From: a virus
DNA length: 64,000 nucleotides
IMG/VR virus record: IMGVR_UViG_3300007734_000991
Coordinates: 1-64,000 of that record
Strand: one strand, 5' to 3'
Shown here: positions 1-64,000 of the stretch, in pieces
Numbering within the stretch: the stretch's first letter is position 1
Layout: each line of letters opens with the position of its first letter
Made by a program: the position numbers and the translations under genes
The notes under the pieces: generated by a model
The model's database searches: none
Told to the model about the DNA's origin: nothing
Seen by the model: only the letters and a program-made list of their open reading frames with translations

Positions 1-3000
1 ATATCAACTAAAGACCCATTTCCCATCTGCGAAAAGAAAGGGTTTAAGGACTCGAAATATTGGTTACAGAATGCTCCTAAGAACTTATCAACTCCGAGCA
101 CTCTGACAAAAGCTATCTTTGGTGATATTTTTGATGACACAAAGTGCACCGTATCAATTTTTGTTTCAACAGATCCGTATCTGAGTCCTGCTGCAGCGGC
201 AACTGAAGATGTAGAGCTATTTTTAAATTATACACCGCCAATTGTTGCCAACCAGATGATACCTTATCTTGAAGTAGAATTTGCATCTAATAAGGCGCAC
301 AATAACGATCCTTCGTTCAATCACTTAAGCACCCCATCACTACTGAGATTTTTGCTCGGTTCTGTGCCGTGGTTTGATGCCAAGTCTGACGGGCCTGGGA
401 GTCTTGCTCAAGGATTTAGCGCTGCAGATTCTGCGCTAATAACAGTCAAGCAAGGCGAAACCAATGCAAAGGGTCAAGCAACGAGTGAAGTAATTTCTGG
501 CATGGAATTATTCTTATCACCTCAATCTTTGACGAATGTCGAGACCATTAAGTCATCAAAGACAAGATTGATGAATGTTAAACCTTTTATACCCTTTGCA
601 TCAATAAACAATTTTGAAGTTCAAATTTTAAATGCAGGTGCCGGTGCAATGGCACACAAGAAGGGAAAGCTAACTTTGACTGTGCACGATAAGTCTAGAA
701 TTTCTGAAATGTCAGAGTTCTTTAGAGGACCTGCGGGTTATGCAACTTTAAAAGTTTGGACATCATATGGTTGGATAGCGCCGCGGCGCCCTGACAGTGA
801 AATTGACTCATACGCAAAATTTATCAACGAGACGATGCATGCAGAAGATTGCTGGCAGGTTATGAACACACAGTTTAGCTTTGATCAAGCTGGTAAAGTT
901 TCTATCACGCTTGACCTGGTTGGTTTCGGTGTATCGCAGGCAAAAAGAACTGCCATAACAGTTGCTAAGGGTTACCAAGCCTTCGTCAATGGATTTAATG
1001 ATACCCTGGAAGAGATTCAAGAAGCAGCTAAAGACATTATGAAACTTCCGCTTGGTCCTGATGCAAGAATAACCCAGGTGCTAAATGCTGCATCTTCAGG
1101 TGGAATGTTGCCGGCCGACCTAAAGCCTGAACAGTTCGAAGACGTCATGAAATCAGTCAGTGTCTATGCGCAGACAGCAGGTCTTTCGACTGACGAAACA
1201 GATAAATTAGTCGCAAAGATAAGAAATGTCTTGGATCCAAAAAAGTATAAAGCTGGTCTGGCACGTGAAAGAGCCAACTCATTAAAATCCTTGCTCACAG
1301 AGATCAAAGGTTACGATCCCTTTATTGCGGGCCCAGCTAACGCAAATAACCTGCCAGCTTTAGAACAATTCTTTAATCCTGAGCTTATTAAAGAAATAGA
1401 TTTTTTCTACACTTTGCCTTTACCACCTACTGAAGAGGAAAAGAAAACACCCCCTGCAGACAATAAGAAAGACGAAAAGGAAATACCCAGACCAGTTATC
1501 AGCATTGACAAAGATAAAAAAGTGATATCTTTTGGAAAGCTTTTTTGTGCTGTTGCTGTGCCTGCTATATTAGAAGCGAATAGAAACTCTCTCAAGTCAA
1601 ACCAAAAGTCAGAATTGCAAATAATGTTCTATGCTCTAAACGATCAGTGTGGTCCTGTCAGCGGACAAAGCGTCGCCGAATTCCCAATAGACGTTGAGAG
1701 ACTTGCTTATGCTCTTGACGATACCATCAGAGCAAAATCAAAGACATCTGATTTAACAATTGAAGAGTTTCTAAAAGTAGTTATTAATAGCCAGTTCACA
1801 GATGACAGAGCGATTGGCTACGGTATGCTGAGTAAGAACTTGTTTGCACCATTCGATAAAGATAAACCGGGTGCTGCAAAGGCAGAAAAGAACAAAGAAT
1901 ATGAGTCCAAGATGGCAGAATGGCAGTCACAGTATCCTGTATTCGCAAAGCCCGTCATAGAGATGCTAATTGAGACCAGCAAAGTTGAAAAGAATACAGC
2001 AACCAGAATACACGAGCTGACAAATAAGAACAGAAAAGATTCAACAGATGAATCCATAATGAGAGTCCACATCTACGACAAACAGAATAACCCAAGAAAG
2101 CTCTTTACACAAGTTGCATCTTTGTCTGGTAAACTATTTGTCGGCTCTTTTGATGACCGAGAACTTCGTCGAAAATTAAGCAAAAAATCATTAACTAAAG
2201 AACAACTACAGGCTCTAGTGAATGACATCAGAAAAGATCGTAATAGCGGTGAAGCTGCTGCTGCAGCAGCAACAGGTTTAACTTTAAAAGGCCCAGCTGG
2301 TGAAGACTCTGGAATTCCAATTGAAGCAAAATTATTTGGTGAGGGTGGTGTGAGAGAGAATCTAAGAAAGCTAGCACCCACCCTAGAGATCGGCACCAAT
2401 GGAACTCTAATAAAATCTGCGAACCTTCAGTCTAAGACGGATGACTTGATGGCAGCTGCCAACTTGGTCAACATAATGAAATCTAGTGGTAAAGGCAGTA
2501 ATAACTCCACTGATCCACCTGGAACAGGTCTAGAGGGCCCAGGCGGTTTGCCTCTCAGAACTGTCCCTGCATCTTTGAGCATGACAATGATGGGATGCCC
2601 TGCCGCTAGACTATATCAGCAGTATTTCGTCGATCTAGGAACGGGAACTTCTCTAGACAATCTCTACACTTGCACTCAGGTAACACACAAGATCGATCCG
2701 GGAAAGTTTGAGACTTCTATGACATTCGCATTCTCTGACGGCTACGGTAAGTACTCTTCGCCTCCCACAATTGCATCCATTTTGACTAATGCTGCTAAGC
2801 AGCTAAAGAGAGCAGAAGAAGCAGCAAATCAGCCAAAACCACCGAACTCTCCAAAGGCGACCACTACAGGAAAGGGTGCCAAGTCAACATCTCCAGCAAC
2901 TAAAGCCGGAGGAAACAAGGCTCCCCAAAATATAGCCCCAGAGAATCCACCTCGTCCACCCGCTAGAGAAACTACATCACCAGATCCCCTGCCAGGAAAG

Positions 3001-3018
3001 CACCCGTTCGCTTCTTGA
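1..3018 (+). CDS. Baseplate/tail hub-like virion protein, 5' end outside window
   Basis: The frame is open from base 1 to the stop at 3018, so 1005 residues are visible and the true start lies upstream; the first in-frame ATG at 256 is probably internal. Two parts are suggestive: an N-terminal region on sequence-specific tail-domain style (for example KGKLTLTVHDKSRISEMSEF at about residues 135-155) and a C-terminal region reading YQQYFVDLGTGTSLDNLY followed by a gelled beta-type ending (KIDPGKFETSMTF). The latter resembles the end of phage baseplate-hub proteins that form the ring above the spike. The middle is alpha-helical and charged, and the last ~80 residues are a Pro/Ala/Lys-rich low-complexity tail. 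No catalytic motif was seen. A virion structural role is inferred; the hub assignment is moderate. Confidence 0.5.
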   Translation: MSTKDPFPICEKKGFKDSKYWLQNAPKNLSTPSTLTKAIFGDIFDDTKCTVSIFVSTDPYLSPAAAATEDVELFLNYTPPIVANQMIPYLEVEFASNKAHNNDPSFNHLSTPSLLRFLLGSVPWFDAKSDGPGSLAQGFSAADSALITVKQGETNAKGQATSEVISGMELFLSPQSLTNVETIKSSKTRLMNVKPFIPFASINNFEVQILNAGAGAMAHKKGKLTLTVHDKSRISEMSEFFRGPAGYATLKVWTSYGWIAPRRPDSEIDSYAKFINETMHAEDCWQVMNTQFSFDQAGKVSITLDLVGFGVSQAKRTAITVAKGYQAFVNGFNDTLEEIQEAAKDIMKLPLGPDARITQVLNAASSGGMLPADLKPEQFEDVMKSVSVYAQTAGLSTDETDKLVAKIRNVLDPKKYKAGLARERANSLKSLLTEIKGYDPFIAGPANANNLPALEQFFNPELIKEIDFFYTLPLPPTEEEKKTPPADNKKDEKEIPRPVISIDKDKKVISFGKLFCAVAVPAILEANRNSLKSNQKSELQIMFYALNDQCGPVSGQSVAEFPIDVERLAYALDDTIRAKSKTSDLTIEEFLKVVINSQFTDDRAIGYGMLSKNLFAPFDKDKPGAAKAEKNKEYESKMAEWQSQYPVFAKPVIEMLIETSKVEKNTATRIHELTNKNRKDSTDESIMRVHIYDKQNNPRKLFTQVASLSGKLFVGSFDDRELRRKLSKKSLTKEQLQALVNDIRKDRNSGEAAAAAATGLTLKGPAGEDSGIPIEAKLFGEGGVRENLRKLAPTLEIGTNGTLIKSANLQSKTDDLMAAANLVNIMKSSGKGSNNSTDPPGTGLEGPGGLPLRTVPASLSMTMMGCPAARLYQQYFVDLGTGTSLDNLYTCTQVTHKIDPGKFETSMTFAFSDGYGKYSSPPTIASILTNAAKQLKRAEEAANQPKPPNSPKATTTGKGAKSTSPATKAGGNKAPQNIAPENPPRPPARETTSPDPLPGKHPFAS

Positions 3019-3050
3019 TCCATTTGCACATTTGTGTCGCTGCAGTGTAG

Positions 3051-4253
3051 ATGTTGACTGTGTCGTATTGCATTGACAGGTCGTATCTCGGCTCTAATGA
3101 AAATTTTTGTAAGAACCCAGAAGGATTCTTTTGGTCAGGCTCGCGTCCTCGACAGAGTTGGCTGCTCACGGGGAAACATAAAAGCAAAGACAGGTGTCTA
3201 GACACGCTGCTCACACTCAGCCAGATTGATCTTCCCAAGATCCCCGACAGGTACGTCGCAGTCATGGACCAGCTGGTTACAGGGTCTAACGTGCAGATTC
3301 CATGGCAGCACGTTCTTCCTCGGAGCATATACGAAAATTACTTTAAAAATACGGTTAAGGTAATTGAAGACTCTTTTTCTGAATTACCATTTGATTACTA
3401 TGAGACCGCGTGGACACAGGGCACTGATTTGCTTTCGTCACTCAAGCCAGCAAAGATCGACGTCGAAGCATGGAATAGACACCTAGATGAAGCAAACGTC
3501 AATGCTGCTGTTCTTGCTTCTTTCAAGCCCGACCCTCGAGGTTTTGCTGATGTACCCACTTATAACCGCTTTGGCACACGCACGGGACGTCTCACTGTGT
3601 CTGATGGGCCTAATATTCTCACGCTCAAGAGGGAACACAGAGCTATTTTGCGCTCTTCTTTCAGCGATGGTTTTATCTGTTCACTGGACTTTAGAGCCCT
3701 TGAGCCCCGCATCGTCCTTGCGGAAGCTGGACGCAGCAGTGATGCTGAAGACATCTATGGTGAGCTCGCAGAGAAGATCTTTGGAGATCGATCAAACAGA
3801 GACGCTGTGAAGGTTGCTGTCATCTCTGAGCTGTATGGTGCTGCAAAAGAGTCTCTTCGTGCACGCCTAGGAATATCGCAAGCGAAGATTGATGCATTCG
3901 TGCGCGGCATCAACGACTTCTTTAAGCTCGAAGACCTCAGAGCGAGGTTATCAGTTCAAGCATCATCTGGGAAGATCATCAATCGCTTTGGGAGACCGCT
4001 TCAAGTCGACCCAAGCGCAAAGAACTTATTCATCAATACCTACGTGCAGAGTACCGGTGTGGACGTCTCCCTGTTTGGATTCGATATTATTTTACAAAAG
4101 CTTGGCATTGATGGTGTGCGACCCCTCTACGTGCTCCATGACGCGCTAATCCTTGACGTGCGAGGTGATAGACTACAAGATGTTTCAGAGTTGTCATCAT
4201 TAAAAGTCCCTTCTTACGACGTGTCATTTCCGGTAAAGTTTGAGAAATTATGA
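3051..4253 (+). CDS. Family A DNA polymerase, polymerase domain only (400 aa)
   Basis: Template-directed DNA synthesis. Visible family A landmarks are the TGRLTVSDGPNIL segment (residues 178-190), motif A SLDFRALEPRIV with catalytic Asp213, an O-helix RDAVKVAVISELYG (250-263) with Arg250, Lys254 and Tyr262, and motif C HDALILDV (363-370) with Asp364. At 400 residues it is far shorter than PolI or T7 polymerase; no 3'-5' or 5'-3' exonuclease domain is present in the N-terminal half, which I do not recognise. Two odd points: the position equal to E. coli Phe762 is Ile258, and the usual HDE of motif C is HDA. Separate FEN-type nucleases at 9328 and 54821 could supply 5'-3' exonuclease activity. 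It lies beside the HD and SSB genes. Role could be repair or gap filling, since a DnaE-type replicase is also encoded. Confidence 0.85.
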   Translation: MLTVSYCIDRSYLGSNENFCKNPEGFFWSGSRPRQSWLLTGKHKSKDRCLDTLLTLSQIDLPKIPDRYVAVMDQLVTGSNVQIPWQHVLPRSIYENYFKNTVKVIEDSFSELPFDYYETAWTQGTDLLSSLKPAKIDVEAWNRHLDEANVNAAVLASFKPDPRGFADVPTYNRFGTRTGRLTVSDGPNILTLKREHRAILRSSFSDGFICSLDFRALEPRIVLAEAGRSSDAEDIYGELAEKIFGDRSNRDAVKVAVISELYGAAKESLRARLGISQAKIDAFVRGINDFFKLEDLRARLSVQASSGKIINRFGRPLQVDPSAKNLFINTYVQSTGVDVSLFGFDIILQKLGIDGVRPLYVLHDALILDVRGDRLQDVSELSSLKVPSYDVSFPVKFEKL

Positions 4254-4286
4254 ACATTATGATTTATCTAGTTTATTGTTGGTTGT

Positions 4287-4874
4287 ATGTCATTAACTCC
4301 TGAAGAAATCACAGCTAATTTTGAAAAATTTCGGTCGCTTTGCGAGAAACTCGGCGAGCGGTCGGAAGCAGCTCTTGCTCTTGTTGACCACCTTGGAGAA
4401 AGACTAGCTTTGTGTCCTGCGTCCGGACGCAAAGAATACCATGCAGCTTACCCAGGCGGTCTAGTTGACCATTCTCTTCGGGTCTTGTCTTATTCTATGA
4501 AATTGTGTAAGACTTTTGGCTGGTCTGTCTCAAAAGAATCGTTGATCATCGGTTGTCTTTTTCACGACCTTGGAAAGGTGGGCGACCACGAGCATGACTA
4601 TTATATCCCGCAGGATTCTGACTGGCACCGTGAGAAGCTCGGAGAGATGTACAAACACAACAAAGACATACTGTATATGACGGTACCCGACCGCGGTGTG
4701 TGGCTCTGTCAGCACTTTGGCCTTAAATTGACACAAGATGAGTGGCTGGCAATCAAACTAAATGACGGCCAGTACATACAGGAGAACACACCCTACAAGA
4801 TGAAAGAACCTCTCCTTGCTGATATTGTTCACCAAGCTGATATTATCGCAACAAAAGAAGAAAAAGATACTTGA
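4287..4874 (+). CDS. HD-domain phosphohydrolase
   Basis: A metal-dependent hydrolase of the HD superfamily (195 aa). The conserved pattern is visible: His at GGLVDHSLRV (residue 62), the HD doublet in LFHDLGK (93-94), a further HEHD at 101-104, and a late Asp in ADIVHQADIIA. HD proteins of this size in phages usually act on nucleotides or cyclic/alarmone nucleotides, but the substrate cannot be told here. It sits between the PolA-like gene and the SSB gene, so a nucleotide-pool role is plausible. Start ATG 4287 was chosen because the homologous helical start MSLTPEEI follows; only a weak ribosome site is seen. Confidence 0.75.
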   Translation: MSLTPEEITANFEKFRSLCEKLGERSEAALALVDHLGERLALCPASGRKEYHAAYPGGLVDHSLRVLSYSMKLCKTFGWSVSKESLIIGCLFHDLGKVGDHEHDYYIPQDSDWHREKLGEMYKHNKDILYMTVPDRGVWLCQHFGLKLTQDEWLAIKLNDGQYIQENTPYKMKEPLLADIVHQADIIATKEEKDT

Positions 4875-4880
4875 TAGACT

Positions 4881-4889
4881 GATATTTAA
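4881..4889 (+). promoter_or_regulatory. GATATTTAA element 6 nt before a start codon
   Basis: One of about ten intergenic ATATTTA elements in this window that read in the sense of the following gene. Here only six bases separate it from ATG 4895 and there is no Shine-Dalgarno sequence, so a -10-like element producing a nearly leaderless mRNA is possible. Inferred from recurrence only. Confidence 0.35.
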
Positions 4890-4894
4890 GTTGC

Positions 4895-5197
4895 ATGGAA
4901 GAGTTACTTCGTGAGTTCTTAGAACTGGCTTTATATGAGCTAAGGGATGCACGTGTGCCCAATCAGCTTCGTAGTAGAAAATCTAAGAAAAAAGACGACG
5001 AAGACAAGAACGAAATGTCGACAGTTGGTGTTAGTCTTGGTGGAGCTGCTGCCCCTGGTGGGCCACTTGGTCCTGGTGGATTTGGCGGTTATACAGCGCC
5101 CCTTGGTGCATCATCAGCTGACATGAAACCCGGCAAACATGCGACACCCGGTAAAAAAGTAAAGAAGCATAAGAAAAAACACGTTCGTATTAAGTGA
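4895..5197 (+). CDS. Small orphan protein, acidic helix plus Gly-rich and Lys-rich tail
   Basis: Hundred-residue protein with no recognised family. It begins with a short helix (MEELLREFLELALYELRDAR), then a Lys/Asp-rich stretch, a Gly/Pro/Ala-rich linker (residues ~45-75) and a very basic C-terminus (KKVKKHKKKHVRIK). The short N-terminal helix with LxE-type sites resembles the leaders found on many other orphan proteins in this window. The basic tail suggests nucleic-acid binding, perhaps a DNA-associated virion protein; this is inference. Preceded by a GATATTTAAG element and lacking a clear ribosome site. Confidence 0.6.
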   Translation: MEELLREFLELALYELRDARVPNQLRSRKSKKKDDEDKNEMSTVGVSLGGAAAPGGPLGPGGFGGYTAPLGASSADMKPGKHATPGKKVKKHKKKHVRIK

Positions 5198-5354
5198 CAA
5201 GATTAAATGGATCTCTTCTTGCCAACAGCGTGAACAATCGCGTAGCTTCGGTATACAGTGTCACATATCAAAGGAGTTCGACCGTTAAAAGCATGTTGCT
5301 TAACAGCGGTCAACGTTACAATTAACGGAATAGGAAACGGAAAAGGAAAATATT

Positions 5355-6185
5355 ATGGCTATTGATCTAGAAGCAATTAAGAAGCGTGTTGCAGAACTCA
5401 GCGGTGTGAAGAAGACCTCGTCGGTCCAATTGTGGAAGCCTTCGATCGGTGAACACAAAATTCGCTGCCTACCATGGAAGAATGCACCGGATGGTCAACC
5501 TTTCGCAGAGAGGTGGTTCTACTACATCGGTGAGAATGCAGGCATTCTGGCACCCAACCAGTTTGGCAAACCAGACCCAATTAATGATCTCATTAAGAAG
5601 TTATACAGCAGTGGCAAGCCAGATGATCGTCTTCTTGCTAAGAAGTTGGCACCTAAAATGCGATGCTATGCACCTGTTGTCGTCCGCGGCGAAGAGGATA
5701 AGGGAGTTCAAGTCTGGGCATTCGGCAAACTTGTATACCAGAGAATGCTTAGCTTCTTCTTGGATGAAGAAGTTGGTGATATCTTATCGCCGTCAGAAGG
5801 ATTTGACTTGAAGGTTTCAATTACAAAGCAACCTGGCAAGCAGTTCAATGACACGACTGTTGACCCAGCTCGTCGTCCTTCAAAGCTACATGAGGACGCA
5901 AAGGTGTCTGAGCAGTGGCTTAACTCAATCCCAAGCCTTGACGATATGTACCGCCTCAAGAATACGCAAGAAATTGAGACAGTTCTTAACAACTGGCTTT
6001 CAGGCGGGGCTCCCGCTGATGTTGAGAAGACCGATGGAACTGCTAGAGGCGTCGCACCAGTTGATGAACTTGACAGCTTGACTGCAGAGCTTAAGTCTTC
6101 TGCGCCTGCTGAAAAGAAGTCAAAGAAAGAGACAGCTAAGAAGCAGTCGCTTGATGAAGCTTTTGCTGACTTAATGAGCGAGTGA
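5355..6185 (+). CDS. Single-stranded DNA-binding protein, gp32-like
   Basis: Coats single-stranded DNA at the fork and in recombination, working with UvsX encoded next downstream. The 276-residue protein opens with a basic region, has an aromatic-rich core typical of T4-like gp32 proteins (SVQLWKPSIGEHKIRCLPW at ~23-41, RWFYYIGENAG, RCYAPVVVRG), and ends in a Lys-rich linker followed by an acidic tail (SLDEAFADLMSE), the usual partner-recruiting tail of SSBs. The four-ligand zinc site of T4 gp32 is not evident. ATG 5355 follows AAAAGGAAAA, a good ribosome site. A strong intrinsic terminator follows at 6210. Confidence 0.8.
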   Translation: MAIDLEAIKKRVAELSGVKKTSSVQLWKPSIGEHKIRCLPWKNAPDGQPFAERWFYYIGENAGILAPNQFGKPDPINDLIKKLYSSGKPDDRLLAKKLAPKMRCYAPVVVRGEEDKGVQVWAFGKLVYQRMLSFFLDEEVGDILSPSEGFDLKVSITKQPGKQFNDTTVDPARRPSKLHEDAKVSEQWLNSIPSLDDMYRLKNTQEIETVLNNWLSGGAPADVEKTDGTARGVAPVDELDSLTAELKSSAPAEKKSKKETAKKQSLDEAFADLMSE

Positions 6186-6209
6186 CATTAGTTTAATTGT
6201 TGATCTCTT

Positions 6210-6241
6210 GAAAGCGCCGCCAACAGCGGCGCTTTCTTTTT
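6210..6241 (+). terminator. Intrinsic terminator after the SSB gene
   Basis: Perfect 11-bp inverted repeat GAAAGCGCCGC / GCGGCGCTTTC around a CAACA loop, followed at once by TTTTTCT. Classic rho-independent form, 24 nt beyond the SSB stop codon; it isolates the abundant SSB message from uvsX. Confidence 0.9.
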
Positions 6242-6271
6242 CTGATCCATTAAAACAAATTGAGTAGTCTA

Positions 6272-6280
6272 TGTTAGAAT
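6272..6280 (+). promoter_or_regulatory. Extended -10 promoter candidate for uvsX
   Basis: TGTTAGAAT fits the host-type extended -10 form TGnTAnAAT and lies 22 nt before ATG 6303, directly after the SSB terminator. No good -35 hexamer at 17-18 nt was found, as is common for extended -10 promoters. Confidence 0.4.
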
Positions 6281-6302
6281 GAGAGGCAACTGAGAGTTAC
6301 AT

Positions 6303-7490
6303 ATGGTTAAGAAGACAAAAAGTGAAATAAGCGCTGAAGACAATATTGTTGACTCAATGACTAATGATTTGATCAAAGCTCTTAACAAAGAGTTTGGCCA
6401 AAAGATTGCTTTTAATCTATCAGAAGATGAAGCACCAACCATCGTAAAGCGCTGGATCGATACAGGTTCTATTCAGCTTAACTACGCCGTGAGAAATGCA
6501 TTCGCTGGCGGTTATCCAGAGGGACGAATCATTGAGATCAGCGGACCACCTTCCATCGGCAAGTCTCATCTTGCCTACCATGCAGCGCTTGTAGTTCAGT
6601 CTCTCGGTGGGCTTGTGGTTTATATTGACACTGAGAATGCTACAAGCCCCCAGAAGCTCGCTGATATGGGCATCGATGTTCGTAAGCGATTTGTTTATTG
6701 TGACTCACACTGTACAGAAGAGGTATTCTCGATTATTGAGTCAACAATTCTTAAGGCGAAACAGATCATAGACAAGAATGTTCCCATCTTGGTTGTATGG
6801 GACTCAGTCGCAGCAACATCACCAAAGGCAGAACTTGACGGTGAGTACGAAGATAACACAATCGGTCTTCAGGCTCGCGTAATTTCAAAGGGTATGCGTA
6901 AGATCACTGGTGTGATTGGTCAGAATAACGTAACTCTTCTCTGTCTTAATCAGTTAAGAACTGCAATCGGAGTAATGCACGGTGACCCAGACATTACACC
7001 AGGTGGAAAATCCATCCCTTACCATGCGTCTCTCAGAATTAAGTTAACTAGCGGTACGCAGGTAAAAGACAAGAATGGAAATGTGATTGGTATTCACGTC
7101 ATCTGCACGATCAAGAAGAATAAGGTTGCTCCGCCATTCCGCAAATGTGAGTTCGATATTATCTTTGGCAAGGGTATCGTTGAGGATGAGTACATCTTTG
7201 ATGAAGTCCGAAATCACTGCAAGGATGTTGGACCTGTTAAGCGTAAGGGTAAGTCAATTAAGATATCAGGTGAAGGCGCATGGAAAGAACTTTCAGTCCT
7301 TGATGACAAGACAGGCGAAGTTATTATTGAAAAGAAGTTCTACAAGAATGAGTTTGGTGCATTGCTAAAAGATGACAAATATTCACCATGGATTATGGAG
7401 GCAATTGATTCAGCGCTTACGCTTGTGAGTGGTCCCCCACGCGATGAGTCGGATGTAATTGAAGACGACGAGGAAGATTCCGATGAGTGA
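6303..7490 (+). CDS. uvsX: UvsX/RecA-like recombinase
   Basis: Strand-exchange ATPase for recombination-dependent replication and repair. The RecA fold is clear: Walker A GPPSIGKS (residues 81-88) after GGYPEGRIIEIS, the VVYIDTENA strand, Walker B ILVVWDSVAA, and the L1/L2-type stretch LLCLNQLRTAIG then TPGGKSIPYHASLRIKL. Length 395 aa is close to T4 UvsX. The C-terminus is strongly acidic (DESDVIEDDEEDSDE), as in RecA tails that modulate DNA entry. The gene overlaps the dUTPase start by ATGAGTGA, implying translational coupling. An upstream extended -10 and the preceding terminator suggest its own transcript. Confidence 0.9.
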   Translation: MVKKTKSEISAEDNIVDSMTNDLIKALNKEFGQKIAFNLSEDEAPTIVKRWIDTGSIQLNYAVRNAFAGGYPEGRIIEISGPPSIGKSHLAYHAALVVQSLGGLVVYIDTENATSPQKLADMGIDVRKRFVYCDSHCTEEVFSIIESTILKAKQIIDKNVPILVVWDSVAATSPKAELDGEYEDNTIGLQARVISKGMRKITGVIGQNNVTLLCLNQLRTAIGVMHGDPDITPGGKSIPYHASLRIKLTSGTQVKDKNGNVIGIHVICTIKKNKVAPPFRKCEFDIIFGKGIVEDEYIFDEVRNHCKDVGPVKRKGKSIKISGEGAWKELSVLDDKTGEVIIEKKFYKNEFGALLKDDKYSPWIMEAIDSALTLVSGPPRDESDVIEDDEEDSDE

Positions 7491-7953
7491 CAAGGGAATG
7501 ACAAGAAAAGTTAACCCGATCTGGGTAAGAGCTACCATTGACAAAAACGGATCTTTCCCTAAATACCAGACGGAGTCTTCAATAGGCTGCGATTTGCACG
7601 CTGCTGAAGATGCTGTTATTAAACCAGGAAAAAGATTGCTTATTGGAACTGGAATCCGTCTAGAGACGCCTAGCGGCATCGGAGCAATCGTATGTTCTAG
7701 ATCAGGACTTGCGATCAAGCATGGTGTAGCTGTCCTAAACTCTCCAGGAATAATTGATAGTGACTTTAGGGGAGAAATAAAAGTTATACTACACAACTCC
7801 GGTGATGAAGATTTTCACGTAAATGCAGGTGATAGAATTGCACAGCTCGTGTTTTTCCCAATTGTGCAAGCTATCTTTCAGCATTCCGAAGAATTAACAC
7901 AGACAGGACGCGGCGAGGGCGGATTTGGTAGTACTGGTATTTCTTCGACATGA
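7483..7953 (+). CDS. dut: dUTPase (dUTP diphosphatase, trimeric type)
   Basis: Hydrolyses dUTP to dUMP and pyrophosphate, keeping uracil out of DNA and feeding ThyX. The 156-residue protein shows the five trimeric-dUTPase motifs in order: SIGCDLHAAED, CSRSGLAIKHGV, GIIDSDFRGEI, AGDRIAQLVF, and the C-terminal GRGEGGFGSTG arm. Start ATG 7483 was chosen over the in-frame TTG 7459 because GAGGAAG lies just upstream and the conserved domain begins soon after. The start overlaps the uvsX stop. Confidence 0.92.
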   Translation: MSDKGMTRKVNPIWVRATIDKNGSFPKYQTESSIGCDLHAAEDAVIKPGKRLLIGTGIRLETPSGIGAIVCSRSGLAIKHGVAVLNSPGIIDSDFRGEIKVILHNSGDEDFHVNAGDRIAQLVFFPIVQAIFQHSEELTQTGRGEGGFGSTGISST

Positions 7954-7960
7954 TATTTAG
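7952..7960 (+). promoter_or_regulatory. GATATTTAG element before the membrane peptide gene
   Basis: Sense-strand GATATTTAG followed by GAGGACAAATT and ATG 7972. Here the element runs straight into a strong ribosome site. It is a member of the recurrent intergenic ATATTTA set discussed in the findings. Confidence 0.35.
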
Positions 7961-7971
7961 GAGGACAAATT

Positions 7972-8274
7972 ATGAAGTCTAATGAAGTATTAAGTTTTTT
8001 GCTTTTCGTAGCGGGTTATACCCTTGGAAGGGTAGACACAATTATTGGATCTTTTAAAAATAAGAAGCTCGAATCTTTTGTTGATAAAGTCTGCCAAGAT
8101 GAGAAGAAAGATAAAAACAAAAAGAAGCTTTTAATCGATGACAAAAAATATGTGACCAAAGTTTCTACAGAAAAATTTAAGAAAAGTGCTGATCTTGGTG
8201 TTCAGTCAGAAGTTAATGACAGCATTGAAAACGAAACAGCTAAGCTGAGCTCACTGAAAAAAAAGAAAGGCTGA
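7972..8274 (+). CDS. Small N-terminally anchored membrane protein, partner candidate of actin-like ATPase
   Basis: Hundred-residue protein of no recognised family. Residues ~5-22 (VLSFLLFVAGYTLGRVDTI) form a likely membrane or amphipathic anchor; the rest is a highly charged, Lys-rich cytoplasmic region. It has a strong ribosome site (AGGAGGAC). The stop is two bases before the start of the actin-like gene at 8277, so the two are surely co-translated. A membrane adaptor that tethers or regulates the filament is an inference from this pairing. Confidence 0.6.
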   Translation: MKSNEVLSFLLFVAGYTLGRVDTIIGSFKNKKLESFVDKVCQDEKKDKNKKKLLIDDKKYVTKVSTEKFKKSADLGVQSEVNDSIENETAKLSSLKKKKG

Positions 8275-8276
8275 TT

Positions 8277-9281
8277 ATGGCTAAAGGTCTAGACGTTGGA
8301 ACATCTTTTATTGTGCTTGCATCTGAGGGTAACAAGGGCAAAGTAGTCTACAAAGACTTTAGAGACGCTTTTTATGTCATTAAGCCCACGACTCCAATCG
8401 CCACAAAGATGATTGAGAAGGGTCTTTCTGGCAAGATCTTTGTAAAAGATGACGATGGATCTTTTATTATTCTAGGAAAAGACGCGATTGAGAAGGCAGT
8501 CGAGAGAAATGACTCAGCCAAGCGTCCAATGCACAAGGGTGTGGTTTCTTCTAAAGAGAAAGAAGCTAGAAGAATTTTAACATACATACTTAAAGAAGTT
8601 GCAGGACAAGCAGCTGAACAAGATGAAAAACTTGTCTTCTGCATTCCGGCTCAACCTGTCGATCAAGAGGATGAAGATTTTGACGTTGGTTATCATGAAG
8701 ACGTCGTTAAGTCTGTTCTTTCTGATTGCGGCTATGACGCAAAGTCTATTAATGAAGCAGAAGCCCTTTGCTATTCTGAGCTTGCAGATGATGATTACAC
8801 CGGTGTTGCTCTGTCGTGGGGCGCAGGGATGGTGAACGTCTGCGTGATGCTCAATGGTGAGCCTGTGCTGAAATTCTCAACAACAAAGTCCGGTGACTGG
8901 ATTGATCGTATGGCAGCAGTTGCCACTGGAGAAACTGACTCTGTCGTACAGGCGGAGAAAGAAAATGGTGATTTCACAGTGGGGCAAGACAATGATAATC
9001 AAGTTCTTGCGGCCGTTGCTTCTTACTACGATAGACTAATTGATTACACTGCAAAACAATTAGTAGATGCGCTAGAGGAAAACAAAGCACTGCCCAAGTT
9101 TAAGGATGCAATTCCAGTTGTTCTTGCAGGCGGCACGACAAAGGCAAAAGGCTTTGTCGACCACTTTAAGATTAAGCTTGAAGAAAATGGGTTTCCGCTG
9201 CCCGTCAAGGATGTTCGCCATGCAGCTGATCCTCTTCACGCTGTGGCTAGAGGCTGCTTAATCGCATCCCAGATTCTTTGA
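8277..9281 (+). CDS. Actin-like ATPase (ParM/MreB/Hsp70 fold)
   Basis: Probable polymerising ATPase. Visible motifs are phosphate-1 GLDVGTS (residues 4-10), a connect segment around NEAEALCYSEL, phosphate-2 GVALSWGAGMVNVCV (~177-191), and an adenosine motif VVLAGGTTKAKGF (~282-294). The length, 334 aa, is usual for ParM-type proteins and too short for Hsp70. The nearest families are plasmid-segregation and phage actin-likes; which one cannot be told. It follows a small membrane protein with a two-base gap. Possible jobs are genome positioning, segregation or intracellular transport; these are inferred. It could instead be a non-polymerising ASKHA ATPase. Confidence 0.75.
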   Translation: MAKGLDVGTSFIVLASEGNKGKVVYKDFRDAFYVIKPTTPIATKMIEKGLSGKIFVKDDDGSFIILGKDAIEKAVERNDSAKRPMHKGVVSSKEKEARRILTYILKEVAGQAAEQDEKLVFCIPAQPVDQEDEDFDVGYHEDVVKSVLSDCGYDAKSINEAEALCYSELADDDYTGVALSWGAGMVNVCVMLNGEPVLKFSTTKSGDWIDRMAAVATGETDSVVQAEKENGDFTVGQDNDNQVLAAVASYYDRLIDYTAKQLVDALEENKALPKFKDAIPVVLAGGTTKAKGFVDHFKIKLEENGFPLPVKDVRHAADPLHAVARGCLIASQIL

Positions 9282-9327
9282 CTTTAGTTAATTGTAAAGA
9301 TAGATACGAACGTGCAAATATAAGCGC

Positions 9328-10299
9328 ATGAGTCTAGTTTTACTAATAGATGGAATGAATCTTTTCGTTCGATCCTGGGCTGCTTTCCCGCAGATGTCAA
9401 CTCATGGCTATCAAGTGGGCGGGTGTGTAGGATTTCTTAAGACGCTGCAGAAACTCGTGAGAGAATTATCACCCTCTTCAGTCTGTGTTGCATGGGAAGG
9501 CGGAGGGTCTCAGAGGCGTCGAAAATTATTCCCAGAATATAAGCTTAATAAACGCCCCGAGAAATTAAATAGATTTTATGGGGACGACATTCCTGACACA
9601 GAGAAAAATAAGAAGCATCAACTTTTATCTCTCCTCAGCATGCTTAAGCAGACACCTGTCTGCCAAGTCTATGTCGACAACTGCGAAGGAGACGACATTA
9701 TTGCTTTCCTCTGTAAAGGACCCTTTAGAGAAGATGATAAAATTATCGTGTCTTCTGACAAAGATATGCTGCAGCTCCTCGATGAAAGAACAAGAATATA
9801 CTCAACTCACAAGAAGAGAATTGTCACGAGTGAAGATGTTCTAAAAGAATATAAGATTCACGTTAACAATTTTGCGATAGCCAAAGCACTTTGCGGAGAC
9901 AGTTCAGACAACATCCCGGGTGTGAAAGGTCTAGGTTATAAGACTGTTTCTTCTAAGTTTCCTTTCTTGGCAAAGGAAGAGACTATTATTCTTCAAGACC
10001 TCTTAAACTACTCCGCTAGTCACACATCTGAGAGCGTTATCTATAAGAGGGTGCACTCTGAGTCTCAAGCGGTGCATAGAAATTGGAACTTGGTTCATCT
10101 TGATGGTAGTATGCTCTCTGCAGATCAAACATCAAAGCTTCAAAATGCAATAGATACATTTGAGCCTAGAGCGAATAGGATTGAGCTCATCAAGACGCTT
10201 GTCAAAGAAGGCATAAATGATTTCGACGTCGATAAATTCTTTTACGATTTATCTTGCGTTAAGGGTCTGAAGAACACGGCAAGGATGCAAAATGACTGA
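9328..10299 (+). CDS. 5'-3' exonuclease / flap endonuclease (T4 RNase H-like)
   Basis: Removes RNA primers and 5' flaps. The FEN fold is clear: VLLIDGMNLFVRSW (residues 4-17), an arch region with RRRKLFPEYK, the acidic NCEGDDIIAFL, SSDKDMLQLL, and the helix-three-turn-helix GDSSDNIPGVKGLGYKT. Length 323 aa agrees with phage RNase H proteins. It overlaps the helicase gene by 8 nt. This protein complements the PolA-like enzyme, which lacks a nuclease domain. A second FEN-family gene is at 54821. Confidence 0.88.
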   Translation: MSLVLLIDGMNLFVRSWAAFPQMSTHGYQVGGCVGFLKTLQKLVRELSPSSVCVAWEGGGSQRRRKLFPEYKLNKRPEKLNRFYGDDIPDTEKNKKHQLLSLLSMLKQTPVCQVYVDNCEGDDIIAFLCKGPFREDDKIIVSSDKDMLQLLDERTRIYSTHKKRIVTSEDVLKEYKIHVNNFAIAKALCGDSSDNIPGVKGLGYKTVSSKFPFLAKEETIILQDLLNYSASHTSESVIYKRVHSESQAVHRNWNLVHLDGSMLSADQTSKLQNAIDTFEPRANRIELIKTLVKEGINDFDVDKFFYDLSCVKGLKNTARMQND

Positions 10300-11737
10300 T
10301 AGTGAAAATATGCTGAAGGCTGGGACTGTAACTTTCGGGCAGTTTGGCAAGTCTTTTCAAGAAAAACTTGTCCAGGCTCTTCTCACTGACACAAAGTGGG
10401 CAGAACAAATGATGGAAGTAATCGACAATGGTTACTTTGAAGTAAACTATTTAAGATTTTTATCTGATCGATATTTTTCTTATGCAAAGAAATACAAGGT
10501 ATTTCCTACATTGCAGCTACTAATCACTATCATTAGAGATGACTTAAAGACGGGCACCGATACGATTCTACGCGATCAGATCATTGATTATCTTCAGCGT
10601 ATGAAGGCAAATCCAGACGTAGGTGATCTACAATTCGTCAAAGATAAGTCGCTCGATTTCTGTCGCAAGCAAGCTCTGAAGAAGGCTCTTGAAGATGCCG
10701 TTGATCAAATTGCTGCTGAGAAGTACGAGTCTATTGTTGAGTCAATTAAGAAAGCCGTTCTCGTTGGTACAGCACCGGCTCTTGGACATGACTTCTTTGC
10801 TGATTACGAGTCGAGATTCACTCGTCTACAAAGAAACTGCGTTCCAACAGGTCTCGACGAGCTCGATCGTAAAGAGATCCTCAACGGAGGCCTTGGTGCC
10901 GGTGAAATCGGAGTTATTGTCGCGGCAACAGGCGTCGGCAAATCCCACTTCCTTACAATGCTCGGTGCTAACGCTCTAAAGCAAGGCAAGAATGTTTTGC
11001 ATTACACCTTCGAGCTTTCTGAAACAGCGGTCGGCGTGCGCTACGATTCAAATCTATGCGATATGGAATCCAACCAGGTCATCGACCGCAAGGACGAAGT
11101 TTTGGAAAAGTACAAAGACATGAAGCTTGGTCGACTCATCATCAAGGAGTTTCCAACTAATACTGCTTCTATCTACACAGTTCGATCCCACATCGAACGT
11201 CTTGATGTCAAAGGTTTCAGGCCTGATGTAATTGTTATTGACTATGCTGATATTATGCGATCAACTAGACAGTTTGATTCTTTAAGACATGAATTAAAAC
11301 TCGTTTATGAAGAGCTTCGTGGTTTTGCTTCAGAAAAAGGCATACCAATCTGGACTGCATCGCAGTCAAATAAAGAAGGATCTAACAGTGAGATCGTCGA
11401 TCTCAGCAATATGTCTGAGGCTTACGGCAAGGCTATGGTTGCTGACGTGGTTCTCTCTATCTCTCGTAAGTCGCATGAGAAAGCCACCGGATGGGGTCGT
11501 CTATTTGTTGCAAAAAATAGAGCAGGTAGAGACGGTTTAGTTTATCCAATTAAGATTGATACTGCACGAAGCAGGTTTGAAGTCGCCGGCCAAGCTGGTT
11601 CTCTTGAAGATAGCAAGGTTGATGATGATGTTGCGCAGAAGAAGGCGCTTAAAGCAAAGTGGGAAGAACTAAAAAAAGAACTTCCAACGAAGAAAACTAA
11701 CTTTGAAGCTAGCAGTTCTCTAGCAATTGTTGTATAG
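10292..11737 (+). CDS. Replicative DNA helicase, DnaB/gp41-like
   Basis: Hexameric 5'-3' fork helicase. The C-terminal RecA-like domain holds GAGEIGVIVAATGVGKSHFL (Walker A at ~211-218), HYTFELSE, the Walker B strand VIVIDYADIM and the WTASQSNKEG sensor-like region. The N-terminal ~170 residues are helical, as in gp41/DnaB. Length 481 aa is typical. No separate primase or helicase-loader gene was recognised in the window. The start overlaps the preceding exonuclease, so it belongs to the same replication operon. Confidence 0.88.
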   Translation: MTDSENMLKAGTVTFGQFGKSFQEKLVQALLTDTKWAEQMMEVIDNGYFEVNYLRFLSDRYFSYAKKYKVFPTLQLLITIIRDDLKTGTDTILRDQIIDYLQRMKANPDVGDLQFVKDKSLDFCRKQALKKALEDAVDQIAAEKYESIVESIKKAVLVGTAPALGHDFFADYESRFTRLQRNCVPTGLDELDRKEILNGGLGAGEIGVIVAATGVGKSHFLTMLGANALKQGKNVLHYTFELSETAVGVRYDSNLCDMESNQVIDRKDEVLEKYKDMKLGRLIIKEFPTNTASIYTVRSHIERLDVKGFRPDVIVIDYADIMRSTRQFDSLRHELKLVYEELRGFASEKGIPIWTASQSNKEGSNSEIVDLSNMSEAYGKAMVADVVLSISRKSHEKATGWGRLFVAKNRAGRDGLVYPIKIDTARSRFEVAGQAGSLEDSKVDDDVAQKKALKAKWEELKKELPTKKTNFEASSSLAIVV

Positions 11738-11762
11738 TTAGAATCCACGCAAGAGAGAAAAT

Positions 11763-14700
11763 ATGTCGTACACACGTGATGAAGCTTTTAACGCCTCTTT
11801 AAAGTATTTCAACGGAGATGAATTAGCTGCGAGCGTATTTGTTGATAAATACGCGCTGAGAGACGCGTCAGGGAAATTACACGAACTGACACCGTCAGAT
11901 ATGCACCGTAGACTGGCGCGTGAGTTTGCAAGAATTGAAGCCAAGTATCCCAATCCGTTGTCTGAAAAAGAAATCTTTTGTCTTTTGGCTGACGTAGATC
12001 ACATTGAAGAATCAAAGCGCGCATCTATGACATTGGATGAATTGGCTTCTGAATCTCGAGGATTCGGTGCCGTGGTGCCGCAGGGTTCTCCGATGTCGGC
12101 CATTGGTAATGAATTTCAGTATCAGTCGTTATCTAATTGCTTCGTGATTCAGTCGCCTTATGATTCCTACGCTGGTATCCTAAAAGCCGACCAAGAGCAA
12201 GCTCAAATCATGAAACGTCGAGGAGGTGTTGGCTTTGATGTTTCTACTATTCGTCCAAAAGGATTAATCACAGCAAACGCTGCCCGTACCACAGACGGCA
12301 TTGGGGTCTTCATGGAAAGGTTCTCAAATACCTGCCGCGAAGTTGCCCAAGGTGGCCGCCGCGGAGCGTTAATGCTTACTATCGATGTTCACCACCCAGA
12401 GATCCGCACCTTCATCAACATCAAGCGCGACCTCAAGAAGGTTACTGGTGCCAACATCTCCATTCGTCTCACTGACGAATTCATGCAAGCAGTGAAAGAT
12501 GGTGAAAAAGCACACCTTAGATTCCCTGTTGAGAAGGACGCAAAGCATACAGTTGAAACTTGGGTTGATGCTCGAGAACTTTGGCATGAAATTATTGAAG
12601 CAGCTTGGGCTTCTGCAGAACCAGGACTATTATTCTGGGACACTGTCAAGAAGCGTACACCAACTGAGGCATATGAGGATTATCGTTCAACATCCACGAA
12701 TCCATGTATTGTTGGTGATACGCTCATTGCCGTTGCAGACGGAAGAAATGCAGTCAGTATCCGTCAGCTTGCGGAAGAAGGCAAGGACGTTCCGGTGTAT
12801 TCGACTAACCCAGAAACTGGTCAAGTTGAAATTAAATTAGGAAGAAATCCGAGACTAACAAAGAATCAAGTCGAGGTCTGGAAGTTGACGCTTGACGATG
12901 GAAGCTTCCTTATTGCAACACCTGATCATAGGATCATGAAGCGCGACTGCACTTATGTGGAGCTTCAGAACCTAAAGTCTGGTGATTCCATCTTTCCATT
13001 CAACTCTTTTAATTCAAATGGGTACAGACAAGTTTCCAACACAGGTGTCTTGATGACAGGCGGAGCTCGAAGAAATAGACGACAGTATCGTCTCATCCAC
13101 GAGTTCCATTTTGGGCCCGTTGATCCAAAAATTCATGCTATTCATCATATTGATTGTGATTCTCTCAATGACAGCATTGAGAACATGAGGATCATGACCC
13201 ATAAGGAACATCATGATTTACATTCTAAGAACATGCTGGGGGAGAGCAATCCTTACTTCAAGATGTCTGAAGAGTGGAAAACAAACTTTGCAACCCATCC
13301 TGGCGAAACAAATGGCAGATTCTCGGGCCATACTAACGATCAGCTTCTTGAACATGGCAGGAATCTATTTGAGAAACATGGCAAGCTGACAGGAAAGATC
13401 TGGTCGGACCATGCCAAGAAACATGGTCTACCTCAATTCCTTGCAAATAAGTTCCGGTTTGAGTCTTGGAATAACTTTGTTAATCAGGTATCTAACAATC
13501 ACAAGGTCGTCTCAGTAGAGAAATTCGGCATTGAGGATGTCTACAATATCACGGTTGACGATAATCACAACTACCATGTTATCACTTCACATGAGGATTC
13601 CAAGTTCGTGGTTTCCTCTGGCATCTGTGTCAAGAACTGCGGTGAAATCGTTCTATCACCATACGATTCTTGTAGGTTGCTTCTCGTCAATCTCTACAAG
13701 TTCGTCAAGAACCCATTCACATCTGCTGCCTCATATGACAACGAGAGACTCAAGGATGTTGCAGTTAAAGCACAGCGTCTCATGGATGATCTCATCGACC
13801 TTGAGATTGAAGCTGTTGATAAGATCATTGCTAAGATTCAGAATGATCCAGAACCAGAAGACGTTAAAAGGTCTGAACTTGACCTCTGGACTAAGATTAA
13901 AAAAGCAGCTCTCGGAGGTCGGAGAACTGGCTTGGGTATCACTGCGCTTGGAGACACATTGGCTGCAATGGGCTTCGTCTACGGTTCAAAGAATTCTATC
14001 CAAATGACTGAATCGCTCTACAAGGCATTAGCACTTTCTGCCTATCGTTCGACTGTCGCGATGGCTGCAGAGCGTGGTGCATTCCCAGTCTTCTCTCATA
14101 AGCTTGAGGAGAAGCATCCATTCATCCAACAAATCCTTGAAGCAGACCCTGATCTCGCAAAGGATTACAAGAAGCACGGCCGCCGAAACATCGCTCTAAC
14201 AACTACAGCACCGGCTGGTTCTGTGTCTGTCCTAACGCAAACGACGTCTGGTATCGAGCCGGCGTTCATGCTCTTCTACAAACGCCGCAAGAAGGTCAAC
14301 GGTGATGATCCAAATGTTCGTGTCGACTTTGTAGATCCACTCGGCGACAAGTGGCAGGAGTACATGGTATACCATCATGCTTTCAAGAAGTGGATGGAGG
14401 TCAACGGAAAGACCGAAACCGACTTCGCTGAGTCTCCATACCACGGCGGCACCGCAAATGAGATCGATTGGGTTGCCAAGGTCGACCTCCAAGCCGCCGC
14501 CCAGAAGTGGATCTGTCATTCTATCTCCAACACAACAAACATTCCAAATTCAACTTCAGTTGATGTTGTCAAGGGCATCTACATGAGGGGTTGGGAGACT
14601 GGGTGTAAGGGTGTCACAATCTATCGTGATGGATGCCGAACCGGCGTTCTCGTAGCAGAGACTCCGAAGGAAGAGCAGACAATTGAAGGTCAGCCTGATA

Positions 14701-15266
14701 CCTTAATAGAAAATCATGCACCAAAGCGACCCAAGGAATTAACCTGTGATATTCACAGAATTAACGTGAGGTCATCTGGTGACAATGAGAGCTATCTTGT
14801 TTTGGTGGGTAAGCTAGAAGATAAGCCATACGAAATCTTCTGCGGTCTATCGCAGCACGTTGAGGTACCGAAAAAAGCCAAGACAGGTACGATGATCAAG
14901 AATGGCAAGAAGGATGGGGTTGCGACCTACAATCTTCAGATTCCGATTGGTGATGATGATCAGCTATTGTTCAAGGACGTTGTAGAATTATTTTCAAATC
15001 CAAATCATGGATCCATGACAAGAACTTTATCGTTAGCACTACGACATGGAGTTCCTGTTCAATACGTGGTTGAGCAGCTTCAAAAGGACAAACACAGCGG
15101 CCTTCAGTCTTTCTCTAGAGCTATCTCTCGTGTCTTAAAAACATATATTCCTGATGGAACAAAAGCGCAGTCAGACAAGATCTGCGGTTCTTGCGGTCTT
15201 GAAGGAATTGTCTACAAAGAAGGTTGCGCAACCTGTAACTCTTGCGGTTGGTCAAAATGTGGGTGA
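11763..15266 (+). CDS. nrdJ: Class II (B12-dependent) ribonucleotide reductase with intein
   Basis: Reduces ribonucleotides to deoxyribonucleotides using adenosylcobalamin. The host protein (856 aa after splicing) shows NrdJ hallmarks: SLSNCFVIQSPYDS with the first redox Cys, REVAQGGRRGALMLTIDVHHP, KKVTGANISIRLTDEF, the active-site NP|CGEIVLSPYDSC, and TTAPAGSVSVLTQTTSGIEP. The C-terminal double CxxC region (KICGSCGLEG...CATCNSCGWSKCG) is typical of NrdJ thiol transfer. A 311-residue intein interrupts the protein at residues 315-625, exactly before the catalytic Cys. ATG 11763 follows AAGAGAGAAAAT. No small subunit is needed. Confidence 0.92.
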   Translation: MSYTRDEAFNASLKYFNGDELAASVFVDKYALRDASGKLHELTPSDMHRRLAREFARIEAKYPNPLSEKEIFCLLADVDHIEESKRASMTLDELASESRGFGAVVPQGSPMSAIGNEFQYQSLSNCFVIQSPYDSYAGILKADQEQAQIMKRRGGVGFDVSTIRPKGLITANAARTTDGIGVFMERFSNTCREVAQGGRRGALMLTIDVHHPEIRTFINIKRDLKKVTGANISIRLTDEFMQAVKDGEKAHLRFPVEKDAKHTVETWVDARELWHEIIEAAWASAEPGLLFWDTVKKRTPTEAYEDYRSTSTNPCIVGDTLIAVADGRNAVSIRQLAEEGKDVPVYSTNPETGQVEIKLGRNPRLTKNQVEVWKLTLDDGSFLIATPDHRIMKRDCTYVELQNLKSGDSIFPFNSFNSNGYRQVSNTGVLMTGGARRNRRQYRLIHEFHFGPVDPKIHAIHHIDCDSLNDSIENMRIMTHKEHHDLHSKNMLGESNPYFKMSEEWKTNFATHPGETNGRFSGHTNDQLLEHGRNLFEKHGKLTGKIWSDHAKKHGLPQFLANKFRFESWNNFVNQVSNNHKVVSVEKFGIEDVYNITVDDNHNYHVITSHEDSKFVVSSGICVKNCGEIVLSPYDSCRLLLVNLYKFVKNPFTSAASYDNERLKDVAVKAQRLMDDLIDLEIEAVDKIIAKIQNDPEPEDVKRSELDLWTKIKKAALGGRRTGLGITALGDTLAAMGFVYGSKNSIQMTESLYKALALSAYRSTVAMAAERGAFPVFSHKLEEKHPFIQQILEADPDLAKDYKKHGRRNIALTTTAPAGSVSVLTQTTSGIEPAFMLFYKRRKKVNGDDPNVRVDFVDPLGDKWQEYMVYHHAFKKWMEVNGKTETDFAESPYHGGTANEIDWVAKVDLQAAAQKWICHSISNTTNIPNSTSVDVVKGIYMRGWETGCKGVTIYRDGCRTGVLVAETPKEEQTIEGQPDTLIENHAPKRPKELTCDIHRINVRSSGDNESYLVLVGKLEDKPYEIFCGLSQHVEVPKKAKTGTMIKNGKKDGVATYNLQIPIGDDDQLLFKDVVELFSNPNHGSMTRTLSLALRHGVPVQYVVEQLQKDKHSGLQSFSRAISRVLKTYIPDGTKAQSDKICGSCGLEGIVYKEGCATCNSCGWSKCG
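12705..13637 (+). other. Intein with HNH homing endonuclease inside nrdJ
   Basis: In-frame protein-splicing element of 311 residues (CIVGDTLIAV ... SSGICVKN). Block A begins with Cys, block B contains GSFLIATPDHRIM with the TPDH motif, an HNH nuclease follows (IHAIHHIDCDSLNDSIENMR then HKEHHDLH), block F is VYNITVDDNHNYHVI, and the terminal residue is Asn before a Cys +1. The penultimate residue is Lys, not the usual His, which may slow Asn cyclisation or require another residue. The +1 nucleophile is the RNR catalytic Cys itself. Confidence 0.93.
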
Positions 15267-15289
15267 TTAATTGATTTTTTCACCTACTT

Positions 15290-15643
15290 ATGTTGTCGAC
15301 TATGAGCAAGCGTAGAGATAGAGGCAGTGATTTTGAAGAAAGAGTATATGATAGTGTGAAGAAGAGGTTACTAGAAACAAATACAAGGTGGCGCGGTGAG
15401 TCGACACGTTCGTATGCAGAAGGTAATTTGACTTCGATTCCTGAGTTTGTCATCGACGAATTGTCTGAAGAGTTTGTTAATAGTTTGGGAAGAAGAATTA
15501 TTGCTCAGATAAATGTACAACCGCTCGAGCCACAGACGCGTAGAAACCTAAAGGCTCAACTCAATGATCTATTAACTTCAATGAAGAAAGATCTTAAAAA
15601 TACAACAAAGAGCCACTTAGATCGTTTCTTTCAAGTGTATTGA
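15290..15643 (+). CDS. Small charged orphan protein
   Basis: 117 residues, unrecognised. An Arg-rich N-terminus (MSKRRDRGSDFEERVYDSVKK) leads into mixed-charge helices. A second ATG at 15302 would give a protein beginning MSKRRDRG and may be the real start. It is the last gene before the terminator at 15669 and so shares the nrdJ-side transcript. A nucleic-acid or protein-binding role is possible; nothing specific can be said. Confidence 0.55.
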   Translation: MLSTMSKRRDRGSDFEERVYDSVKKRLLETNTRWRGESTRSYAEGNLTSIPEFVIDELSEEFVNSLGRRIIAQINVQPLEPQTRRNLKAQLNDLLTSMKKDLKNTTKSHLDRFFQVY

Positions 15644-15668
15644 TAACTACAACATATGTAACAATTTG

Positions 15669-15698
15669 AAGGCTGATCTTTTTTGATCAGCCTTTTTT
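15669..15698 (+). terminator. Intrinsic terminator
   Basis: AAGGCTGATC / GATCAGCCTT inverted repeat with a six-T loop, followed by a T-run. It closes the replication/NrdJ block before thyX. A TTGTTC -35-like hexamer (15697-15702) starts in the T-tract and stands 17 nt before TATTAT at 15720. Confidence 0.88.
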
Positions 15699-15723
15699 GT
15701 TCACATTGACTTGACTTTGTATT

Positions 15724-16392
15724 ATGTGGGCTATGCCTCCGCAACCTAATAAAGTTGAGTTGATTGGTTTTTATGGATCTGATGAAATTCATGCTCTTTC
15801 AGCGTGGACTTCAACTTCAAGAGATCTTACGGAAGAAAAGAGAAGTCGAATTCCTAATCTTTTAAAAATGTTGGCCGAAAATGGACATGAAACTCCTTTT
15901 GAAAAATCTTCGCTACATTTTCTTGTAACGACAGAGATAGCTACACACGCACAACTCCTTAAACATCGTATTGGTGTCTCTATCAACGCTGAGTCTGCTC
16001 GTTATAAAGAGCTCAAGGATGATAAGTACTATGTTCCCGTTGATTGGCCCGCAGCTGAAAAAGAGCTCTACATCGAGCACATGGAATCTTCTCTTCAAAA
16101 GTACCATGAGACGCTTGAACGCTTAGTTCAAGGAGGAATGTCAAGAAAGCGCGCAAAGGAGTCTGCTAGACTATATCTTCCCTATGGCAATCAGATCACT
16201 GCTGACATTATGTTTAATTTTCGAAGCTTCGTCCACTTTATTCGCCTACGATATTCAGAACACGCGCAATTAGAGATCAGAGATATTGCAAGTTGCATGT
16301 TAAACCTAGTAGAATCTACTAAAGTCTTTCCGGCAACTTTAGAGGCATTTGGACTCACGGAAAGCGGCGTATTAAGAAGACCATTTTCATGA
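15724..16392 (+). CDS. thyX: Flavin-dependent thymidylate synthase ThyX
   Basis: Methylates dUMP to dTMP with FAD, NADPH and methylene-tetrahydrofolate. The signature is LLKHRIGVSINAESARY, matching RHRx7SxRY apart from Lys for the first Arg; LPYGNQITADIMFNFRSFVHF and AQLEIRDIA complete the nucleotide and flavin pockets. Length (~220 aa) is normal. A second ATG at 15733 (MPPQPNKVELIGF) is an equally good start; neither has a clear ribosome site. It overlaps the kinase gene by ATGA, making a dUMP to dTMP to dTDP pair. A divergent paralogue lies at 27341. Confidence 0.9.
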   Translation: MWAMPPQPNKVELIGFYGSDEIHALSAWTSTSRDLTEEKRSRIPNLLKMLAENGHETPFEKSSLHFLVTTEIATHAQLLKHRIGVSINAESARYKELKDDKYYVPVDWPAAEKELYIEHMESSLQKYHETLERLVQGGMSRKRAKESARLYLPYGNQITADIMFNFRSFVHFIRLRYSEHAQLEIRDIASCMLNLVESTKVFPATLEAFGLTESGVLRRPFS

Positions 16393-16976
16393 GTAAAATT
16401 ATCGTTTTTGAAGGTGCAGATCGCTGTGGAAAAGCTACACAGAGCGCTATTCTTAAAGATCATATTCAATCTTTGGGGAACACTGCGGCAATTGTAGAAG
16501 TACCAATCCGCTCTGCTATCACATATAGAGCTATTTATTGGATGCTTAAGAATGGACTCGCAAAAAATCTTCCAAAAACATTCCAGGTCATTCAATTCCT
16601 CAATAGAAAGTTTTTTCAGTGGTTTACTCTCCCACGCCTAGAGAAAGTTTATGACTACATTATCTTAGATAGATGGAGTTTATCAACTGTTATTTACGGC
16701 GGCGCTGAAGGTGTTTCGCAGTGTTTTACTGTTGGTCTCTCAAAATTTCTGCGTGATCCTGATCACACTGTTGTCCTAATTGGCAAATCGTTTCCTCACG
16801 ATGCGGAGGATGTATATGAAGCTGATCAAGCTCTTCAAGAAAAAGTCAGAGAAGGTTATGCCCAATGGGTAGTGAATAACTACGACAAGGCTAGTCTTCA
16901 TGACTGTCGGCAAGAAAAGCATGTTCTAGCAAAAAAGATACAACTAGTTTTATCATCTAAGAAAATCATCCCTTGA
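16389..16976 (+). CDS. Thymidylate kinase-like P-loop kinase
   Basis: Probably phosphorylates dTMP to dTDP. The N-terminus reads IIVFEGADRCGKATQS (residues 4-19), the dTMP-kinase P-loop, with Ala after the P-loop Lys where Ser/Thr is usual. LDRWSLSTVIYGG is the DR(Y/W) nucleoside-binding motif. Length 195 aa is typical for Tmk. The start overlaps the thyX stop (ATGA), showing coupling with thymidylate synthesis. Confidence 0.75.
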   Translation: MSKIIVFEGADRCGKATQSAILKDHIQSLGNTAAIVEVPIRSAITYRAIYWMLKNGLAKNLPKTFQVIQFLNRKFFQWFTLPRLEKVYDYIILDRWSLSTVIYGGAEGVSQCFTVGLSKFLRDPDHTVVLIGKSFPHDAEDVYEADQALQEKVREGYAQWVVNNYDKASLHDCRQEKHVLAKKIQLVLSSKKIIP

Positions 16977-16983
16977 GCGATGA

Positions 16984-16992
16984 TATATTTAG
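16984..16992 (+). promoter_or_regulatory. ATATTTAG element 7 nt before a start codon
   Basis: TATATTTAG followed by GAGATAC and ATG 16999 without a Shine-Dalgarno sequence. Member of the recurrent ATATTTA set. The spacing would suit a -10 element of a leaderless transcript. Confidence 0.35.
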
Positions 16993-16998
16993 AGATAC

Positions 16999-17943
16999 AT
17001 GCACTACATCACGCCTAAGAAAATAAAGAAGGGATCAAGAGTCGCGATTGTTGCTCCCTCGTCCGCTGTTCACACAGACCGTCTAAGCGTCGGTCTAGAT
17101 ATCATGAGAGAACACGGCTTAGTTCCTGTTCTTGGTCCATGCGTCAAGAGGCTTAAGATTGATGGAATGCATGCAGCGCCTCTTGAAGACAGAATTGATG
17201 AGCTCAATTGGGCATTTTCTAGTGATGAGATTTCCGCTGTATTTTGTGCAATAGGTGGAATCGGAAGTTCTGCTGTTTTACCCTATCTTAATTATGATGC
17301 CATTTATAATAGCAGAAAACCTTTACTTGGTAGGTCTGACATCTCAGCATTAAATTGCGGTATTTTAAAGCACGCCGGACTAATCAGCATAAATGGTCAG
17401 ACTCCGAGTATACGTCTAGATAAAGGTAGCAAGCACCAAATTGGTCAAACTGACTCTTTTGTGAGAACGTTAAAGTTAATGATGTCAAATAGACCTTGGG
17501 GCATTTCGCCGCTTACACACAATGAGTATATACCCCGAACAGTATCTTCAGGTATTGCTGGAGGTCATGCGATCGGTTGTACTGCCGACACAATCTCAAG
17601 ACTGATAGGCACACCACACGAGCCAGACTTTTCAGATGCAATCTTATTTTTAGAAGACATTCATGAAAGCCCCCAGAGCCTTGCAAGAATTTTCTTGCAT
17701 ATGAAGTTGGCGGGTGTGCTAGATAGAGTTGCAGGTGTGGTCATTGGAGAATTTCAAGACATTAGAGATGCAGATGATCATGATATGGAAGAGGTCGTTA
17801 AAGAATATTTCTCAGACGGCCCACCATGCGTCTTTGGATATTCTTTTTCTCACGGATCTACTGTGTCACCCATTCCAGTTGGTGCCCAGTGCACAATGAA
17901 TGCAGATACTGGAGATATTTCTTTCGATTTTTCAATGGGTTGA
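16999..17943 (+). CDS. S66 peptidase: LD-carboxypeptidase / MccF-like
   Basis: Serine peptidase of family S66. Members trim the terminal D-Ala from tetrapeptide stems of peptidoglycan (LdcA) or cleave microcin C-type peptide nucleotides (MccF). The family pattern is complete: GSRVAIVAPSS at the start, nucleophile Ser113 in LLGRSDISAL, Glu219 in LFLEDIHESP, His285 in YSFSHG, and the closing PIPVGA. Length 314 aa is normal. There is no signal peptide, so it acts in the cytoplasm, which fits recycling enzymes or antibiotic detoxification better than direct wall lysis. It is preceded by an ATATTTAG element rather than a ribosome site. Which substrate it uses cannot be told. Confidence 0.85.
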   Translation: MHYITPKKIKKGSRVAIVAPSSAVHTDRLSVGLDIMREHGLVPVLGPCVKRLKIDGMHAAPLEDRIDELNWAFSSDEISAVFCAIGGIGSSAVLPYLNYDAIYNSRKPLLGRSDISALNCGILKHAGLISINGQTPSIRLDKGSKHQIGQTDSFVRTLKLMMSNRPWGISPLTHNEYIPRTVSSGIAGGHAIGCTADTISRLIGTPHEPDFSDAILFLEDIHESPQSLARIFLHMKLAGVLDRVAGVVIGEFQDIRDADDHDMEEVVKEYFSDGPPCVFGYSFSHGSTVSPIPVGAQCTMNADTGDISFDFSMG

Positions 17944-17986
17944 TACAAGACTGATTTAAGCTGTATAAGATAACCACGAGGTACTT

Positions 17987-18250
17987 ATGAGTTATAAAAT
18001 TTCAGATTCAGTCGCAATGCGTTTCATTCAAATCTTTCAAGAAGCTGTCTTGATGGGTCTAGATGGAGCTGACTTAATGAGACAAGTAAGATTAGTTGTC
18101 GATTCTGAAGAAGCTGATACATTAACACTTGATCCTGAATATAAGAAATTTGTTCAGGAATCTCACGAAAAGTATTTGGCCGACATTGAAAAGAAACTTT
18201 CTACAAATAGTGATCTCAATATTCAGTTCGAAGATTCAAAAAAAGTTTAG
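17987..18250 (+). CDS. Small helical orphan protein
   Basis: 87 residues, unrecognised, predicted mostly helical with an acidic character (SEEADTLTLDPEYKKFVQ). ATG 17987 has an upstream CGAGGTACTT that can serve as a ribosome site. It stands between the S66 peptidase and the small heat-shock gene. Confidence 0.6.
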   Translation: MSYKISDSVAMRFIQIFQEAVLMGLDGADLMRQVRLVVDSEEADTLTLDPEYKKFVQESHEKYLADIEKKLSTNSDLNIQFEDSKKV

Positions 18251-18330
18251 TCGAGGGGTTACCTTACAAAAAGTAATGATTATCTTCTGATCACAAGGCA
18301 ACAGCCTAATAACACAGGAGAAACAATACT

Positions 18331-18708
18331 ATGTTAGCTAAGTACTATTTGGACAGACTTGACTCTCGTAATTTTTTTGATCCCTTTTGCTCCCTTTCTG
18401 AACTTGCTTGGTCAGAGACGCCCGGTAAATCTAAACGAAGAATTAGTTATGACATCACGTCAGATGACAATTCTTTAACTCTCACAGTTGACTTACCAGG
18501 TGTAAAAAAAGAAGATTTGCAAGTCGAAGCCACTGGCCAAACGATTGCTGTAAAAGCAAAAAGGGGAGAAGAAGATTGTTCAACAACCTATAAGATCTCT
18601 AAAGAATATGACACATCTCAAGTAGATGCGCACCTTGACGATGGTGTTCTTACGCTTAAATTCAATAGAGCAAAGTCAGCAGACGTTAAACGGATTGTTA
18701 TTAGATAG
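18331..18708 (+). CDS. Small heat-shock protein (Hsp20/alpha-crystallin)
   Basis: ATP-independent holdase. The alpha-crystallin domain spans ~residues 37-125: ISYDITSDDNSLTLTVDLPG, VKKEDLQVEA, and the late AHLDDGVLTLKFNRA matching the conserved G-V-L strand. The N-terminal region is short, aromatic-rich (NFFDPFCSLSELAW), and there is almost no C-terminal extension; the usual IxI tail motif appears only as IVI at the very end. Hsp20 genes are known in T4-like phages of aquatic bacteria. A strong ribosome site (AGGAGAAA) suggests high expression. A terminator follows. Confidence 0.88.
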   Translation: MLAKYYLDRLDSRNFFDPFCSLSELAWSETPGKSKRRISYDITSDDNSLTLTVDLPGVKKEDLQVEATGQTIAVKAKRGEEDCSTTYKISKEYDTSQVDAHLDDGVLTLKFNRAKSADVKRIVIR

Positions 18709-18735
18709 CTGATAAACTCTGATATTTAGAAATGG

Positions 18736-18765
18736 GGGGACGCGTCAAAAAGCGTCCCCTTTTTT
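18736..18765 (+). terminator. Intrinsic terminator after Hsp20
   Basis: GGGGACGC / GCGTCCCC stem with a GTCAAAAA loop followed by TTTTTTA. A GATATTTAG element (18721-18729) lies just upstream, between the Hsp20 stop and the hairpin, the one exception to the gene-proximal placement of that element. Confidence 0.9.
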
Positions 18766-18819
18766 ATTTTCAATGAATAATTAGTATCATCTGTTTATAG
18801 AAACACTATTAGGACTAAA

Positions 18820-20016
18820 ATGCGTCTAGACAACAAAACTCAAAAATTGCACAGCGTAATCAAATACAAGGCATATACATCTCTCCTTGAGGGAAGAATC
18901 ACTCAGAAAGAGTACAATATGCTCTCTGAGATCGGTTTTCTCGACAAGATCAAATCTTTTTTTGGTGGCGGAGTTGATGTCAGCAAGGACCTGGGCAAAT
19001 TATTTTCTAACAAGGTTGCACAGCGTCAATTAACAGCAGCAAAAGATGCAATTACGAAAGCTGTTCAAGATTTAAGAAAAGTTGCAGGTGAAGCTGGCGT
19101 TGATGAAGACACAATCAATGAGTTTTTGATGGGCGTCTTTAAGAGTGCTGATATTGATCCTGCCGAGGTAGCATCAGCAGGCAAGGGCGGCGGTGAGGAC
19201 AAGGGCGGAGAGAGCGCAGCAGGAGAGGCTCCAAGTGGCACGCCAGTCAGCGCTGCAGCTATTGAAAAGAACCCTGCAGTTATTACAAGGATAGTTGCTG
19301 ACGTCACTGGCAAAGATGAAGAGAAAGTCGCAGCTGAGATCGAGAAGAAGAAGCCCGATGTCGCTGCTCTGTCAGCTGTTCTTGGCAACGCAATCGGTAA
19401 AAATGTTGGTGTTGATGGAAAGATCGTTACAGACGTCGTCAAGGCTCTGATTGACAAGGGACATCTTAAGCTTGAGAACGGAAATCGTCTCACTCTCCGC
19501 GGATTAATGAGCTTTATTAATGAAGTAAATGAGTTAAACAATCAGTATGATCTCATGGAAAGATGGCAGAAACTTGCAGGTGTAAGAACTGGTGTAATGT
19601 TAGAGGGTCGAACAGGAGACATTCTAAAAGACATAAAAGCGAAAAAAATAAAGTCTGTAGAAGAGCTTGAAGCAAGAATTAAGCAGGCTACTGCCGATGG
19701 TCAAGGTGGTCAAGTTCTTAAAAGAAAAGATGAGATTATGTCTGCATTTAAAGAAATTAATCCAGACGTCAAGCCTCAAGATGAGAAAAAAATTGATACA
19801 GCAATTCAGGACGCAGGAAAAGATGCGCCCGCAGGCGGTGATAAGAAAGAAATTTCACCTGAAGATCAAAAGAAAGCTGAAGAAGTCAAGAAAGAGTTTG
19901 GACCTGCTTTCAAGGATGTCCGAGCTGTTATCGATCCCAAGAAGGTCGATGATACAACTTTAGCCAAGGTGATAGGTGCAATTGACGGCTTTAAGTCTGT
20001 TTCGATTGCTGCTTAA
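18820..20016 (+). CDS. Leader-bearing Ala/Lys-rich orphan, candidate internal virion protein
   Basis: 398 residues, unrecognised. The N-terminus is a helical segment ending in MLSE, after which IGFLDKIKSFFGGG forms an amphipathic helix and glycine hinge. The centre has a Gly/Ala-rich low-complexity linker (residues ~120-150) and then charged helices; the C-terminal third is rich in Lys/Asp. This build, short leader with an (L/I)xE site plus charged helices, recurs in many orphans here. A packaged internal or scaffold-type protein is inferred. It has a ribosome site (AGGACTAAA) and is followed by its own terminator. Confidence 0.65.
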   Translation: MRLDNKTQKLHSVIKYKAYTSLLEGRITQKEYNMLSEIGFLDKIKSFFGGGVDVSKDLGKLFSNKVAQRQLTAAKDAITKAVQDLRKVAGEAGVDEDTINEFLMGVFKSADIDPAEVASAGKGGGEDKGGESAAGEAPSGTPVSAAAIEKNPAVITRIVADVTGKDEEKVAAEIEKKKPDVAALSAVLGNAIGKNVGVDGKIVTDVVKALIDKGHLKLENGNRLTLRGLMSFINEVNELNNQYDLMERWQKLAGVRTGVMLEGRTGDILKDIKAKKIKSVEELEARIKQATADGQGGQVLKRKDEIMSAFKEINPDVKPQDEKKIDTAIQDAGKDAPAGGDKKEISPEDQKKAEEVKKEFGPAFKDVRAVIDPKKVDDTTLAKVIGAIDGFKSVSIAA

Positions 20017-20038
20017 TATCACACTTACTTGATACTTG

Positions 20039-20075
20039 AAGCGCCTAACAAGTTACAATACTTTTAGGCGCTTTT
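20039..20075 (+). terminator. Terminator-like hairpin abutting the methyltransferase start
   Basis: AAGCGCCTAA / TTAGGCGCTT inverted repeat, loop of 15 nt, followed by TT and then ATG 20076. It can end the upstream transcript. If transcribed into, it would also bury the region where the methyltransferase ribosome site should be. Confidence 0.7.
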
Positions 20076-20858
20076 ATGTATTTGCGAAAAGATTTACACA
20101 AAGATGGACTGACTATTTGCGGTGACTGCACTGATCCTGACGTTCTTGCTGAAGTCAAAACTTACCTTGAAAGTCAAGGTCAAGGAAAAGCAGCATTGAT
20201 CTATGCTGATCCACCTTACGGTAATATCTTAGATGAAAAATGGGATAAAACCAAGCTTAATGAAAAGCAATTTGCGTCCTGGATGATCGATTGGTCAAAA
20301 CAGTGGTGCGATGTTCTTGAAGACGGCGGCGCTTTTTATGTGTGGGGCGGTGTAGGTAAAAGAAATTTCCGTCCCTTCTTTCAATACATGCTTGACGCCG
20401 AAACTGACTCATTCCAGTTAGCCAATCTAATTACGTGGAAAAAGAAGCGTGCATACGGTGTACCCAGAAATTATATCTTCACACGAGAAGAGCTTGCTTA
20501 TTTCGTTAAAGGTCGCGCTGATAGACCTCGAAAATTTAACATTCCTTACCTGGATGACAAGCGAGGTTATGCAGGATACAACAAGAAATATCCTGCCAAG
20601 AGTGAATTTTATCGTAGAACAAACGTGTGGACTGACATTACTGAGATCTTCAAAGGCAAAGTTCACCCTACGGAGAAACCTACAAGACTTGCTCAGATTC
20701 CTATCGAAATTCACACAGAGCAAGATGAATATGTGATTGACATGTTTGCAGGAAGCGGTTCCACAGCTCATGCTGCAAGACTGCTAGGAAGAAAATTCAT
20801 TCTTGTAGAAAAAGATCCAGCGTACTATGATAAAATTATTGACTCTTTAAAAATTTAA
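20076..20858 (+). CDS. DNA adenine-N6 or cytosine-N4 methyltransferase
   Basis: Transfers a methyl group from S-adenosylmethionine to an exocyclic amino group of DNA. The catalytic DPPYG is at ~residues 44-48 and the SAM-binding FAGSG at ~223-227, the order of the beta class. VHPTEKP before the SAM motif is typical for this family (PF01555). The length, 260 aa, leaves room only for a small target-recognition region, as in phage orphan methyltransferases. No restriction partner is nearby, so self-protection or regulation is likely. The start codon directly follows a hairpin and lacks a ribosome site; TTG 20082 is an alternative. Confidence 0.88.
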   Translation: MYLRKDLHKDGLTICGDCTDPDVLAEVKTYLESQGQGKAALIYADPPYGNILDEKWDKTKLNEKQFASWMIDWSKQWCDVLEDGGAFYVWGGVGKRNFRPFFQYMLDAETDSFQLANLITWKKKRAYGVPRNYIFTREELAYFVKGRADRPRKFNIPYLDDKRGYAGYNKKYPAKSEFYRRTNVWTDITEIFKGKVHPTEKPTRLAQIPIEIHTEQDEYVIDMFAGSGSTAHAARLLGRKFILVEKDPAYYDKIIDSLKI

Positions 20859-20866
20859 GCAGTCGT

Positions 20867-21430
20867 ATGCGTACAAGAGCTAATTATAGAACGAATGGGC
20901 TGTCAATGAAAATGTCACTCTTGTTGAATGACGATTACACACCCTTAAATTTTGTCTCTCCAATTCGTGCTTTGACGCTTTTATTTAGAGGAAGTGCTGA
21001 AGTTGTATCTGTTGATGGTCCAAGCATGTGGGATATCACATATGCAACTACTAGCAGAGAGTATAAAGCACCAGCAACTTTGCGTCTGAAAAGAAGAGTC
21101 CCAAGAATTGAGGTACCGCCTCGCTTTCGAAGAAAAGCTCTGTTCAATAGAGATAATTGGCAGTGTCAATATTGTGGCGTTGATCTAGATGATGACACTG
21201 TTACAATTGATCACATTATTCCAAAGACGCGAGGTGGTCCAAGGTCTTGGAAAAATTGTGTTACAGCGTGTAAAAAATGCAATTTAAAGAAGGGTTCAAA
21301 AGCTTTGTCTGAATCGGGTCTTCGTCTTTTAAAGAGTCCTGCTTCGCCAAAGATTCATCACTTTTGGGACATTCGTAAGAAAAATTTTGAGTGGCATTCT
21401 GACTGGGTTCATTTCTTAAACAACATGTAG
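20867..21430 (+). CDS. HNH endonuclease
   Basis: Metal-dependent DNA nuclease of the HNH family (187 aa). The zinc-stabilised core is CQYCGVDLDDDTVTIDHIIP followed by KTRGGPRSWKNCVTACKKCN, with two CxxC pairs and the catalytic IDHI. An N-terminal domain (MSLLLNDDYTPLNFVSPIRA) is shared with many free-standing HNH proteins. ATG 20906 or the second Met may be the true start, since the conserved region begins there. It could be a homing endonuclease or a packaging/defence nuclease; it lies eight bases after the methyltransferase, so a restriction-modification-like pair is worth considering. Confidence 0.85.
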   Translation: MRTRANYRTNGLSMKMSLLLNDDYTPLNFVSPIRALTLLFRGSAEVVSVDGPSMWDITYATTSREYKAPATLRLKRRVPRIEVPPRFRRKALFNRDNWQCQYCGVDLDDDTVTIDHIIPKTRGGPRSWKNCVTACKKCNLKKGSKALSESGLRLLKSPASPKIHHFWDIRKKNFEWHSDWVHFLNNM

Positions 21431-21443
21431 ATAATTACTTGTT

Positions 21444-21644
21444 GTGAAAGATACGTCAAATAAGCGCTTGAGATTGCTGCTAAGACAACTTGTTAAAGAA
21501 GCTGTATTGGCTGGGTCTCACCCAGACGAATCTTATAAAAATCAAATGATAGACGACCCTGCTTTTAATGAAAAAAGCGTCTATGTATCTGATGATATCA
21601 AAGATGCTATAAAGAAATGGCTGAAGGCCATGAAGTTAGATTAA
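21444..21644 (+). CDS. Small leader-type orphan (66 aa)
   Basis: Starts at GTG 21444. The N-terminus KRLRLLLRQLVKEA is a basic amphipathic helix ending in VKE, like the leaders on other orphan proteins in the window. The rest is short and acidic, with a C-terminal helix (DDIKDAIKKWLKAMKLD). No family recognised. It may be a packaged peptide; inference only. Confidence 0.5.
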   Translation: MKDTSNKRLRLLLRQLVKEAVLAGSHPDESYKNQMIDDPAFNEKSVYVSDDIKDAIKKWLKAMKLD

Positions 21645-21667
21645 TTTTTCAACCTTTTGCGCTCGTT

Positions 21668-21676
21668 GATATTTAG
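21668..21676 (+). promoter_or_regulatory. GATATTTAG element
   Basis: Sense-strand GATATTTAG 19 nt before ATG 21696, followed by CTAGGAGTGT which supplies a ribosome site. Member of the recurrent ATATTTA set. Confidence 0.35.
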
Positions 21677-21695
21677 AAACTAGGAGTGTCTTTGA

Positions 21696-22829
21696 ATGCA
21701 ACTCAAGCTGAAGAATCTGCAAGGAATCGTCAAAGAGACGATGAAGAGAGAAAAAGCTGCACATCAGTTAATGAAAGAAGCAGTTGAAGTTTTTGGTCCG
21801 ACTGTTGAAGTCTCAAGCGATCCGCGCCGAGTTTTCGCAGCGATCAATGATAAATTAACCGTTATGGAAGCGCGCGGCCAAGATCTGCCAGTTGGATCTT
21901 TGAGAGTCTCAGCATTATTGTCAGCTGCTGAAACTAACAAAGAAGCTAGAAAATTAGCAGCAAGATTACTTCCTGAAAAATATGCTGTTAAATTTTTAAC
22001 TGATAAAGACTCGAGCGTTAGATGCGCAGCAGCAAAGAGGTTTTCTTATGATCAGCTTGCTGAAACGCTGAGAAGATATCCATTCGATGATCAGCTCTTG
22101 ACTATAGCACAGCAAAAGCGTCTTTTTGAAGCAGGAATTCCTACACCAAAATCTGACGATGATCAATTTGATATGTACGGTGACGGTCCTATCGCTGAGA
22201 TTCTCGATGGATATGAACCAGAAGATTTAACAGATGGCTGGTACAAGAGGATGGCTGTTAAGATTTTCAACGATTATAGAGGTAGACTAGACGGTAACTG
22301 GAAACACCTAGCTGTTTCAAGGCTCTGCTCGAGCATATACGCAACGTCTGGCGTCAAAGTCGATTACATGAAACTCACAGAAGAACTCGAAGCAGTGTGT
22401 GAGAACTATGGCTTCCTCAAGGAGGGCTTTGCCTTTGAAGAGACTAAAGAAAGACTTATCTTTGAAGCAGACGAAGCAGAAACTAATGTTATGCCCGTCC
22501 TCGATGAGAGCTTCTTTGCTGATCCTATTAAGGAATTGCTTCGAGAAGGATCTTCAAAAACAAGCTATGTTGACTCTGCAAACAAGCTGTTTAACATTAC
22601 ACATGACTTAATAGAAGAATCACTGTACACGGGTGATGTGCAATTAGTTGAAGCTCCTCAATATGGACGACTTCCCGGTGGTTATAATTGGAACTCGTCT
22701 GCTGAGAAAGCTCTTGATAGATACGTAAGTAATTGGAATGAAAGAGCAGACGCGAGAGGCTCTAATTGTAGAATTGCTTGGAATTACGGCTTTAACACAA
22801 AAATTAACTTTTCAGTGGTGGACAAATGA
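21696..22829 (+). CDS. Leader-bearing orphan protein, candidate virion protein
   Basis: 377 residues, unrecognised. It opens with basic amphipathic helices (KLKNLQGIVKETMKR, AAHQLMKEA) bearing IVKE and LMKE sites. Residues ~85-130 include a HEAT-like pair of helices (LLPEKYAVKFLTDKDSSVRC). The C-terminal third has an Asn/Trp-rich segment (GYNWNSSAEKALDRYVSNW). The ATGA overlap with the downstream Dps gene couples the two. Context suggests a capsid or internal protein, but no motif proves it. Confidence 0.6.
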   Translation: MQLKLKNLQGIVKETMKREKAAHQLMKEAVEVFGPTVEVSSDPRRVFAAINDKLTVMEARGQDLPVGSLRVSALLSAAETNKEARKLAARLLPEKYAVKFLTDKDSSVRCAAAKRFSYDQLAETLRRYPFDDQLLTIAQQKRLFEAGIPTPKSDDDQFDMYGDGPIAEILDGYEPEDLTDGWYKRMAVKIFNDYRGRLDGNWKHLAVSRLCSSIYATSGVKVDYMKLTEELEAVCENYGFLKEGFAFEETKERLIFEADEAETNVMPVLDESFFADPIKELLREGSSKTSYVDSANKLFNITHDLIEESLYTGDVQLVEAPQYGRLPGGYNWNSSAEKALDRYVSNWNERADARGSNCRIAWNYGFNTKINFSVVDK

Positions 22830-23398
22830 ATCTAAAATCTTCTGGAGTAGTTCCTGTAAAGGCTGCAGTTACTGTAGTTGCTGTTGAGCCTAACATTAAT
22901 ATCTTGACAGATAATATGATTGCTGAGTGGGGACACGTCCCATATGCAGGCTTGTCAGTCGTCTTATCGCATCTTAAGTATTTGTATGAATTGCATCAGT
23001 ATCATCACTGGACTGCAATGGGTGACCCTTTCTACGGAGATCATTTGCTCTTTCAGCGTTTATATGATGGCGTCTCAAAAGAGATTGACATGATTGCTGA
23101 GAAAGCTATTGGTCTAGGCTGCACGACAAATGTTGACCTTCACCTAGTTCATTCTCAAGTTCTAAAATTGATCTCTGGCACTGATTCCGCGACTATGATT
23201 CCTCAATCTTCTGACCTTGCAAGAAAATCTTTGATGGCGGAGACGAATTTCTTAAAAGTGATTGAGCACATTATCTCGCACCTTCAAGAGTGCGGTCTTC
23301 TCACCTCAGGACTTTCAAATATGCTTGAAGGAATTGCTGACTCTCATGAAGGGCATGTTTATTTGTTAAAGCAGAGAGTCTCTAATCCCCTAGTTTAA
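22826..23398 (+). CDS. dps: Dps-like ferritin (DNA-protection during starvation)
   Basis: Dodecameric ferritin that oxidises and stores iron and can protect DNA. The full intersubunit ferroxidase site is present at the spacing of E. coli Dps: His61 in HHWTAMG, His73 in YGDHLLFQ, Asp88 and Glu92 in EIDMIAEKAIGLG. Length 190 aa is normal. The N-terminal ~30 residues are uncharged/hydrophobic rather than Lys-rich, so direct DNA binding by a basic tail is doubtful. The start overlaps the upstream orphan by ATGA, suggesting joint production. Confidence 0.85.
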   Translation: MNLKSSGVVPVKAAVTVVAVEPNINILTDNMIAEWGHVPYAGLSVVLSHLKYLYELHQYHHWTAMGDPFYGDHLLFQRLYDGVSKEIDMIAEKAIGLGCTTNVDLHLVHSQVLKLISGTDSATMIPQSSDLARKSLMAETNFLKVIEHIISHLQECGLLTSGLSNMLEGIADSHEGHVYLLKQRVSNPLV

Positions 23399-23406
23399 GG
23401 AACATT

Positions 23407-24099
23407 ATGAAACTTACAACCTCACAGCTTCGTCAAATTATCAAAGAAGAACTTAATGATATTAATAGCGTCACAAACGATTCTCAGCGTTTCTTGCACG
23501 GCTATGAAGAGAATCATCCTCACGATGACGAAGGTTATATGCTGAAGTCTAATCTGTATTCTATGAAACAGATGGCGGAAGAAGTCTGTGAAATTGTTCA
23601 GTCGGATGATCAGCTTCCAGGTTGGGTACAAGAACTTTTAGCCGTATCTCATGAGAATCTCTCACACGTGCATCGGTACCTTACAGGCGATGAAGCACTG
23701 AGAAAATATTCTCAGCAGCCACAAATGAAAGAATCTAAACTGAACGAGAGTCATAATCGTATCACTAAAGAAGAGATGGATGCTTGGATGAGAGGTGACT
23801 GGGGTTTTGTTTCAGAAGGGGGCACTATGAAGACCTATGATAACAATACCGACTGGGTGAACGCTGTCTATTCTGATGATCGTACCATTGGACAATTGCT
23901 TAATGCTCATGATGACATGTCAAAAACCCCCATTCGAGGTTACGACGTGTCCGTATCAAGTTCTGCATTTCAAGATCTTTTACCTTATGAAGATTTGAAG
24001 ATCAATAATTTACAAGATCCAAAAATTAATGAAAGAGTCAAAGAACTTGTTTCTGATTTGATAAGCTTGGCTGCTGCTATAGACGAAGACATGATGTGA
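23407..24099 (+). CDS. Leader-bearing orphan (LRQIIKEE type)
   Basis: 230 residues. The N-terminus MKLTTSQLRQIIKEEL is the prototype of the leader shared with 29891 and 30716. Residues ~35-95 (EGYMLKSNLYSMKQMAEEV ... LPGWVQELLAVSHENLSHV) form a helical domain that I recall from orphan proteins of marine T4-like phages; no function is known to me. A second IxE-like segment occurs near residue 110 (KESKLNESHNRI). It follows dps by eight bases with AAGGAACATT as ribosome site. A packaged virion protein is inferred. Confidence 0.65.
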   Translation: MKLTTSQLRQIIKEELNDINSVTNDSQRFLHGYEENHPHDDEGYMLKSNLYSMKQMAEEVCEIVQSDDQLPGWVQELLAVSHENLSHVHRYLTGDEALRKYSQQPQMKESKLNESHNRITKEEMDAWMRGDWGFVSEGGTMKTYDNNTDWVNAVYSDDRTIGQLLNAHDDMSKTPIRGYDVSVSSSAFQDLLPYEDLKINNLQDPKINERVKELVSDLISLAAAIDEDMM

Positions 24100-24131
24100 A
24101 TATCTCTTTGTAAATTCAATCATAAGATGTT

Positions 24132-25235
24132 ATGATTGAATACATGCAAAAAACTCTTTGCTTTGATGATGTACTGTTAATTCCTCAATATTCTGAGATT
24201 GAGTCAAGAAAAAATGTTGATCTAACAGTCTCAGGATTTGATGAAAATGCTGCAAAATTAACATGTGCTTTTCAGGCATTGAGATGCCCTATTGTGGGAT
24301 CTCCTATGGACACTGTAATGAGCCCAGACGCTGCTGCTGTGCTGGATCGAGTGGGAGGTTTTGGTATTTTACACCGTTATTGTACAATAACTGAAGCTGT
24401 AAAAACGTTCTTAGACACAATGGAAAAGACGGTCTATGAGGATAATCCTATGCCCAATATTATGTCTGCAGTTGGTGCAACTGGCGATTATCTAGAAAGA
24501 TCACATGCACTTTATGAAGCAGGTTGCCGAGCCTTTTGCATTGATGTTGCTCACGGACATCATGCTTCTGTTAAAACAGCTATCTCTGAAATGCGTCTAA
24601 AATTTGGAGATGATATCCACATCATGTCTGGAAATGTTGCCACGCTTGAAGCGTTCAATGATCTTGCAGATTGGGGGTCAAACTCGATTCGTGTTGGAGT
24701 CGGCGGTGGATCCATGTGTTCTACTCGTATTCGAACTGGACATGGAATTCCAACTTTGCAATCTGTGTTAGATTGTGGGAAATCAGATAGAGACGTATTG
24801 TTAATTGCTGACGGAGGTATTAGAAATAGCGGCGACTTTGTAAAATCACTTGCTGCAGGCGCGGATATGGTGATGCTAGGTTCACTTCTTGCAGGTCACA
24901 AAGAATGCCCAGGCGACGTGATAGATGACAAAGGTTTCATATACCAGAATCTGCCATCGGGCTCTATTAAATTATTTAAAAAATTTAGAGGAATGGCCTC
25001 GCGTGAAGCACAGCTCAAATGGAGAGGACGTGTTTCTGTCGTTGAGGGAGAGTCAACAGCTGTACCTTACAAGGGACTAATGATGAATACCATCGCTGAT
25101 CTGCTTGAAGGAGTTAGGTCAGGCCTGTCTTATTCAGGTGCTAGAACAATTAGAGAGCTACGAAGTAAAGCGAGGTTTGTTTCTGTGACATCGCAGGGAG
25201 TACGAGAAAATGTACCCCATGGTAAATTGGCTTAA
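24132..25235 (+). CDS. IMP dehydrogenase / GMP reductase family enzyme
   Basis: Purine nucleotide interconversion at the IMP/XMP/GMP node. The TIM-barrel family is clear: CFDDVLLIPQYS (residues 10-21), SPMDTVMS, the phosphate loop and catalytic Cys196 in GGGSMCSTRIRTG, LIADGGIRNSGD, and FRGMASREAQ. There is no CBS pair between the barrel halves, and the 367-residue length is closer to GMP reductase or short IMPDH. The flap region GMAS resembles both, so I cannot decide. Either would change the guanine nucleotide supply during infection. A second in-frame ATG at 24144 precedes the conserved block. Confidence 0.85.
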   Translation: MIEYMQKTLCFDDVLLIPQYSEIESRKNVDLTVSGFDENAAKLTCAFQALRCPIVGSPMDTVMSPDAAAVLDRVGGFGILHRYCTITEAVKTFLDTMEKTVYEDNPMPNIMSAVGATGDYLERSHALYEAGCRAFCIDVAHGHHASVKTAISEMRLKFGDDIHIMSGNVATLEAFNDLADWGSNSIRVGVGGGSMCSTRIRTGHGIPTLQSVLDCGKSDRDVLLIADGGIRNSGDFVKSLAAGADMVMLGSLLAGHKECPGDVIDDKGFIYQNLPSGSIKLFKKFRGMASREAQLKWRGRVSVVEGESTAVPYKGLMMNTIADLLEGVRSGLSYSGARTIRELRSKARFVSVTSQGVRENVPHGKLA

Positions 25236-25256
25236 TTTAAAGATCAATTATTTAAG

Positions 25257-25889
25257 TCATTCTTTTTCACTTGGCCATTTCCCATAAGCCTTGTGTGTCA
25301 TCCATGCAGCCGCCGCCGCTGGGTCATCAGCCCAACTTGAAACTTTCTTCATTTTTTGCTTAAATGATTTTGTGCCTCGAAGAATTTTTCGAGCAGTTTT
25401 AGCTGATGGTCCTTTCTTTGACTCACTCATGTTGCAGCCACACGAACCATCAACAGGCATCATGCCGCAGTCTGGGCAAACTTCATCGTTCTGTTCACAC
25501 CCGCACTTGCCATCAATTACCATCATGCCACATTCTGGGCACGCTGATTCATCTTCTGCGTTAGCACCTAGCGCATCACCCAGATCAATTTTAATCGTTA
25601 CTGGATCAAGCTTGACTGGGTCAACGATAGAAAGCTTAATGGGCTCTTCTTCATATTCCTCACATCCGCAAGATCCGTCCATTATCTGCATTCCACAGTC
25701 AGGACAAATTTCTCCATCATCTTGTTTGTCGCTGTGATCGCAGCCACAAGAATTATCTATGTGCATCATACCGCAGTCCTGACAAACTTCTGATGAGATT
25801 TCATTTCGTACACCAGCTGGGGCGTCTCCTGCATAAGATCCAATAGGTTCACCAAAAGCCTCTTCTAAAATCTTTTCATATTTGTCCAT
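25257..25889 (-). CDS. Protein with four CxxCGM...CGC zinc-knuckle repeats
   Basis: 210 residues on the minus strand among plus-strand genes. Four near-identical units of 15 residues occur at 36-50, 62-76, 117-131 and 138-152, each reading C-x2-C-G-M-x5-(G/S)-x-C-G-C, for example CPDCGMMPVDGSCGC. Each unit can hold one zinc ion. The N-terminus MDKYEKILEEAFGE resembles the (L/F)xE leaders; the C-terminus is basic then Ala-rich (DDPAAAAAWMTHKAYGKW). No family recognised. An ATATTTAG element sits six bases before the start codon on its own strand, with no ribosome site. Confidence 0.7.
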   Translation of the reverse strand: MDKYEKILEEAFGEPIGSYAGDAPAGVRNEISSEVCQDCGMMHIDNSCGCDHSDKQDDGEICPDCGMQIMDGSCGCEEYEEEPIKLSIVDPVKLDPVTIKIDLGDALGANAEDESACPECGMMVIDGKCGCEQNDEVCPDCGMMPVDGSCGCNMSESKKGPSAKTARKILRGTKSFKQKMKKVSSWADDPAAAAAWMTHKAYGKWPSEKE

Positions 25890-25894
25890 AAACC

Positions 25895-25902
25895 CTAAAT
25901 AT
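25895..25902 (-). promoter_or_regulatory. ATATTTAG element on the minus strand
   Basis: Reading leftward the sequence is ATATTTAG, then GGTTT and the ATG at 25889. It is the only minus-strand gene-proximal copy, and it keeps the same orientation relative to its gene as the plus-strand copies, which supports a real signal. Confidence 0.4.
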
Positions 25903-25960
25903 TACGGTCCCTTTGTACTTTACTTCCAATGATTCTAAAATACGATTAAGGAAAAGACAC

Positions 25961-26326
25961 ATGGATAAACTTGACGAGATGTATAACCAGCAGCGAGACT
26001 TCAATTATCTCTTGAGAGATGAAAGAGGTTATCCTGACTTTCCGCTCGATCTAAAAGAAAAGAAGAATCAACAGATTCTTAAGGGGCTTGCGCATGAGTG
26101 CATGCATGAACTCTTCGAGGCTAATCATCTACTAAAGAATAGCAAGAATCATCGAGTTACCGAAGTAAAAGAATTTGACAGAGAGTCTTACAAAGAAGAA
26201 CTTGTTGATGCGCTACATTACTTCTTTGGAATTGTAATCTATAGCGGCATTTCTGCAGAAGAGCTACATGAAGCTTTCATGAAGAAGGGTGCTGTTAACG
26301 TGCAACGAGTGAAGACCGGTTATTGA
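25961..26326 (+). CDS. MazG-like nucleotide pyrophosphohydrolase
   Basis: 121-residue all-alpha NTP pyrophosphatase candidate. The family's acidic helices are visible as GLAHECMHELFEANHLL and SYKEELVDALHYFFGIVIY, carrying the ExxE...ExxD metal ligands. Such enzymes hydrolyse dUTP or other non-canonical or canonical dNTPs, or ppGpp-like signals. ATG 25961 with AAGGAAAAG upstream was chosen over longer in-frame starts because the domain begins here. It overlaps the next gene's region closely; that gene also carries a MazG-like domain. Confidence 0.7.
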   Translation: MDKLDEMYNQQRDFNYLLRDERGYPDFPLDLKEKKNQQILKGLAHECMHELFEANHLLKNSKNHRVTEVKEFDRESYKEELVDALHYFFGIVIYSGISAEELHEAFMKKGAVNVQRVKTGY

Positions 26327-26328
26327 CT

Positions 26329-27270
26329 ATGACAAAGTGGGACGACTTGCATAATGCTCTAAAAGCTCAGAAATCCTTTTCCGATTATTTTTATGACACT
26401 AATCAACTAACAAATGAGCAGAAAATTGAAGAACTAAAGACTTTGAGCTTAGCGTTACACTCTGAGATTTCAGAGATGTGCAATGCTGTCAATTACAAAG
26501 AGCATCGCAGAGAATCTCGCGAAACAGACTTGCAGAAGATTCTGTACAAGTCTGCTGATGCTTATCGTTATATTCTTGCTATAGCAAACCTATGGGGAAT
26601 AACTGCAGATAAATTAACATCTGCCTTAGAACAAAAGGACCACTATCTGCACTATAGACATCAACTTCGTGACAAGAGATGGTGCGGAGAACCGATTGTG
26701 CTCTTTGATATTGACGACGTACTTGCTGAGTTCAGATATGAGTTCTGCAGATTTGTTACAGATCAGACTGGAATCTTCATGGATCCTAACAGCTCAGAGT
26801 ACTATAACACTGTTAAGTTCAAAGAACACGGTCTTAACAGCGAGTATTTCTTTAAAAAATTTATTGACGATCATGGATTTTTGAGATTGGACTTGAACAA
26901 GCGTTACTACGATTTGTTGACGCGTCTAAAAGCTCGAGGACACTGGGTGCAAATAGTCACTGCACGAGATGCAAGCAATCTCACGTGTTTCTATGACACT
27001 TACGCATGGCTGCATCTCAACAACATTCCAGCAGATGATGTAGTTTTCACGCCCGAGAAATTTGCCTGGTTGGCAGGCCAAGATTTCTATAAGACAGCTC
27101 GATTATTTGCTGTTGATGATTCAGCAAAGCATGCATCTGAATACGCTAAGCATGGCGTGACTTGCGTTGTTCCAAAAAAATCTTACAATGTTGAAGTAAA
27201 AAATGTCAAGGGTGTCATCTACATCGAAGACAGCGACGATATTTTTGCTAAAATTAACACTATCCTTTAG
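26329..27270 (+). CDS. MazG-like plus HAD 5'(3')-nucleotidase fusion
   Basis: 313-residue two-domain protein. N-terminal ~110 residues are MazG-like helices (LSLALHSEISEMCNAV and YKSADAYRYILAIANLW). The C-terminal part is a HAD phosphatase of the deoxyribonucleotidase type: motif I VLFDIDDVLAEF with the DxDD, motif II IVTARDAS, and motif IV FAVDDSAKHA. Together they could take a dNTP to the dNMP and then to the nucleoside. TTG 26323 is an alternative start overlapping the previous stop. The domain order and the neighbouring lone MazG gene suggest a dedicated nucleotide-clearing unit. Confidence 0.8.
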   Translation: MTKWDDLHNALKAQKSFSDYFYDTNQLTNEQKIEELKTLSLALHSEISEMCNAVNYKEHRRESRETDLQKILYKSADAYRYILAIANLWGITADKLTSALEQKDHYLHYRHQLRDKRWCGEPIVLFDIDDVLAEFRYEFCRFVTDQTGIFMDPNSSEYYNTVKFKEHGLNSEYFFKKFIDDHGFLRLDLNKRYYDLLTRLKARGHWVQIVTARDASNLTCFYDTYAWLHLNNIPADDVVFTPEKFAWLAGQDFYKTARLFAVDDSAKHASEYAKHGVTCVVPKKSYNVEVKNVKGVIYIEDSDDIFAKINTIL

Positions 27271-27280
27271 CGCGAGAACG

Positions 27281-27289
27281 TGTTATACT
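27281..27289 (+). promoter_or_regulatory. Extended -10 promoter candidate
   Basis: TGTTATACT, an extended -10 with good match to TATAAT, between the MazG-HAD stop and ATG 27341. It leaves a ~45-nt leader with a GGAGAAATT ribosome site. No convincing -35 was seen. Confidence 0.45.
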
Positions 27290-27340
27290 TTACAGACTGC
27301 TCGACTAATAATTGCAGCTTGACTCAAACTTGGAGAAATT

Positions 27341-28321
27341 ATGCCCATTAATAAAGACCTACAGCCGATTGAACTACCCATGGAATTAAAGTTCGGACGA
27401 CCTGTTCGCACCAAGTTCCATAATAATATTGATGCACTAAAGATTGAGCTCGTCGACCATCCTGCGCGTCAACAAGCATGGAACGTCGCTTGGCATTATG
27501 TTAAGGCAACTTGGGCAGATAGACCTGACATCTCGCCTGAGTCTGTATCGCATCGAGAACTTTCTAAAAACCTGGAAGATGTTTTCGGAGGCCGCACTCT
27601 GCCAGCGCCCATGGAATGTCTTGGCTTCACATTTAGATTAAGTGGTATGTCTTTTCAAGAGGTGACTCATATTATCAGACATCGTGCAGGAACTTTTGCT
27701 GCACAATGCACAGGCGATCGTGACCTCCGAGATGATGATGCAGTAATTCCAGAACCCGTAGAGAATTCACCTGAGTTCTTAGCGCGCTGGAAGAAGATTG
27801 TGGAAGATTCCAAGCAACTCTATGCTGATATGACTGATTCAAAGGTTGTGTCCATGATGGACGCACGTTTGATTCTACCAAAGTGCATGACGTCTTTCTA
27901 CTACATGCGACTTCCTCTCAAGGAGCTAATTGGCTTCATCTATCAACGTCAGGATAGGCAGATTCAGACGTCAGCTGATAATATTCTGGCAGCACGCATG
28001 GCAGTTGAGGTGGCTAAGGTCATTCCTGAGTTCACTACGCTAGTTGATTTCAACAAGCCTGACATGCACTACATCAAGACCTTCCGCGTGAAGGAAGGTG
28101 ATAAGTTCGTGTCTCGCGGAACGAACCTCTATTGGCCGGAACCCAAGAACGACAAGTTTGAGTTCCACCCAGATGACACTATCTACCAGGCTCGCCGTGA
28201 AGAGCTCAACGGCACGCATGGTGATGGCCCACAGCGAAAGTTTGTAGCTGCCTGGGATTCTGCAGTGTCCGAGTTTGAGAGTATTAAAAAGCAACACAAT
28301 GATTGGAAGGAAGGTAAATAA
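27341..28321 (+). CDS. Divergent ThyX-family protein
   Basis: 326 residues, longer than ThyX. The ThyX fold is recognisable from FRLSGMSFQEVTHIIRHRAG (residues 98-117) and LPLKELIGFIYQRQDRQIQT, but the substrate motif reads RHRAGTFAAQCTGDR: the Ser that contacts dUMP in classical ThyX is Cys123, and the following Arg is displaced. The C-terminal ~80 residues (from KTFRVKEGDKF) are an addition I do not recognise. A canonical ThyX already exists at 15724, so this one may act on another nucleotide or do another one-carbon reaction. It has a good ribosome site. Confidence 0.7.
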   Translation: MPINKDLQPIELPMELKFGRPVRTKFHNNIDALKIELVDHPARQQAWNVAWHYVKATWADRPDISPESVSHRELSKNLEDVFGGRTLPAPMECLGFTFRLSGMSFQEVTHIIRHRAGTFAAQCTGDRDLRDDDAVIPEPVENSPEFLARWKKIVEDSKQLYADMTDSKVVSMMDARLILPKCMTSFYYMRLPLKELIGFIYQRQDRQIQTSADNILAARMAVEVAKVIPEFTTLVDFNKPDMHYIKTFRVKEGDKFVSRGTNLYWPEPKNDKFEFHPDDTIYQARREELNGTHGDGPQRKFVAAWDSAVSEFESIKKQHNDWKEGK

Positions 28322-28328
28322 AGTAATT

Positions 28329-28344
28329 AAGTACTTTTGTACCT
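28329..28344. promoter_or_regulatory. Dyad AAGTAC-TTTT-GTACCT upstream of the RHH gene
   Basis: Imperfect inverted repeat 20 nt before ATG 28364. Ribbon-helix-helix proteins often repress their own genes through short palindromes, so this is a candidate operator. It is short enough to arise by chance. Confidence 0.25.
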
Positions 28345-28363
28345 GACGGAGATAAGTATAGCC

Positions 28364-28543
28364 ATGAAACAATCGAAGATCTCGGTCGATGAAGAGACCC
28401 ATAAATTGCTGAAGATATACTGTGCTCAGCACGGTCTGATTATGAGTCAGTTCACCGCCGAGATCATTCGAGAGAGGATTGGCAATGAAAGAGAAGATCT
28501 GCGCACAATGCGAAAAGAAATTTGTGCCAAAGAATCCATTTAG
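28364..28543 (+). CDS. Ribbon-helix-helix (CopG/Arc-like) protein
   Basis: 59 residues. The pattern KQSKISVDEETHKLLKIYCAQH followed by MSQFTAEIIRERI is the beta strand-helix-helix of RHH DNA-binding dimers. Its last 59 bases overlap the homing endonuclease gene in another frame, so the C-terminus may have been shaped when the endonuclease inserted. ATG 28364 follows ACGGAGATAAG. Probably a small transcription regulator or antitoxin-like protein; no toxin partner is obvious. Confidence 0.6.
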   Translation: MKQSKISVDEETHKLLKIYCAQHGLIMSQFTAEIIRERIGNEREDLRTMRKEICAKESI

Positions 28544-29378
28544 TAATAAGTCTGGTTTCTTCTTTTGCTCGAAAGAGTGCACTTATCTTGCTCAGAAGAA
28601 GGGCGGTGTCACATATGAGCTCCGTCGAAAGAGGTCACTAGAGAAGCACGGCACCGACTTTCCAATGTCTTGCCCTGAGATAAAGAATAAGCGCAGCAAC
28701 AACAACATAAAAAAGTACGGTGTTGCCAGCACGTTTGAACTTGATTCAGTCAAAGAGAAGTCAAAAAAGACTTCACGTGAGAAATATGGGGTTGATGTTT
28801 ACTCACAAACAACAGAATTCAAGTCCAAGATCGAAGAGACAAATCTAAAGAGATTCGGACATAAGTCTCCGATAGAAAATCCCAACATTCTAGAACGACG
28901 ACGGCAGACAATGATCGACAGATGGGGAGGTCCATCAACTTTCGAATCACCTGTTCTACGAGCTCGCGCTGAAGATACCTGTATTGAAAAGTTCGGAGTT
29001 CATAATATTGTCTTATCGCCGACGTTTATCTCTTCTTCCATGGATAAGAAACTGCTCAAATCACATGGAAAAACTTGGCAGCAGTACATCGATGACCTAC
29101 CTGAATTTCAGGATTATCGAAGAAAAGTCGATCACTTTACACGCATGCAGCCGATCGAACAGCTAGCCAATCATGATAAACGTGGTGAATATCATCTCGA
29201 TCACAAGTTTTCAGTCGCTGAAGGGTTTAGACAAGGTCTACCACCCGAGGTGATAGGTCACATTGTGAATCTGGAATTCATACCGGCTGCAGAAAATCTT
29301 CGAAAACAGTCAAGTTGTTCAATTGACAAAGACGCATTACTATCAGAATACTCAACTAGAAAGGTAAATCAAAGATGA
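28485..29378 (+). CDS. HNH homing endonuclease with EKYGV-type DNA-binding repeats
   Basis: 297 residues. It begins with a CxxC...C zinc-type segment (KICAQCEKKF, FFCSKECTY). Then about six ~35-residue repeats each with a KYGV/KFGV-like signature (IKKYGVAST, REKYGVDVY, LKRFGHKSP, IEKFGVHNI), which in phage homing nucleases are DNA-binding modules. The C-terminus carries a His-rich nuclease core, YHLDHKFSVAEG and HIVNLEFIPAAENL. ATG 28485 with GAGAGGATT upstream was preferred over TTG 28479. It overlaps the RHH gene upstream and, by ATGA, the deoxyribosyltransferase downstream, as expected of a free-standing mobile gene. Confidence 0.85.
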   Translation: MKEKICAQCEKKFVPKNPFSNKSGFFFCSKECTYLAQKKGGVTYELRRKRSLEKHGTDFPMSCPEIKNKRSNNNIKKYGVASTFELDSVKEKSKKTSREKYGVDVYSQTTEFKSKIEETNLKRFGHKSPIENPNILERRRQTMIDRWGGPSTFESPVLRARAEDTCIEKFGVHNIVLSPTFISSSMDKKLLKSHGKTWQQYIDDLPEFQDYRRKVDHFTRMQPIEQLANHDKRGEYHLDHKFSVAEGFRQGLPPEVIGHIVNLEFIPAAENLRKQSSCSIDKDALLSEYSTRKVNQR

Positions 29379-29830
29379 ATCGAAAAAAGATGTATCTCGC
29401 AAGCGGATGGTTCAACCCTACACAGGAAGCAGAGCTCACGAGGCTCGAGCAGATTATGGAAGCACGTAAGGACTGGATCGATATGGCTTCACCACGTAGG
29501 ATCTTCATCTGTCCACCTAATGCATCTCGTGAAGTACAAGATGCAACCTATCAGGGTAATCTTAAACACATCCGCGAGGCTGACTTCCTCGTTGTGAACA
29601 CCCGCGACAAGGATCTCGGTACGATCATGGAATGTGGTTATGCTACAGCCTTTGACAAGCATATCATCTACTTCTGTGCAGGACTTCCCCCCGGAGCAAA
29701 ATTTAATCTTATGCTTTCAAGATCGGGTGCATTCGTGGCTACTTCGTTCGAACAACTCGAAGACTACCTCGATCGGTGCAAGTCTGCAGGCGAGATGCTT
29801 TACGAACCGTACGACAAGGAAATTGAGTGA
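29375..29830 (+). CDS. Nucleoside 2-deoxyribosyltransferase-like protein
   Basis: Swaps the base on a 2'-deoxyribonucleoside or hydrolyses dNMP glycosidic bonds. The 151-residue protein has the family pattern: YLASGWFNPTQEAEL at the start, EADFLVVNTRDKDLGTIMECGYA (Asp and catalytic Glu), and KHIIYF. The start overlaps the homing nuclease stop. In the context of thymidine kinase, dCMP deaminase and nucleotidase genes it fits base salvage or delivery of an unusual base to deoxyribose. Confidence 0.82.
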   Translation: MNRKKMYLASGWFNPTQEAELTRLEQIMEARKDWIDMASPRRIFICPPNASREVQDATYQGNLKHIREADFLVVNTRDKDLGTIMECGYATAFDKHIIYFCAGLPPGAKFNLMLSRSGAFVATSFEQLEDYLDRCKSAGEMLYEPYDKEIE

Positions 29831-29890
29831 CTTAAAGTGAAAATGAAGAGAGGCGCTATAAAATTGGCGTCTCCTTCATAATTAAGTGTT

Positions 29891-30652
29891 ATGTTAATCA
29901 AGCTTTCACAACTTCGTAAAATTATTAGAGAAGAGCTTTCACGTACTTTGAGTGAAGACGCATCTGATTTAAGCGCAGCAGAACCAAGCGAAATGGTAAA
30001 AAATCTAGCTGGGAAAACAGGATTGGGTCCTTTCTCTTACGGCCCTATCTCTTTAAGAAATTTAATGGCAAAAGTTGAATCAACAGGAGATATATCGCTG
30101 TTAGATAACTGGGACAAAGTAGTTGCTGCAGCGTATGAAACAGAGAAAGAAATAAAGCGAATAAGAAACACTCCTACTTATGAGATCACTGATGCGCAGG
30201 GAAATAAACAAGTTCGACCCAGATCTCCTGGTTCAATTTTAAATACTGAGAGTAGAAAAGCAGCTGAAGATGCAGCAGCTGAACAGGGCCTCGAAGGAGA
30301 AGTTGCCGGTCGAGATTATGCAGCATATGTTTCAACACTTGTCGATAGCATGAAGAACTTTAAACAGGTTCCGCCTATAAGAGCTGATATCCTCGCTGCT
30401 CTTGAATTTCGCAAACAAAAGAAAGAAGCTCACGAGAATAGAGAGGCTTCACCCGAAGATATAAAGAAGCTTAGAAATCTTTTAGCATCCCACGATTGGT
30501 ACTACGAGAGAGCTGAAGGTCTTCAGCCGTCTTATACTAAGGGTGCTGCTCAAGCCGAAGAGATTAAGCTCCTTGTCAATAAAATGGGCAAAACAGGTAG
30601 AGATATGTACAACGCTGCCGCAGCAAAAGCATTCCCAAAGGGTGCGACTTGA
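29891..30652 (+). CDS. Leader-bearing orphan (LRKIIREE type)
   Basis: 253 residues, unrecognised beyond the leader MLIKLSQLRKIIREELSRTL, nearly the same as those at 23407 and 30716. The body is helical and charged, Ala-rich in places (SRKAAEDAAAEQGLEGEV), and ends basic. No catalytic motif. A capsid-directed internal protein cleaved after IRE/REE or LSE is the favoured inference. It lacks a clear ribosome site. Confidence 0.62.
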   Translation: MLIKLSQLRKIIREELSRTLSEDASDLSAAEPSEMVKNLAGKTGLGPFSYGPISLRNLMAKVESTGDISLLDNWDKVVAAAYETEKEIKRIRNTPTYEITDAQGNKQVRPRSPGSILNTESRKAAEDAAAEQGLEGEVAGRDYAAYVSTLVDSMKNFKQVPPIRADILAALEFRKQKKEAHENREASPEDIKKLRNLLASHDWYYERAEGLQPSYTKGAAQAEEIKLLVNKMGKTGRDMYNAAAAKAFPKGAT

Positions 30653-30715
30653 TCTAAGCGAGATGATTAAAATCTTCTTTGCAGTTATATTTAAAGACAT
30701 CATTTGGAGAAAAAC

Positions 30716-30994
30716 ATGAAATTGACATCATCACAGCTTCGCAAGATCATCTCAGAAGAGGTCTCAAAGGTTATCACCGAGCAAGGATTAACTCCAGGCA
30801 GACTTGCGCTAGGATCACTTGCAGATATTTCTGAAATAGAAAAAGCAAAAGCTGCTTTAGACTCTTTTCGTATGCACATAGAGAAGAATGCTATCGCCGA
30901 GGGGCATGACAGTGAAGAAGCAGAAGACTTCGCGCGCGACGGATTGGGCGAGATGTTTCAAGAATTCATGCAAAGCATTGGATACAGGATGTGA
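30716..30994 (+). CDS. Small leader-bearing orphan (LRKIISEE type)
   Basis: 92 residues. MKLTSSQLRKIISEEVSKVI is the leader, followed by a second VITE site and an acidic helical body (HDSEEAEDFARDGLGEMFQEF). ATG 30716 with TTTGGAGAAAA upstream was chosen over TTG 30704. An ATATTTA element lies at 30687-30693. Unknown function. Confidence 0.65.
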   Translation: MKLTSSQLRKIISEEVSKVITEQGLTPGRLALGSLADISEIEKAKAALDSFRMHIEKNAIAEGHDSEEAEDFARDGLGEMFQEFMQSIGYRM

Positions 30995-31034
30995 TTTTTA
31001 GTTTGTAATTCGTTCTTAAAATCTCGAGATGTAT

Positions 31035-31066
31035 AAAAAGCGACCTTGTATTTGGTCGCTTTTTTT
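31035..31066 (+). terminator. Intrinsic terminator with a promoter in its loop
   Basis: AAAAAGCGACC / GGTCGCTTTTT stem with loop TTGTATTT and a run of T. It ends the leader-protein transcripts. Its loop supplies the -35 hexamer of the promoter at 31046-31074. Confidence 0.85.
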
Positions 31067-31074
31067 GTTATAAT
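31046..31074 (+). promoter_or_regulatory. Sigma70-type promoter overlapping the terminator
   Basis: TTGTAT, 17-nt spacer, then TGT-TATAAT (extended -10). All three elements match the bacterial consensus well. It drives the epimerase at 31094 after a leader containing CGGAGGAAAC. This is the best host-type promoter in the window. Confidence 0.75.
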
Positions 31075-31093
31075 GGTCTGCATCGGAGGAAAC

Positions 31094-32086
31094 ATGCGTT
31101 TTTACATCACAGGTGGTGCAGGTTTTATTGCTAGACATTTGAAGAAGAATCTGATTGTTAGAGGGCATTCGATTCTCTCGGACGCCGATCTGATCGGTGA
31201 TGGCATGCTTACCTTGCCCAAGACGGGTGAAGTCTGTGTGCATCGCAATTCAGAAGACGCTTGGACAAGAGCTTTTGAAAAATACGGCGTTGATGTTGTT
31301 GTGCACAATGCAGCTGTGGTGGGCACAGACGTGGTTGCTCTCAATCCCGCAGAAGCGACGCTGAGCAACGTGCACGGTTCTTACAACATCGTCAGGGCGG
31401 CTAATGAAACAGGTGCCGGTGTGTGTTACATGGGTACCACCGTGATTTACGACACACCTTCCTACCAGAACCAGCAAATTTTTGAAGATTCTGTCAGAAA
31501 ACCACTTACGTACTACGGCGTACAGAAGCTTGCAGGTGAACAGATCATCACCAGCATGGCAAAACGCTGGTCTGTCGTGCGTCCTCTCTTCGCTTTTGGT
31601 GACGAGGGTGACATGAATTCACTCATCGCCAAGAGTATCTATGCATCCTTGCAGAACAAAGATTCTGTTGACATCTTCTTAGACCCCGCGAAGATCAAGG
31701 ATTATCTCCACGTGTCCGATTACTGTGAAGCCGTGTCGATGATCTGTGAGAGCAAGGATGGCTGGGGTACTGATTTTAACGTCGCAGCTGAGACACCTCA
31801 CACCGCCGCAGAGATCATGAATCTTGTTTCTCGTGTTGTCGGGAAAAACGTAGAAAAAATCGTCCGCTGGTATCCAAAGACTGATTATCTCGGAAACCAC
31901 AGACTGTCATCTGCCAAGGTCAGAAAGCAAATTGGCTGGTCTCCGAAGCTTGACTTGGAGGGCGGCGTCAAGGCGACTTACGATTGGATTTCTTCAAATT
32001 CATCTAAGAACTATAACCCTCTGAAGTATCTCGATGAAGCTAAGTCGAAAGGTACAGATCTACTGCAACATTTCCCTAAAGTTTGA
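31094..32086 (+). CDS. NAD-dependent sugar epimerase/dehydratase (SDR)
   Basis: 330-residue extended short-chain dehydrogenase. It has the NAD motif TGGAGFIARHL (residues 6-16), the active-site Thr region GTTVIYD, and YYGVQK for the catalytic Tyr-xxx-Lys. The substrate is likely a nucleotide-linked hexose, as for UDP-glucose 4-epimerase or dTDP-sugar enzymes, but which one is unclear. Start ATG 31094 was chosen for the strong GGAGGA site; a longer in-frame TTG start would place a spurious extension before the Rossmann fold. Two more SDRs occur at 37655 and 38677. Confidence 0.82.
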   Translation: MRFYITGGAGFIARHLKKNLIVRGHSILSDADLIGDGMLTLPKTGEVCVHRNSEDAWTRAFEKYGVDVVVHNAAVVGTDVVALNPAEATLSNVHGSYNIVRAANETGAGVCYMGTTVIYDTPSYQNQQIFEDSVRKPLTYYGVQKLAGEQIITSMAKRWSVVRPLFAFGDEGDMNSLIAKSIYASLQNKDSVDIFLDPAKIKDYLHVSDYCEAVSMICESKDGWGTDFNVAAETPHTAAEIMNLVSRVVGKNVEKIVRWYPKTDYLGNHRLSSAKVRKQIGWSPKLDLEGGVKATYDWISSNSSKNYNPLKYLDEAKSKGTDLLQHFPKV

Positions 32087-32188
32087 CGTGTAAATAACTA
32101 GTATGTGTGTGATGTTCTCCATATTTATAATGAGTCTCGAGAAAAGATACGGCCTTGTGCCGTAACTATTTGACCACCGGAGGAAACA

Positions 32189-33082
32189 ATGGAGAGTAAA
32201 TGTGAAGTTTGCGGAATTAGCATAGAATCAAAACCAAGACTACGTACTTGTTCAAAAAAATGCGGTTACGTGTTGAGAAGTCGTACTAGAAATATAAAAC
32301 ATGAGCCTGTTGAAAAGATATGTCTCGACTGCGAGTGTAATTTTCAAGATACTTCAAAAAAGAAGTTAGTCGTTAGATGCAAACCATGCATAAACAATTC
32401 CATGGTTGCTACACGTTACGCAAGAGGAAGCTATGAGCGCTCAGAAGAGCAGAACGAGAAATTGTCTATTACGCTTAAGACAAAGTACGAATCAGGATGG
32501 AACCCTAACACTGAAGAGCATCGAGAAAAATTATCCGAGGGAATGAAGGCTCGCTGGCAAGATGGTTCAATGAGAAAGAAGTCGGTTGCAACAACGCTTG
32601 AAAAGTATGGAGTTGAGCACTGGGCGCAGTCTGAAGAAGGAAAGACAGTGCTATCACAGAGGTCAAGAGGCAGAAAATTTTCTGATGAAACTCGTAAAAA
32701 TATGAGTCAAGGCGCTGCAAGGCGCATTAGAGAGAATAATAATCATTATGAACGAGGTAATGGAGGTTTTAGAGAAGACCTCGGACACTATGTACGGAGT
32801 AACTGGGAAGCTAATTTTGCTAGAATATTAAAAATTCAAGGAAAGTCTTACGAATACGAACCTAAGACATTTCAAATTGCTGAGGATAAAACGTATACAC
32901 CCGATTTTCTTGTCGATGGTATTTTCTACGAAGTTAAAGGCTATTGGACCGAAAAATCGAAACTTAAATTAGAATCATTTGTAAAAATATATCCCGAAAT
33001 AGAATTGCAAATCATCGACGGCACAAAGTACAATGAGCTTAGAGAAGCTTACCAAGATCTAATTCACTGGGAAGGCAAATAA
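32189..33082 (+). CDS. Free-standing homing endonuclease (NUMOD3/VSR-like)
   Basis: 297 residues. An N-terminal zinc-type segment (CEVCGISIESKPRLRTCSKKC and CLDCEC...CKPC), NUMOD3-like DNA-binding helices (EEHREKLSEGMKARW, DETRKNMSQGAARR), and a C-terminal PD-(D/E)xK-type nuclease fold (TYTPDFLVDGIFYEVKGYW). This build is found in phage homing endonucleases related to Vsr. It ends three bases before the dnaE start, whose metal-binding motif is interrupted 97 nt further on. Such genes usually cut the neighbouring gene in strains that lack them. Confidence 0.82.
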   Translation: MESKCEVCGISIESKPRLRTCSKKCGYVLRSRTRNIKHEPVEKICLDCECNFQDTSKKKLVVRCKPCINNSMVATRYARGSYERSEEQNEKLSITLKTKYESGWNPNTEEHREKLSEGMKARWQDGSMRKKSVATTLEKYGVEHWAQSEEGKTVLSQRSRGRKFSDETRKNMSQGAARRIRENNNHYERGNGGFREDLGHYVRSNWEANFARILKIQGKSYEYEPKTFQIAEDKTYTPDFLVDGIFYEVKGYWTEKSKLKLESFVKIYPEIELQIIDGTKYNELREAYQDLIHWEGK

Positions 33083-33085
33083 TAA

Positions 33086-36000
33086 ATGAACAGCACAAAG
33101 GAGAAGAGCTACTTGAAGCTTGAGTCCGTGCGACCTCCTACTCGGTTTGTGGGGTTTCACGCGCACTCAGGCTTCTCGTAAAGTTACGACATTTGACGGT
33201 TTGGGTTACCCTGCAGATCACATTGCCTTTGTCACCTCTGAGTCACAAGGCATGGATGCCTGGGCACTGACAGATCACGGCAATGGCAACGGACTTGCAC
33301 ACGCACATTCTGCTGCCAAGAAGATTCAGAAGAAAGGTGTGAAGTATCGACAGCTCTACGGCGTGGAGTTCTACTTCGTTCCTTCACTTTCGCAGTGGCG
33401 TATCGATTACGAGGCCCACAAGCAATCAGTCAAGGACGCGAAGTCTGCAGCTGAGGCTGAGAAGAAAGCAAAGATTCGAACTGACATCGACGCTGACGAG
33501 GCAGCAGAGGAAGAGGAGGCCGGTGGCCACGTCGTGGAGGATGAGGCAGAGACGAAGGCCGACGACTACAAGGAGAAGCCTGACTGGCAGCGTCGTTACC
33601 ACCTCGTGGCAGTGGCGCAGTCAGCTGAGGGGCTCGCGAACATCAACCGTCTCGTCAAGGCATCATTTAAAGACGGATTCTACCGTTATCCACGCATCGA
33701 CTTCGACCTCCTCAGAAAGTGGGGCAAAGGGATCGTGTGGTCGAGCGCCTGCCTCGGCGGAACAATGGCGGGTACAATTCTACGAGGCGTAGCACATAAT
33801 AGAACTTCTGAGCAAATTATTGCTGATCTTGAAGTTCTCACAGGTCAGTTCGTCGAAGCAGTCGGCCAAGAGAACTTCTTCCTCGAACTGCAATTCAATA
33901 AGCTCGAGAAACAACACACCGTAAACAAGTACCTCATCGACCTGTCTCGAAAGACCGGTGTGAAGCTGCTGGCCACATGCGACTCTCACTATCCAGATCC
34001 CTCAAAGTGGCAGGCCCGTGAGCTCTACAAGAAGCTGGGCTGGATGGGCACGAAGCTAGACGAGCAAGCACTACCGAAGTTCGAGGACCTGAAGTGCGAG
34101 CTGTATCCCAAGAACGCTACCCAGATGTGGGACGAGTTCAAGAAGTCCTACGAACAGTACGACTTCTACAAGGGTTCCGAGGAGGAAGTTCGTGACGCGA
34201 TCGAGCGGACTCACGACGTCGCTTGGCAGCATTGCGAGGACACTTGGGTCGATGTGAAACCAAAGCTGCCCAAGGTCGACACACCAGAAAAAACAGCATT
34301 CCAGCAGCTCACTGAGCTTGTTAAAGAAGGTCTTACCCGCGAAGGTCTTGCTGATAAGCCTGAGTATGTCGATCGAGCTAAATATGAGCTCGGAGACATC
34401 AAATATCTGAATTGTGCTTCTTACTTCATTACGATGTATAAAGTGTTCAATCTTGCGAAGGAGAAGACGCTCTTTGGAAGCGGCCGCGGGAGTGGTGCGG
34501 GATCGCTCGTCAACTTCCTGTTAGGCATCACGCAGATCGATCCGATACCATACGGTTTGCTTTGGAGCAGATTTTTAGGACGACACCGAGTGAGCTTTCC
34601 GGATATCGATACAGACGCAGGTGACAGGGATGTCCTTATCGATGCGGCACGAACTCTGTTCGGCGATGACGCCGTGATCCCGGTGTCCAACTTCAACACC
34701 CTGAAGCTTAAGTCCCTCGTCAAGGACATCGCCAAGATCTACGGCGTGCCCTTCGAGGAGGTGAACGAGATGACCGGCCCTCTCCAGGACGAGGTGATGC
34801 CGCTGGCTCGAGACGAGGACCAGGAGAAGTCGGTCTTCGTGCTGAAGCATGAGGACTGCATGAAGTACTCGCCGAAGTACACGGCCTTCATGGAGAAGTA
34901 TCCTGACGTTGCTGCACACGTCGAGACACTGTTCATGCAGAACAGGTCCATCGGAAGGCATGCAGGAGGCGTACTCTTAGCAGATCCTGAAGATCTTGCT
35001 GCAAACATGCCTATCATTGGCGTCAGAGGCGAGCTGCAGACACCGTGGACAGAGGGTATGAACTTCCGCAATCTGGAGGATAACGGCTTCTTGAAGTTTG
35101 ACTTCCTAGGTCTCACGCTTCTCAAAGATGTCGAGAACTGCATTAGACGCATTCTCATCAAGAATGGCAATCTTGATCCTACCTTCCTGGACATTAGAGG
35201 CTTCTTCGACAAGCATCTAAACTGTCGATACGTGAAGCAGGACGATCCTGCTGTGTGGAAGCATGTCTACCAGGACGGCTCGTTTGTGTCAGTCTTCCAG
35301 ATGACTGCAGAGGGTGCTCGGAAGTTCTGCAAGGCAGTTAAACCGACGAAGATCGAAGACCTCACAGCTATTACAGCGATCTACCGCCCTGGGCCTCTCA
35401 AAGCAAACGTGCACAACCTCTTTGTCGAAGCTAGAAAGCTTGACAAGATCAATTACCCACACCCAATCATCGAGCAAGTCCTTGGACCTACGAAAAATTT
35501 CGTTGTGTATCAGGAACAATTTATGTTGTTAGCAGAAAAACTAGGTGGCTTTACACCTGGTGAAGCTGATCAGCTGCGCAAGACGCTAGTTAAGAAGTCG
35601 CTTGACACGCTGGACAAAAAGTCATCAGAGAAGGAGCTTGCTAAGCAGAAGTTTATTGAGGGTGCTCAGCGACTTCACGGAGTTCCTCCAGAAGTGACCG
35701 AGCCTCTTTGGCAAACAATTGACAACATGAGCGTCTATTGTTTCAATAAATCCCACAGTTTAGCATATGCTATCGATTCCTACTATGCAGCATGGCTTCA
35801 TACACACTACGAGAAAGAGTGGCTGGCAACTGCACTTCAATCAGCTTCCAGCAACCCAAAAGAACTTGCGAAGACGATCTCCGAGATCAAGGCGTTAGGC
35901 TTCAAGTTCTCGAAGCACGACATCAACTACTCGGACAAGGAGTGGCAGTTCTCTGAGGAGGCCGATGCTTTCGTGCCGCCTCTCGGTTCAGTGAAGGGAA

Positions 36001-36719
36001 TTGGATCTGCAGCAGTTGAAGAGATCATGGCGAACAGGCCCTACAAGGATCTAGCTACTATGCTCTATGACGACGCAGGTGAGTGGCGACACAGCAAGGT
36101 GAACAAGACAGCTCTGTCAGCTCTTTGCAAGATTGATGCGCTTTCTTCTTTGGAAGATTTTAATCTAGGTAGAGTTAATAATCATAAGCAACTTCTAATG
36201 GCTTTGACAGATGACAAGAATTACGAGATGCTTCGACGTGGTCTCTACGGCCTGACTGCATCGCAGCTGAAGAAGAAAGCTAAGGCCGGCGAAAAGATCG
36301 AAGCTTTCTTGGATCTAATGCTTACATCGCTAACAAATGTCGAAGATTGGTCTCGAGAAGAAAAGATTGAGATGTGTCAAGATTTAACACAATCTGTGGA
36401 CACTGACCTGCTGTTTCCTCCCGCAGTCATGGAAAAGATTGCAGAAAAAAATGTTCCAAAACTTCATGATGTACCAGCAGGGGCTGAGGGAATAGGATGG
36501 TTCTGCGTTGCTGAAATTCAAATGAAGAAAACTAAGAATGGTAAAGTTTTCTATCGAATTAAAGCAACAGACGATGAACATCGAACAGCTTGGGTTAGAG
36601 CATGGGGAACTCCAAAGGAAGAAATTCGTCCATACACACTTTGGGTTGCTCAAGTTCAAAATGATCCAAACTGGGGATTCTCAACGTCTGTGTATAAGAT
36701 GCGTGAACTAGTTGGGTGA
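33086..36719 (+). CDS. dnaE: DNA polymerase III alpha subunit (family C), reading frame disrupted near the start
   Basis: Replicative polymerase. The main frame (about 33189-36719) carries family C features: PHP remainder WALTDHGNGNG, GRGSGAGSLVNFLLGITQID, FPDIDTD with two catalytic Asp, LKFDFLGLTLL with the third, and KSHSLAYAIDSYYAAW. A long acidic Lys/Glu insert lies in the PHP domain. The natural N-terminus is in another frame: ATG 33086 reads to PTRFVGFHAHSGFS, the first PHP metal motif, and then meets TAA at 33179. The homologous TFDGLGYP resumes at 33189, 10 nt later. The gene is therefore recoded, broken or mis-sequenced. The only in-frame starts otherwise are a TTG at 33120 with an unrelated N-terminus. 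Confidence 0.85.
33179..33188 (+). other. 10-nt interruption in dnaE (stop codon, frame change)
   Basis: TAAAGTTACG separates ...HSGFS from TFDGLG. It begins with a stop codon right after the UCG Ser codon. Its last triplet is ACG, which shares two of three bases with the UCG codon before the stop. Removing exactly these 10 nt restores the frame and the expected PHP sequence. Seen directly in sequence; the mechanism is unknown. Confidence 0.7.
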
Positions 36720-36726
36720 GACTACA

Positions 36727-37638
36727 ATGAAGACACAACTTCCTATCAGGTATATAATCGTCGAAGGACCGGACCTTGCAGGTAAATCTACGTTTATTCA
36801 GCAACTGCATAAGGTGACAGGTTTTAAATACAATATTCAGGATAGATCATGTCTTTCTATGTTGTGCTACGCGAGACAGTATAGTCGGGATATTGATCTA
36901 CAGCGTCAATTCTTGCATGAAGAGTTGTCTGATCTTAATAACTTTTTTATTGTGCTCCTACCATCAGAAGAAGTTTTGCTAGATCGACTTGCGTATAGAG
37001 GCGATGAGTTTCAGAATTCATCATCCGTTGTGACTCTTAGAAATCTATTTGTTGAAGAGACTGAAAGTGTTGAGCACAAACCGAATGTTCTCGTGATTAG
37101 AAATATTGCTTCAGCAGAACAGCTAGCTGAGTATGTCAGTCAGCGTTTGCGCTCATATGAAAGTCCTACAATTGAAAAAGCTGGTGCGATGACTTCACGC
37201 TGGATTACAAGTGATCAACATCCTGAAATGCAACTAAAGCTTAAGCTGCACATCAATCCAGCACATGATGATGCTGAAATACTCAAACATCCGCATGAAG
37301 GTGAATATTATTCTGGAATATTGGAAAGATGTTGCTCAATTATTCAAGATGAATTGGATGGAAAGAATCCGTACAACAAACCACAAGATCTCACGTCAAG
37401 ACGGTTCTTCTATTCAAGTGATTCTTGCATCTCATCTATTCACTTTTTGCCAAGAGACGGCAGTTTAAAAGTTCTTTGCACGCTCCGCAGTACTGACGTT
37501 AACAAGAATGGATCGATTGACACGAGATTTTTAGCTCACTTGTCAGCTTTCGTTGCTAGGAAATTTAAATGGCCAACATCTAACATTGCGCTTTTCATCA
37601 ACTTTAATAGTGCACATGTAAGAAAAGATTTAGAGTGA
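36727..37638 (+). CDS. P-loop nucleotide kinase fused to a ThyA-fold domain
   Basis: 303 residues. The N-terminal ~140 residues are a thymidylate-kinase-like P-loop domain (IIVEGPDLAGKSTF, Walker A 14-21). The C-terminal ~150 residues align with thymidylate synthase/hydroxymethylase: SRR at 224-226, a Cys at 234, DG at 244-245, and LRSTDV at 253-258, with Cys-to-Arg spacing of exactly 20 as in E. coli ThyA (Cys146-Arg166). The position of ThyA Asn177 is Asp265. Asp is what T4 dCMP hydroxymethylase uses to read cytosine. The loop between SRR and Cys is shortened. This fits a protein that makes and phosphorylates a modified pyrimidine nucleotide; that is inferred. ATG 36727 has GGTGAG upstream. 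Confidence 0.7.
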   Translation: MKTQLPIRYIIVEGPDLAGKSTFIQQLHKVTGFKYNIQDRSCLSMLCYARQYSRDIDLQRQFLHEELSDLNNFFIVLLPSEEVLLDRLAYRGDEFQNSSSVVTLRNLFVEETESVEHKPNVLVIRNIASAEQLAEYVSQRLRSYESPTIEKAGAMTSRWITSDQHPEMQLKLKLHINPAHDDAEILKHPHEGEYYSGILERCCSIIQDELDGKNPYNKPQDLTSRRFFYSSDSCISSIHFLPRDGSLKVLCTLRSTDVNKNGSIDTRFLAHLSAFVARKFKWPTSNIALFINFNSAHVRKDLE

Positions 37639-37654
37639 CATTATAATTGCTGAC

Positions 37655-38650
37655 ATGATTAAGATACTGATAACTGGCGCTGCAGGTTTGCTGGGAAATA
37701 ATCTATCACGACATTTTATTAGCAAGGGATTCAGGGTTGTCGGAGTAGATGACTTTAGCGGTGGATTTAAAGATTTAGTGCATGAAAATGTGCATCTGTA
37801 TGAATGTAATCTGACGGACGATAAAAAAGTTTCTCAGATCTTTATGACAGAAAAACCCGACTATGTGTTTCACTTTGCAGCATATGCAGCTGTTGGTTTG
37901 AGTCCATTTATACGCAGGCACAACTATATGAATAATGTTGTTGCTTCTGCAAATGTTATTAATGCGTGTGTCAATTATGGAGTTCAAAAGCTAATATTTG
38001 CAAGCTCAATGGGCGTATACGGCACGCAAGATCCACCGTTTGTTGAGTCCCAGCGACCTATGCCAGAAGATCCGTATGGCATTGCAAAATTTACAATAGA
38101 GCAGGACATACATGCTGCAGGTCGCCTTTTTGGCCTGAGATACAGCATCGTAAGGCCCCACAATGTCTTTGGTGTCTACCAGAATATTTGGGACAAATAT
38201 AGGAATGTAATAGGCATCTGGATTAGGCAGAGTTTATCTGGACAACCCCTGACAATCTATGGTGAAGGCAAGCAGATGCGCTCTTTCTCCGACATTGAAT
38301 TTTACATGGAGCCTTTTGAGAAACTATTGGAGCTAGGTGATGGTGAGATTTACAATATTGGTGCTGATAGCTACGTCTCTATTTCCGAAGCTGCAAGTAG
38401 ATTTCAGTCTGTTGCAAAGCATAATGGTCTTGACACTTCGGTTATTCACCTCGAACCTCGAGATGAAGTAATTTTTGCTTATTGCGATCATTCAAAAGCC
38501 AAGAGTCAGCTAGGTTTTAAAGACGGCACACATTTTGAAAATCTAGTTAACAAAATGATTATATGGGCGAAAAGTCAACCACAAAGACCTGTTAAGTTAA
38601 TGGATTATGAAATAGAAAAGGGAATGTACTCTTATTGGAAGAAGAGTTAA
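37655..38650 (+). CDS. NAD-dependent epimerase/dehydratase (UDP-hexose epimerase-like)
   Basis: 331-residue SDR: LITGAAGLLGNNL at the start, HFAAYAAVG, FASSMGVYG (active-site Ser/Met-Gly-Val region) and the catalytic DPYGIAKF (Tyr-xxx-Lys). IVRPHNVFG and the substrate-binding end regions match UDP-glucose/GlcNAc 4-epimerase types. A TATAAT lies eight bases before ATG 37655. The three SDRs together suggest synthesis of a dedicated nucleotide sugar. Confidence 0.85.
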   Translation: MIKILITGAAGLLGNNLSRHFISKGFRVVGVDDFSGGFKDLVHENVHLYECNLTDDKKVSQIFMTEKPDYVFHFAAYAAVGLSPFIRRHNYMNNVVASANVINACVNYGVQKLIFASSMGVYGTQDPPFVESQRPMPEDPYGIAKFTIEQDIHAAGRLFGLRYSIVRPHNVFGVYQNIWDKYRNVIGIWIRQSLSGQPLTIYGEGKQMRSFSDIEFYMEPFEKLLELGDGEIYNIGADSYVSISEAASRFQSVAKHNGLDTSVIHLEPRDEVIFAYCDHSKAKSQLGFKDGTHFENLVNKMIIWAKSQPQRPVKLMDYEIEKGMYSYWKKS

Positions 38651-38676
38651 TATGACTGCGTACAAGGAGAGCAGAA

Positions 38677-39630
38677 ATGATTAAGGCGCTTATTACTGGG
38701 GGAGCTGGTTTTATTGGAAGCAATTTATGTAATACACTACATAAAATGGGATGGGATATTGACATTGTTGACAATATGTCTAATGGTCATGTTGAATTTT
38801 TGCATGTTGATCTTCGATCAGAAAAACTTTGGGTTGAAGATTTTGCTGCTTATGAAGTTCTTGAAAAGATTGGTAGCAAAGAATATGATTACGTCTTTCA
38901 TTTGGCTGCAAATCCAAGAGTAACTTACTCTATTGAAAATCCTGTTGAAACACATGAAACTAACGTTTTGAAAACGTTAATGCTGCTAGACGCATGTAAA
39001 GGCAATATTAAGCGCTTAGTTTTTGCTGCATCTTCATCTACTTATGGAAATGCCGATGTACTCCCAACGACCGAGGATTTGCCAGACAGCCCAAAATCAC
39101 CGTATGCTTTGCAGAAAGCAATCGTTGAAAAATACTTAAAACTTTATAGCGAGCTCTACGGTTTAGATTCTGCCTGTCTTAGGTTCTTTAATGTTTTTGG
39201 ACCGAACCAGCTTGGTGATTCCCCCTACTCTACGGCAATTTGTGCATGGTTGACAGCAATTAAAAGAGATAAATCAATGAGATCAGACGGCGATGGATCT
39301 CAATCACGCGACATGTGTTACGTTGATAATGTTGTTGATTGCTTGATTAAAGCTGCAATTGCTGAGAAAAATTTAAACGCTGAAGTTTTAAACGTTGGTG
39401 TTGGTGAAAGCGTTTCTAACGCCGAGATTCTTAAATATCTTAAAAAGAAGTATCCACAAGCAGTCTCACATGACGCTCCGTGGAGACCAGGCGATGTCAT
39501 GCATACTAAGTCTGATATCTCAAAGGCAAAGAGGCTTATCGGATATGAACCAAAAGTTGATGTCTGGCAGGGCTTAGACAAAACTATCGTATGGTTTGAG
39601 GAAAACTGGTCCTGGCTTAAGAATATGTGA
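38677..39630 (+). CDS. NAD-dependent epimerase/dehydratase
   Basis: 317-residue SDR: LITGGAGFIGSNL, HLAANPRVTYS, AASSSTYG and SPYALQKAIVE with the Tyr-xxx-Lys pair, then CLRFFNVFGPNQ. The set is characteristic of UDP-glucose 4-epimerase-like enzymes. It follows the previous SDR with 26 nt between them and a GGAGAGCAGAA ribosome site, so they are co-transcribed. Substrate not determinable from sequence alone. Confidence 0.86.
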   Translation: MIKALITGGAGFIGSNLCNTLHKMGWDIDIVDNMSNGHVEFLHVDLRSEKLWVEDFAAYEVLEKIGSKEYDYVFHLAANPRVTYSIENPVETHETNVLKTLMLLDACKGNIKRLVFAASSSTYGNADVLPTTEDLPDSPKSPYALQKAIVEKYLKLYSELYGLDSACLRFFNVFGPNQLGDSPYSTAICAWLTAIKRDKSMRSDGDGSQSRDMCYVDNVVDCLIKAAIAEKNLNAEVLNVGVGESVSNAEILKYLKKKYPQAVSHDAPWRPGDVMHTKSDISKAKRLIGYEPKVDVWQGLDKTIVWFEENWSWLKNM

Positions 39631-39639
39631 GGATTGATC

Positions 39640-40209
39640 ATGACTATTGTACCTGAGTTTATTGTTTACACCGGCCCGATGTTTTCTTCAAAAACATCAA
39701 GTCTTCTATCTTCACTTGAAAGATACAAATATCAGCACAAGAGAATTGTGCTCTATAAGCCTGAAATTGACGACAGATATAGCATTTCCGAAGTTGTCAC
39801 ACATGGCGGTCTTAAGATGCCTGCGTTTTGTGTTAAGACGGGCGCTGATATAATTGAGCACTTAGCAACTCTTAATGAAAATCCACACGTAATCGCAGTA
39901 GATGAGGCATTCATGATTGCGGGTGTTGCAGATACACTTATTTGGCTGTATAGAAATGGTTACACTGTTGTTGTATCATCTTTGGACTTGTCAGCTGCAG
40001 GCACTGTTTTTCATGAGATTGAAAAGATGATGATCTGGGCGACTAGAGTTGAAAAATGCACCGCTGTTTGTACTGTCTGCGGTAGAGATGCTCATTACAC
40101 TCATAAAAAGCAGACTGGGGGAGAAGAGATTGAAGTTGGTGGATCGGAACTTTACGAGCCAAGATGTTTCTTACACCATCTGCATATTGATAAGAGGCTA
40201 ACGGACTGA
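39640..40209 (+). CDS. tdk: Thymidine kinase
   Basis: Phosphorylates thymidine or deoxyuridine. Type II Tdk pattern in 189 residues: VYTGPMFSSKTSSLL (P-loop), AVDEAFMI (Walker B-like), a zinc-binding CTVCGRDAHYTHK, and the substrate lasso VGGSELYEPRC followed by HHLH. ATG 39640 is preceded by GAGGATTGATC; TTG 39634 is less likely. It is one base before the dCMP deaminase gene, forming a pyrimidine salvage pair. Confidence 0.93.
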   Translation: MTIVPEFIVYTGPMFSSKTSSLLSSLERYKYQHKRIVLYKPEIDDRYSISEVVTHGGLKMPAFCVKTGADIIEHLATLNENPHVIAVDEAFMIAGVADTLIWLYRNGYTVVVSSLDLSAAGTVFHEIEKMMIWATRVEKCTAVCTVCGRDAHYTHKKQTGGEEIEVGGSELYEPRCFLHHLHIDKRLTD

Positions 40210-40210
40210 C

Positions 40211-40636
40211 ATGGACAGACCCGCATGGCCTGAAACGTGGATGAAGATTGCTTGGAATATCTCAGACAGATCTTATGATCCTCGACTAAAAGTTGGCGCT
40301 ATAATTGTTTCAGACGATAATACTCGATTGCTTTCACTAGGCTATAACGGAAATTATCGAGGCGGTCCAAATGAGCCTGAGAGTGATGTGCCCGGACAAA
40401 GCGGAATGATTCACGCAGAAGTAAATGCATTAATTAAATGTGATTATAATTTCAATAGAAAAAAGATCATGTACCTAACACATTCGCCGTGTGTATCATG
40501 CGCCAAGCTTATTGTAAATGCCGACATTGCCAGTGTAATTTATGACGTGGAGTACAGGGATCTTTTGGGCTTGCAGATACTTACAAATTCAGGCATTCAT
40601 GTAAATAGACTGGGTGACTTGATAATTAGATCTTGA
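40211..40636 (+). CDS. dCMP deaminase
   Basis: Deaminates dCMP to dUMP, the ThyX substrate. The zinc site is complete: HAE with His68 and Glu70, and PCVSC with Cys94 and Cys97. The Gly-rich substrate loop LGYNGNYRGGPNEPE is typical of ComEB/dCMP deaminases. Length 141 aa is normal. If the fusion at 36727 does act on dCMP, this enzyme competes for the same substrate. Confidence 0.9.
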   Translation: MDRPAWPETWMKIAWNISDRSYDPRLKVGAIIVSDDNTRLLSLGYNGNYRGGPNEPESDVPGQSGMIHAEVNALIKCDYNFNRKKIMYLTHSPCVSCAKLIVNADIASVIYDVEYRDLLGLQILTNSGIHVNRLGDLIIRS

Positions 40637-40647
40637 GAATCTGTGCA

Positions 40648-40941
40648 ATGAAGAAAAAAGATAATGACTTTATCAGACTCATGCGTGAAGAGTGGAATGC
40701 AAAAATGTCCGCGCTTCAAGAAGAAGTTGAGCTTATGTTTAATACCAAGGTCGATAATGATAAAAAGACTGTCATTAGCCCCGGCTTAAAGATAAGAAGC
40801 AAAGATGAGCAAATTCTTTATAAAGTAGCCGCCGTGAGCATTAGAGGAGTCGATTTAAGACCACCAGATGCACCTGAAGATGGCTCTAAAGACTTCTTTG
40901 TTGACAAGGACACCCTGGAGAAAAACTATGAGCTCGATTAA
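40648..40941 (+). CDS. Small orphan protein preceding SOD
   Basis: 97 residues, unrecognised. A helical N-terminus (LMREEWNAKMSALQEEVELMF) is followed by a beta-rich region with ISPGLKIRSKDEQILYKVAAV, which could be a small beta barrel. Its end overlaps the superoxide dismutase start by 14 nt. ATG 40648 was chosen; TTG 40633 is an in-frame alternative that overlaps the deaminase stop. Confidence 0.55.
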   Translation: MKKKDNDFIRLMREEWNAKMSALQEEVELMFNTKVDNDKKTVISPGLKIRSKDEQILYKVAAVSIRGVDLRPPDAPEDGSKDFFVDKDTLEKNYELD

Positions 40942-41659
40942 GAAAAGCGATGAAATTCTTGGCATTGATGTCAATAGCATTATAAAAAATACTTTTAAAG
41001 AACAGTCAAAGACTTCTTCTGGCGGTCTAAAACAGGCGCTTGATGAAGCTTTTGTGCATGAGCCAAAACAGTTTAAGCAAGTTACTGAATTCTTGTCTGA
41101 GAAGGCAAAATCTGCACATATTGAACTCTATAAGGGCTACATTGAGTCTTTTAATAAGGTGTCAGCAAAACTAGATTCAGTCAATAGATCTGAAGCAAAT
41201 TCTAGACACGCCGATTACAGATCATTAAAACTTGACGAAGCGTATAACTTGAATGGTACATGGCTACACGAACTTCACTTTGCTAATGGTTTTGATCCAC
41301 ATTCAGAAATAGTAATGGATTCAATGTCTTATCTTCGACTGCAGAGAGACTTTGGAACTTTTGAAGATTGGCAGAGAGATTTCATTGCCGCCGGCATGAG
41401 CGCAGGTAATGGCTGGGTTGTTACAGGTTTTAATATGTTCTTAAAGAAGTATGTTAATACAATTGTTAGCCATCACAGTGGCGATATTCAAATGGGTCTC
41501 TATCCAGTAATTGTGGTTGACATGTGGGAACATGCTTATTTTAGAGACTATCTTACAGACAAGAAGTCTTATTTGATTGCACAGATGAAAGAGCTGAATT
41601 GGACAGTCATTGAGGAGCGCTTCAAGAAGGCTGAAGCCATAGCTCAGGTGTTAAAATGA
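40928..41659 (+). CDS. Fe/Mn superoxide dismutase-like protein
   Basis: 243 residues, longer at the N-terminus than SodA/SodB. The C-terminal SOD domain is clear: NLNGTWLHELHFANGF with His114 in place of SOD His73, FGTFEDWQRDFIAAG, NGWVVTGFN, and VVDMWEHAYFRDYL with Asp198 and His202. The first ligand, expected in helix one, probably is His64 (SAHIELYKGYIESFN), but it lies one residue off the usual spacing. The Trp/Tyr of the active site are partly changed. It may be an active SOD or a structural relative. ATG 40928 lies downstream of CCTGGAGAAAAAC. The stop overlaps the next start (ATGA). Confidence 0.75.
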   Translation: MSSIKKSDEILGIDVNSIIKNTFKEQSKTSSGGLKQALDEAFVHEPKQFKQVTEFLSEKAKSAHIELYKGYIESFNKVSAKLDSVNRSEANSRHADYRSLKLDEAYNLNGTWLHELHFANGFDPHSEIVMDSMSYLRLQRDFGTFEDWQRDFIAAGMSAGNGWVVTGFNMFLKKYVNTIVSHHSGDIQMGLYPVIVVDMWEHAYFRDYLTDKKSYLIAQMKELNWTVIEERFKKAEAIAQVLK

Positions 41660-42189
41660 AAAATTCTATGTTTAGACATCTTGTAGCTTCGCTCTTATCA
41701 GAAGCAGACAAAAACGACAAGAAAGTAGAGATAGAGGATTCTCTCGATGCTCAAGTCGATAAATTCTTAATTTCATATGAGAAAGACTCAAAAGCTGTCA
41801 AGAAAGAATCATTTGACTTTAGGCAGTCAATGAGAGATATGCTTATTGAAGCAGAAGAAGGCGAAGAAGAAAAATCAGACGATGATAACAAAGATGAACC
41901 AGCAGAGAAATTACCTGCTGAAGATCTTGACATGGAGGCTTTCGTCAATAACGTAATGCGGCTTGTTGAGAACTATGATAGCTTGCTTGAGGTGAGAGAT
42001 ACAATTCTTAAAAGAGCGCTAAATTTTATAGCTAAAAATTACAAAAAAGATGCACAGACTTCTTTTGAAGATACAATGCTCGAACTGTATGGTGTAAAAA
42101 TTGGTAGTTCCAAGCAAGATGTTGATGATGAATATTTCCCATCACCAAAAGCAGGTGCTGCCGGCCCGAGCGCTGGGGGTGGTGGTTGA
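41656..42189 (+). CDS. Leader-bearing acidic orphan, candidate virion protein
   Basis: 177 residues. The N-terminus MFRHLVASLLSEADK carries an LSE|A site. A long acidic linker (residues ~70-95) precedes a helical domain (FVNNVMRLVENYDSLLEVRD and ALNFIAKNYKKDAQTSFEDT), of a kind I associate with marine T4-like phage virion orphans; that memory cannot be checked here. The C-terminus is Gly/Ala-rich. Overlaps SOD upstream (ATGA) and the RHH gene downstream (TTGA). Confidence 0.6.
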   Translation: MKNSMFRHLVASLLSEADKNDKKVEIEDSLDAQVDKFLISYEKDSKAVKKESFDFRQSMRDMLIEAEEGEEEKSDDDNKDEPAEKLPAEDLDMEAFVNNVMRLVENYDSLLEVRDTILKRALNFIAKNYKKDAQTSFEDTMLELYGVKIGSSKQDVDDEYFPSPKAGAAGPSAGGGG

Positions 42190-42506
42190 GACACGATATT
42201 TTTCAGGACAGAAAAAGTATTCACATAAAGCTGTCCAAAGAATCACATGCTGCTTTGCGTGAAAAACTTTTTAAGTTTGGCCTGACTATGCAAGATGTGT
42301 TTGAAGAATTAGCTGTTTTAGTTTTGTCAGATAATTCTCGTGCCGATAGACTGATACAAAGCATCATAAGGAAGAAAATAAAAGAACAGTTAGATGGTCC
42401 AAAGAAAAATGTGAGTCATCGACGATCTATGAATGAATTTGATGCAGAAACACTGTATAATTTAATTGAAGAAGGACAAGAATTTGATGACGACAGACAA
42501 GCATGA
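42186..42506 (+). CDS. Ribbon-helix-helix-like DNA-binding protein
   Basis: 106 residues, starting at TTG 42186 overlapping the previous stop. KSIHIKLSKESHAALREKLFKFGLTMQDVFEELAVLVL fits the RHH strand-helix-helix layout (first 19 residues of that region are the strand and helix A). A basic segment (RKKIKEQLDGPKKNVSHRR) and an acidic end follow. Possibly a regulator of this gene cluster. Confidence 0.5.
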   Translation: MRHDIFQDRKSIHIKLSKESHAALREKLFKFGLTMQDVFEELAVLVLSDNSRADRLIQSIIRKKIKEQLDGPKKNVSHRRSMNEFDAETLYNLIEEGQEFDDDRQA

Positions 42507-42861
42507 TAATGACTCTATTGTGAGTCAACTAGTCAGCTGGTTAAATAAACATGCTGAATCAAGGCAGTCTGATCCTGAATCAGAAGAATCTCAGAAATCT
42601 TTTGATGATGTCACATTAGAACAGTCTGTTTCAATTCTTTCACAGACACTCACAAAGTGTATTGGTGAAATCTCTAAAGTAGCACTTTCTTTATCTTCAA
42701 CAATTAAAGCTGTCAATGAACATTCGACTATGATTGAAGAGCTATATACAATACAGACGTCTATCTTAAAGCTTCTCAAGACAGGAGCAGTAACTGCACC
42801 TACCTCGCACGAGTCTAACAGTCACGACAAGAATAAGAAAAAAACAGAGAAACCTAATTAG
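42487..42861 (+). CDS. Small helical orphan
   Basis: 124 residues, unrecognised. A long predicted coiled-coil region (VSILSQTLTKCIGEISKVAL to MIEELYTIQTSILKLL) lies between a polar N-terminus and a Lys-rich tail. ATG 42487 follows GAAGGACAAGAA. Overlaps the RHH gene by 20 nt. Confidence 0.55.
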   Translation: MTTDKHDNDSIVSQLVSWLNKHAESRQSDPESEESQKSFDDVTLEQSVSILSQTLTKCIGEISKVALSLSSTIKAVNEHSTMIEELYTIQTSILKLLKTGAVTAPTSHESNSHDKNKKKTEKPN

Positions 42862-42867
42862 TTTTCT

Positions 42868-43284
42868 ATGAGCTTATTTTTAATAAAACTCTGGGAATTC
42901 ACCAAGAAGAATTGGCAAGCACTTATCGTTTTAGCTGCAGCAGTAATAATTGTTTGGCAGGTACGCAGTTTTTTTATTAGTCGTGAAAATAATCTTCTTA
43001 AACAGATGGAAGACATGAAGAGAATTCATGATGAAGAAATTAATTCTGTAAAGAAAGCACATGAAGAAGAGCGTCAGCGACACGACAAAAACGTGAAGAA
43101 GCTAGAAGAAGATTTAAAAACTTCACAAGACAAATACGATCAGACAATTCTAGAACTCGAAAATAAGAAAAAGATAAATGTTGTCAAGATTGTGAAAAAA
43201 TACGGCAAGGATCCTGCTGAGTTGGCCAAAAAAGTTCAGTCTATCACAGGTTTTGAGATCGTCATGCCGGAGGTAAAAAAATGA
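42868..43284 (+). CDS. Single-pass membrane protein with coiled coil (spanin-like layout)
   Basis: 138 residues: a membrane segment at ~15-32 (WQALIVLAAAVIIVWQV) and then a long charged coiled coil (residues ~38-110). This layout, N-in with a periplasmic coiled coil, is that of inner-membrane spanins such as Rz. The next gene encodes a secreted protein and the one after that a two-helix membrane protein, so the three may form a lysis cluster. The sequence does not prove it. Overlaps the next gene by four bases. Confidence 0.5.
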   Translation: MSLFLIKLWEFTKKNWQALIVLAAAVIIVWQVRSFFISRENNLLKQMEDMKRIHDEEINSVKKAHEEERQRHDKNVKKLEEDLKTSQDKYDQTILELENKKKINVVKIVKKYGKDPAELAKKVQSITGFEIVMPEVKK

Positions 43285-43781
43285 ATTTTAAAAGAGCCAT
43301 TTCTTTAGGAACATGTTTGTCTCTAATTTTTTCAACAACAGAGCTGCATGCACAGTCACCTTCACCCGAGCCCGACCCACAAGAAACAATTTCTAAAATT
43401 TCCCCCATGCGCCAGGGCGACGTCGCGCCATTCACTGGCGTTTTATTTTCACCAAAGGCAACTGCAACTATTATCACTGAGTTTGAGACATTTGACGAGA
43501 GAATGAAACTTGAAGTTGACAAGGCAGTAAGAGACACTATTGCAAAAAAACAATTTGAGATCAATGAAGTTAGTTCAAAATGCACCACAGATAAAACTGT
43601 TCTTCAAGCCGACATAACTGCTAAGTCAAAACAGATAACAAAGCTGTCAGAGGATCTACAAGTTGCGCAAAATGCTGCAGCAAATGCTCCAAGTAGACTA
43701 GTTTGGACAGGAATAGGCGTCGCAGTAGGGGCCGCAACTGCCATTCTTATCACTTTTGCCGTCAACCAGGCTTCTAAATAA
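43281..43781 (+). CDS. Exported protein with signal peptide and C-terminal membrane segment
   Basis: 166 residues. A signal peptide is clear (KRAISLGTCLSLIFSTT then LHAQS, a signal peptidase I-like site; no lipobox). The mature part has MRQGDVAPFTGVLFSPKA, a motif I have seen in small phage envelope proteins, a coiled-coil region (TAKSKQITKLSEDLQVAQ), and a C-terminal membrane helix (WTGIGVAVGAATAILITF). It could be the outer partner of the protein at 42868 in a spanin-type system, but the C-terminal helix argues for inner-membrane anchoring. Confidence 0.55.
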   Translation: MNFKRAISLGTCLSLIFSTTELHAQSPSPEPDPQETISKISPMRQGDVAPFTGVLFSPKATATIITEFETFDERMKLEVDKAVRDTIAKKQFEINEVSSKCTTDKTVLQADITAKSKQITKLSEDLQVAQNAAANAPSRLVWTGIGVAVGAATAILITFAVNQASK

Positions 43782-43818
43782 AGATTTGCAGCCTATTTAG
43801 TGTGCGGAGTTCTGACAC

Positions 43819-44094
43819 ATGAGCGAAGAAGCACAAATAAAACAAAAACCAAAAAAAGAAGTTTCTAAACTGTGGATCATTGGCACCGATGGTAAGGCTT
43901 CAGTAAGTGCAACATTTGCAACAATTGCGTTTCTAGCTACGACTGCTGCTTACGTTGCTTCAATTGTTGAAGCATATGGTGAATTAAAGTTTAGACCATT
44001 TGATGTCGCAGCTTGCGGTGCTTACATGGTTCCAATCTTATCACTTTACTTTGGCCGTCGCTGGACAGAGAAATCTTCAAAGAAAGAAGACTGA
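43819..44094 (+). CDS. Small two-helix membrane protein, holin candidate
   Basis: 91 residues. Charged N-terminus (KQKPKKEVSK), membrane helix one (SATFATIAFLATTAAYVASI), polar loop, membrane helix two (VAACGAYMVPILSLYF), charged C-terminus (GRRWTEKSSKKED). The size, two helices and charged tail fit a class II holin. It is preceded by a CTATTTAG variant element and lies after the spanin-like pair. A structural membrane protein is the alternative. Confidence 0.5.
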   Translation: MSEEAQIKQKPKKEVSKLWIIGTDGKASVSATFATIAFLATTAAYVASIVEAYGELKFRPFDVAACGAYMVPILSLYFGRRWTEKSSKKED

Positions 44095-44095
44095 A

Positions 44096-45553
44096 ATGCA
44101 AGCGATGCGAAAGTCAGGTGCCTCTGTTAGAGATAGCAGATTTGATCATCCTCCTTATGTGCCTGAGGACGATAAACCCATCGACGCTTCGGATGTGGTT
44201 GACCCATCAGCTCTGGCTGTAGATCCGAATAATGAAAATTTTATTCCATCTAATAAAGATGAGCTAAAATTAGCTGTGCAAACAATGCTATCCGATATAG
44301 ATAATTTAGAAATACCAAGAACATATCAGATAATCAAAAAATCAATTGATAAGATGCGCGAGGAGCAAGAAATGAAAAAATTGAGTGCCGTTGATGAGTC
44401 AATAATTCGCCGTGTAATTAGAAGCTTTTTAAATGAAGCTCCCGCAATCTCAGCCCCGCAGTCAACATCAATCGACAAATATGCAACCGACCCCGAGATA
44501 GTTGATCTTGTTTTAAGCTTTAAGCCAAGTGAAAAAGATGAAGGCGAAGAGTCTAAGAAAAAGAAACTAGTCAATTTGCAAAAACAAGTCGAACGTAAGC
44601 TTAAGTCAAAAGGTATCAAAGCAGATGTAGAAATGATGGCAGCGCAAGTAATGGATAAAATTTTAGATCCTCGAAATGCTGCCGCTAGAGACCAGTATCT
44701 TAAGTCTTATGAAGTGACAAAGCTTGACCCTGGCGCCTCTGCTTCATATGGTCCCGGAGATCCTAAGTGGGAATCAGAAGTTAAGAGTCTTAGAAGCACA
44801 CTTCAAGGAATGTCATTTGATAAGGAAGTTGACAAGGGCATTAGTTCAGCAGCGCTTAGAATCGTTAAGAATCACGCTGATAATCCTGTCAATCTAGTCA
44901 AGAAGACTGCTCGCTGGCTTAAAGACAATGTTTCTGGTGACATTGGAGCAAACCTTTCGCTAGTTATTCAAACAGTAATTGATCTTGGCGATGACTCTGG
45001 TGATGAAGACGTCAAAAAAACTGGCATGAGCATGCTAGACGTGATCAAATCCCAGCCGAAACTTGTGCCTAGTGAAAAGAAAGCAAAGACGGGGGATGAG
45101 TCTCGTGATGCGATTGCATCAGCTGTTGGTGTCAAATATGGCACAAACGTTCGCGGTATAGAAGAAGAAGCACTTCAAAAATTTAAAGAACGAATCTCAC
45201 CAGACTCAACTGTAACTGACGCTGAGCTAAAAGCTAGCGTTGAAATTGCAGTCATGTATGCGTTAAAAGACTTCTTAAACGCAATTCCCGAGTCTGATCT
45301 TTATTCCAAGGAAGATATTGCACTTCTTAAATCTCACCCAGATATAGCAACTGAACTTCCAATATTTAGAGTCTTCTTAAATGGTTATCTTGATAATCTT
45401 GATGTTGATGAATTTGTTGACAATCCAGATAATACTAGCATAAAAAATGCCGCATTGAGAAACGGTCTCAGGGCACTTAAGGGTGAACTTAAGAAAGTCT
45501 TTAAAGACGAACCAGCTGAGCTAGCTCCGGAGCTGACAGACAAATACATCTAA
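44096..45553 (+). CDS. Large helical orphan, candidate virion or scaffold protein
   Basis: 485 residues, unrecognised. The N-terminal 100 residues are polar; then SAVDESIIRRVIRSFLNEAP, a leader-like amphipathic segment with an LNE|A site, occurs internally at about 101-120. The rest is charged helices. ATG 44096 was chosen as the first start after the holin-like stop; an in-frame upstream ATG inside that gene is unlikely. A processed core protein, with residues 1-117 as a pro-piece, is a possible reading. Confidence 0.6.
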   Translation: MQAMRKSGASVRDSRFDHPPYVPEDDKPIDASDVVDPSALAVDPNNENFIPSNKDELKLAVQTMLSDIDNLEIPRTYQIIKKSIDKMREEQEMKKLSAVDESIIRRVIRSFLNEAPAISAPQSTSIDKYATDPEIVDLVLSFKPSEKDEGEESKKKKLVNLQKQVERKLKSKGIKADVEMMAAQVMDKILDPRNAAARDQYLKSYEVTKLDPGASASYGPGDPKWESEVKSLRSTLQGMSFDKEVDKGISSAALRIVKNHADNPVNLVKKTARWLKDNVSGDIGANLSLVIQTVIDLGDDSGDEDVKKTGMSMLDVIKSQPKLVPSEKKAKTGDESRDAIASAVGVKYGTNVRGIEEEALQKFKERISPDSTVTDAELKASVEIAVMYALKDFLNAIPESDLYSKEDIALLKSHPDIATELPIFRVFLNGYLDNLDVDEFVDNPDNTSIKNAALRNGLRALKGELKKVFKDEPAELAPELTDKYI

Positions 45554-45562
45554 TGGTGAAGT

Positions 45563-46321
45563 ATGACCCGAGATAGACAAATAGTAGCAGCTGTACAGTA
45601 CGAACCAAGGCTCTTGGACGTGCATTTTAATCTTTTGCAAGGCCAGCAACTTGCATTTGAAGCTGCAGCAAAGGGTGCAGCTGTAGTTGTTCTGCCGGAA
45701 CTTTGTTTAAGCGGCTACGTTCTGAGAGATAAACAGGAAGCAGCTAGTTGTGCGCAAACATCAAATGGCTATCAAACTGAAGCCTTCATACCAATTGCTA
45801 AAAAATACAATACACACATTGTGTTTGGATTTGTTGAGCTAAAGGAAGGCAAACTTTATAATTCTGCAGCCGTAGTTGGTCCGCAAGGTTTAGTCGCAAC
45901 ATGTCAGAAGCACAATCTGTGGGGAAGTGACTATCTATGGGCAGAGTCGGCCGACAACTTGTTACCAGTTGTCACTACCAGCGTTGGTCGTCTAGGCGTT
46001 TTAATATGTCGTGATGCAATGAACAACGACAGAGACACATATAAATTCTTTAAAGAGAATCACAAGTATTACAGAAAAGGTTCTGTTGATACAATAGCGC
46101 TATTGACTAACTGGGGCGCTGATTTTGGCTATCCTGATTCAACTTGGGTAGAATTAACTGAAGAGACTGGTGCTAACGTTATTGTGTCAAACAGAGTCGG
46201 TAAAGAGCGTGATATGAAATACAAGGGCGGGTCTTGCATTGTCGATAGAGAAAGAAAAGTTTGGACTCACGGATCCTCATTTAATGAGTCCGCCGTCGTC
46301 GGGGGTTATGTCATTCTATGA
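45563..46321 (+). CDS. Carbon-nitrogen hydrolase (nitrilase superfamily)
   Basis: 252 residues with the complete Glu-Lys-Cys triad: Glu46 in VVLPELCLSGY, Lys116 in CQKHNLW, Cys149 in LICRDAM. Members split amides, N-carbamyl compounds or the glutamine amide in NAD synthesis. No NAD synthetase domain is attached. The last four bases overlap the next gene (ATGA), a pterin-dehydratase-like protein. Substrate unknown; possible roles are amide salvage or nucleotide/cofactor metabolism. Confidence 0.85.
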   Translation: MTRDRQIVAAVQYEPRLLDVHFNLLQGQQLAFEAAAKGAAVVVLPELCLSGYVLRDKQEAASCAQTSNGYQTEAFIPIAKKYNTHIVFGFVELKEGKLYNSAAVVGPQGLVATCQKHNLWGSDYLWAESADNLLPVVTTSVGRLGVLICRDAMNNDRDTYKFFKENHKYYRKGSVDTIALLTNWGADFGYPDSTWVELTEETGANVIVSNRVGKERDMKYKGGSCIVDRERKVWTHGSSFNESAVVGGYVIL

Positions 46322-46689
46322 TTCGATCTCTTGCTGATTTGCATGAATCTTTTATCAATAAAGCTCGCGAGCCTATGATCAAAGGATCCCTTCCGGTGCA
46401 ACCAAAAGAAGATTTTCTTCCGATTGTTGCCATGAATACCTGGAAGAAGTCGCAAGAATTTTACGTAAAAAAATTTGAATTTAGAACACAGAAACACCGA
46501 AACGATTTTATTAAAATTCTTCTTGAGTATGAAGACGAAGTTGAACATAATGCTAAGATGGTCGTGAACGAGGGATTAGTCGTTCTAATGCTTCAAACTA
46601 AAGATGTGGAAAAAGTCACAGAGTTAGACAAAGAGTATGCCAAATACGCAGATGCAGTGTATAAAGATGTAGTACTTTTACCAGCGTGA
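46318..46689 (+). CDS. Pterin-4a-carbinolamine dehydratase-like protein
   Basis: 123 residues. The stretch KKFEFRTQKHRNDFIKILLEY-type strand-helix, then EDEVEHNAKMVV and GLVVLMLQTKDVEKVTELDKE, follows the alpha/beta order of the PCD/DCoH family, including a His-containing EHNA in place of the usual HHP motif. The catalytic His cluster is reduced, so activity is doubtful. Residues 1-35 are an extension. Overlaps the nitrilase gene. In other phages this fold may be a structural relative. Confidence 0.45.
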   Translation: MIRSLADLHESFINKAREPMIKGSLPVQPKEDFLPIVAMNTWKKSQEFYVKKFEFRTQKHRNDFIKILLEYEDEVEHNAKMVVNEGLVVLMLQTKDVEKVTELDKEYAKYADAVYKDVVLLPA

Positions 46690-46691
46690 CT

Positions 46692-47105
46692 ATGATAGAC
46701 CAAGACACAGCGCGATTATTAGTGAGTGAAGCTCTAAAAGACAGACTTGCAATTAAGGAGTCGGGAGAAGTAACTTTAGAACAGGGCAGTCCGTTAAACC
46801 TGGAATTAATCCTATCTGCAGACGATCAAGATAAATTTTCATTTAGCGGTCCACTTATCGATCTTGAGATTAAATCACAAGTAGAAAAATTTTTGCAGTT
46901 TAAATCAAGTGTTCAAGATGCGTATGAACTACTAAATTTATTAAACGGTCACACGTGCAAATGCTTTGAGTATAGCATTGTTTACCTTGGTAAGGCGGTA
47001 AAGTTTACTGGGCCTTACGATGCAACTATTAGAAAAATAACAAATTTTGATTACTCAAAAAATCAGTGCACTGTCAGCATTGAACTAATTAAAACTGATC
47101 AATAA
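46692..47105 (+). CDS. Orphan protein
   Basis: 137 residues, unrecognised. A short N-terminal helix with VSEALKD (VSE|A, leader-like) precedes a mixed region; the C-terminal half looks beta-rich (CFEYSIVYLGKAVKFTGPYD, CTVSIELIKTD). GTG 46686 overlapping the previous stop is an alternative start. Confidence 0.55.
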   Translation: MIDQDTARLLVSEALKDRLAIKESGEVTLEQGSPLNLELILSADDQDKFSFSGPLIDLEIKSQVEKFLQFKSSVQDAYELLNLLNGHTCKCFEYSIVYLGKAVKFTGPYDATIRKITNFDYSKNQCTVSIELIKTDQ

Positions 47106-47126
47106 TTACAACAGAGGAAAAGTTTA

Positions 47127-47699
47127 ATGCAGCCTTCTAACACAAAGCGGTCCTTGACTGAAATTTTAGACAACATAATAAATCAAAGCTTGCGTTCAGC
47201 AAAAAAGAAATCTAAAAATCTTTTTGAAGCAGACGAGGCTGATCCTTTTGATGATGACGCCGCAGAAGGCAAACAAGACAAAGACACAAGCATCGTTGAT
47301 GATAAAAAAGAGGAAGAAAAGCTCAAGAGGGGCGACATCACAGTTGACGATGTTATTGAAAAGTTAAATGCTATCAGATCAGGCAAGTCTTACAAAGATG
47401 AAGAAATTTTAACAAAGCTTTCTGAATATATTGATGAACTTAAGGATGCAGAGAAAACTGCGTTATTAGCATTCTTGAAAGCGCTCGCTCAAATTGTAAC
47501 AGGTGAAATTGCTACCAAAGATGTTTTAAAGCCCTCTGAAAAGCCCGTCGACGTAAAGATGGAAAAGGAACCCGCCGTCAAAAAGCGAACTATTAAGCCG
47601 ATGGTGATCAAAAAACCTGAGATGGAAGATGAGAAGGAAAAGACCCCTGCCGAAGACACTAAAGGTCCGGTTCCAATCGTAGCTAAAAAGAAAGGTTGA
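47127..47699 (+). CDS. Leader-bearing acidic/Lys-rich orphan
   Basis: 190 residues. LTEILDNIINQSLRSAKKKS followed by NLFEADEADPF gives a basic amphipathic leader with an LFE|A site. The body is acidic and then Lys/Pro-rich (residues ~140-190), low complexity. The best-supported inference is a packaged or scaffold-like protein. GAGGAAAAG is its ribosome site. Confidence 0.6.
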   Translation: MQPSNTKRSLTEILDNIINQSLRSAKKKSKNLFEADEADPFDDDAAEGKQDKDTSIVDDKKEEEKLKRGDITVDDVIEKLNAIRSGKSYKDEEILTKLSEYIDELKDAEKTALLAFLKALAQIVTGEIATKDVLKPSEKPVDVKMEKEPAVKKRTIKPMVIKKPEMEDEKEKTPAEDTKGPVPIVAKKKG

Positions 47700-47702
47700 G
47701 TC

Positions 47703-47891
47703 ATGATGCAAGTCGCAGATACAGTTGATATTGTTCTTAGTTCAGGTGACATAGCATCTATAGAGATGTCATCAGAGCTCTTAAAAAGAATTAGACAAGC
47801 ATATAACCTTGATGAAAGCCAACGGCCCACTGCGTCTCAGGTTAAATTCTTCTTAGCAAAATCAATGCAAAATGCTCTGGAGATGGAGTGA
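47703..47891 (+). CDS. Small orphan (62 aa)
   Basis: Unrecognised 62-residue protein, beta strand then helices (VDIVLSSGDIASIEMSSELL, ASQVKFFLAKSMQNAL). Two Met codons start it (47703, 47706). The stop overlaps the next start as TGATG. Confidence 0.5.
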   Translation: MMQVADTVDIVLSSGDIASIEMSSELLKRIRQAYNLDESQRPTASQVKFFLAKSMQNALEME

Positions 47892-48175
47892 TGCACTTTA
47901 GCGTCATTAAACAGTACATTAGACTTATACTGACAGAAAGCAAGCTTAGAGAAGCAGAAATTTCTGGAGACAGAAAAGTTCCCTGGGGATGTCAAGATCA
48001 CATTGACGATCTTGAAAACCGTGTTTTAGATGCAGAATATTGGCGCAATAAACATCCAAGAGGATCTGTAAAAAGATACCATTGGGGGACAGTTTTGCGT
48101 CAGCTCAAAGAAGAGCTAAAATCTGCGAAGAGGACTGCGCAACAAAGACAGTTGCACGAAAAAGACGAGGAATAA
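47891..48175 (+). CDS. Small leader-bearing orphan (94 aa)
   Basis: MHFSVIKQYIRLILTESKLREAEIS is a basic amphipathic leader with LTE|S and LRE|A sites, followed by an Arg/Lys-rich helical body (RVLDAEYWRNKHPRGSVKR). Function unknown. The TGATG overlap couples it to the preceding gene. Confidence 0.6.
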   Translation: MHFSVIKQYIRLILTESKLREAEISGDRKVPWGCQDHIDDLENRVLDAEYWRNKHPRGSVKRYHWGTVLRQLKEELKSAKRTAQQRQLHEKDEE

Positions 48176-48176
48176 A

Positions 48177-49367
48177 ATGGGTGGCGCAGCTGGGCATCTT
48201 CAGCACTTGTACGAAGATAGAGATCTCACTTTTAAAGATCTTAAAAAGATTTTAAGTGACGCCTCACAGGGTAACCTCGAGGAGGTGACAGAGAAATTCG
48301 ATGGCATGAACATAATGTTCAGCTGGGAATATTCTACGAATGCTCTTCGCGTCGCACGATCTGATGGCGATATAAAGCGCGGCGGGATGAATGCAAAGCA
48401 GCTATCAGAAAAATTTAAGGGCCGAGGTCAACTCTCCGAAGCATTTAACAATGCTTACAAGGTCTTGCGAGGAACTCTTAGCACATTGTCACAGCATGAC
48501 AAAAAAAGCATCTTCGGCACCAATAAAAACAGATGGTATTCGGTTGAAGTAATTTACGCGGAAAATCCAAACGTAATTAATTACGATTGTAATGCGCTGA
48601 CATTTCATAGCTGGCCCGTTAAGTCGCTGAATTCGAACAGGGTTGTCGTAGTTGAAGCCCCAGAGGCTGCTGACACTTTGATTAAAAATGTTGATAAGAT
48701 GCAGAAATCTCTTGTGCAGTCAACATGGAAAGTCTCAGGCCCGTTTATCTTGAAATTAAAGCGGTTGTCTGATGGTACCAGCTTAAAAGAGGCTGTGAAC
48801 ACTGTCAATGCAGCAATGATGAGAGCGGGCGTTTCTGACAGAAATACCTTAGGCGACTATTTGCGTTCACTTCTCGAAGAAAGTGTTCTTGATCTCATGC
48901 TCACTCCAAAGGTTTCGGAGATGGTAGTCTCTCGATGCATGGAAGACTCTTTTGCACCTTCTCTGATTGATATTAAAAAACTAGTTGAAAAAAATGAATA
49001 TGTTGCAATTAGACAATTTGTAGAGAATTGTCCGAGCCTATTCAGAGAATATCTGCAACCCATCAAGCATGCCATTAACGTACTGGCTACTGAAATGCTA
49101 GAGGGGCTGAAGTCGTCGTTAATCTCCAATGGAGAGCAAGAAATTTCTAGGATTAGGCAGACTGTTAGCTCAAAAATTAGTGAAATTACAGCTTTGGGAG
49201 ACAAGAAAACTTCTCATCTTCTTGAAGAGCATCTACGCAGTTTAGGATCAATTGACAGAATTGTAACTCCTGTCGAAGGTGTCGTGTTCGTCTACAAAGG
49301 ACGCACTTATAAATTTACAGGTTCTTTTAGCGCAGTTAATCAAATTCTTGGACTGACTCGTTATTAG
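48177..49367 (+). CDS. Nucleic-acid ligase-like covalent nucleotidyltransferase
   Basis: 396 residues. Near the N-terminus LYEDRDLTFKDLKKIL leads to VTEKFDGMNIMFS, with Lys40-x-Asp-Gly as motif I of the DNA/RNA ligase superfamily. VARSDGDIKRGGM follows, like the phage proteins often annotated as RNA-ligase-like. Near the C-terminus VEGVVFVYKGRTYKFTG resembles motifs IV (EGVV) and V (Lys-x-Lys/Phe). The middle is helical. Ligase activity is inferred. It converges four bases from the nucleotidylyltransferase gene on the minus strand, an arrangement I recall from other T4-like phages. Confidence 0.6.
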   Translation: MGGAAGHLQHLYEDRDLTFKDLKKILSDASQGNLEEVTEKFDGMNIMFSWEYSTNALRVARSDGDIKRGGMNAKQLSEKFKGRGQLSEAFNNAYKVLRGTLSTLSQHDKKSIFGTNKNRWYSVEVIYAENPNVINYDCNALTFHSWPVKSLNSNRVVVVEAPEAADTLIKNVDKMQKSLVQSTWKVSGPFILKLKRLSDGTSLKEAVNTVNAAMMRAGVSDRNTLGDYLRSLLEESVLDLMLTPKVSEMVVSRCMEDSFAPSLIDIKKLVEKNEYVAIRQFVENCPSLFREYLQPIKHAINVLATEMLEGLKSSLISNGEQEISRIRQTVSSKISEITALGDKKTSHLLEEHLRSLGSIDRIVTPVEGVVFVYKGRTYKFTGSFSAVNQILGLTRY

Positions 49368-49370
49368 TAT

Positions 49371-49961
49371 CTAGCTTGCTAAAATATTTCTAATGAATGT
49401 TCTTAACAAGGATTCATTTTTCTTTTTAAGAAGCATACTAGCTATCTCTTTGCTGTGCTTCCTCACATTGGGAGGTAACATTTCAGCAAAGCTTTTAAGA
49501 TCCCCTGCTTCAAGATATGATCTCATTGCGGTGCCGCTGATATCAGGCGTCTCGAACCCGCGAGCCACGCCCCGAGTATTAATCTGGCCTGCAGCCGCTA
49601 GTGTCGGCGCGTACTGCATGAGAGACTTTTCATTAAATCGCTGAATGTCTTCACTGTCTGAATAGATAGTGAAATTATCTTCTGATTTTTCAGACTCGGC
49701 TTTCTCCAATTCCTTCCAGACAGCTGCAACAGGTACACCAACGTCTATCATCTGCACTTTGCTTGGCAAGCTTGGTCTGACAAATTTATCAATTACTTTC
49801 TGCATGTCAGCACCATAAAGTGGAAGTTCACCCTTTCGTGTTCTATCCGCTGTTGAACTAAAAACATAGACTAGATCATTTTCATCAGCTGCAATTCTGA
49901 TGAGTGCATCGTGTCCTGCGTGGTAGGGCTTGAAGCTTCCTGGAACGAGACCAATTTTCAT
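49371..49961 (-). CDS. Cytidylyltransferase-fold nucleotidylyltransferase
   Basis: 196 residues on the minus strand. The HxGH site is LVPGSFKPYHAGHDALI with His14 and His17, and the second motif is ISGTAMRSYLEAGD. Family members join a nucleotide to NMN, phosphopantetheine, or sugar/alditol phosphates. The C-terminal tail NESLLRTFIRNILAS is a basic amphipathic helix much like the leaders on other proteins here, but placed at the end. Substrate unknown. Alternative: NadM-like NMN adenylyltransferase. Confidence 0.8.
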   Translation of the reverse strand: MKIGLVPGSFKPYHAGHDALIRIAADENDLVYVFSSTADRTRKGELPLYGADMQKVIDKFVRPSLPSKVQMIDVGVPVAAVWKELEKAESEKSEDNFTIYSDSEDIQRFNEKSLMQYAPTLAAAGQINTRGVARGFETPDISGTAMRSYLEAGDLKSFAEMLPPNVRKHSKEIASMLLKKKNESLLRTFIRNILAS

Positions 49962-50000
49962 ATGCCTATATTTATCTCATGGAGAGAGTAAGATAAATTC

Positions 50001-50402
50001 ATGAGTGGCGTAATTTCCTGCGGTGCTGTTGTGTACAGGTTAAATCCTGCACCACAAATTTTACTCATCAAGCAAAGCAGATATGACGATCTCTGGGGTA
50101 TTCCAAAAGGTCATATGGAACCTGGTGAAACTTTTATAGAAACGGCATGTAGAGAAGTTAGAGAAGAGACTGGCGTAAAGATACAAGTTGTGAGTCGTCT
50201 TCCTCATGTCGTCTTAAAAAAGAAAAAATTTAAGAAAACAGTCATTCCATACCTTGCTGTGCAAATTTGTAACTCAAAGCCCCGCTGCGATGATGAGAAC
50301 AGTGAAGTTCATGATGTGAGATGGTTCAATATCAATTGTCTACCACCGATCTATAATTATCAGCAACCCGTCATTGAAGCCGCCTTACTATTCATCTCAT
50401 AG
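50001..50402 (+). CDS. Nudix hydrolase
   Basis: 133 residues with a perfect Nudix box GHMEPGETFIETACREVREETG (residues 37-58; key residues Gly37, Glu43, Arg51, Glu52, Glu55, Glu56). Housecleaning of nucleoside diphosphate derivatives or decapping of RNA is the usual job. The ATG follows GGAGAGAG; an ATATTTA element (49968-49974) lies before it. It is divergent from the nucleotidylyltransferase, and the two share an intergenic region of 39 nt. Confidence 0.92.
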   Translation: MSGVISCGAVVYRLNPAPQILLIKQSRYDDLWGIPKGHMEPGETFIETACREVREETGVKIQVVSRLPHVVLKKKKFKKTVIPYLAVQICNSKPRCDDENSEVHDVRWFNINCLPPIYNYQQPVIEAALLFIS

Positions 50403-50404
50403 TT

Positions 50405-50412
50405 ATATTTAC
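50405..50412 (+). promoter_or_regulatory. ATATTTAC element
   Basis: Three bases after the Nudix stop, 11 nt before ATG 50423, with no ribosome site between (CGTAAGATAAA). Member of the ATATTTA set. Confidence 0.3.
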
Positions 50413-50422
50413 GTAAGATAAA

Positions 50423-51592
50423 ATGAATTCCCGACAAGAACGCCTTCTAAAAGAATATATTCGTCAGTCATTATCCGAAAAAAGCAAAAGCCTGAATGAG
50501 GACTCGGGATTTGATGCCGGCTTAGGATTAGGCGGCGCAGATTGGGCTGGGTATGCAAAACTAGGCGTTGGACCATTCATGGACCCTATGTTTTATACGG
50601 GTGGTAGAGACCCGAATCCCTTGCTTAAAGCTTTCGTGGAACCCTTTACCGACGTTTTTAAGACTGCTGTAGCGGGAGCTAAAAAAGTCACAACAGACGT
50701 CGCCACACTGATGAGAGTCGTATTTGAAGGTGCAATCTCTGCAATAATTCCAGGTATATCCGCTGATTATCAAGCCATATTTGATCGACGAGATGAAAAG
50801 ATGGCTAAACTAGAGTCTGAATACGCTGATGTGTTTGAGAGAACGGACGCTGCGCTGAAGGACGACGCAAAACTCCTAGCTTTTATGGCAAATCCAGCCG
50901 TGTTCTTGGCGGGCTCTGCTGCGCTAAAAGCTCCTGCTGCCACTAAAGAACTCTTGTCTGTTGCAACAGGTGGTGCCACAGACACTGCTTTTGAGAGCGC
51001 AAAGTCAGCATGGGAAAAAATAGAACGAGCATTGTTGTCGGGTGACATTACAGCGAAAAAAGCTGCTGCTCGTAAAGAGAGCGTCTACGAAGATTTGATT
51101 GCATCTATCGGCGGCGGCGGAAGATCGTCAAAGAGAGAATCAATCAATAGATCGTCTGTATTTCGTATTAATGAAGAAAAAGAGTCTGACAGCTTTAAAG
51201 ATTTTCTTAAAGATGTTCTTAAAAATGACAGTGTTAGACAAGCAATTTCTCAAAAGATCAAAAGCAACGATCGAATGAAAGATCTGCATAAAAAACTTGC
51301 AAGCATAGAAACTGATACTCTCAAAGAGGCAGAGCAATCTGCACAGAAGTTTATCAATCAGGTTAGTAGCTTCGAGGGTGTAAAAAATCTTGCTTCTAAA
51401 AATCCTAAAATCAAACAACAGATTGAAAATCTGAACGATCCAAAGGCACAAAAAATGCTAGTTGACAATGTCGAAAAAGCGACCAAGACTGTGTTTATTT
51501 CTACATTGTCTACGAGGCTTAAAATGCTTCCAAAGGGTTCTGAAGAACGCAAGCAATATGAACAGGCGCTTGCTAAAGTTACAAAACTCTGA
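50423..51592 (+). CDS. Leader-bearing large orphan, candidate internal virion protein
   Basis: 389 residues. Leader MNSRQERLLKEYIRQSLSEKS with an LSE site and a second LNE|D. A hydrophobic or amphipathic zone spans ~55-120 (FVEPFTDVFKTAVAGAKKV, FEGAISAIIPGISADYQAIF), and Ala-rich helices and charged coiled coils fill the rest. A membrane-active, injected protein is conceivable. No homologous family was recognised. Confidence 0.62.
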   Translation: MNSRQERLLKEYIRQSLSEKSKSLNEDSGFDAGLGLGGADWAGYAKLGVGPFMDPMFYTGGRDPNPLLKAFVEPFTDVFKTAVAGAKKVTTDVATLMRVVFEGAISAIIPGISADYQAIFDRRDEKMAKLESEYADVFERTDAALKDDAKLLAFMANPAVFLAGSAALKAPAATKELLSVATGGATDTAFESAKSAWEKIERALLSGDITAKKAAARKESVYEDLIASIGGGGRSSKRESINRSSVFRINEEKESDSFKDFLKDVLKNDSVRQAISQKIKSNDRMKDLHKKLASIETDTLKEAEQSAQKFINQVSSFEGVKNLASKNPKIKQQIENLNDPKAQKMLVDNVEKATKTVFISTLSTRLKMLPKGSEERKQYEQALAKVTKL

Positions 51593-51626
51593 ACAAAATT
51601 CTTCTTCTTGTGTATGATATTCAATC

Positions 51627-51917
51627 ATGCCAAAGAAGCAACCGAAAAATTATAATATTGCAATTATGCAGCCTGATGAGATTGGTGCTCTGCGCACTCT
51701 TGTCAAAGAGTTTGTAACCAAAATTAATGCTGTTGATAATGAGATTGAACTTCTCAAGGGCGATAGAAAAGAAATCATCGAAGAATATACCGACAAGCTT
51801 GATATGAAGACACTTCAAGCGGCATTGAAGGTTACAAAAATTCAGAATGAAGTTGCGCATAGAGACACTTTTGATATGTTCCTTGAAGCATTAAATGAAG
51901 GGAATGAGCAATCTTGA
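51627..51917 (+). CDS. Small coiled-coil protein, GapR/DUF2312-like
   Basis: 96 residues. LVKEFVTKINAVDNEIELLKG and KEIIEEYTDKLDMKTLQAAL recall the helical layout of DUF2312/GapR proteins, which bind overtwisted DNA. The match is by layout and a few residues. ATG 51627 in ATCATGCC. A DNA-binding or replication-linked role is possible. Confidence 0.5.
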   Translation: MPKKQPKNYNIAIMQPDEIGALRTLVKEFVTKINAVDNEIELLKGDRKEIIEEYTDKLDMKTLQAALKVTKIQNEVAHRDTFDMFLEALNEGNEQS

Positions 51918-52306
51918 AGTCTAAGAAAAAAGTCAAGGAAGAAGAAAAGATCAAGAAGATCAAACTTTTTGAACTAAAGCTTTCTAAAATTGAACTTATT
52001 CACTTAAGGGACATGCTCAGTATTCTATTCCCCTCTGCAGAGGAGAAAACAATAAGTCAGGCACTTGCAGCTTCTGAACATCGAACATTTGAAGAAGTTT
52101 CTTTATGGAAGAAGATTGCTTCTTTGTGTGTAGATGCTGAAGTGCCTATTGACGATGAAGCGCCCGATTATGCCGTAGTTCCAACTGGGCATGCTCCAAT
52201 GGGAGTTTTTATGCTTGGTCAGGATGATGAGGAGCAAGCTAAGCTATCTTTTCTAAAAGAGCAGACAGAAAATTCTGAAACAAGCAAAGACATTGATGAG
52301 GAATAA
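51914..52306 (+). CDS. Orphan with basic N-terminus
   Basis: 130 residues beginning at TTG 51914, overlapping the previous stop as TTGA. A strongly basic first 25 residues (KSKKKVKEEEKIKKIKLFEL) precede helices (IELIHLRDMLSILFPS) and an acidic end. No family. It overlaps or abuts the next gene, whose start follows its GAGGAA. Confidence 0.5.
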   Translation: MKSKKKVKEEEKIKKIKLFELKLSKIELIHLRDMLSILFPSAEEKTISQALAASEHRTFEEVSLWKKIASLCVDAEVPIDDEAPDYAVVPTGHAPMGVFMLGQDDEEQAKLSFLKEQTENSETSKDIDEE

Positions 52307-52307
52307 T

Positions 52308-52754
52308 ATGTACGAGATTGGTCAAGTTTTATTTGTTGTTCTTGCGAGCAAGCAGCAGATATTTCCCATGCAAGTGGTTGAAACTGTCACAAAGAAGACT
52401 TTAGAAGGTGAAGAAGTCAAATATTGTCTTCAGGCAGGATCAGACAAGTCTACAAAAATTATGCTTGATCAATTAGAAGGTGAAGTCTTTATTTCTGCAG
52501 AAGAAGCTAGAAGCACGCTTGTAGAGAGAGCAACTTCTCAAATTAATGCTCTTGTTGCTGCCGCAGAGAAAAAAGCAAGAGTCTGGTATTCGACAGAAAC
52601 TGAACAAAACAAGATTGATACACGATCATTTATGAAGCAGACTGAAGAACTAAAAGTTTCTTATTTAGACGAAGATGACCAAGAAGAAAGCATGGTCGTT
52701 TTACCTGATGGGCAAGTAGCAAAAATTAAAATGCCAGTTGATAAAGCTGTCTAA
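52308..52754 (+). CDS. Orphan with SH3-like N-terminal domain
   Basis: 148 residues. MYEIGQVLFVVLASKQQIFP and VETVTKKTLEGEEVKYCLQA look like a small beta barrel (KOW/SH3-like), followed by an Ala/Glu-rich helix and a short tail (VVLPDGQVAKIKMP). I recall similar proteins in marine T4-like phages but no function. ATG 52308 with GAGGAAT upstream. Confidence 0.55.
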   Translation: MYEIGQVLFVVLASKQQIFPMQVVETVTKKTLEGEEVKYCLQAGSDKSTKIMLDQLEGEVFISAEEARSTLVERATSQINALVAAAEKKARVWYSTETEQNKIDTRSFMKQTEELKVSYLDEDDQEESMVVLPDGQVAKIKMPVDKAV

Positions 52755-52771
52755 AAAGATAGTTATCAACT

Positions 52772-53290
52772 ATGAAGATAACAATTAATGCCTTGAAGAC
52801 TCTTGTCAGAGAGTCGCTAGATACCACGAGGATCATAAAAGAAAGACCATGGGCTGTTGAACATGAATTTTCTTTAGGCTCAGGAAAAGCTGAGGACTCT
52901 GAGGGTGTTGCACCCGATGGTTTTGCGATTGTTCTCAAGGGCGAATCGGGTAAAACAGTACGTGTTATTGTTGACACTTACTGGAATCCGCAATCAGGCG
53001 ACAAATCAGGAAATTCTTTGAAGATTGAAATAGACGGTCAGCAACCTGCTGCTGCAGAGACTTACGTCCCGGTCAGATTTGACACAGGCACCAAACAAAA
53101 AATAATCATTTCAAACTCTCCTCTTTCTGGACTGCTTACAGTAGCACACGCTGCTGACCTCAAGGCTGTGCCTATTGTATTATTAGCGGTAAAAAATCCA
53201 TTTGATATTGACGAAGATATTGAATTTGATACAAAGAATTTAGGCAATGGTGAATTCAAAGCCGATGTTGTGAGATTTTCATCAATCTAG
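52772..53290 (+). CDS. Leader-bearing beta-rich orphan
   Basis: 172 residues. Leader KITINALKTLVRESLDTTRI with an LVRE|S site, then a beta-rich domain (GFAIVLKGESGKTVRVIVD, TYVPVRFDTGTKQKIIISN). It could be a decoration or internal virion protein. Unknown function. Confidence 0.58.
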   Translation: MKITINALKTLVRESLDTTRIIKERPWAVEHEFSLGSGKAEDSEGVAPDGFAIVLKGESGKTVRVIVDTYWNPQSGDKSGNSLKIEIDGQQPAAAETYVPVRFDTGTKQKIIISNSPLSGLLTVAHAADLKAVPIVLLAVKNPFDIDEDIEFDTKNLGNGEFKADVVRFSSI

Positions 53291-53295
53291 AACAT

Positions 53296-53325
53296 TTGCA
53301 AAATTGCGCCCAGATGTGGTAAAGT
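53296..53325 (+). promoter_or_regulatory. Sigma70-type promoter before the PolX gene
   Basis: TTGCAA, 18-nt spacer, TGG-TAAAGT (extended -10). Transcription would begin just before ATG 53333, giving a very short leader. Confidence 0.55.
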
Positions 53326-53332
53326 TTATTAC

Positions 53333-53917
53333 ATGGGAATAGGAAAAATTGACCTCTGCGAAGCTAAGTTAATCGCAGAAAAAGTTCTCAGTCACATCGC
53401 ACCTTCAATGAGTCGGGTTGAAGTGGCAGGTTCAATTCGTCGACGAAAAGAAGTAGTCGGTGACATTGAGATCTGCGGCATCCCAGGAGACAGAGAAAAA
53501 CTCATTAAATTGCTGGGTGATGTTGGTCAACACATTAAACCCGGTGTACCTGGAGTGGTTCCATGGGAACCGAAGACCACTGCCAAGTATCTTCGAGTAC
53601 GCCTTCAAGAAGACATGAATCTTGATGTGTTCTTGGCAACTCCTCAGAACTGGGGTGGTCTGTACATGATGCGGACCGGCAGCGGCGCAAGTCCTGATGG
53701 AAACACTTTTCATGGCTTCATTCCTGGTATCTTTGGACGATGGAAGAAGATGTCCGGCGGCGGCCGCATGACCGACTGCATGCCTACTATGCCGTCCGGG
53801 GAACAACTTTGGGTCCCTGAAGAGCAGGACTTCTTTGATCTTTTGGAGATGAATTTTGTCCCTCCTGAGCAGCGCATCACAAAAGGCGCCATTAAGAAAC
53901 ATGTCAAGGTGGCTTAA
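53333..53917 (+). CDS. DNA polymerase X family nucleotidyltransferase (small)
   Basis: Gap-filling or end-joining type polymerase domain. RVEVAGSIRRRKEVVGDIEI (Gly33-Ser34, Asp44, Glu46) is the PolX nucleotide-binding motif with Asp-x-Glu in place of Asp-x-Asp. The third acid is Asp98 in NLDVFLATPQNWG. Thumb-like residues follow to the end. At 194 residues it lacks the 8-kDa lyase/HhH N-terminus and PHP domain. It may fill single gaps left by the glycosylases at 58221 and 63679. Confidence 0.82.
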   Translation: MGIGKIDLCEAKLIAEKVLSHIAPSMSRVEVAGSIRRRKEVVGDIEICGIPGDREKLIKLLGDVGQHIKPGVPGVVPWEPKTTAKYLRVRLQEDMNLDVFLATPQNWGGLYMMRTGSGASPDGNTFHGFIPGIFGRWKKMSGGGRMTDCMPTMPSGEQLWVPEEQDFFDLLEMNFVPPEQRITKGAIKKHVKVA

Positions 53918-53944
53918 AATTAGAGTCACAGCATAATTGTAGCT

Positions 53945-54214
53945 GTGGTCATAGAGAACTTAACAGTGGGTGCGCTAGTCATACCTAGAGTACCCACGCA
54001 ACTATTTTCAAGTCTTTTCAAGAACTCTGCCGACGGTGCTGTGTTCGCCCCAGATCCGAGCGTATTTGTGTGGGAGCCGCCCGAGATGGCTGTAGTCGTC
54101 GAGGTATTTGAGATGCCGTTCGACAGAAAAAAGCTTTACAGAGTCTTATTGAATCGAGGCGGAGTAGGCTGGGTGTGGGACGATAAACTTCTCTCTGTCT
54201 ACAAGGAAAGCTAG
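53945..54214 (+). CDS. Small SH3-like protein
   Basis: 89 residues from GTG 53945. The C-terminal half (YRVLLNRGGVGWVWDDKLLSVY) has the strand pattern of small SH3-like barrels and resembles the end of the minus-strand protein at 55643 (YRVLSSSGQSGWIGAGWLQPL). The start codon lies in the right arm of a hairpin CACAGC/GCTGTG (53927-53947), which could restrict initiation. Function unknown. Confidence 0.5.
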   Translation: MVIENLTVGALVIPRVPTQLFSSLFKNSADGAVFAPDPSVFVWEPPEMAVVVEVFEMPFDRKKLYRVLLNRGGVGWVWDDKLLSVYKES

Positions 54215-54215
54215 C

Positions 54216-54797
54216 GTGAAGGTCCGAAATAGTAGCAGAAAGATCAAAAGCCTTGAGTATTCGATAGAACATCTGAAGCTTGAACTTGAAGAATTATCTG
54301 AAGAGATGCAAGATTATGTCGCAGACTTCACAAAAAGTCTGTACGAAACTGCTGACTTCAATGAAGAACATAACAAATTAGCAGACACATCTGAGAACGT
54401 AAATGAATTTGTGCAACTATCAGATATGCCTGTTCTACCAGATGACCTTAGAAAACTGTGGAAAAAAATAGCATTAATTACACACCCAGATAAAACTGGA
54501 AATAATCCAAGACTCACGAGATTATATAGAAGGGCATCTGATGCCGTAAAGACATCTTCTGCACAAGAATTAGTGCAGATTGCAGTTGAACTTGGTATAG
54601 AATCACCGACTATCAACAGGGAAATCACACTAGCTGCGTTAATAGAATTGCAGGCGAATCTTTCTACAAAGCTTTTGTCTCTTCAAAATTCAACTTTGAT
54701 AAAGTGGGGTAGATCGCAAAACGAAGAAGAGAAAAAGTTCATCATGGATTTTTACATCTCTTCAAAGGGATATAAGAACCGCGGTTGCAACAGTTAG
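54216..54797 (+). CDS. J-domain (DnaJ-like) protein
   Basis: 193 residues from GTG 54216. An N-terminal coiled coil (residues 5-45) precedes a J-domain-like segment: LRKLWKKIALITHPDKTGNN with HPD at 90-92 and LTRLYRRASDAVKTSS as helix III. The J-domain is placed centrally, after the coil, which is unusual. It would recruit host DnaK to phage substrates, as lambda or T4-related phages do by other means. The C-terminal part is unrecognised. Confidence 0.72.
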   Translation: MKVRNSSRKIKSLEYSIEHLKLELEELSEEMQDYVADFTKSLYETADFNEEHNKLADTSENVNEFVQLSDMPVLPDDLRKLWKKIALITHPDKTGNNPRLTRLYRRASDAVKTSSAQELVQIAVELGIESPTINREITLAALIELQANLSTKLLSLQNSTLIKWGRSQNEEEKKFIMDFYISSKGYKNRGCNS

Positions 54798-54820
54798 CGA
54801 ACACGTGATAGAGTATAAAC

Positions 54821-55654
54821 ATGACGATTCTTTGTATCGACTTCATGAATCAGTGTCACCGAGCTCGTAGCGGTTTTAAGCTAGGCCCAGCTCCTGTGGT
54901 CTTCAACTTCTTTCGACAGTTTAAAGCTCTCGTTGAGGAGTTCAAGCCGAATCGGGTCTATGTTGTTCTCGAAGGTCGACCTGTAAAGAGGCACGAAGCT
55001 CTTGCAGAGTACAAGGCAAATCGAGTCATCTCAGAAGATGATCCTCGACGTGAAGAACTCTTGAAATTCTTTGCTCAAAAAGACGTTATTGTAGATCTTC
55101 TCACCAAGCATTTTCCTGTATCGGTCGTGAGGCATCCCACGTCTGAGTGCGATGATACCATCGCGAATCTCGTGCGCAGATCCTCTACAGCGATCCCGTG
55201 GGTGATCGCATCCTCAGACACAGACTTCATCCAGCTCTTACAAGAGCGAGACAACTTGAGACTCTACAATCCTGTTCGAAAGGAATTTGTGGAAGCTCCT
55301 GACTATCCATACGTGACATGGAAAGCTCTTCGAGGTGACGCAACTGACAACATACCAGGAATTCCAGGCGTAGGTGATAAAACTGCAGAAAAGTTGGCGT
55401 CAGATCCGGACCTTCTTTCAGCATTTCTTAATAAGCCGGAAATAGCGCCAATATTTGAAAGAAACTACGAGCTCATTAGTTTTATGGAATGGTCTGATGA
55501 AGACAGGAGCTTGATGACGTCATCGACTCCCGCTAAAGACTGGCAAACGGTCAAGTCAGTCTTTGAGAATTATGGATTTAGTTCCATTGTGAAAGATGAA
55601 TCATGGTCTAAATTTGTAAAAACGTTCGATGTGCTCTGGGGTTTAGGTGAGTGA
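54821..55654 (+). CDS. Second 5'-3' exonuclease / FEN-family nuclease
   Basis: 277 residues. ILCIDFMNQCHRARSG at the N-terminus, RPVKRHEALAEYKANR in the arch, TSECDDTIANLV (acidic), IASSDTDFIQLL, and the H3TH GDATDNIPGIPGVGDKTAEKL. It is closer to the PolI 5'-nuclease domain in layout, whereas the one at 9328 is RNase H-like. It could serve the PolA-like enzyme as a separate chain. Its end overlaps a minus-strand gene by 12 nt. Confidence 0.88.
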   Translation: MTILCIDFMNQCHRARSGFKLGPAPVVFNFFRQFKALVEEFKPNRVYVVLEGRPVKRHEALAEYKANRVISEDDPRREELLKFFAQKDVIVDLLTKHFPVSVVRHPTSECDDTIANLVRRSSTAIPWVIASSDTDFIQLLQERDNLRLYNPVRKEFVEAPDYPYVTWKALRGDATDNIPGIPGVGDKTAEKLASDPDLLSAFLNKPEIAPIFERNYELISFMEWSDEDRSLMTSSTPAKDWQTVKSVFENYGFSSIVKDESWSKFVKTFDVLWGLGE

Positions 55655-55915
55655 AAGGGGCTGCAACCAGCCTGCTCCAATCCAGCCAGACTGACCAGAA
55701 GACGAAAGAACTCTGTAGGCACCTTGTGACCATTCTTCGGACGTAGCTTTCCCAAAATCAAAAGTCATTTCTCTATACTCTAAAATTAGTAGTAATTCTT
55801 CAGGTTGGGCGCTACCTTGAGGTTCGTCAAGGCTGCATTCAAGTGATGACCACAATATCAATTGGTCAGCATCAATATTACTAATCGCGAGTTGGCCCGG
55901 TCTCAACAATAGCAT
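55643..55915 (-). CDS. Small minus-strand orphan, SH3-like
   Basis: 90 residues. It fills the otherwise gene-less plus-strand interval 55655-55986. The N-terminus MLLLRPGQLAISNIDADQLI and the end AYRVLSSSGQSGWIGAGWLQP look like a beta barrel with conserved Trp/Gly, similar to the protein at 53945. The composition is protein-like, which supports it, but expression is unproven. Confidence 0.5.
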   Translation of the reverse strand: MLLLRPGQLAISNIDADQLILWSSLECSLDEPQGSAQPEELLLILEYREMTFDFGKATSEEWSQGAYRVLSSSGQSGWIGAGWLQPLSLT

Positions 55916-55963
55916 AGCATTTTTTCTTCATTGTATGCGCTTTTCCTAAATTGTTCATGTAGA

Positions 55964-55971
55964 ATATTTAG
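55964..55971 (+). promoter_or_regulatory. ATATTTAG element
   Basis: Located 16 nt before ATG 55987, followed by AAAGAAAGAGGAATT which supplies a ribosome site. Member of the ATATTTA set. Confidence 0.35.
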
Positions 55972-55986
55972 AAAGAAAGAGGAATT

Positions 55987-56532
55987 ATGTTGACTAGCAA
56001 CGAATATGAATTATTAGTACTCGAAGTAAAGAAAGAATTCCCAGATTTTTTAATCTTGCCAAAAGACAAATCTGCGCTCATGAAGTTCATCGATGTTTCA
56101 TTAATGATGATTACATTTGGGCAAATGAAGAACTTCATGACAGGATTTATTACCACAATTGGCAACAAAGTGTACGTTCCTGATTCTTGGGATAAACATA
56201 CATTTTCTAGCAAAGCAGAAATTATTCGTCACGAACGCATCCATATGCGTCAGTCCCGCAAATACGGGCGTCTTCTCTTTTCTTTTCTCTACCTCGCATG
56301 TCCGTTTCCTGTCGGCATTGCATACTTTCGCAAGAAGTTTGAACAGGAAGCATATGAAGAAAGCCTTAGAGCTCTATATGAGTACCACGGTGAAAAAATC
56401 TTTACAGCTAGCTTAAAGCAAGGAATTCTTTCTCACTTCACTTCGGCTCAATATTTCTGGATGTGGCCTTGGAGAAAAGACCTTGAAAAGTGGTACGACT
56501 CAGCAGTAGAAAAAGTCAAGTCAAAGACCTAA
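55987..56532 (+). CDS. Membrane-associated HExxH protein, metallopeptidase candidate
   Basis: 181 residues. EIIRHERIHMRQSRKYG contains His82-Glu83-x-x-His86, the zincin motif, and the downstream helix FEQEAYEESLRALYEYHG offers Glu121/Glu124 as third ligand. Between them a hydrophobic segment (LLFSFLYLACPFPVGIAYF) probably touches the membrane. No signal peptide. It might be a protease acting on host or virion proteins, or a structural relative; the family is unknown to me. Confidence 0.65.
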   Translation: MLTSNEYELLVLEVKKEFPDFLILPKDKSALMKFIDVSLMMITFGQMKNFMTGFITTIGNKVYVPDSWDKHTFSSKAEIIRHERIHMRQSRKYGRLLFSFLYLACPFPVGIAYFRKKFEQEAYEESLRALYEYHGEKIFTASLKQGILSHFTSAQYFWMWPWRKDLEKWYDSAVEKVKSKT

Positions 56533-56766
56533 TCTATCTTTCACGAGACACTTAGGGCAAGGTATTCTACCCCATTGAATGTTGTCTGAACTCATCATTC
56601 GATGGTATGGATCCCCAATTAGTTTTAGCCACATCTTCAAAGCAGCAGGAGTCAATTGCGAAAGATCAGATAATCTACCCCAGAGCACAGAAAAAAATGC
56701 AACACAGCATGCTGGATAACCTTCTCTCTTGCCACTTAATATGTCATACCTGATTCTTCTCAGCAT
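56521..56766 (-). CDS. Small Cys-rich minus-strand protein
   Basis: 81 residues. KREGYPACCVAFFSVLWGRL and IPCPKCLVKDRLGL give a Cys-Cys pair and a CxxC near the ends, a pattern I recall in small phage proteins with an unknown role. ATG 56766. The end overlaps the HExxH gene by 12 nt. It fills the interval between that gene and 56792. Confidence 0.55.
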   Translation of the reverse strand: MLRRIRYDILSGKREGYPACCVAFFSVLWGRLSDLSQLTPAALKMWLKLIGDPYHRMMSSDNIQWGRIPCPKCLVKDRLGL

Positions 56767-56791
56767 GATCTGAATACTTATATGAAGTTTT

Positions 56792-57139
56792 ATGATGTAT
56801 AAAATTTCAGAAGGCTTTGCACAAAAAATGCTTAGAGAAGGCTGGTTTGACAAGCTGGCTTCTTTCTTTAAAAAGGGAAGATCCTCTTCCTCTGCCTCAA
56901 AAAAAATAGCTGATGCCTGGATTGCTGAAAAAGAAATTGATATTGGCGAAGACTTGTCAGATGAGACAAGAGAACAAATTTATCAATTTGTTGAAAGCAG
57001 ATATGAAAGAGCGCTTAAAGTTTATGAGGACAGCGATAACCCTGTTAGAAAAGCTGTTTTTGCTATTGTAAGATTGCTTGACAAGAAGATAGGACCAATT
57101 GTTGACAGATCTTATAGCAATCAAATTGATCAATACTGA
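56792..57139 (+). CDS. Leader-bearing small orphan
   Basis: 115 residues. MYKISEGFAQKMLREGWFDKLASF has an MLRE|G site followed by WFDKL amphipathic helix and a Ser/Lys hinge (KKGRSSSSASKK), then a helical body. The build repeats that of the orphan at 18820 (MLSE then FLDKIKSFF). The two in-frame Met codons (56792, 56795) are both possible. Confidence 0.6.
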   Translation: MMYKISEGFAQKMLREGWFDKLASFFKKGRSSSSASKKIADAWIAEKEIDIGEDLSDETREQIYQFVESRYERALKVYEDSDNPVRKAVFAIVRLLDKKIGPIVDRSYSNQIDQY

Positions 57140-57150
57140 GTCTTATTTGC

Positions 57151-57159
57151 GTGTTACAA
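57151..57159 (+). promoter_or_regulatory. Extended -10 promoter candidate
   Basis: TGTTACAAT 19 nt before GTG 57179. The -35 region at the usual distance (CTTATT) is poor. Confidence 0.4.
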
Positions 57160-57178
57160 TGTTCTCTCAAGAGGCATT

Positions 57179-58234
57179 GTGAAAAGATATCCCGGTTTTC
57201 TTAAAGATCTACAACAACAGTTAGAAGGCTTGCCGCAAGAAACGCTTTCAAGAGTTTCTAGGCATGGTGGTCTAGATCTTCATGATCTAATTTCATTGCT
57301 GCTTGAACCGCAAGACTTTACTGTTGATTGTCCTGACGTTCTTTCGCAAGATGAAATATTCCATTATGCAGAGATAAAATCCTCAGAGACAGGTAGAAAA
57401 CTAATTCTTGATGACGAGGTTGCTTTTTGCATTTTAGCAGGCGGCGCAGGCACAAGAATTGGTGGTCCTAAATGCTTGCTGAGCATCGGTGATGGTGAAA
57501 CTCTTCTGTCAAGAAAAATTAGACAGGCTGGTGTTTTAAAAAATATCTGGGTGATAGTAAGCCCAGACCTAAAATCACACGTACGTGAGCACTTGACTGA
57601 AAGAGGTCTATTTTCAGATAATATAAAAATTATTGAGCAGTTTGAATCTGTTCGACTCACTCCAAGCAATCAATTGTTTTTAATGAACAATCAGGCAAGT
57701 TTATACCCATGCGGACACGGGGATGTCGTTCCTGCCTTAATACAGAGTGAAGTTCTACAAAAATTCAATGAGAACGGCGGTAAACACGTTTACGTAGCAA
57801 ATGTTGATAATTTTTCTGCAAGCATCGATCCTGATATATTGGGTCTTCATCATGAAAACAAAGTGCCAGTTACCTGTGAAGTTGTTGCACGAAATTCAAA
57901 TGATAGCGGAGGCTTTTTGTGCAAGCACATGGGCATCTCACAGATTGTAGAAGGATTTAGAATGTCTTCTGTCACTGATCAAACAAAGTTTACCCATATA
58001 AACACAAACACGATGATTTTTCAGGCAAACCTTGACTTCAATGCTATTGCTTGGTCGTGGCACAGAGTCAAGAAAAATTATAATGGTAATCTAGTCATTC
58101 AGTATGAAAGATTGCTTCAGCAGCTAACAGCTCATTTTAAGACTCAATTTGTAGAAGTTGAGAGAGAAAGAAGATTTGCGCCGATAAAGAGCGCGTCAGA
58201 TCTTGATACTATAAAGAAAAATGATTCCCCCTAG
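57179..58234 (+). CDS. UDP-sugar pyrophosphorylase (UDPGP family)
   Basis: 351 residues from GTG 57179. The nucleotide-binding CILAGGAGTRIGGPKCLL (residues 84-101), sugar-site YPCGHGDVVPAL, YVANVDNFSAS (metal-site Asp) and FTHINTNTMIFQ follow the order of UTP-glucose-1-phosphate/UDP-GlcNAc pyrophosphorylases. It would make a UDP-sugar from UTP and a sugar-1-phosphate. With three SDR enzymes in the window this gives a nucleotide-sugar pathway. It overlaps the glycosylase start by 14 nt. Confidence 0.82.
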   Translation: MKRYPGFLKDLQQQLEGLPQETLSRVSRHGGLDLHDLISLLLEPQDFTVDCPDVLSQDEIFHYAEIKSSETGRKLILDDEVAFCILAGGAGTRIGGPKCLLSIGDGETLLSRKIRQAGVLKNIWVIVSPDLKSHVREHLTERGLFSDNIKIIEQFESVRLTPSNQLFLMNNQASLYPCGHGDVVPALIQSEVLQKFNENGGKHVYVANVDNFSASIDPDILGLHHENKVPVTCEVVARNSNDSGGFLCKHMGISQIVEGFRMSSVTDQTKFTHINTNTMIFQANLDFNAIAWSWHRVKKNYNGNLVIQYERLLQQLTAHFKTQFVEVERERRFAPIKSASDLDTIKKNDSP

Positions 58235-58637
58235 GTCGCCTTATTGTCTTATACAAGAAGATCTGTGGCCTGACAAGTGGAAGATGCTTGTGTCTTGTGT
58301 TCTTCTTAATAGAACAGCGAGAAAGCAAGTTGAAAGAATTTTACCTCAGCTTTTTGCATTGTGGCCGTCAGCAATTGACATGGCTCAGTGTGACCCTGCG
58401 CTGTTAGCCTCTGTTATATCTCCTTTGGGCTTTAAGAATAGACGGGCTGTTACACTCATCAATTTATCAAAGAATTTTCTAATGACAAATTGGAATCACG
58501 CTAGTGAATTACCCGGCATTGGACAATACGGTTCAGCGGTTTGGGACATATTCGTACTTAATAAAATACCAGATCAACCACCAAACGATCATGCTTTGGT
58601 TTGGTATTATAACTGGAGATTACAGAATGACCATTAA
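58221..58637 (+). CDS. HhH-GPD DNA glycosylase, MBD4/EndoIII-like
   Basis: 138 residues. KMLVSCVLLNRTARKQVERILP is the conserved helix pair of the superfamily, ELPGIGQYGSAVWDIF (96-111) the helix-hairpin-helix, and PNDHALVWYY carries the catalytic Asp123. No iron-sulphur Cys cluster is present, as in MBD4-type thymine/uracil mismatch glycosylases. Removes damaged or deaminated bases; it might also act on a modified base. Confidence 0.82.
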   Translation: MIPPRSPYCLIQEDLWPDKWKMLVSCVLLNRTARKQVERILPQLFALWPSAIDMAQCDPALLASVISPLGFKNRRAVTLINLSKNFLMTNWNHASELPGIGQYGSAVWDIFVLNKIPDQPPNDHALVWYYNWRLQNDH

Positions 58638-58932
58638 AAGAAAAGAAGTAGTTAAAGAAAAGAAAGAGAAAGCGCCAAGAAAGCCGCGCCCAAGGAAAGT
58701 CGACGCTCAAATTCTACAAGACGCCATAGTTGAAGGCAAGTGGACTGTAGCTGTTGGCCAAGACTTTCTTGTGTCTAAGAAAGTTAGCGGAAGGCAGACG
58801 CAGTCAATTTGTACTTTTAAAGAAATGCTCAATGAAAAAACAGTAAATGCTTGGGACAAGTCTCTTGAGCGATGGTTTGCTTTTAATATTGACGATCTAG
58901 AAAAGTTTGGAATTGTCGTAAAGAAGTTCTGA
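58627..58932 (+). CDS. Small basic orphan
   Basis: 101 residues from ATG 58627, overlapping the glycosylase stop by 11 nt. The Lys/Arg-rich N-terminus (KEKKEKAPRKPRPRKVD) is followed by a compact domain (VGQDFLVSKKVSGRQTQSIC). A DNA-binding accessory protein is possible. Unrecognised. Confidence 0.6.
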   Translation: MTIKRKEVVKEKKEKAPRKPRPRKVDAQILQDAIVEGKWTVAVGQDFLVSKKVSGRQTQSICTFKEMLNEKTVNAWDKSLERWFAFNIDDLEKFGIVVKKF

Positions 58933-58949
58933 TGTGTCTTATTTAGAAT

Positions 58950-59057
58950 ATGAACTTTCGTGGTATCATAGTATCCATTTTGTTGCTGACGCCATGGACC
59001 TTTGTGATACCGGGCGTCGTGTATCTCTTTAAGCAATTAAAAAGTAAAAACAAATAA
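58950..59057 (+). CDS. 35-residue single-pass membrane peptide
   Basis: ATG 58950 to TAA 59057 encodes MNFRGIIVSILLLTPWTFVI followed by PGVVYLFKQLKSKNK: one hydrophobic helix with a basic C-terminal tail. A TTATTTAG variant of the recurrent element lies just upstream (58940s) and a terminator-like hairpin follows, so it looks like a small separate gene. Function unknown. Confidence 0.5.
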   Translation: MNFRGIIVSILLLTPWTFVIPGVVYLFKQLKSKNK

Positions 59058-59082
59058 GGCCGGTTTTTACACCGACCTTTTG
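59056..59082. terminator. Hairpin between convergent genes, likely bidirectional terminator
   Basis: AAGG-C-CGGT / ACCG-A-CCTT around TTTTAC, followed by TTTTG on the plus strand and preceded by A-runs that become T-runs on the minus strand. One mismatch in the stem. It stands between the small plus-strand gene and the end of prkA. Confidence 0.6.
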
Positions 59083-59104
59083 CTTTAGTTAATTAAGAAT
59101 AGAC

Positions 59105-61039
59105 TCAGCTGTCACGCCAGAGGTTATTTGTGGCAAAAACGAGGACCTCCTCGGCGGATTCTGGAGAATATGAGTAATCACGGATCATGGTTTCAACCAT
59201 GTCACTGTACTTCTTCTGCTGTTCGTCGTTTCTTGTCTTAGACTTGGTGATGATTCTTGCCATTGTTCTAACTGAAGATATCAAGAATGACTCGATTGCA
59301 TTCTTGAGCGGCTCGTAAGTCTTGTAAGAAACCTTTTCACCTCGTCTCATCTTGGCAAACATGTAAGCTGTGACATCGGATCGGAAGCCGTCCTTTGCTG
59401 AACCTGTGACGCCGATCTGCTCTTCAATAGACACCATGAATTGCTCATCAGGCTTGCGCTCTTCTTTGGTGATCCTATCCTTGAGCTTTGATCTCGTTGT
59501 GTAAGCCTCAGCATTATCGAGGTAAGAGTCAAAGAGAGACTGTGCTTGTTCCTCATATGCTGAGATGAAAGCCTTGGCAATCTCGGTCTCTAGGATTTTG
59601 AGGTACTCTTCTCGAATTGTTTTCTGAAGAAGCTCTAGGCACTTTGACTTGAATTGCTCATCGACAATTTGCTCTTTCACCATCTTGGTCAAAGAATCCA
59701 TGATAGAGATTGGTGTGATCATGTTCTTGTCGGATGCTGTAAGAGCATTGTCAAGAGCCTTCGTGATGAACCGCGTAGAGATGCCATCAAGACCTTCGTG
59801 CTTCGCTTCCTCCCTAAGGTCCTTGATGTCCACCTTGCGAACCCTTCCCTTTTCGAGGACGTCTTCACCGTTGTAGATCTTCATCTTGGTGAGGAGGTCA
59901 CACTTGGCAGAATCCTTGAGACGGCTCATGACTGAGAACATTGAAGCAATCTTTAGGGTGTGCGGAGCGATATGTGACTCGAAGTCCGACTTGCCCAACA
60001 TCTTCTCGTAGATCTTTACTTCTTGATTTAGCTCAAGGCAGTAAGGAACGGAGATCTTCACGATGCGGTCCATGATGGCTTCGTTGGTGTGCTCAGACTT
60101 AAATCTGTTCCATTCAGCCTCGTTGCAGTGTGCTAGGATAACACCGTCGAAGTGAAGCATGTCGGACTTACCAGGAGATGGGACTCGCTTTTCCTGCGTT
60201 GCTGTGATGATGGTGTGGAGGAACTCAATCTCGTTCTTGAAGACCTCGACGAGTTCAACGATACCACGATTACCCACGTTGAATGCACCGTTAAGAGAAA
60301 GAGCTCTTGGATCATCTTCTGCGTACTTATCAAGTTTCGAGATGTCGACGGAGCCGATGAGAACGGAAACGTCTTGCGAGTTAGCATCCATTGGAGGAAC
60401 AGAGGCTACGCCACGTCTGCCGCGCTGTGAGAAGGTAACTTCTTCAACCTCGAAGTCCTCGTACTTGCCAGCGTAATCGTTGAGAAGCTTGTGACGAGCG
60501 ACAGGAGAAATGTCACCGTCAATTTTCACGTTGATAGCCGCTTCGATTGATGGGCGGAGCGAACGTGGGATGAGTTGTAGAGGTTCACCGCGGTGAGGAT
60601 CGCCTTTGAGGGTGTAGTACTTCTTTCCTTCGAGAGCCTTTTTGATGTGCTCTGTTAGCGCAGACTTACCTGCGCCGACTGGACCCATGAGCAAGAGGAC
60701 CTGACGAGATTCTTCACCCTTGTGAGCCGCGGAAGACAAGAAGCTCATGACCTTCTCGATGACTGTCTCCATTCCGAAGAACTCCCCCTCGAAGTACTTG
60801 TGAATCTTGATGTTCTCGCCGTCGAAAATCTTATTTTTTCTTGGATCAGAATCTGGCAGGACATAAGAACCATGTTCAGAAATTGCGTCGAAAAGTCTCT
60901 TGTGAGCAGACTTGACAACAGCTGGATCTTTCTCAACCATCTCGATGTAGTCCATCAAATTACCTGAGAATTTCTTGGTCTTGCTTGATTCTTCTCTTGC
61001 TGATTTAATCTGTTGTAGAAGTTGTTTCTTGATGCTCAT
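59105..61039 (-). CDS. prkA: PrkA/YeaG-type serine protein kinase / AAA+ protein
   Basis: 644 residues, the same length as E. coli YeaG. The AAA module has LLLMGPVGAGKSALTEHIKK (Walker A at 119-126), KYYTLKGDPHRGEPLQLIP, and downstream VGNRGIVELVEVFKNEIEFL with FDGVILAHCNEAEWNRF, all characteristic of PrkA. The C-terminal kinase-like domain follows. PrkA acts with YeaH and SpoVR in starvation, nitrogen and sporulation-linked stress in bacteria. Here it is the last gene of the order yeaH-spoVR-prkA. Phage-borne, so it may retune host stress or be a protease-like AAA enzyme, as recent work on PrkA suggests; that part is inference. Confidence 0.92.
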   Translation of the reverse strand: MSIKKQLLQQIKSAREESSKTKKFSGNLMDYIEMVEKDPAVVKSAHKRLFDAISEHGSYVLPDSDPRKNKIFDGENIKIHKYFEGEFFGMETVIEKVMSFLSSAAHKGEESRQVLLLMGPVGAGKSALTEHIKKALEGKKYYTLKGDPHRGEPLQLIPRSLRPSIEAAINVKIDGDISPVARHKLLNDYAGKYEDFEVEEVTFSQRGRRGVASVPPMDANSQDVSVLIGSVDISKLDKYAEDDPRALSLNGAFNVGNRGIVELVEVFKNEIEFLHTIITATQEKRVPSPGKSDMLHFDGVILAHCNEAEWNRFKSEHTNEAIMDRIVKISVPYCLELNQEVKIYEKMLGKSDFESHIAPHTLKIASMFSVMSRLKDSAKCDLLTKMKIYNGEDVLEKGRVRKVDIKDLREEAKHEGLDGISTRFITKALDNALTASDKNMITPISIMDSLTKMVKEQIVDEQFKSKCLELLQKTIREEYLKILETEIAKAFISAYEEQAQSLFDSYLDNAEAYTTRSKLKDRITKEERKPDEQFMVSIEEQIGVTGSAKDGFRSDVTAYMFAKMRRGEKVSYKTYEPLKNAIESFLISSVRTMARIITKSKTRNDEQQKKYSDMVETMIRDYSYSPESAEEVLVFATNNLWRDS

Positions 61040-61071
61040 AGTATTTATTGTACTTATTGTTAGGTGTTTGA

Positions 61072-62382
61072 TTAATCAATTTCCCAAGGTTCTTCTTCTA
61101 CAATAGTGTAGAATTTGACCGGTTTGCCCCAGAGGTGTTTGACGTGTTCAACCACCTCGTCAGCATGTTTTAATTCAAGATCACGTCCGTCATGCTCATG
61201 CCTTATCACTAACAGTCCGTCTTTCTTTAACTCATCAACATAAACGACGGGTATTGAACCCCCCGCTACATTTGCGATGAGGTCTTCTTTCACTTCCTTC
61301 CAGCCTTTTTCATCTGAAACGTCATCAACTGTGACACCTGATTTTTTCTTAGATGAATAGCTAAAAAGATTTAGATCAACGCAATCCTCTTCGGTTAGAT
61401 ACTGTCGTAAGAACGAAACATCGTAACAGACTTCGCGAGCCAAGAAGCACTCGTCAATTCCGTGTCGTTCTTTAATTTTTTGGAAAAGATGGAATCCAAG
61501 GTGGTAGGGATTAATGGAACCAATATGTGGGCGCACAACAGCGTTATGCATCTTGATGATGGGGATGTGAAGTTCTCCAGGAAGATCTAGTTCGTGACAG
61601 AGCGTATAGTGCCAGTACGAAGCCCAGCCCTCGTTCATGATCTTTGTCTGGATCTGTGGCCAAAAATATTGACCTTCTTCGCGACACACATGAATGATAT
61701 CACGCTTCCATTCAGGAATGTCAGCATTGTCTTCTATGAATCCTAATAAGTCGTAGTCGGGTTCAAGTGGGTATGTGTCTAGATTGAAATCTTTGTATTT
61801 GCTTTCGTCTTTGTTGCTGTTGATTTCCTCAATATACTCAGCTTTAATTTCATCGTGTGATCTTCTGATTTGCCCGTATTTTGTCGTCTGAAATTGCAGG
61901 GCCTGACAGGCATCTAGTGTTCTCTCGACTTTTTCAATTCCAATGTGCTGATCTTCTACGTACTTTTGGATTCTCTTCTTTGCAGAACGTAAACGCTGGA
62001 TCACGGATTCGGGACGCGTGTTCTTGAACATCCTGTTGTTCTTGAAGAAATCAGAGTGTCCGACGCAGTGCGCCATGATGAGAATCTGAAGATATAACGG
62101 ATTCTCTCTCATAAGATACGCCAACGACGGATTGCTATTGATGATAAGCTCGTAGGGCAATCCTTCGGCACCGAGGTTGTAGCGATTCATTGTCTGTTCG
62201 AAAGACTTGCCGAAAGACCAGTGGGAATACATGGACGGCATGCCGTGATGTACCATTGCGCCGATCATCTCATGATAATCAACGACTTCGTAATCTAAGT
62301 CAAACCAGTCGAGATTATGATTTTTAGCTAACTCAATGATTCGTTCGTCCCAAGTCTTAAGATCTTCAAGCTTATAATCCAT
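61072..62382 (-). CDS. spoVR: SpoVR family protein
   Basis: 436 residues. The SpoVR pattern is clear: MVHHGMPSMYSHWSFGKSFE near the start, LPYELIINSNPSLAYLMREN, MAHCVGHSDFFKNN, and EGWASYWHYTLCHEL with NPYHLGFHLF further on. The His/Glu content suggests a metal site; the function in bacteria is unknown beyond spore cortex/stress links. Start ATG 62382 shares one base with the yeaH stop (TAATG), so translation is coupled. A longer open frame upstream overlaps yeaH and is not used. Confidence 0.93.
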   Translation of the reverse strand: MDYKLEDLKTWDERIIELAKNHNLDWFDLDYEVVDYHEMIGAMVHHGMPSMYSHWSFGKSFEQTMNRYNLGAEGLPYELIINSNPSLAYLMRENPLYLQILIMAHCVGHSDFFKNNRMFKNTRPESVIQRLRSAKKRIQKYVEDQHIGIEKVERTLDACQALQFQTTKYGQIRRSHDEIKAEYIEEINSNKDESKYKDFNLDTYPLEPDYDLLGFIEDNADIPEWKRDIIHVCREEGQYFWPQIQTKIMNEGWASYWHYTLCHELDLPGELHIPIIKMHNAVVRPHIGSINPYHLGFHLFQKIKERHGIDECFLAREVCYDVSFLRQYLTEEDCVDLNLFSYSSKKKSGVTVDDVSDEKGWKEVKEDLIANVAGGSIPVVYVDELKKDGLLVIRHEHDGRDLELKHADEVVEHVKHLWGKPVKFYTIVEEEPWEID

Positions 62383-63542
62383 TATTGTGCCTCCACTGTG
62401 CCATTCATCAGATTCAAGAAGCTCGGCCAAACGTCCTCTTTCTTTTGAATTCTCACTTGCTTTAATTTATTGCCTTGAAGGGGCTTAAGAAGTGAGTATA
62501 TCTTGTCAGGTGCTGTCGACCAATTAGCATCCGGTTCTATTTCGCAGTAGCCGTACAGTTGAATCGACGTGAGAAGCTTTCTTGCTTCATTTAGAAAATT
62601 CTCATTATCGTCAGAGAAGTTGTCTCCATCTGAACACTGGAAAAGGTAAACGTTCCACGAGTTGGGATGGAATCTCTTGCTCATGATGTCGGAGGCAAGC
62701 TTGAGCGCAGACGAGGCTCTAGTCCCGCCAGTTGATGCTTTTTCGAAGAAGTCTTTTTCTTCAACTTCTTGTGCTTCTGTGTCGTGAGAAATAAAGACGA
62801 TCTCTATCGTCTCGTACTTGAGCCTGAGGAACTGATACAGGAGAAAGAAGAAAGATCTCGCTAAAAACTTCTTATCCTGTGACATGGACCCCGACACATC
62901 CATGACAAAGAAGATGACTGCATTCGTGCACGGCTTCTTTGTAATCTTATAATGTCTGTACTTCAGATCGTCTTCGTGAAAGGGAAAGCTGTCATCTTCA
63001 GAATTTTCATGATCAAAGCCTGCCGCCTTCATCCTTTTGATCCTAGCAATTGCAGATTTTTTGCGATCAAGTCGAGGTATGATACCCTCAGTTCTATAGC
63101 CTTTTCTCTTCAATTTTTCTGTGTCAATATTGCTTAATTGACGCTTCTGCAATTCAGGAAGTTGCAGTTCTGAGAAGAGGTATTCAGCGAGTTCTTCATG
63201 CGTAATCTCTACGTCGTAGTATTCTTCACCTTTGTCACCGCTTGCTTTGTTTGGTTGACCCTGTCCTTCGGGCGGAGGATCACCAATCTTCTGACCTCTC
63301 TTGACGTCTTTTCCTGGTGCTGATCCTACTTGTTTACCGTTGCTGCCGTAAACAAATCTGTACTCTTTTATTCCTCTGACTGGAATGCGGTACTTTTGCT
63401 TACCATCCTTGCCGATGATGCTTTCATCGGCGACAATGTGGTGAATTCCCTCGCGTATCGCCTTTTCGATCTTCTGCTTGTGTCGACGCCGATCTGATGC
63501 AGTTCGATCTGCGACAGTTTTGTGTTCTCGAAAAATACTCAT
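62382..63542 (-). CDS. yeaH: YeaH/YhbH (DUF444) VWA-like protein
   Basis: 386 residues. The N-terminus with Arg/Lys-rich RTASDRRRHKQKIEKAIREG, IVADESIIGKDG and a Gly/Pro-rich linker is typical for DUF444. The VWA-type metal site DVSGSMSQ is at 215-222, followed by IVFISHDTEAQEV and STGGTRASSALKL. First gene of the operon; a TATAAT lies 14 nt before the start on the minus strand (63557-63562). Confidence 0.93.
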   Translation of the reverse strand: MSIFREHKTVADRTASDRRRHKQKIEKAIREGIHHIVADESIIGKDGKQKYRIPVRGIKEYRFVYGSNGKQVGSAPGKDVKRGQKIGDPPPEGQGQPNKASGDKGEEYYDVEITHEELAEYLFSELQLPELQKRQLSNIDTEKLKRKGYRTEGIIPRLDRKKSAIARIKRMKAAGFDHENSEDDSFPFHEDDLKYRHYKITKKPCTNAVIFFVMDVSGSMSQDKKFLARSFFFLLYQFLRLKYETIEIVFISHDTEAQEVEEKDFFEKASTGGTRASSALKLASDIMSKRFHPNSWNVYLFQCSDGDNFSDDNENFLNEARKLLTSIQLYGYCEIEPDANWSTAPDKIYSLLKPLQGNKLKQVRIQKKEDVWPSFLNLMNGTVEAQ

Positions 63543-63556
63543 GAGTTAGTGTTCTG

Positions 63557-63562
63557 ATTATA
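63557..63562 (-). promoter_or_regulatory. -10 candidate of the yeaH-spoVR-prkA operon
   Basis: Reading leftward the hexamer is TATAAT, 14 nt before the yeaH ATG. No -35 match at 17-18 nt and no ribosome site are seen, so the mRNA leader would be very short. Confidence 0.4.
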
Positions 63563-63618
63563 AGTAATCGTCTAAACTTTGATTATCTTTTGTTTTTTGA
63601 AAGTCAACAATTACTAGG

Positions 63619-63648
63619 TTGCAAATATCAGACTGAATGTGTTACAGT
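63619..63648 (+). promoter_or_regulatory. Sigma70-type promoter before the Fpg gene
   Basis: TTGCAA, 18-nt spacer, TGT-TACAGT (extended -10). Same build as the promoters at 31046 and 53296. Divergent from the yeaH promoter. Confidence 0.6.
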
Positions 63649-63678
63649 TAGATTATTAATAGAAAGGCGGGTATTCCA

Positions 63679-64000
63679 ATCCCAGAAGGTCCAGAGCTTA
63701 AACATTCACGTGATAGACTTAGAGAGGTCTTGCTTGATAAAAAAATCACAAGATTGATGACCGCTGAAACGGGTCGCTACAAAACAAAGCAACCCGATGG
63801 CATGTCAGAAATCATTGAAGATTTGCCTCTCAAGGTCACTTCAATTGACACAAAGGGCAAGTTCATGTGGTGGACTTTGTCAGGAAAAAATAAATTTTGG
63901 TACATGTGGTGTACATACGGCATGTCAGGTCAGTGGTCGCGTGCAGCAGGCAAACACGTTGGTTTCATTGTAGAATTCAATGATTCAGGCGCACTCATCA
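63679..64000 (+). CDS. Formamidopyrimidine-DNA glycosylase-like (Fpg/MutM), 3' end outside window
   Basis: The frame after 63679 reads PEGPELKHSRDRLREVLLDK, the catalytic N-terminus of Fpg/Nei enzymes in which Pro becomes residue 1 and Glu residue 2 acts with it. IDTKGKFMWWTLSG and MWCTYGMSGQW fit the following strands. The frame opens at 63652 with no ATG, GTG or TTG anywhere; ATC 63679 directly precedes Pro, and ATT 63673 lies at a better distance from AAAGG. A rare start codon or a single-base sequence error is needed. Excises oxidised purines; continues past base 64000. Confidence 0.75.
   Translation, partial: MPEGPELKHSRDRLREVLLDKKITRLMTAETGRYKTKQPDGMSEIIEDLPLKVTSIDTKGKFMWWTLSGKNKFWYMWCTYGMSGQWSRAAGKHVGFIVEFNDSGALI

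Follow-up and report, generated by a model that had tools for sequence, protein, structure and literature searches.

The dnaE locus and the gene upstream of it

The window, that is, the whole stretch of DNA analyzed here, covers positions 1 to 64,000 of an uncultured virus record with a length of 69,812 bases. Its plus strand carries a dnaE gene in two reading frames. An ATG at 33086 opens a 5' frame of 31 codons (33086..33178) that reads MNSTKEKSYLKLESVRPPTRFVGFHAHSGFS and runs into a TAA (33179-33181) directly after HAHSGFS. This frame, recognized as an ORF and by purifying selection between interrupted relatives, is a replacement 5' end with an N-terminal extension and the HAHSGFS metal motif. 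The 3' frame (33189..36719) begins at an ACA codon at 33189, continues with TFDGLGYP and is open as far as the stop codon at 36717-36719. It was identified from the ORF, Pfam and relatives as DNA polymerase III alpha (1176 aa from the resume codon), and Pfam detects PHP, polymerase III alpha NTPase, finger and HHH domains in it. The two frames are separated by 10 nt, TAAAGTTACG (33179..33188), which start with the stop codon and place the downstream part in the +1 frame; sequence and family comparison indicate that this is very probably a bypassed gap. The sequence bears out the preliminary description of the break (ATG 33086, TAA 33179 and out-of-frame resumption at 33189). No tRNA, and hence no phage-encoded tRNASer, was found within the window.

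A homing-endonuclease-like gene of 297 aa (32189..33082, plus strand) ends 3 nt ahead of the dnaE ATG. Its identification is based on the ORF, Pfam and homologues located upstream of other interrupted dnaE genes. The C-terminal half of the protein is T7 endonuclease I/PD-(D/E)XK-like, with an E-value of 9e-7 for Pfam Phage_endo_I, just under the cut-off of that family, and the N-terminal half is zinc-finger-like. An adjacent homing endonuclease had been proposed earlier, with T4 gene 60 as the model; the ORF at 32189-33082 agrees with this proposal, but the protein is of the Phage_endo_I-like, PD-(D/E)XK type and not of the T4 Mob (HNH) type. A second DUF7487/treble-clef-like ORF, possibly also homing-endonuclease-like, occurs in the window at 28479-29378, just downstream of a ThyX-like gene (27341-28321).

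Weak similarity in sequence comparison suggests TAGTATGTGTGTGAT (32099..32113, plus strand) as a possible left end of an inserted element. A motif containing TAGTATG is present at this end in the window (at 32099) and in L012, L014, L031, L078, L092, L101, L103 and L143. It is mostly located 30-90 nt before the endonuclease gene and, in relatives, comes after a remnant of dnaE.

Interrupted dnaE genes and the inserted element

Comparison with related phages, which had been recommended as a check, showed that a gap opening with a stop codon occurs at the same PHP-motif site in at least 42 IMG/VR phage contigs, in 23 distinct combinations of take-off codon and gap (hereafter, types). A first search for DnaE relatives yielded 80 loci, about a dozen of which had a stop-led insert at the exact site; the total of 42 combines DnaE searches, fixed-length pattern scans and an endonuclease search. 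The gaps are 5, 7, 8, 9, 10, 11, 12, 38 or 42 nt long and, with two exceptions that lie three codons away, occur at the identical codon. Each of the three stop codons is found as a gap opener, and a change in the genetic code was rejected on this ground.

About 63 and 141 relatives in two sets are uninterrupted and, rare length variants aside, have one fixed spacing across the site. Skipping the gap reproduces this spacing, shared by essentially all uninterrupted relatives, and gives normal length in every type. The frame in which the two parts join varies by type (+0, +1 or +2), and in 11 of the 23 types the joining frame contains at least one stop codon. Pairs of interrupted genes show purifying selection on either side of the gap, and the downstream frames are open, barring introns or inteins at other sites. 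A DnaE tree built on query-anchored alignments has at least 12 changes between the interrupted and uninterrupted states on well-supported branches.

Among INPHARED cultured phages there was no close relative of either DnaE or the endonuclease, and among genome contigs we found no relative of DnaE and only distant relatives of the endonuclease. Matches in Microbacterium phages were set aside, as the dnaE split is of another kind there; in phage DannyDe (L109, 1510-3129), dnaE is annotated as genes 57 and 58, approximately 10 nt apart. A search of the open-access literature, with subscription papers outside its scope, found no earlier report of the dnaE gap.

Other irregularities were observed in dnaE genes of this collection. 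In L130 (1400-1450), where dnaE adjoins a related endonuclease, the sequence SLGDGIGMP that comes after HSTF is displaced by one base (ACC TTT C TCG) and no stop codon intervenes, which represents either a +1 slip or a sequencing error. In L077 (5001-8470), pieces in frames 0 and 2 abut near query residue 723, either through a sequencing error or at another recoding site. Large insertions (introns or inteins) are located near query residues 188, 435, 468 and 865 in L044, L055-L057, L070, L075, L079, L094, L101 and L102, indicating that dnaE has been invaded at several conserved sites.

Endonuclease-derived sequence lies less than 200 nt upstream in 30 of the 42 interrupted contigs, and the endonuclease was not found in the remaining 12. 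In the first set of relatives, it was upstream of 20 of 29 interrupted genes versus none of 63 uninterrupted ones (Fisher 1e-13). In some contigs (L022, L023, L044, L079 and L268) it is truncated or broken. When L070 is compared with L010, a close relative that lacks the element, homology ends before the endonuclease gene and returns in the first dnaE codons. In several clades, part of the original 5' end of dnaE has survived upstream of the endonuclease or its former place (L012, L014, L031, L078, L092, L101-L103, L083, L115, L127 and L128), although it is missing in the window. Because these remnants are cut at the gap site or within a few codons of it, we conclude that the element was inserted into dnaE at the PHP motif, supplying a second 5' end. 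The link to a homing endonuclease made in the preliminary description is thereby upheld, and it can be stated more precisely: the endonuclease element entered dnaE at this very position. Its patchy distribution and its integration in a conserved gene characterize the endonuclease as part of a homing cassette.

Related endonucleases of the wider family are also found directly upstream of uninterrupted dnaE (L113, L126, L131, L132, L134-L137, L139-L141, L144 and L149). A strict rule that an upstream endonuclease implies a gap was therefore dropped, and the gap is not obligatory for tolerating an endonuclease.

Putative take-off and landing codons and the hairpin

In the window, comparison across the 23 gap types assigns the take-off codon to TCG (Ser; 33176..33178, plus strand), and the family rule described here assigns the landing triplet to ACG (33186..33188, plus strand), which is the same as TCG at positions 2 and 3. 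A match at two of three bases had been pointed out for this gene before; it holds in the window, but is better described as a family-wide rule. In 23 of 23 types the stop codon is directly 3' of the take-off codon, and in 23 of 23 the last triplet of the gap equals the take-off codon at two or more of three bases. The same match test at offsets of -3, -2, -1, +1, +2 and +3 was satisfied by 0, 0, 1, 1, 7 and 0 types, respectively. Since gap types of one clade are not mutually independent, we attach no exact probability to this match. The match is exact in 5 of the 23 types. Where the first base is mismatched, the third is always matched (9/9), and TCG/ACG in the window is one such case; the first-base mismatch itself counts against bypassing in the window. 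In L127, the usual TCN take-off codon is replaced by AGT, and the gap likewise ends in AGT. Re-pairing of a single tRNA would call for triplets matched in this way. The resume codons vary (ACA, GTA, GCT, GGT, ATT and others) and provide no consistent start codon.

In addition, every interrupted gene has a 5' arm just downstream of its start codon that can pair with the codons ending at the take-off site. In the window, fold and covariation support a hairpin of the 5' arm GAAGCTTGAGT (33115..33125, plus strand) and the 3' arm ACTCAGGCTTC (33165..33175, plus strand), the end of which adjoins the take-off codon. An internal Shine-Dalgarno-like AGGAG is located 5' of this hairpin (33099..33103, plus strand), and GGAG or a close variant is similarly placed in 24 of 25 representatives. 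Helix length is 7-17 bp in the interrupted genes (median fold z of -3.9 in 42 contigs) and a median of 6 bp in uninterrupted genes (median fold z of +0.64 in 139 contigs); the corresponding medians in the first set were -4.5 for 29 interrupted genes versus +0.5 for 63 uninterrupted ones. The window's own fold is moderate, with z between -1.7 and -3.4 depending on the stretch used.

Covariation was assessed on 20 distinct arm pairs. The score was 0.656 versus 0.211 in shuffles, none of 500 of which scored as high. All of these sequences form the central six pairs, which occur in up to four pair types each; when the arms are slid out of register, only 36-52% pairing is left. L083 and L085 differ by a compensatory change between arm and gap. 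The hairpin is kept in contigs that lack the endonuclease gene (L085, L087, L054 and L220) and is absent from uninterrupted dnaE beside an endonuclease; the latter indicates that the hairpin tracks the gap and not the endonuclease. The two long gaps, in L054 (38 nt) and L220 (42 nt), contain near-perfect internal hairpins, which would leave about 11-12 nt to cross. In addition, minimum-energy folding alone predicts a small hairpin, TCGTA-AAGT-TACGA, over the take-off codon, stop codon and gap of the window (33176..33189, plus strand), which may correspond to the take-off/A-site stem-loop of T4 gene 60; it is not conserved across the family, and gaps of the L012 type form pairs with the 5' arm.

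Proposed programmed bypassing, its alternatives and known counterparts

We consider it very probable, from comparison of these metagenomic sequences, that dnaE holds a programmed ribosomal bypass element that is part of a homing-endonuclease insertion. The element consists of the endonuclease gene and a replacement dnaE 5' end with GGAG, hairpin and a short stop-led gap. As in a bypassed gene, two frame segments of one protein flank an apparently untranslated gap, and ungapped homologues provide the reference. Bypassing, the reading favored in the preliminary description, is the only single mechanism that fits all 23 gap types; three joining frames, the landing match and a hairpin confined to interrupted genes support it inferentially.

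In the proposed mechanism, tRNASer would occupy the take-off codon in the P site with the stop codon in the A site, and the peptidyl-tRNA would let go. The hairpin would then close behind the ribosome while mRNA emerges from the exit channel, driving or rectifying a forward slide of 5-12 nt; the internal hairpins of the 38- and 42-nt gaps would reduce the distance there to 11-12 nt. The internal GGAG may help place the ribosome. Finally, the tRNA would re-pair at the landing triplet, and translation would resume at ACA (T-F-D-G) to give DnaE of normal length. The gap and the recoded codons would protect the carrier genome from the endonuclease, as the target of the enzyme would not be rebuilt. 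With self-cutting prevented in this way, the element could spread without killing an essential gene.

Of the other explanations, a plain +1 frameshift at the stop codon, similar to those of antizyme and RF2 and reading S-K-V-T-T-F-D, is unlikely, with relatives expressed by readthrough or other shifts. The window gap does have a +1 offset and is open in the +1 frame (AAA GTT ACG), as are several further 10-nt and 7-nt types, and the suggestion of such a shift in the preliminary description is possible for the window alone. It fails for several relatives: L070, L082 and L128 have a stop codon in the +1 frame, the 9-, 12- and 42-nt types would need readthrough of at least one stop codon, and the 5-, 8-, 11- and 38-nt types would need a +2 shift. 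Shifts or readthrough would also add 1-4 residues to a loop of near-fixed length among relatives, and a +1 shift leaves the landing-triplet rule unexplained.

Less likely again is a split dnaE, in which translation terminates at the stop codon and a separate initiation or re-initiation yields an N-truncated DnaE, the 31-codon peptide being lost or complementing in trans. Phage polymerase and topoisomerase genes that are split next to homing endonucleases have been described (PMC2988022), and formation of the hairpin would bring GGAG close to the resume site. However, the resume point lacks a consistent start codon, both the HxH codons ahead of the gap and the frame they lie in are conserved and show purifying selection, and neither the landing rule nor the adjacency of the stop codon would have a reason.

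The inverted arms might instead serve DNA recognition, as a target or binding site of the endonuclease, and not translation. The arms do accompany an endonuclease whose fold belongs to the Holliday-junction-resolvase class, but we regard this as very unlikely, since the hairpin persists, with the compensatory change between L083 and L085, where the endonuclease gene is absent, is missing where an endonuclease adjoins uninterrupted dnaE, and would in this role leave DnaE unexplained. A decaying pseudogene or an assembly error, of either of which a frame break with a stop codon is the usual sign, is hardly credible: the sequencing error considered earlier is excluded by recurrence in independent metagenomes (42 contigs with many differing gap sequences), and purifying selection on either side of the gap contradicts a pseudogene, as do open downstream frames (introns and inteins at other sites aside) and the covarying hairpin.

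Programmed ribosomal bypassing has so far been described for T4 gene 60, yeast mitochondria and a few candidates, and to our knowledge T4 gene 60 is its only firmly known case in phages. The bypass proposed for dnaE shares with gene 60 a stop codon directly 3' of the take-off codon, a take-off codon that resembles the landing codon, a non-coding, out-of-frame gap, a 5' stem-loop upstream of the take-off codon and a homing endonuclease gene nearby (PMC11194080 and the T4 record). For the T4 stem-loop, refolding at the mRNA exit has been proposed to drive or rectify the slide (PMC5009743, PMC11194080). The differences are that gene 60 has a 50-nt gap and matched GGA codons, whereas dnaE has gaps of 5-12 nt (or 38/42 nt with an internal hairpin) and Ser codons, often with mismatched landing triplets; and that the 3' arm of the dnaE hairpin, unlike that of gene 60, reaches the take-off codon. 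The gene and the endonuclease family are also different, and dnaE offers tens of natural variants. The KKYK nascent-peptide signal of gene 60 is absent from the N-terminal sequence of DnaE in the window, and we therefore do not file dnaE as a member of the gene 60 family; the dnaE gap would work like gene 60 bypassing but is not homologous to it. In T4 gene 60 (L370), we noticed a possible 10-bp pairing of TGTTCGTCGT at -76 with ACGATGGATA at the take-off site; its geometry is like that of the dnaE hairpin, and it is outside the minimum-energy fold.

The mobA/gene 60 region likewise has an endonuclease beside a gene with a bypassed gap, which has been proposed to protect from cleavage (PMC5009743, PMC2988022). 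The dnaE element, unlike that region, brings a replacement 5' end and leaves remnants of the original 5' end upstream. In mitochondrial mRNAs of Magnusiomyces capitatus, short inserts are also skipped, sometimes with an imperfect match of take-off and landing (PMC5009743), but there 81 inserts are crossed by mitochondrial ribosomes, seemingly independent of mRNA context, in contrast to the dnaE gap, which is confined to a single site of one phage gene family and has a conserved hairpin. Synthetic stop hops in E. coli lead from a codon over a stop codon to a matching codon a few nt on (cited in PMC5009743); the dnaE case is natural, conserved and accompanied by RNA structure. No natural in-frame stop hops were known as of a 2016 review (PMC5009743), and the 9-, 12- and 42-nt types would be such hops. 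A group I intron with a homing endonuclease similarly places an endonuclease gene at a conserved site of an essential gene; in dnaE, only 5-42 nt separate the coding parts, and the site has no Rfam match to a group I intron.

On balance, we favor the view that these genes represent a class of mobile elements that use translation the way mobile introns use splicing: insertion driven by an endonuclease would provide a replacement gene start, ribosomes would hop over the scar with the help of a hairpin that zips at the exit, the host gene would work, and the cleavage site would not be rebuilt. The natural variation in gap, codon and hairpin, which comprises at least 23 variants, may allow rules for take-off, sliding and landing to be read from evolution and tested directly. 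Gene callers will mis-annotate every such interrupted dnaE. The element also illustrates a way in which a selfish endonuclease could enter a polymerase gene at its catalytic motif with neither intron nor intein.

Follow-up and report, generated by a model that had tools for sequence, protein, structure and literature searches.

How an enzyme of the thymidylate synthase (TS) superfamily comes to select cytosine is illustrated by gp42, the dCMP hydroxymethylase of phage T4. The cytosine determinant in gp42 is an Asp at the position of ThyA Asn177, Arg123 and Arg124 bind phosphate, and the folate contacts include Asn53, Tyr56, Glu60, Ile81 and Trp82, with Asp171 forming part of a pterin water network (PMC6400193). 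dCMP hydroxylases of the same superfamily were reported only recently. In Mosigvirus, 5-hydroxy-dCMP is made at the mononucleotide stage by a TS-superfamily enzyme, a homolog of the hydroxymethylase with a distinct activity (PMC13390438, which itself cites earlier reports from 2025, the Lee preprint and the Mahler paper), and PDB entries were released in July 2025. Among these structures, 9iqu ("phage HY126 dCMP hydroxylase-AfhB with sustrate dCMP") and 9iqc ("Monooxygenase dependent on riboflavin with dCMP and FAD") contain chains nearly identical to RB69 ORF048c. We infer that ORF048c is the Mosigvirus 5-hydroxy-dCMP enzyme, on two grounds: the sugar-gene cluster of RB69 has it as its TS-like gene, and it corresponds to the 9iqc chain. 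In the comparisons below, the hydroxylase type is represented by RB69, S143_2, PM2 and AbTZA1, with PTm1 and OLIVR5 as relatives by sequence; the published statement on hydroxylation extends to the Mosigvirus members only.

ORF048c lies three genes away from a "thymidylate kinase" in RB69, a protein that falls in phrog_761, and the corresponding distance in PM2 is two genes. Here we describe a phage gene in which a kinase of this kind and a TS-like domain are joined in one polypeptide. Two proteins that are separate in one genome and fused in another classically point to joint function, and the pattern lends support to the idea that the kinase half would phosphorylate a modified monophosphate.

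Architecture of the fusion protein

The gene lies in a window of 64,000 nt, the whole stretch of DNA that was analyzed, which belongs to a virus record 69,812 bases long. Its ATG starts 8 nt past the stop of the preceding DnaE gene (33120-36719), and an in-frame TTG is present upstream, at 36712. Conservation is counted over 76 aligned rows, 75 of which have a complete TS region; the row for L020 is incomplete owing to a contig end. The predicted features are as follows.

36727..37638, plus strand: kinase-TS-superfamily fusion gene (P0001), ATG at 36727, stop ending at 37638, 303 aa
36727..37170, plus strand: kinase half, residues 1-148, a compact YorR/TMPK-like P-loop kinase by YorR (2axp/3kb2) profile, TMPK/RB69p045 hhalign and phrog_761
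36763..36786, plus strand: Walker A EGPDLAGK, E13-K20; E13, G14, D16, G19 and K20 in 75/76, with L046 gapped
36841..36849, plus strand: DRS motif D39-R40-S41, the DRX motif of TMPK; D39 and R40 in 76/76
36985..37005, plus strand: R87...R91-G92-D93, LID-type arginines, 76/76; the RGDE stretch aligns also in YorR
37219..37635, plus strand: minimal TS-superfamily half, residues 165-303, by hhalign, AlphaFold and Foldseek
37297..37299, plus strand: E191, nearly invariant, lost in L070 and L095
37396..37404, plus strand: SRR, residues 224-226, matching the phosphate binders Arg123/Arg124 of gp42 and Arg126'/Arg127' of ThyA; R225 in 75/76, R226 in 74/76
37426..37428, plus strand: C234, at the nucleophile position (ThyA C146, gp42 C148), 74/76
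37486..37491, plus strand: R254-S255 (ThyA R166-S167), with the Arg at C+20; 73/75 each
37495..37497, plus strand: D257, at the ThyA D169 position (R+3), variable (N in 36, D in 26, E in 13)
37519..37521, plus strand: D265, putative base-reading Asp (ThyA N177, gp42 D179), 75/75
37615..37617, plus strand: H297, at the ThyA H207 position, 73/75; between 1 and 17 residues remain after this His in the family

The kinase half is defined by a set of residues (E13, G14, D16, G19, K20, D39, R40, R54, R87, R91, G92 and D93) present in 75-76 of the 76 rows. Although it matches Thymidylate_kin weakly, its best-matching family is phrog_761, and its profile retrieves SPbeta YorR (2axp/3kb2) first from the PDB (E 6.7e-12), with thymidylate kinases far behind; hhalign against a set of TMPKs and RB69p045 gave E 8e-12. 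Homology of the gp1 type was not found in a comparison with one sequence, the dNMP kinase of OLIVR5 (hhalign probability 1.7%). The stretch from Walker A to the DR motif is where thymidylate kinases hold the acceptor. About 57 phrog_761 positions are skipped there in the kinase half, a gap that hhalign shows as well, and a dNMP acceptor-binding segment sought between Walker A and DRX is missing. Such shortening at the acceptor site counts against fixing the substrate of the kinase half. A separate thymidylate kinase is encoded in the same window at 16389-16976.

The second half is strongly reduced: it has about 140 aa, whereas the 15 TS-superfamily proteins from phages with which it was compared are 225-311 aa long. 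When searched alone against Pfam and PHROG it gave zero matches, PF00303 included, and PF00303 was above the cut-off in 0/13 contigs surveyed; our reading is that this model is too long for a domain so short and divergent. An ordinary family search would thus overlook the TS-like half. Profile comparison does recover the relationship: hhalign of the C-terminal family against the 15 proteins gave a probability of 97% and E 5e-11, compared with E 0.1-0.5 for eight column-shuffled controls, and its alignments place SRR, Cys, Arg, Asp and His in register. AlphaFold modeled the full-length protein with pLDDT 95.8 and pTM 0.91 (52 aligned sequences as input), and the TS-like half alone with pLDDT 92.6. 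For both models, the best PDB matches in Foldseek are TS-superfamily structures (probability 1.00). Membership of the C-terminal half in the TS superfamily, when tested by profile and by modeled fold, is thus borne out. A weak match of the relative P0002 alone to phrog_35203 (E 0.002, present in one of three records) was discarded.

Taken on sequence profiles and structural models, P0001 is confirmed as a YorR/thymidylate-kinase-like P-loop half followed by a minimal TS-superfamily half. The initial annotation had described just this arrangement, and its observations hold: the thymidylate-kinase-like P-loop domain; the reduced ThyA-fold domain; the SRR triplet; the Asp at the ThyA Asn177 position; and a spacing of exactly 20 from Cys to Arg (C234 to R254), which is kept in 73/75 relatives, the exceptions (25 and 31) coming from one automatic alignment. 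Its interpretation of the protein and its surroundings is partly supported, as discussed below.

Distribution, variation and genomic surroundings

The first two full-length relatives, P0002 and P0004, lie on contigs of 200 kb and 202 kb. A search with an alignment of five sequences subsequently gave 103 relatives. Of these, 80 loci were retained and yielded 75 distinct proteins, so that the family now comprises 75 distinct proteins and more than 100 matches; the contigs, from uncultured phages, reach 284 kb. When five members of the family and the P0001 C-terminal half were run against a collection of annotated phages, zero full-length relatives were returned, the matches being to the kinase half or weakly to the TS half only; weak tblastn matches in ChewyVIII, SaP7 and Moleficent were judged to be chance from their gene surroundings. 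A scan of bacterial and archaeal genomes with two degenerate patterns, not an exhaustive search, gave zero relatives, and a full-length match was not found in BFVD. Nor did a search of open-licence papers find a report of a kinase-TS fusion, and the fusion seems to be undescribed.

Deviations at 13 scored residues are confined to five rows. L020 lacks R254, D265 and H297 owing to its contig end, L046 has an alignment gap at K20 in Walker A, and L076 differs only by R226Q. The remaining two are more instructive. L070 (9992-10879) carries E191K, R226N, C234N, R254K and H297Y, and L095 (9989-10870) carries E191R, R225K, C234N, R254T and H297F, both keeping D265 and the kinase set. Judged by their residues, these two appear to form a natural dead-half lineage in which the TS-side catalytic residues are gone and those of the kinase are intact. 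Joint loss of E191, an SRR arginine, C234, R254 and H297 is as expected of one active site, and suggests that E191, which cannot be placed by homology, is part of it. Elsewhere the set is strikingly constant: 72 of the 75 complete proteins have E191, both SRR arginines, the Cys, R254, D265 and H297, and R243 is invariant (75/75 aligned rows).

Gene neighborhoods were counted over the 80 loci and the window, 81 in all; the counts are lower bounds, because flank length and contig ends cut loci short. Three conserved neighbors stand out.

33120..36719, plus strand: DNA polymerase III alpha (DnaE), upstream neighbor; PF07733 E 5e-49; 81/81
39634..40209, plus strand: thymidine kinase; PF00265 E 5e-38; 69/81
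40211..40636, plus strand: dCMP deaminase; PF00383 E 3e-19; 67/81

SDR epimerases (61/81), a deoxyribosyltransferase-like protein (42/81) and an atypical ThyX (34/81) are found less often. The tie of the fusion to dNTP supply and replication is strong. The initial annotation had gone further, reading the neighbors as a base-hypermodification pathway, and this part is weak, its sugar side above all. The dCMP deaminase and thymidine kinase genes are conserved, but among 13 contigs surveyed, which take in the window's own record and may include fragments, a UDP-sugar pyrophosphorylase (UDPGP) occurs in two, a SIS sugar isomerase in none, and a GT4-type glycosyltransferase in seven. Sugar-pathway genes are not a feature of the fusion family, and an arabinose route like that of RB69 is not proposed for it, given the counts for SIS and UDPGP. 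The window itself has sugar-nucleotide genes, namely a UDP-sugar pyrophosphorylase-like gene at 57179-58234 (plus strand) and SDR epimerases at 31046-32086, 37655-38650 and 38677-39630 (plus strand); a GT4-type match was not found within its record. GT4-type genes occur in close pairs on the contigs of L002, L031, L042, L070, L033 and L090 (G001, G004, G005, G008, G009 and G012), and these paired glycosyltransferases are candidates for DNA or surface glycosylation.

Other genes deserve mention in their own right. PF02511 ThyX is present in 13/13 contigs, with two copies in 11. Beside an ordinary ThyX (15724-16392), the window encodes a second, ThyX-like protein at 27341-28321 (plus strand; PF02511 6e-16) in which RHRAGTFAAQCTGDR replaces the RHRxxSxNxxSxR motif; a long PF02511 match of this sort, in a frame of 320-351 aa, recurs in 13/13 contigs searched. 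The atypical protein may be another pyrimidine-modifying flavoenzyme. At 26323-27270 (plus strand), a dUTPase_2-like NTP pyrophosphatase is fused to an NT5C 5'-deoxynucleotidase domain, an arrangement seen also in L019 and L020. A ribonucleotide reductase large chain at 11763-15266 (plus strand) is interrupted by an intein with splicing domain and HNH, and an iron/manganese superoxide dismutase C-terminal domain is encoded at 40868-41659 (plus strand), its family occurring near the fusion in 59/81. PrkA kinase, SpoVR and DUF444 (YeaH-type) genes are consecutive at 59105-63542 (minus strand), giving this phage record a bacterial stress trio. Lastly, L112 has at 2791-4425 (about 65.8-67.4 kb of the record, beyond the window) a frame for a GroEL-like chaperonin, named by eye from the ORF list.

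Base reading, cofactor and proposed function

Since the Asp of gp42 sets its choice of cytosine, the cytosine-type reading already proposed for D265 is sound. The residue is kept, and lies 11 positions after the R254 position, in 75/75. The same Asp is also carried by the RB69 ORF048c-type dCMP hydroxylases (5-hodCMP synthases). The earlier comparison with T4 dCMP hydroxymethylase is therefore right about the residue and too specific about the enzyme, the Asp being common to both types.

The reading we favor, which we put close to an even call, if a shade below it, is that of a bifunctional enzyme, with one activity that modifies C5 of dCMP and another that phosphorylates the product. The TS-like half would bind dCMP, with the SRR arginines and R254 holding the phosphate and D265 reading cytosine. 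C234 would attack C6, and C5 would then be modified, most likely by hydroxylation, perhaps flavin-assisted, to 5-hydroxy-dCMP, as in the RB69-type dCMP hydroxylases; folate-dependent hydroxymethylation at C5 is the less likely chemistry. The YorR/thymidylate-kinase-like half would next phosphorylate the modified monophosphate, toward a triphosphate that could serve as substrate for the phage's DNA polymerase III, the product of the adjoining gene.

An alternative we regard as unlikely is that the TS-like half is a gp42-like, folate-dependent dCMP hydroxymethylase and the kinase half makes hm-dCDP, so that one protein would do the work of T4 gp42 and gp1. The Cys, Arg, SRR, Asp and His are all the same; T4 gp42 (1b49) ranks first in a PDB profile search (2.8e-4), above 9iqu (8e-3), and tblastn with one relative matched gp42-type genes weakly. 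In that profile search, nine of the 14 PDB matches, at E 0.3-0.5, were dismissed as noise: a transporter, and a toxin light chain that accounts for eight entries. The difficulty lies in the folate site. By sequence and by secondary-structure order, gp42 residues 53-85, the folate-pocket segment, have no counterpart in the TS-like half. An Asp at R+3 (gp42 Asp171) combined with a Gly at R+7 occurs in 9/9 gp42 or TS proteins, 0/75 fusions and none of the hydroxylase-type proteins, the R+3 residue being unconserved and the R+7 Gly absent in the family. The chain also ends early after the His, with 1-17 residues in the fusions and 6-23 in hydroxylase-type proteins, compared with 19-30 in the gp42 type and 57-80 in TS. 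These missing features and the early end favor a folate-free reaction. As the segment that holds Glu58 in TS and Glu60 in gp42 is lacking, any cofactor pocket would be incomplete unless the missing part comes from the kinase half or from a partner subunit, which counts against the favored reading too. The kinase half is not of the gp1 type in the one comparison made above. Membership of the gp42 subfamily fails at the folate site. DHFR was found in 0/13 contigs, an absence that we rejected as anti-folate evidence because it does not discriminate: hydroxymethylation regenerates THF rather than DHF, and so the absence is neutral.

Sequence profiles do not separate the two subfamilies (hhalign E 3.9e-8 for hydroxylase versus 4.7e-8 for hydroxymethylase), and a tree of 77 columns with one very long branch gives AU p values of 0.55 for grouping with the hydroxylases and 0.27 for grouping with gp42, compatible with either placement. 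In searches with the predicted structures, a check that the initial annotation had proposed for the C-terminal half, Foldseek places 9iqu and 9iqc at ranks 1-2 for the full model and the half alone, and gp42 32nd in the search with the half. Membership in the hydroxylase subfamily is thus favored by modeled structure and not settled by sequence.

Rather improbable, to our minds, is a TS-like half that has given up catalysis and serves as a regulatory or specificity module, sensing dCMP or another dNMP or delivering it to the kinase. Its strongly reduced size would suit such a role, as would L070 and L095, whose retention of kinase residues without TS-side catalytic ones implies that this chemistry is dispensable for the protein to be of use. 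Yet the full TS set kept in 72/75 exceeds the needs of binding alone, and sensing has no need of a Cys nucleophile. A further proposal, of which we are more doubtful still, invokes another C5 reaction or substrate; for instance, the kinase half might place its phosphate on the new 5-OH and not on the 5'-phosphate, or the substrate might be a salvaged nucleoside or nucleotide. The kinase half does lack the acceptor-binding stretch of thymidylate kinases, and salvage genes (thymidine kinase, deoxyribosyltransferase-like) are among the neighbors, but D265 in 75/75 speaks for the TS-like half having a cytosine substrate. That assembly or a misread frame merged two genes is refuted by 75 distinct fused proteins on many separate contigs.

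If dCMP hydroxylation followed by phosphorylation is indeed the function, a bolder picture can be drawn. It is conceivable, although we hold it tentatively, that a half-size, folate-free TS fold hydroxylates dCMP and passes the product to its own kinase half, channeling a precursor toward modified-cytosine DNA. With the same reserve, such a channeling fusion might replace the two separate genes of RB69-like phages in widespread, often jumbo-sized uncultured phages. To our knowledge, the minimal fold of the fusion, if catalytic, would be the smallest such core in the TS superfamily, and it would serve as a minimal model of the requirements of C5 chemistry on a TS fold. A fused half-size version with more than 100 matches in uncultured phages would mean that pre-modification of cytosine reaches far past the T4-like phages; phages that carry it are predicted to contain modified cytosine, with a bearing on escape from host restriction.

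Comparison with known systems

T4 gp42 (1b49, 6a9a) shares with the fusion the positions of Cys148, Arg123/124 and Asp179. A folate segment with Glu60 and Trp82, Asp171, the Gly at R+7 and a longer tail belong to gp42 only, none of them being conserved in the fusion, and gp42 is not fused. ThyA and the CMP hydroxymethylase MilA have the core fold and the phosphate, Cys and Arg residues in common with it; ThyA, however, reads its base with an Asn, is about 260-310 aa long and has a C-terminal tail of at least 57 residues after the His.

On the kinase side, YorR (SPbeta, 2axp/3kb2), thymidylate kinases and RB69p045 resemble the kinase half in Walker A, the DR motif and the LID arginines, and YorR shares the RGDE stretch too; identity to YorR is 20% in the structural match. 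In all of these the stretch from Walker A to DR is much longer than in the fusion. Protist DHFR-TS offers a parallel for the architecture, joining a TS-fold domain to a second enzyme of nucleotide metabolism, but the partner there is DHFR rather than a kinase, and the TS is full-size and folate-dependent.

The RB69 ORF048c-type hydroxylase (9iqc, 9ir2 and 9iqu, "AfhB") has the TS-superfamily fold, the Cys, the Arg at C+20, the Asp at R+11, SRR and an SAH near the C-terminus in common with the fusion, and like it lacks the pair of Asp at R+3 and Gly at R+7. Unlike the fusion, it is free-standing, about 225-254 aa long, and retains an N-terminal portion missing from the fusion. It is a hydroxylase according to PDB titles and PMC13390438, whereas the fusion is known here from its sequence and model.
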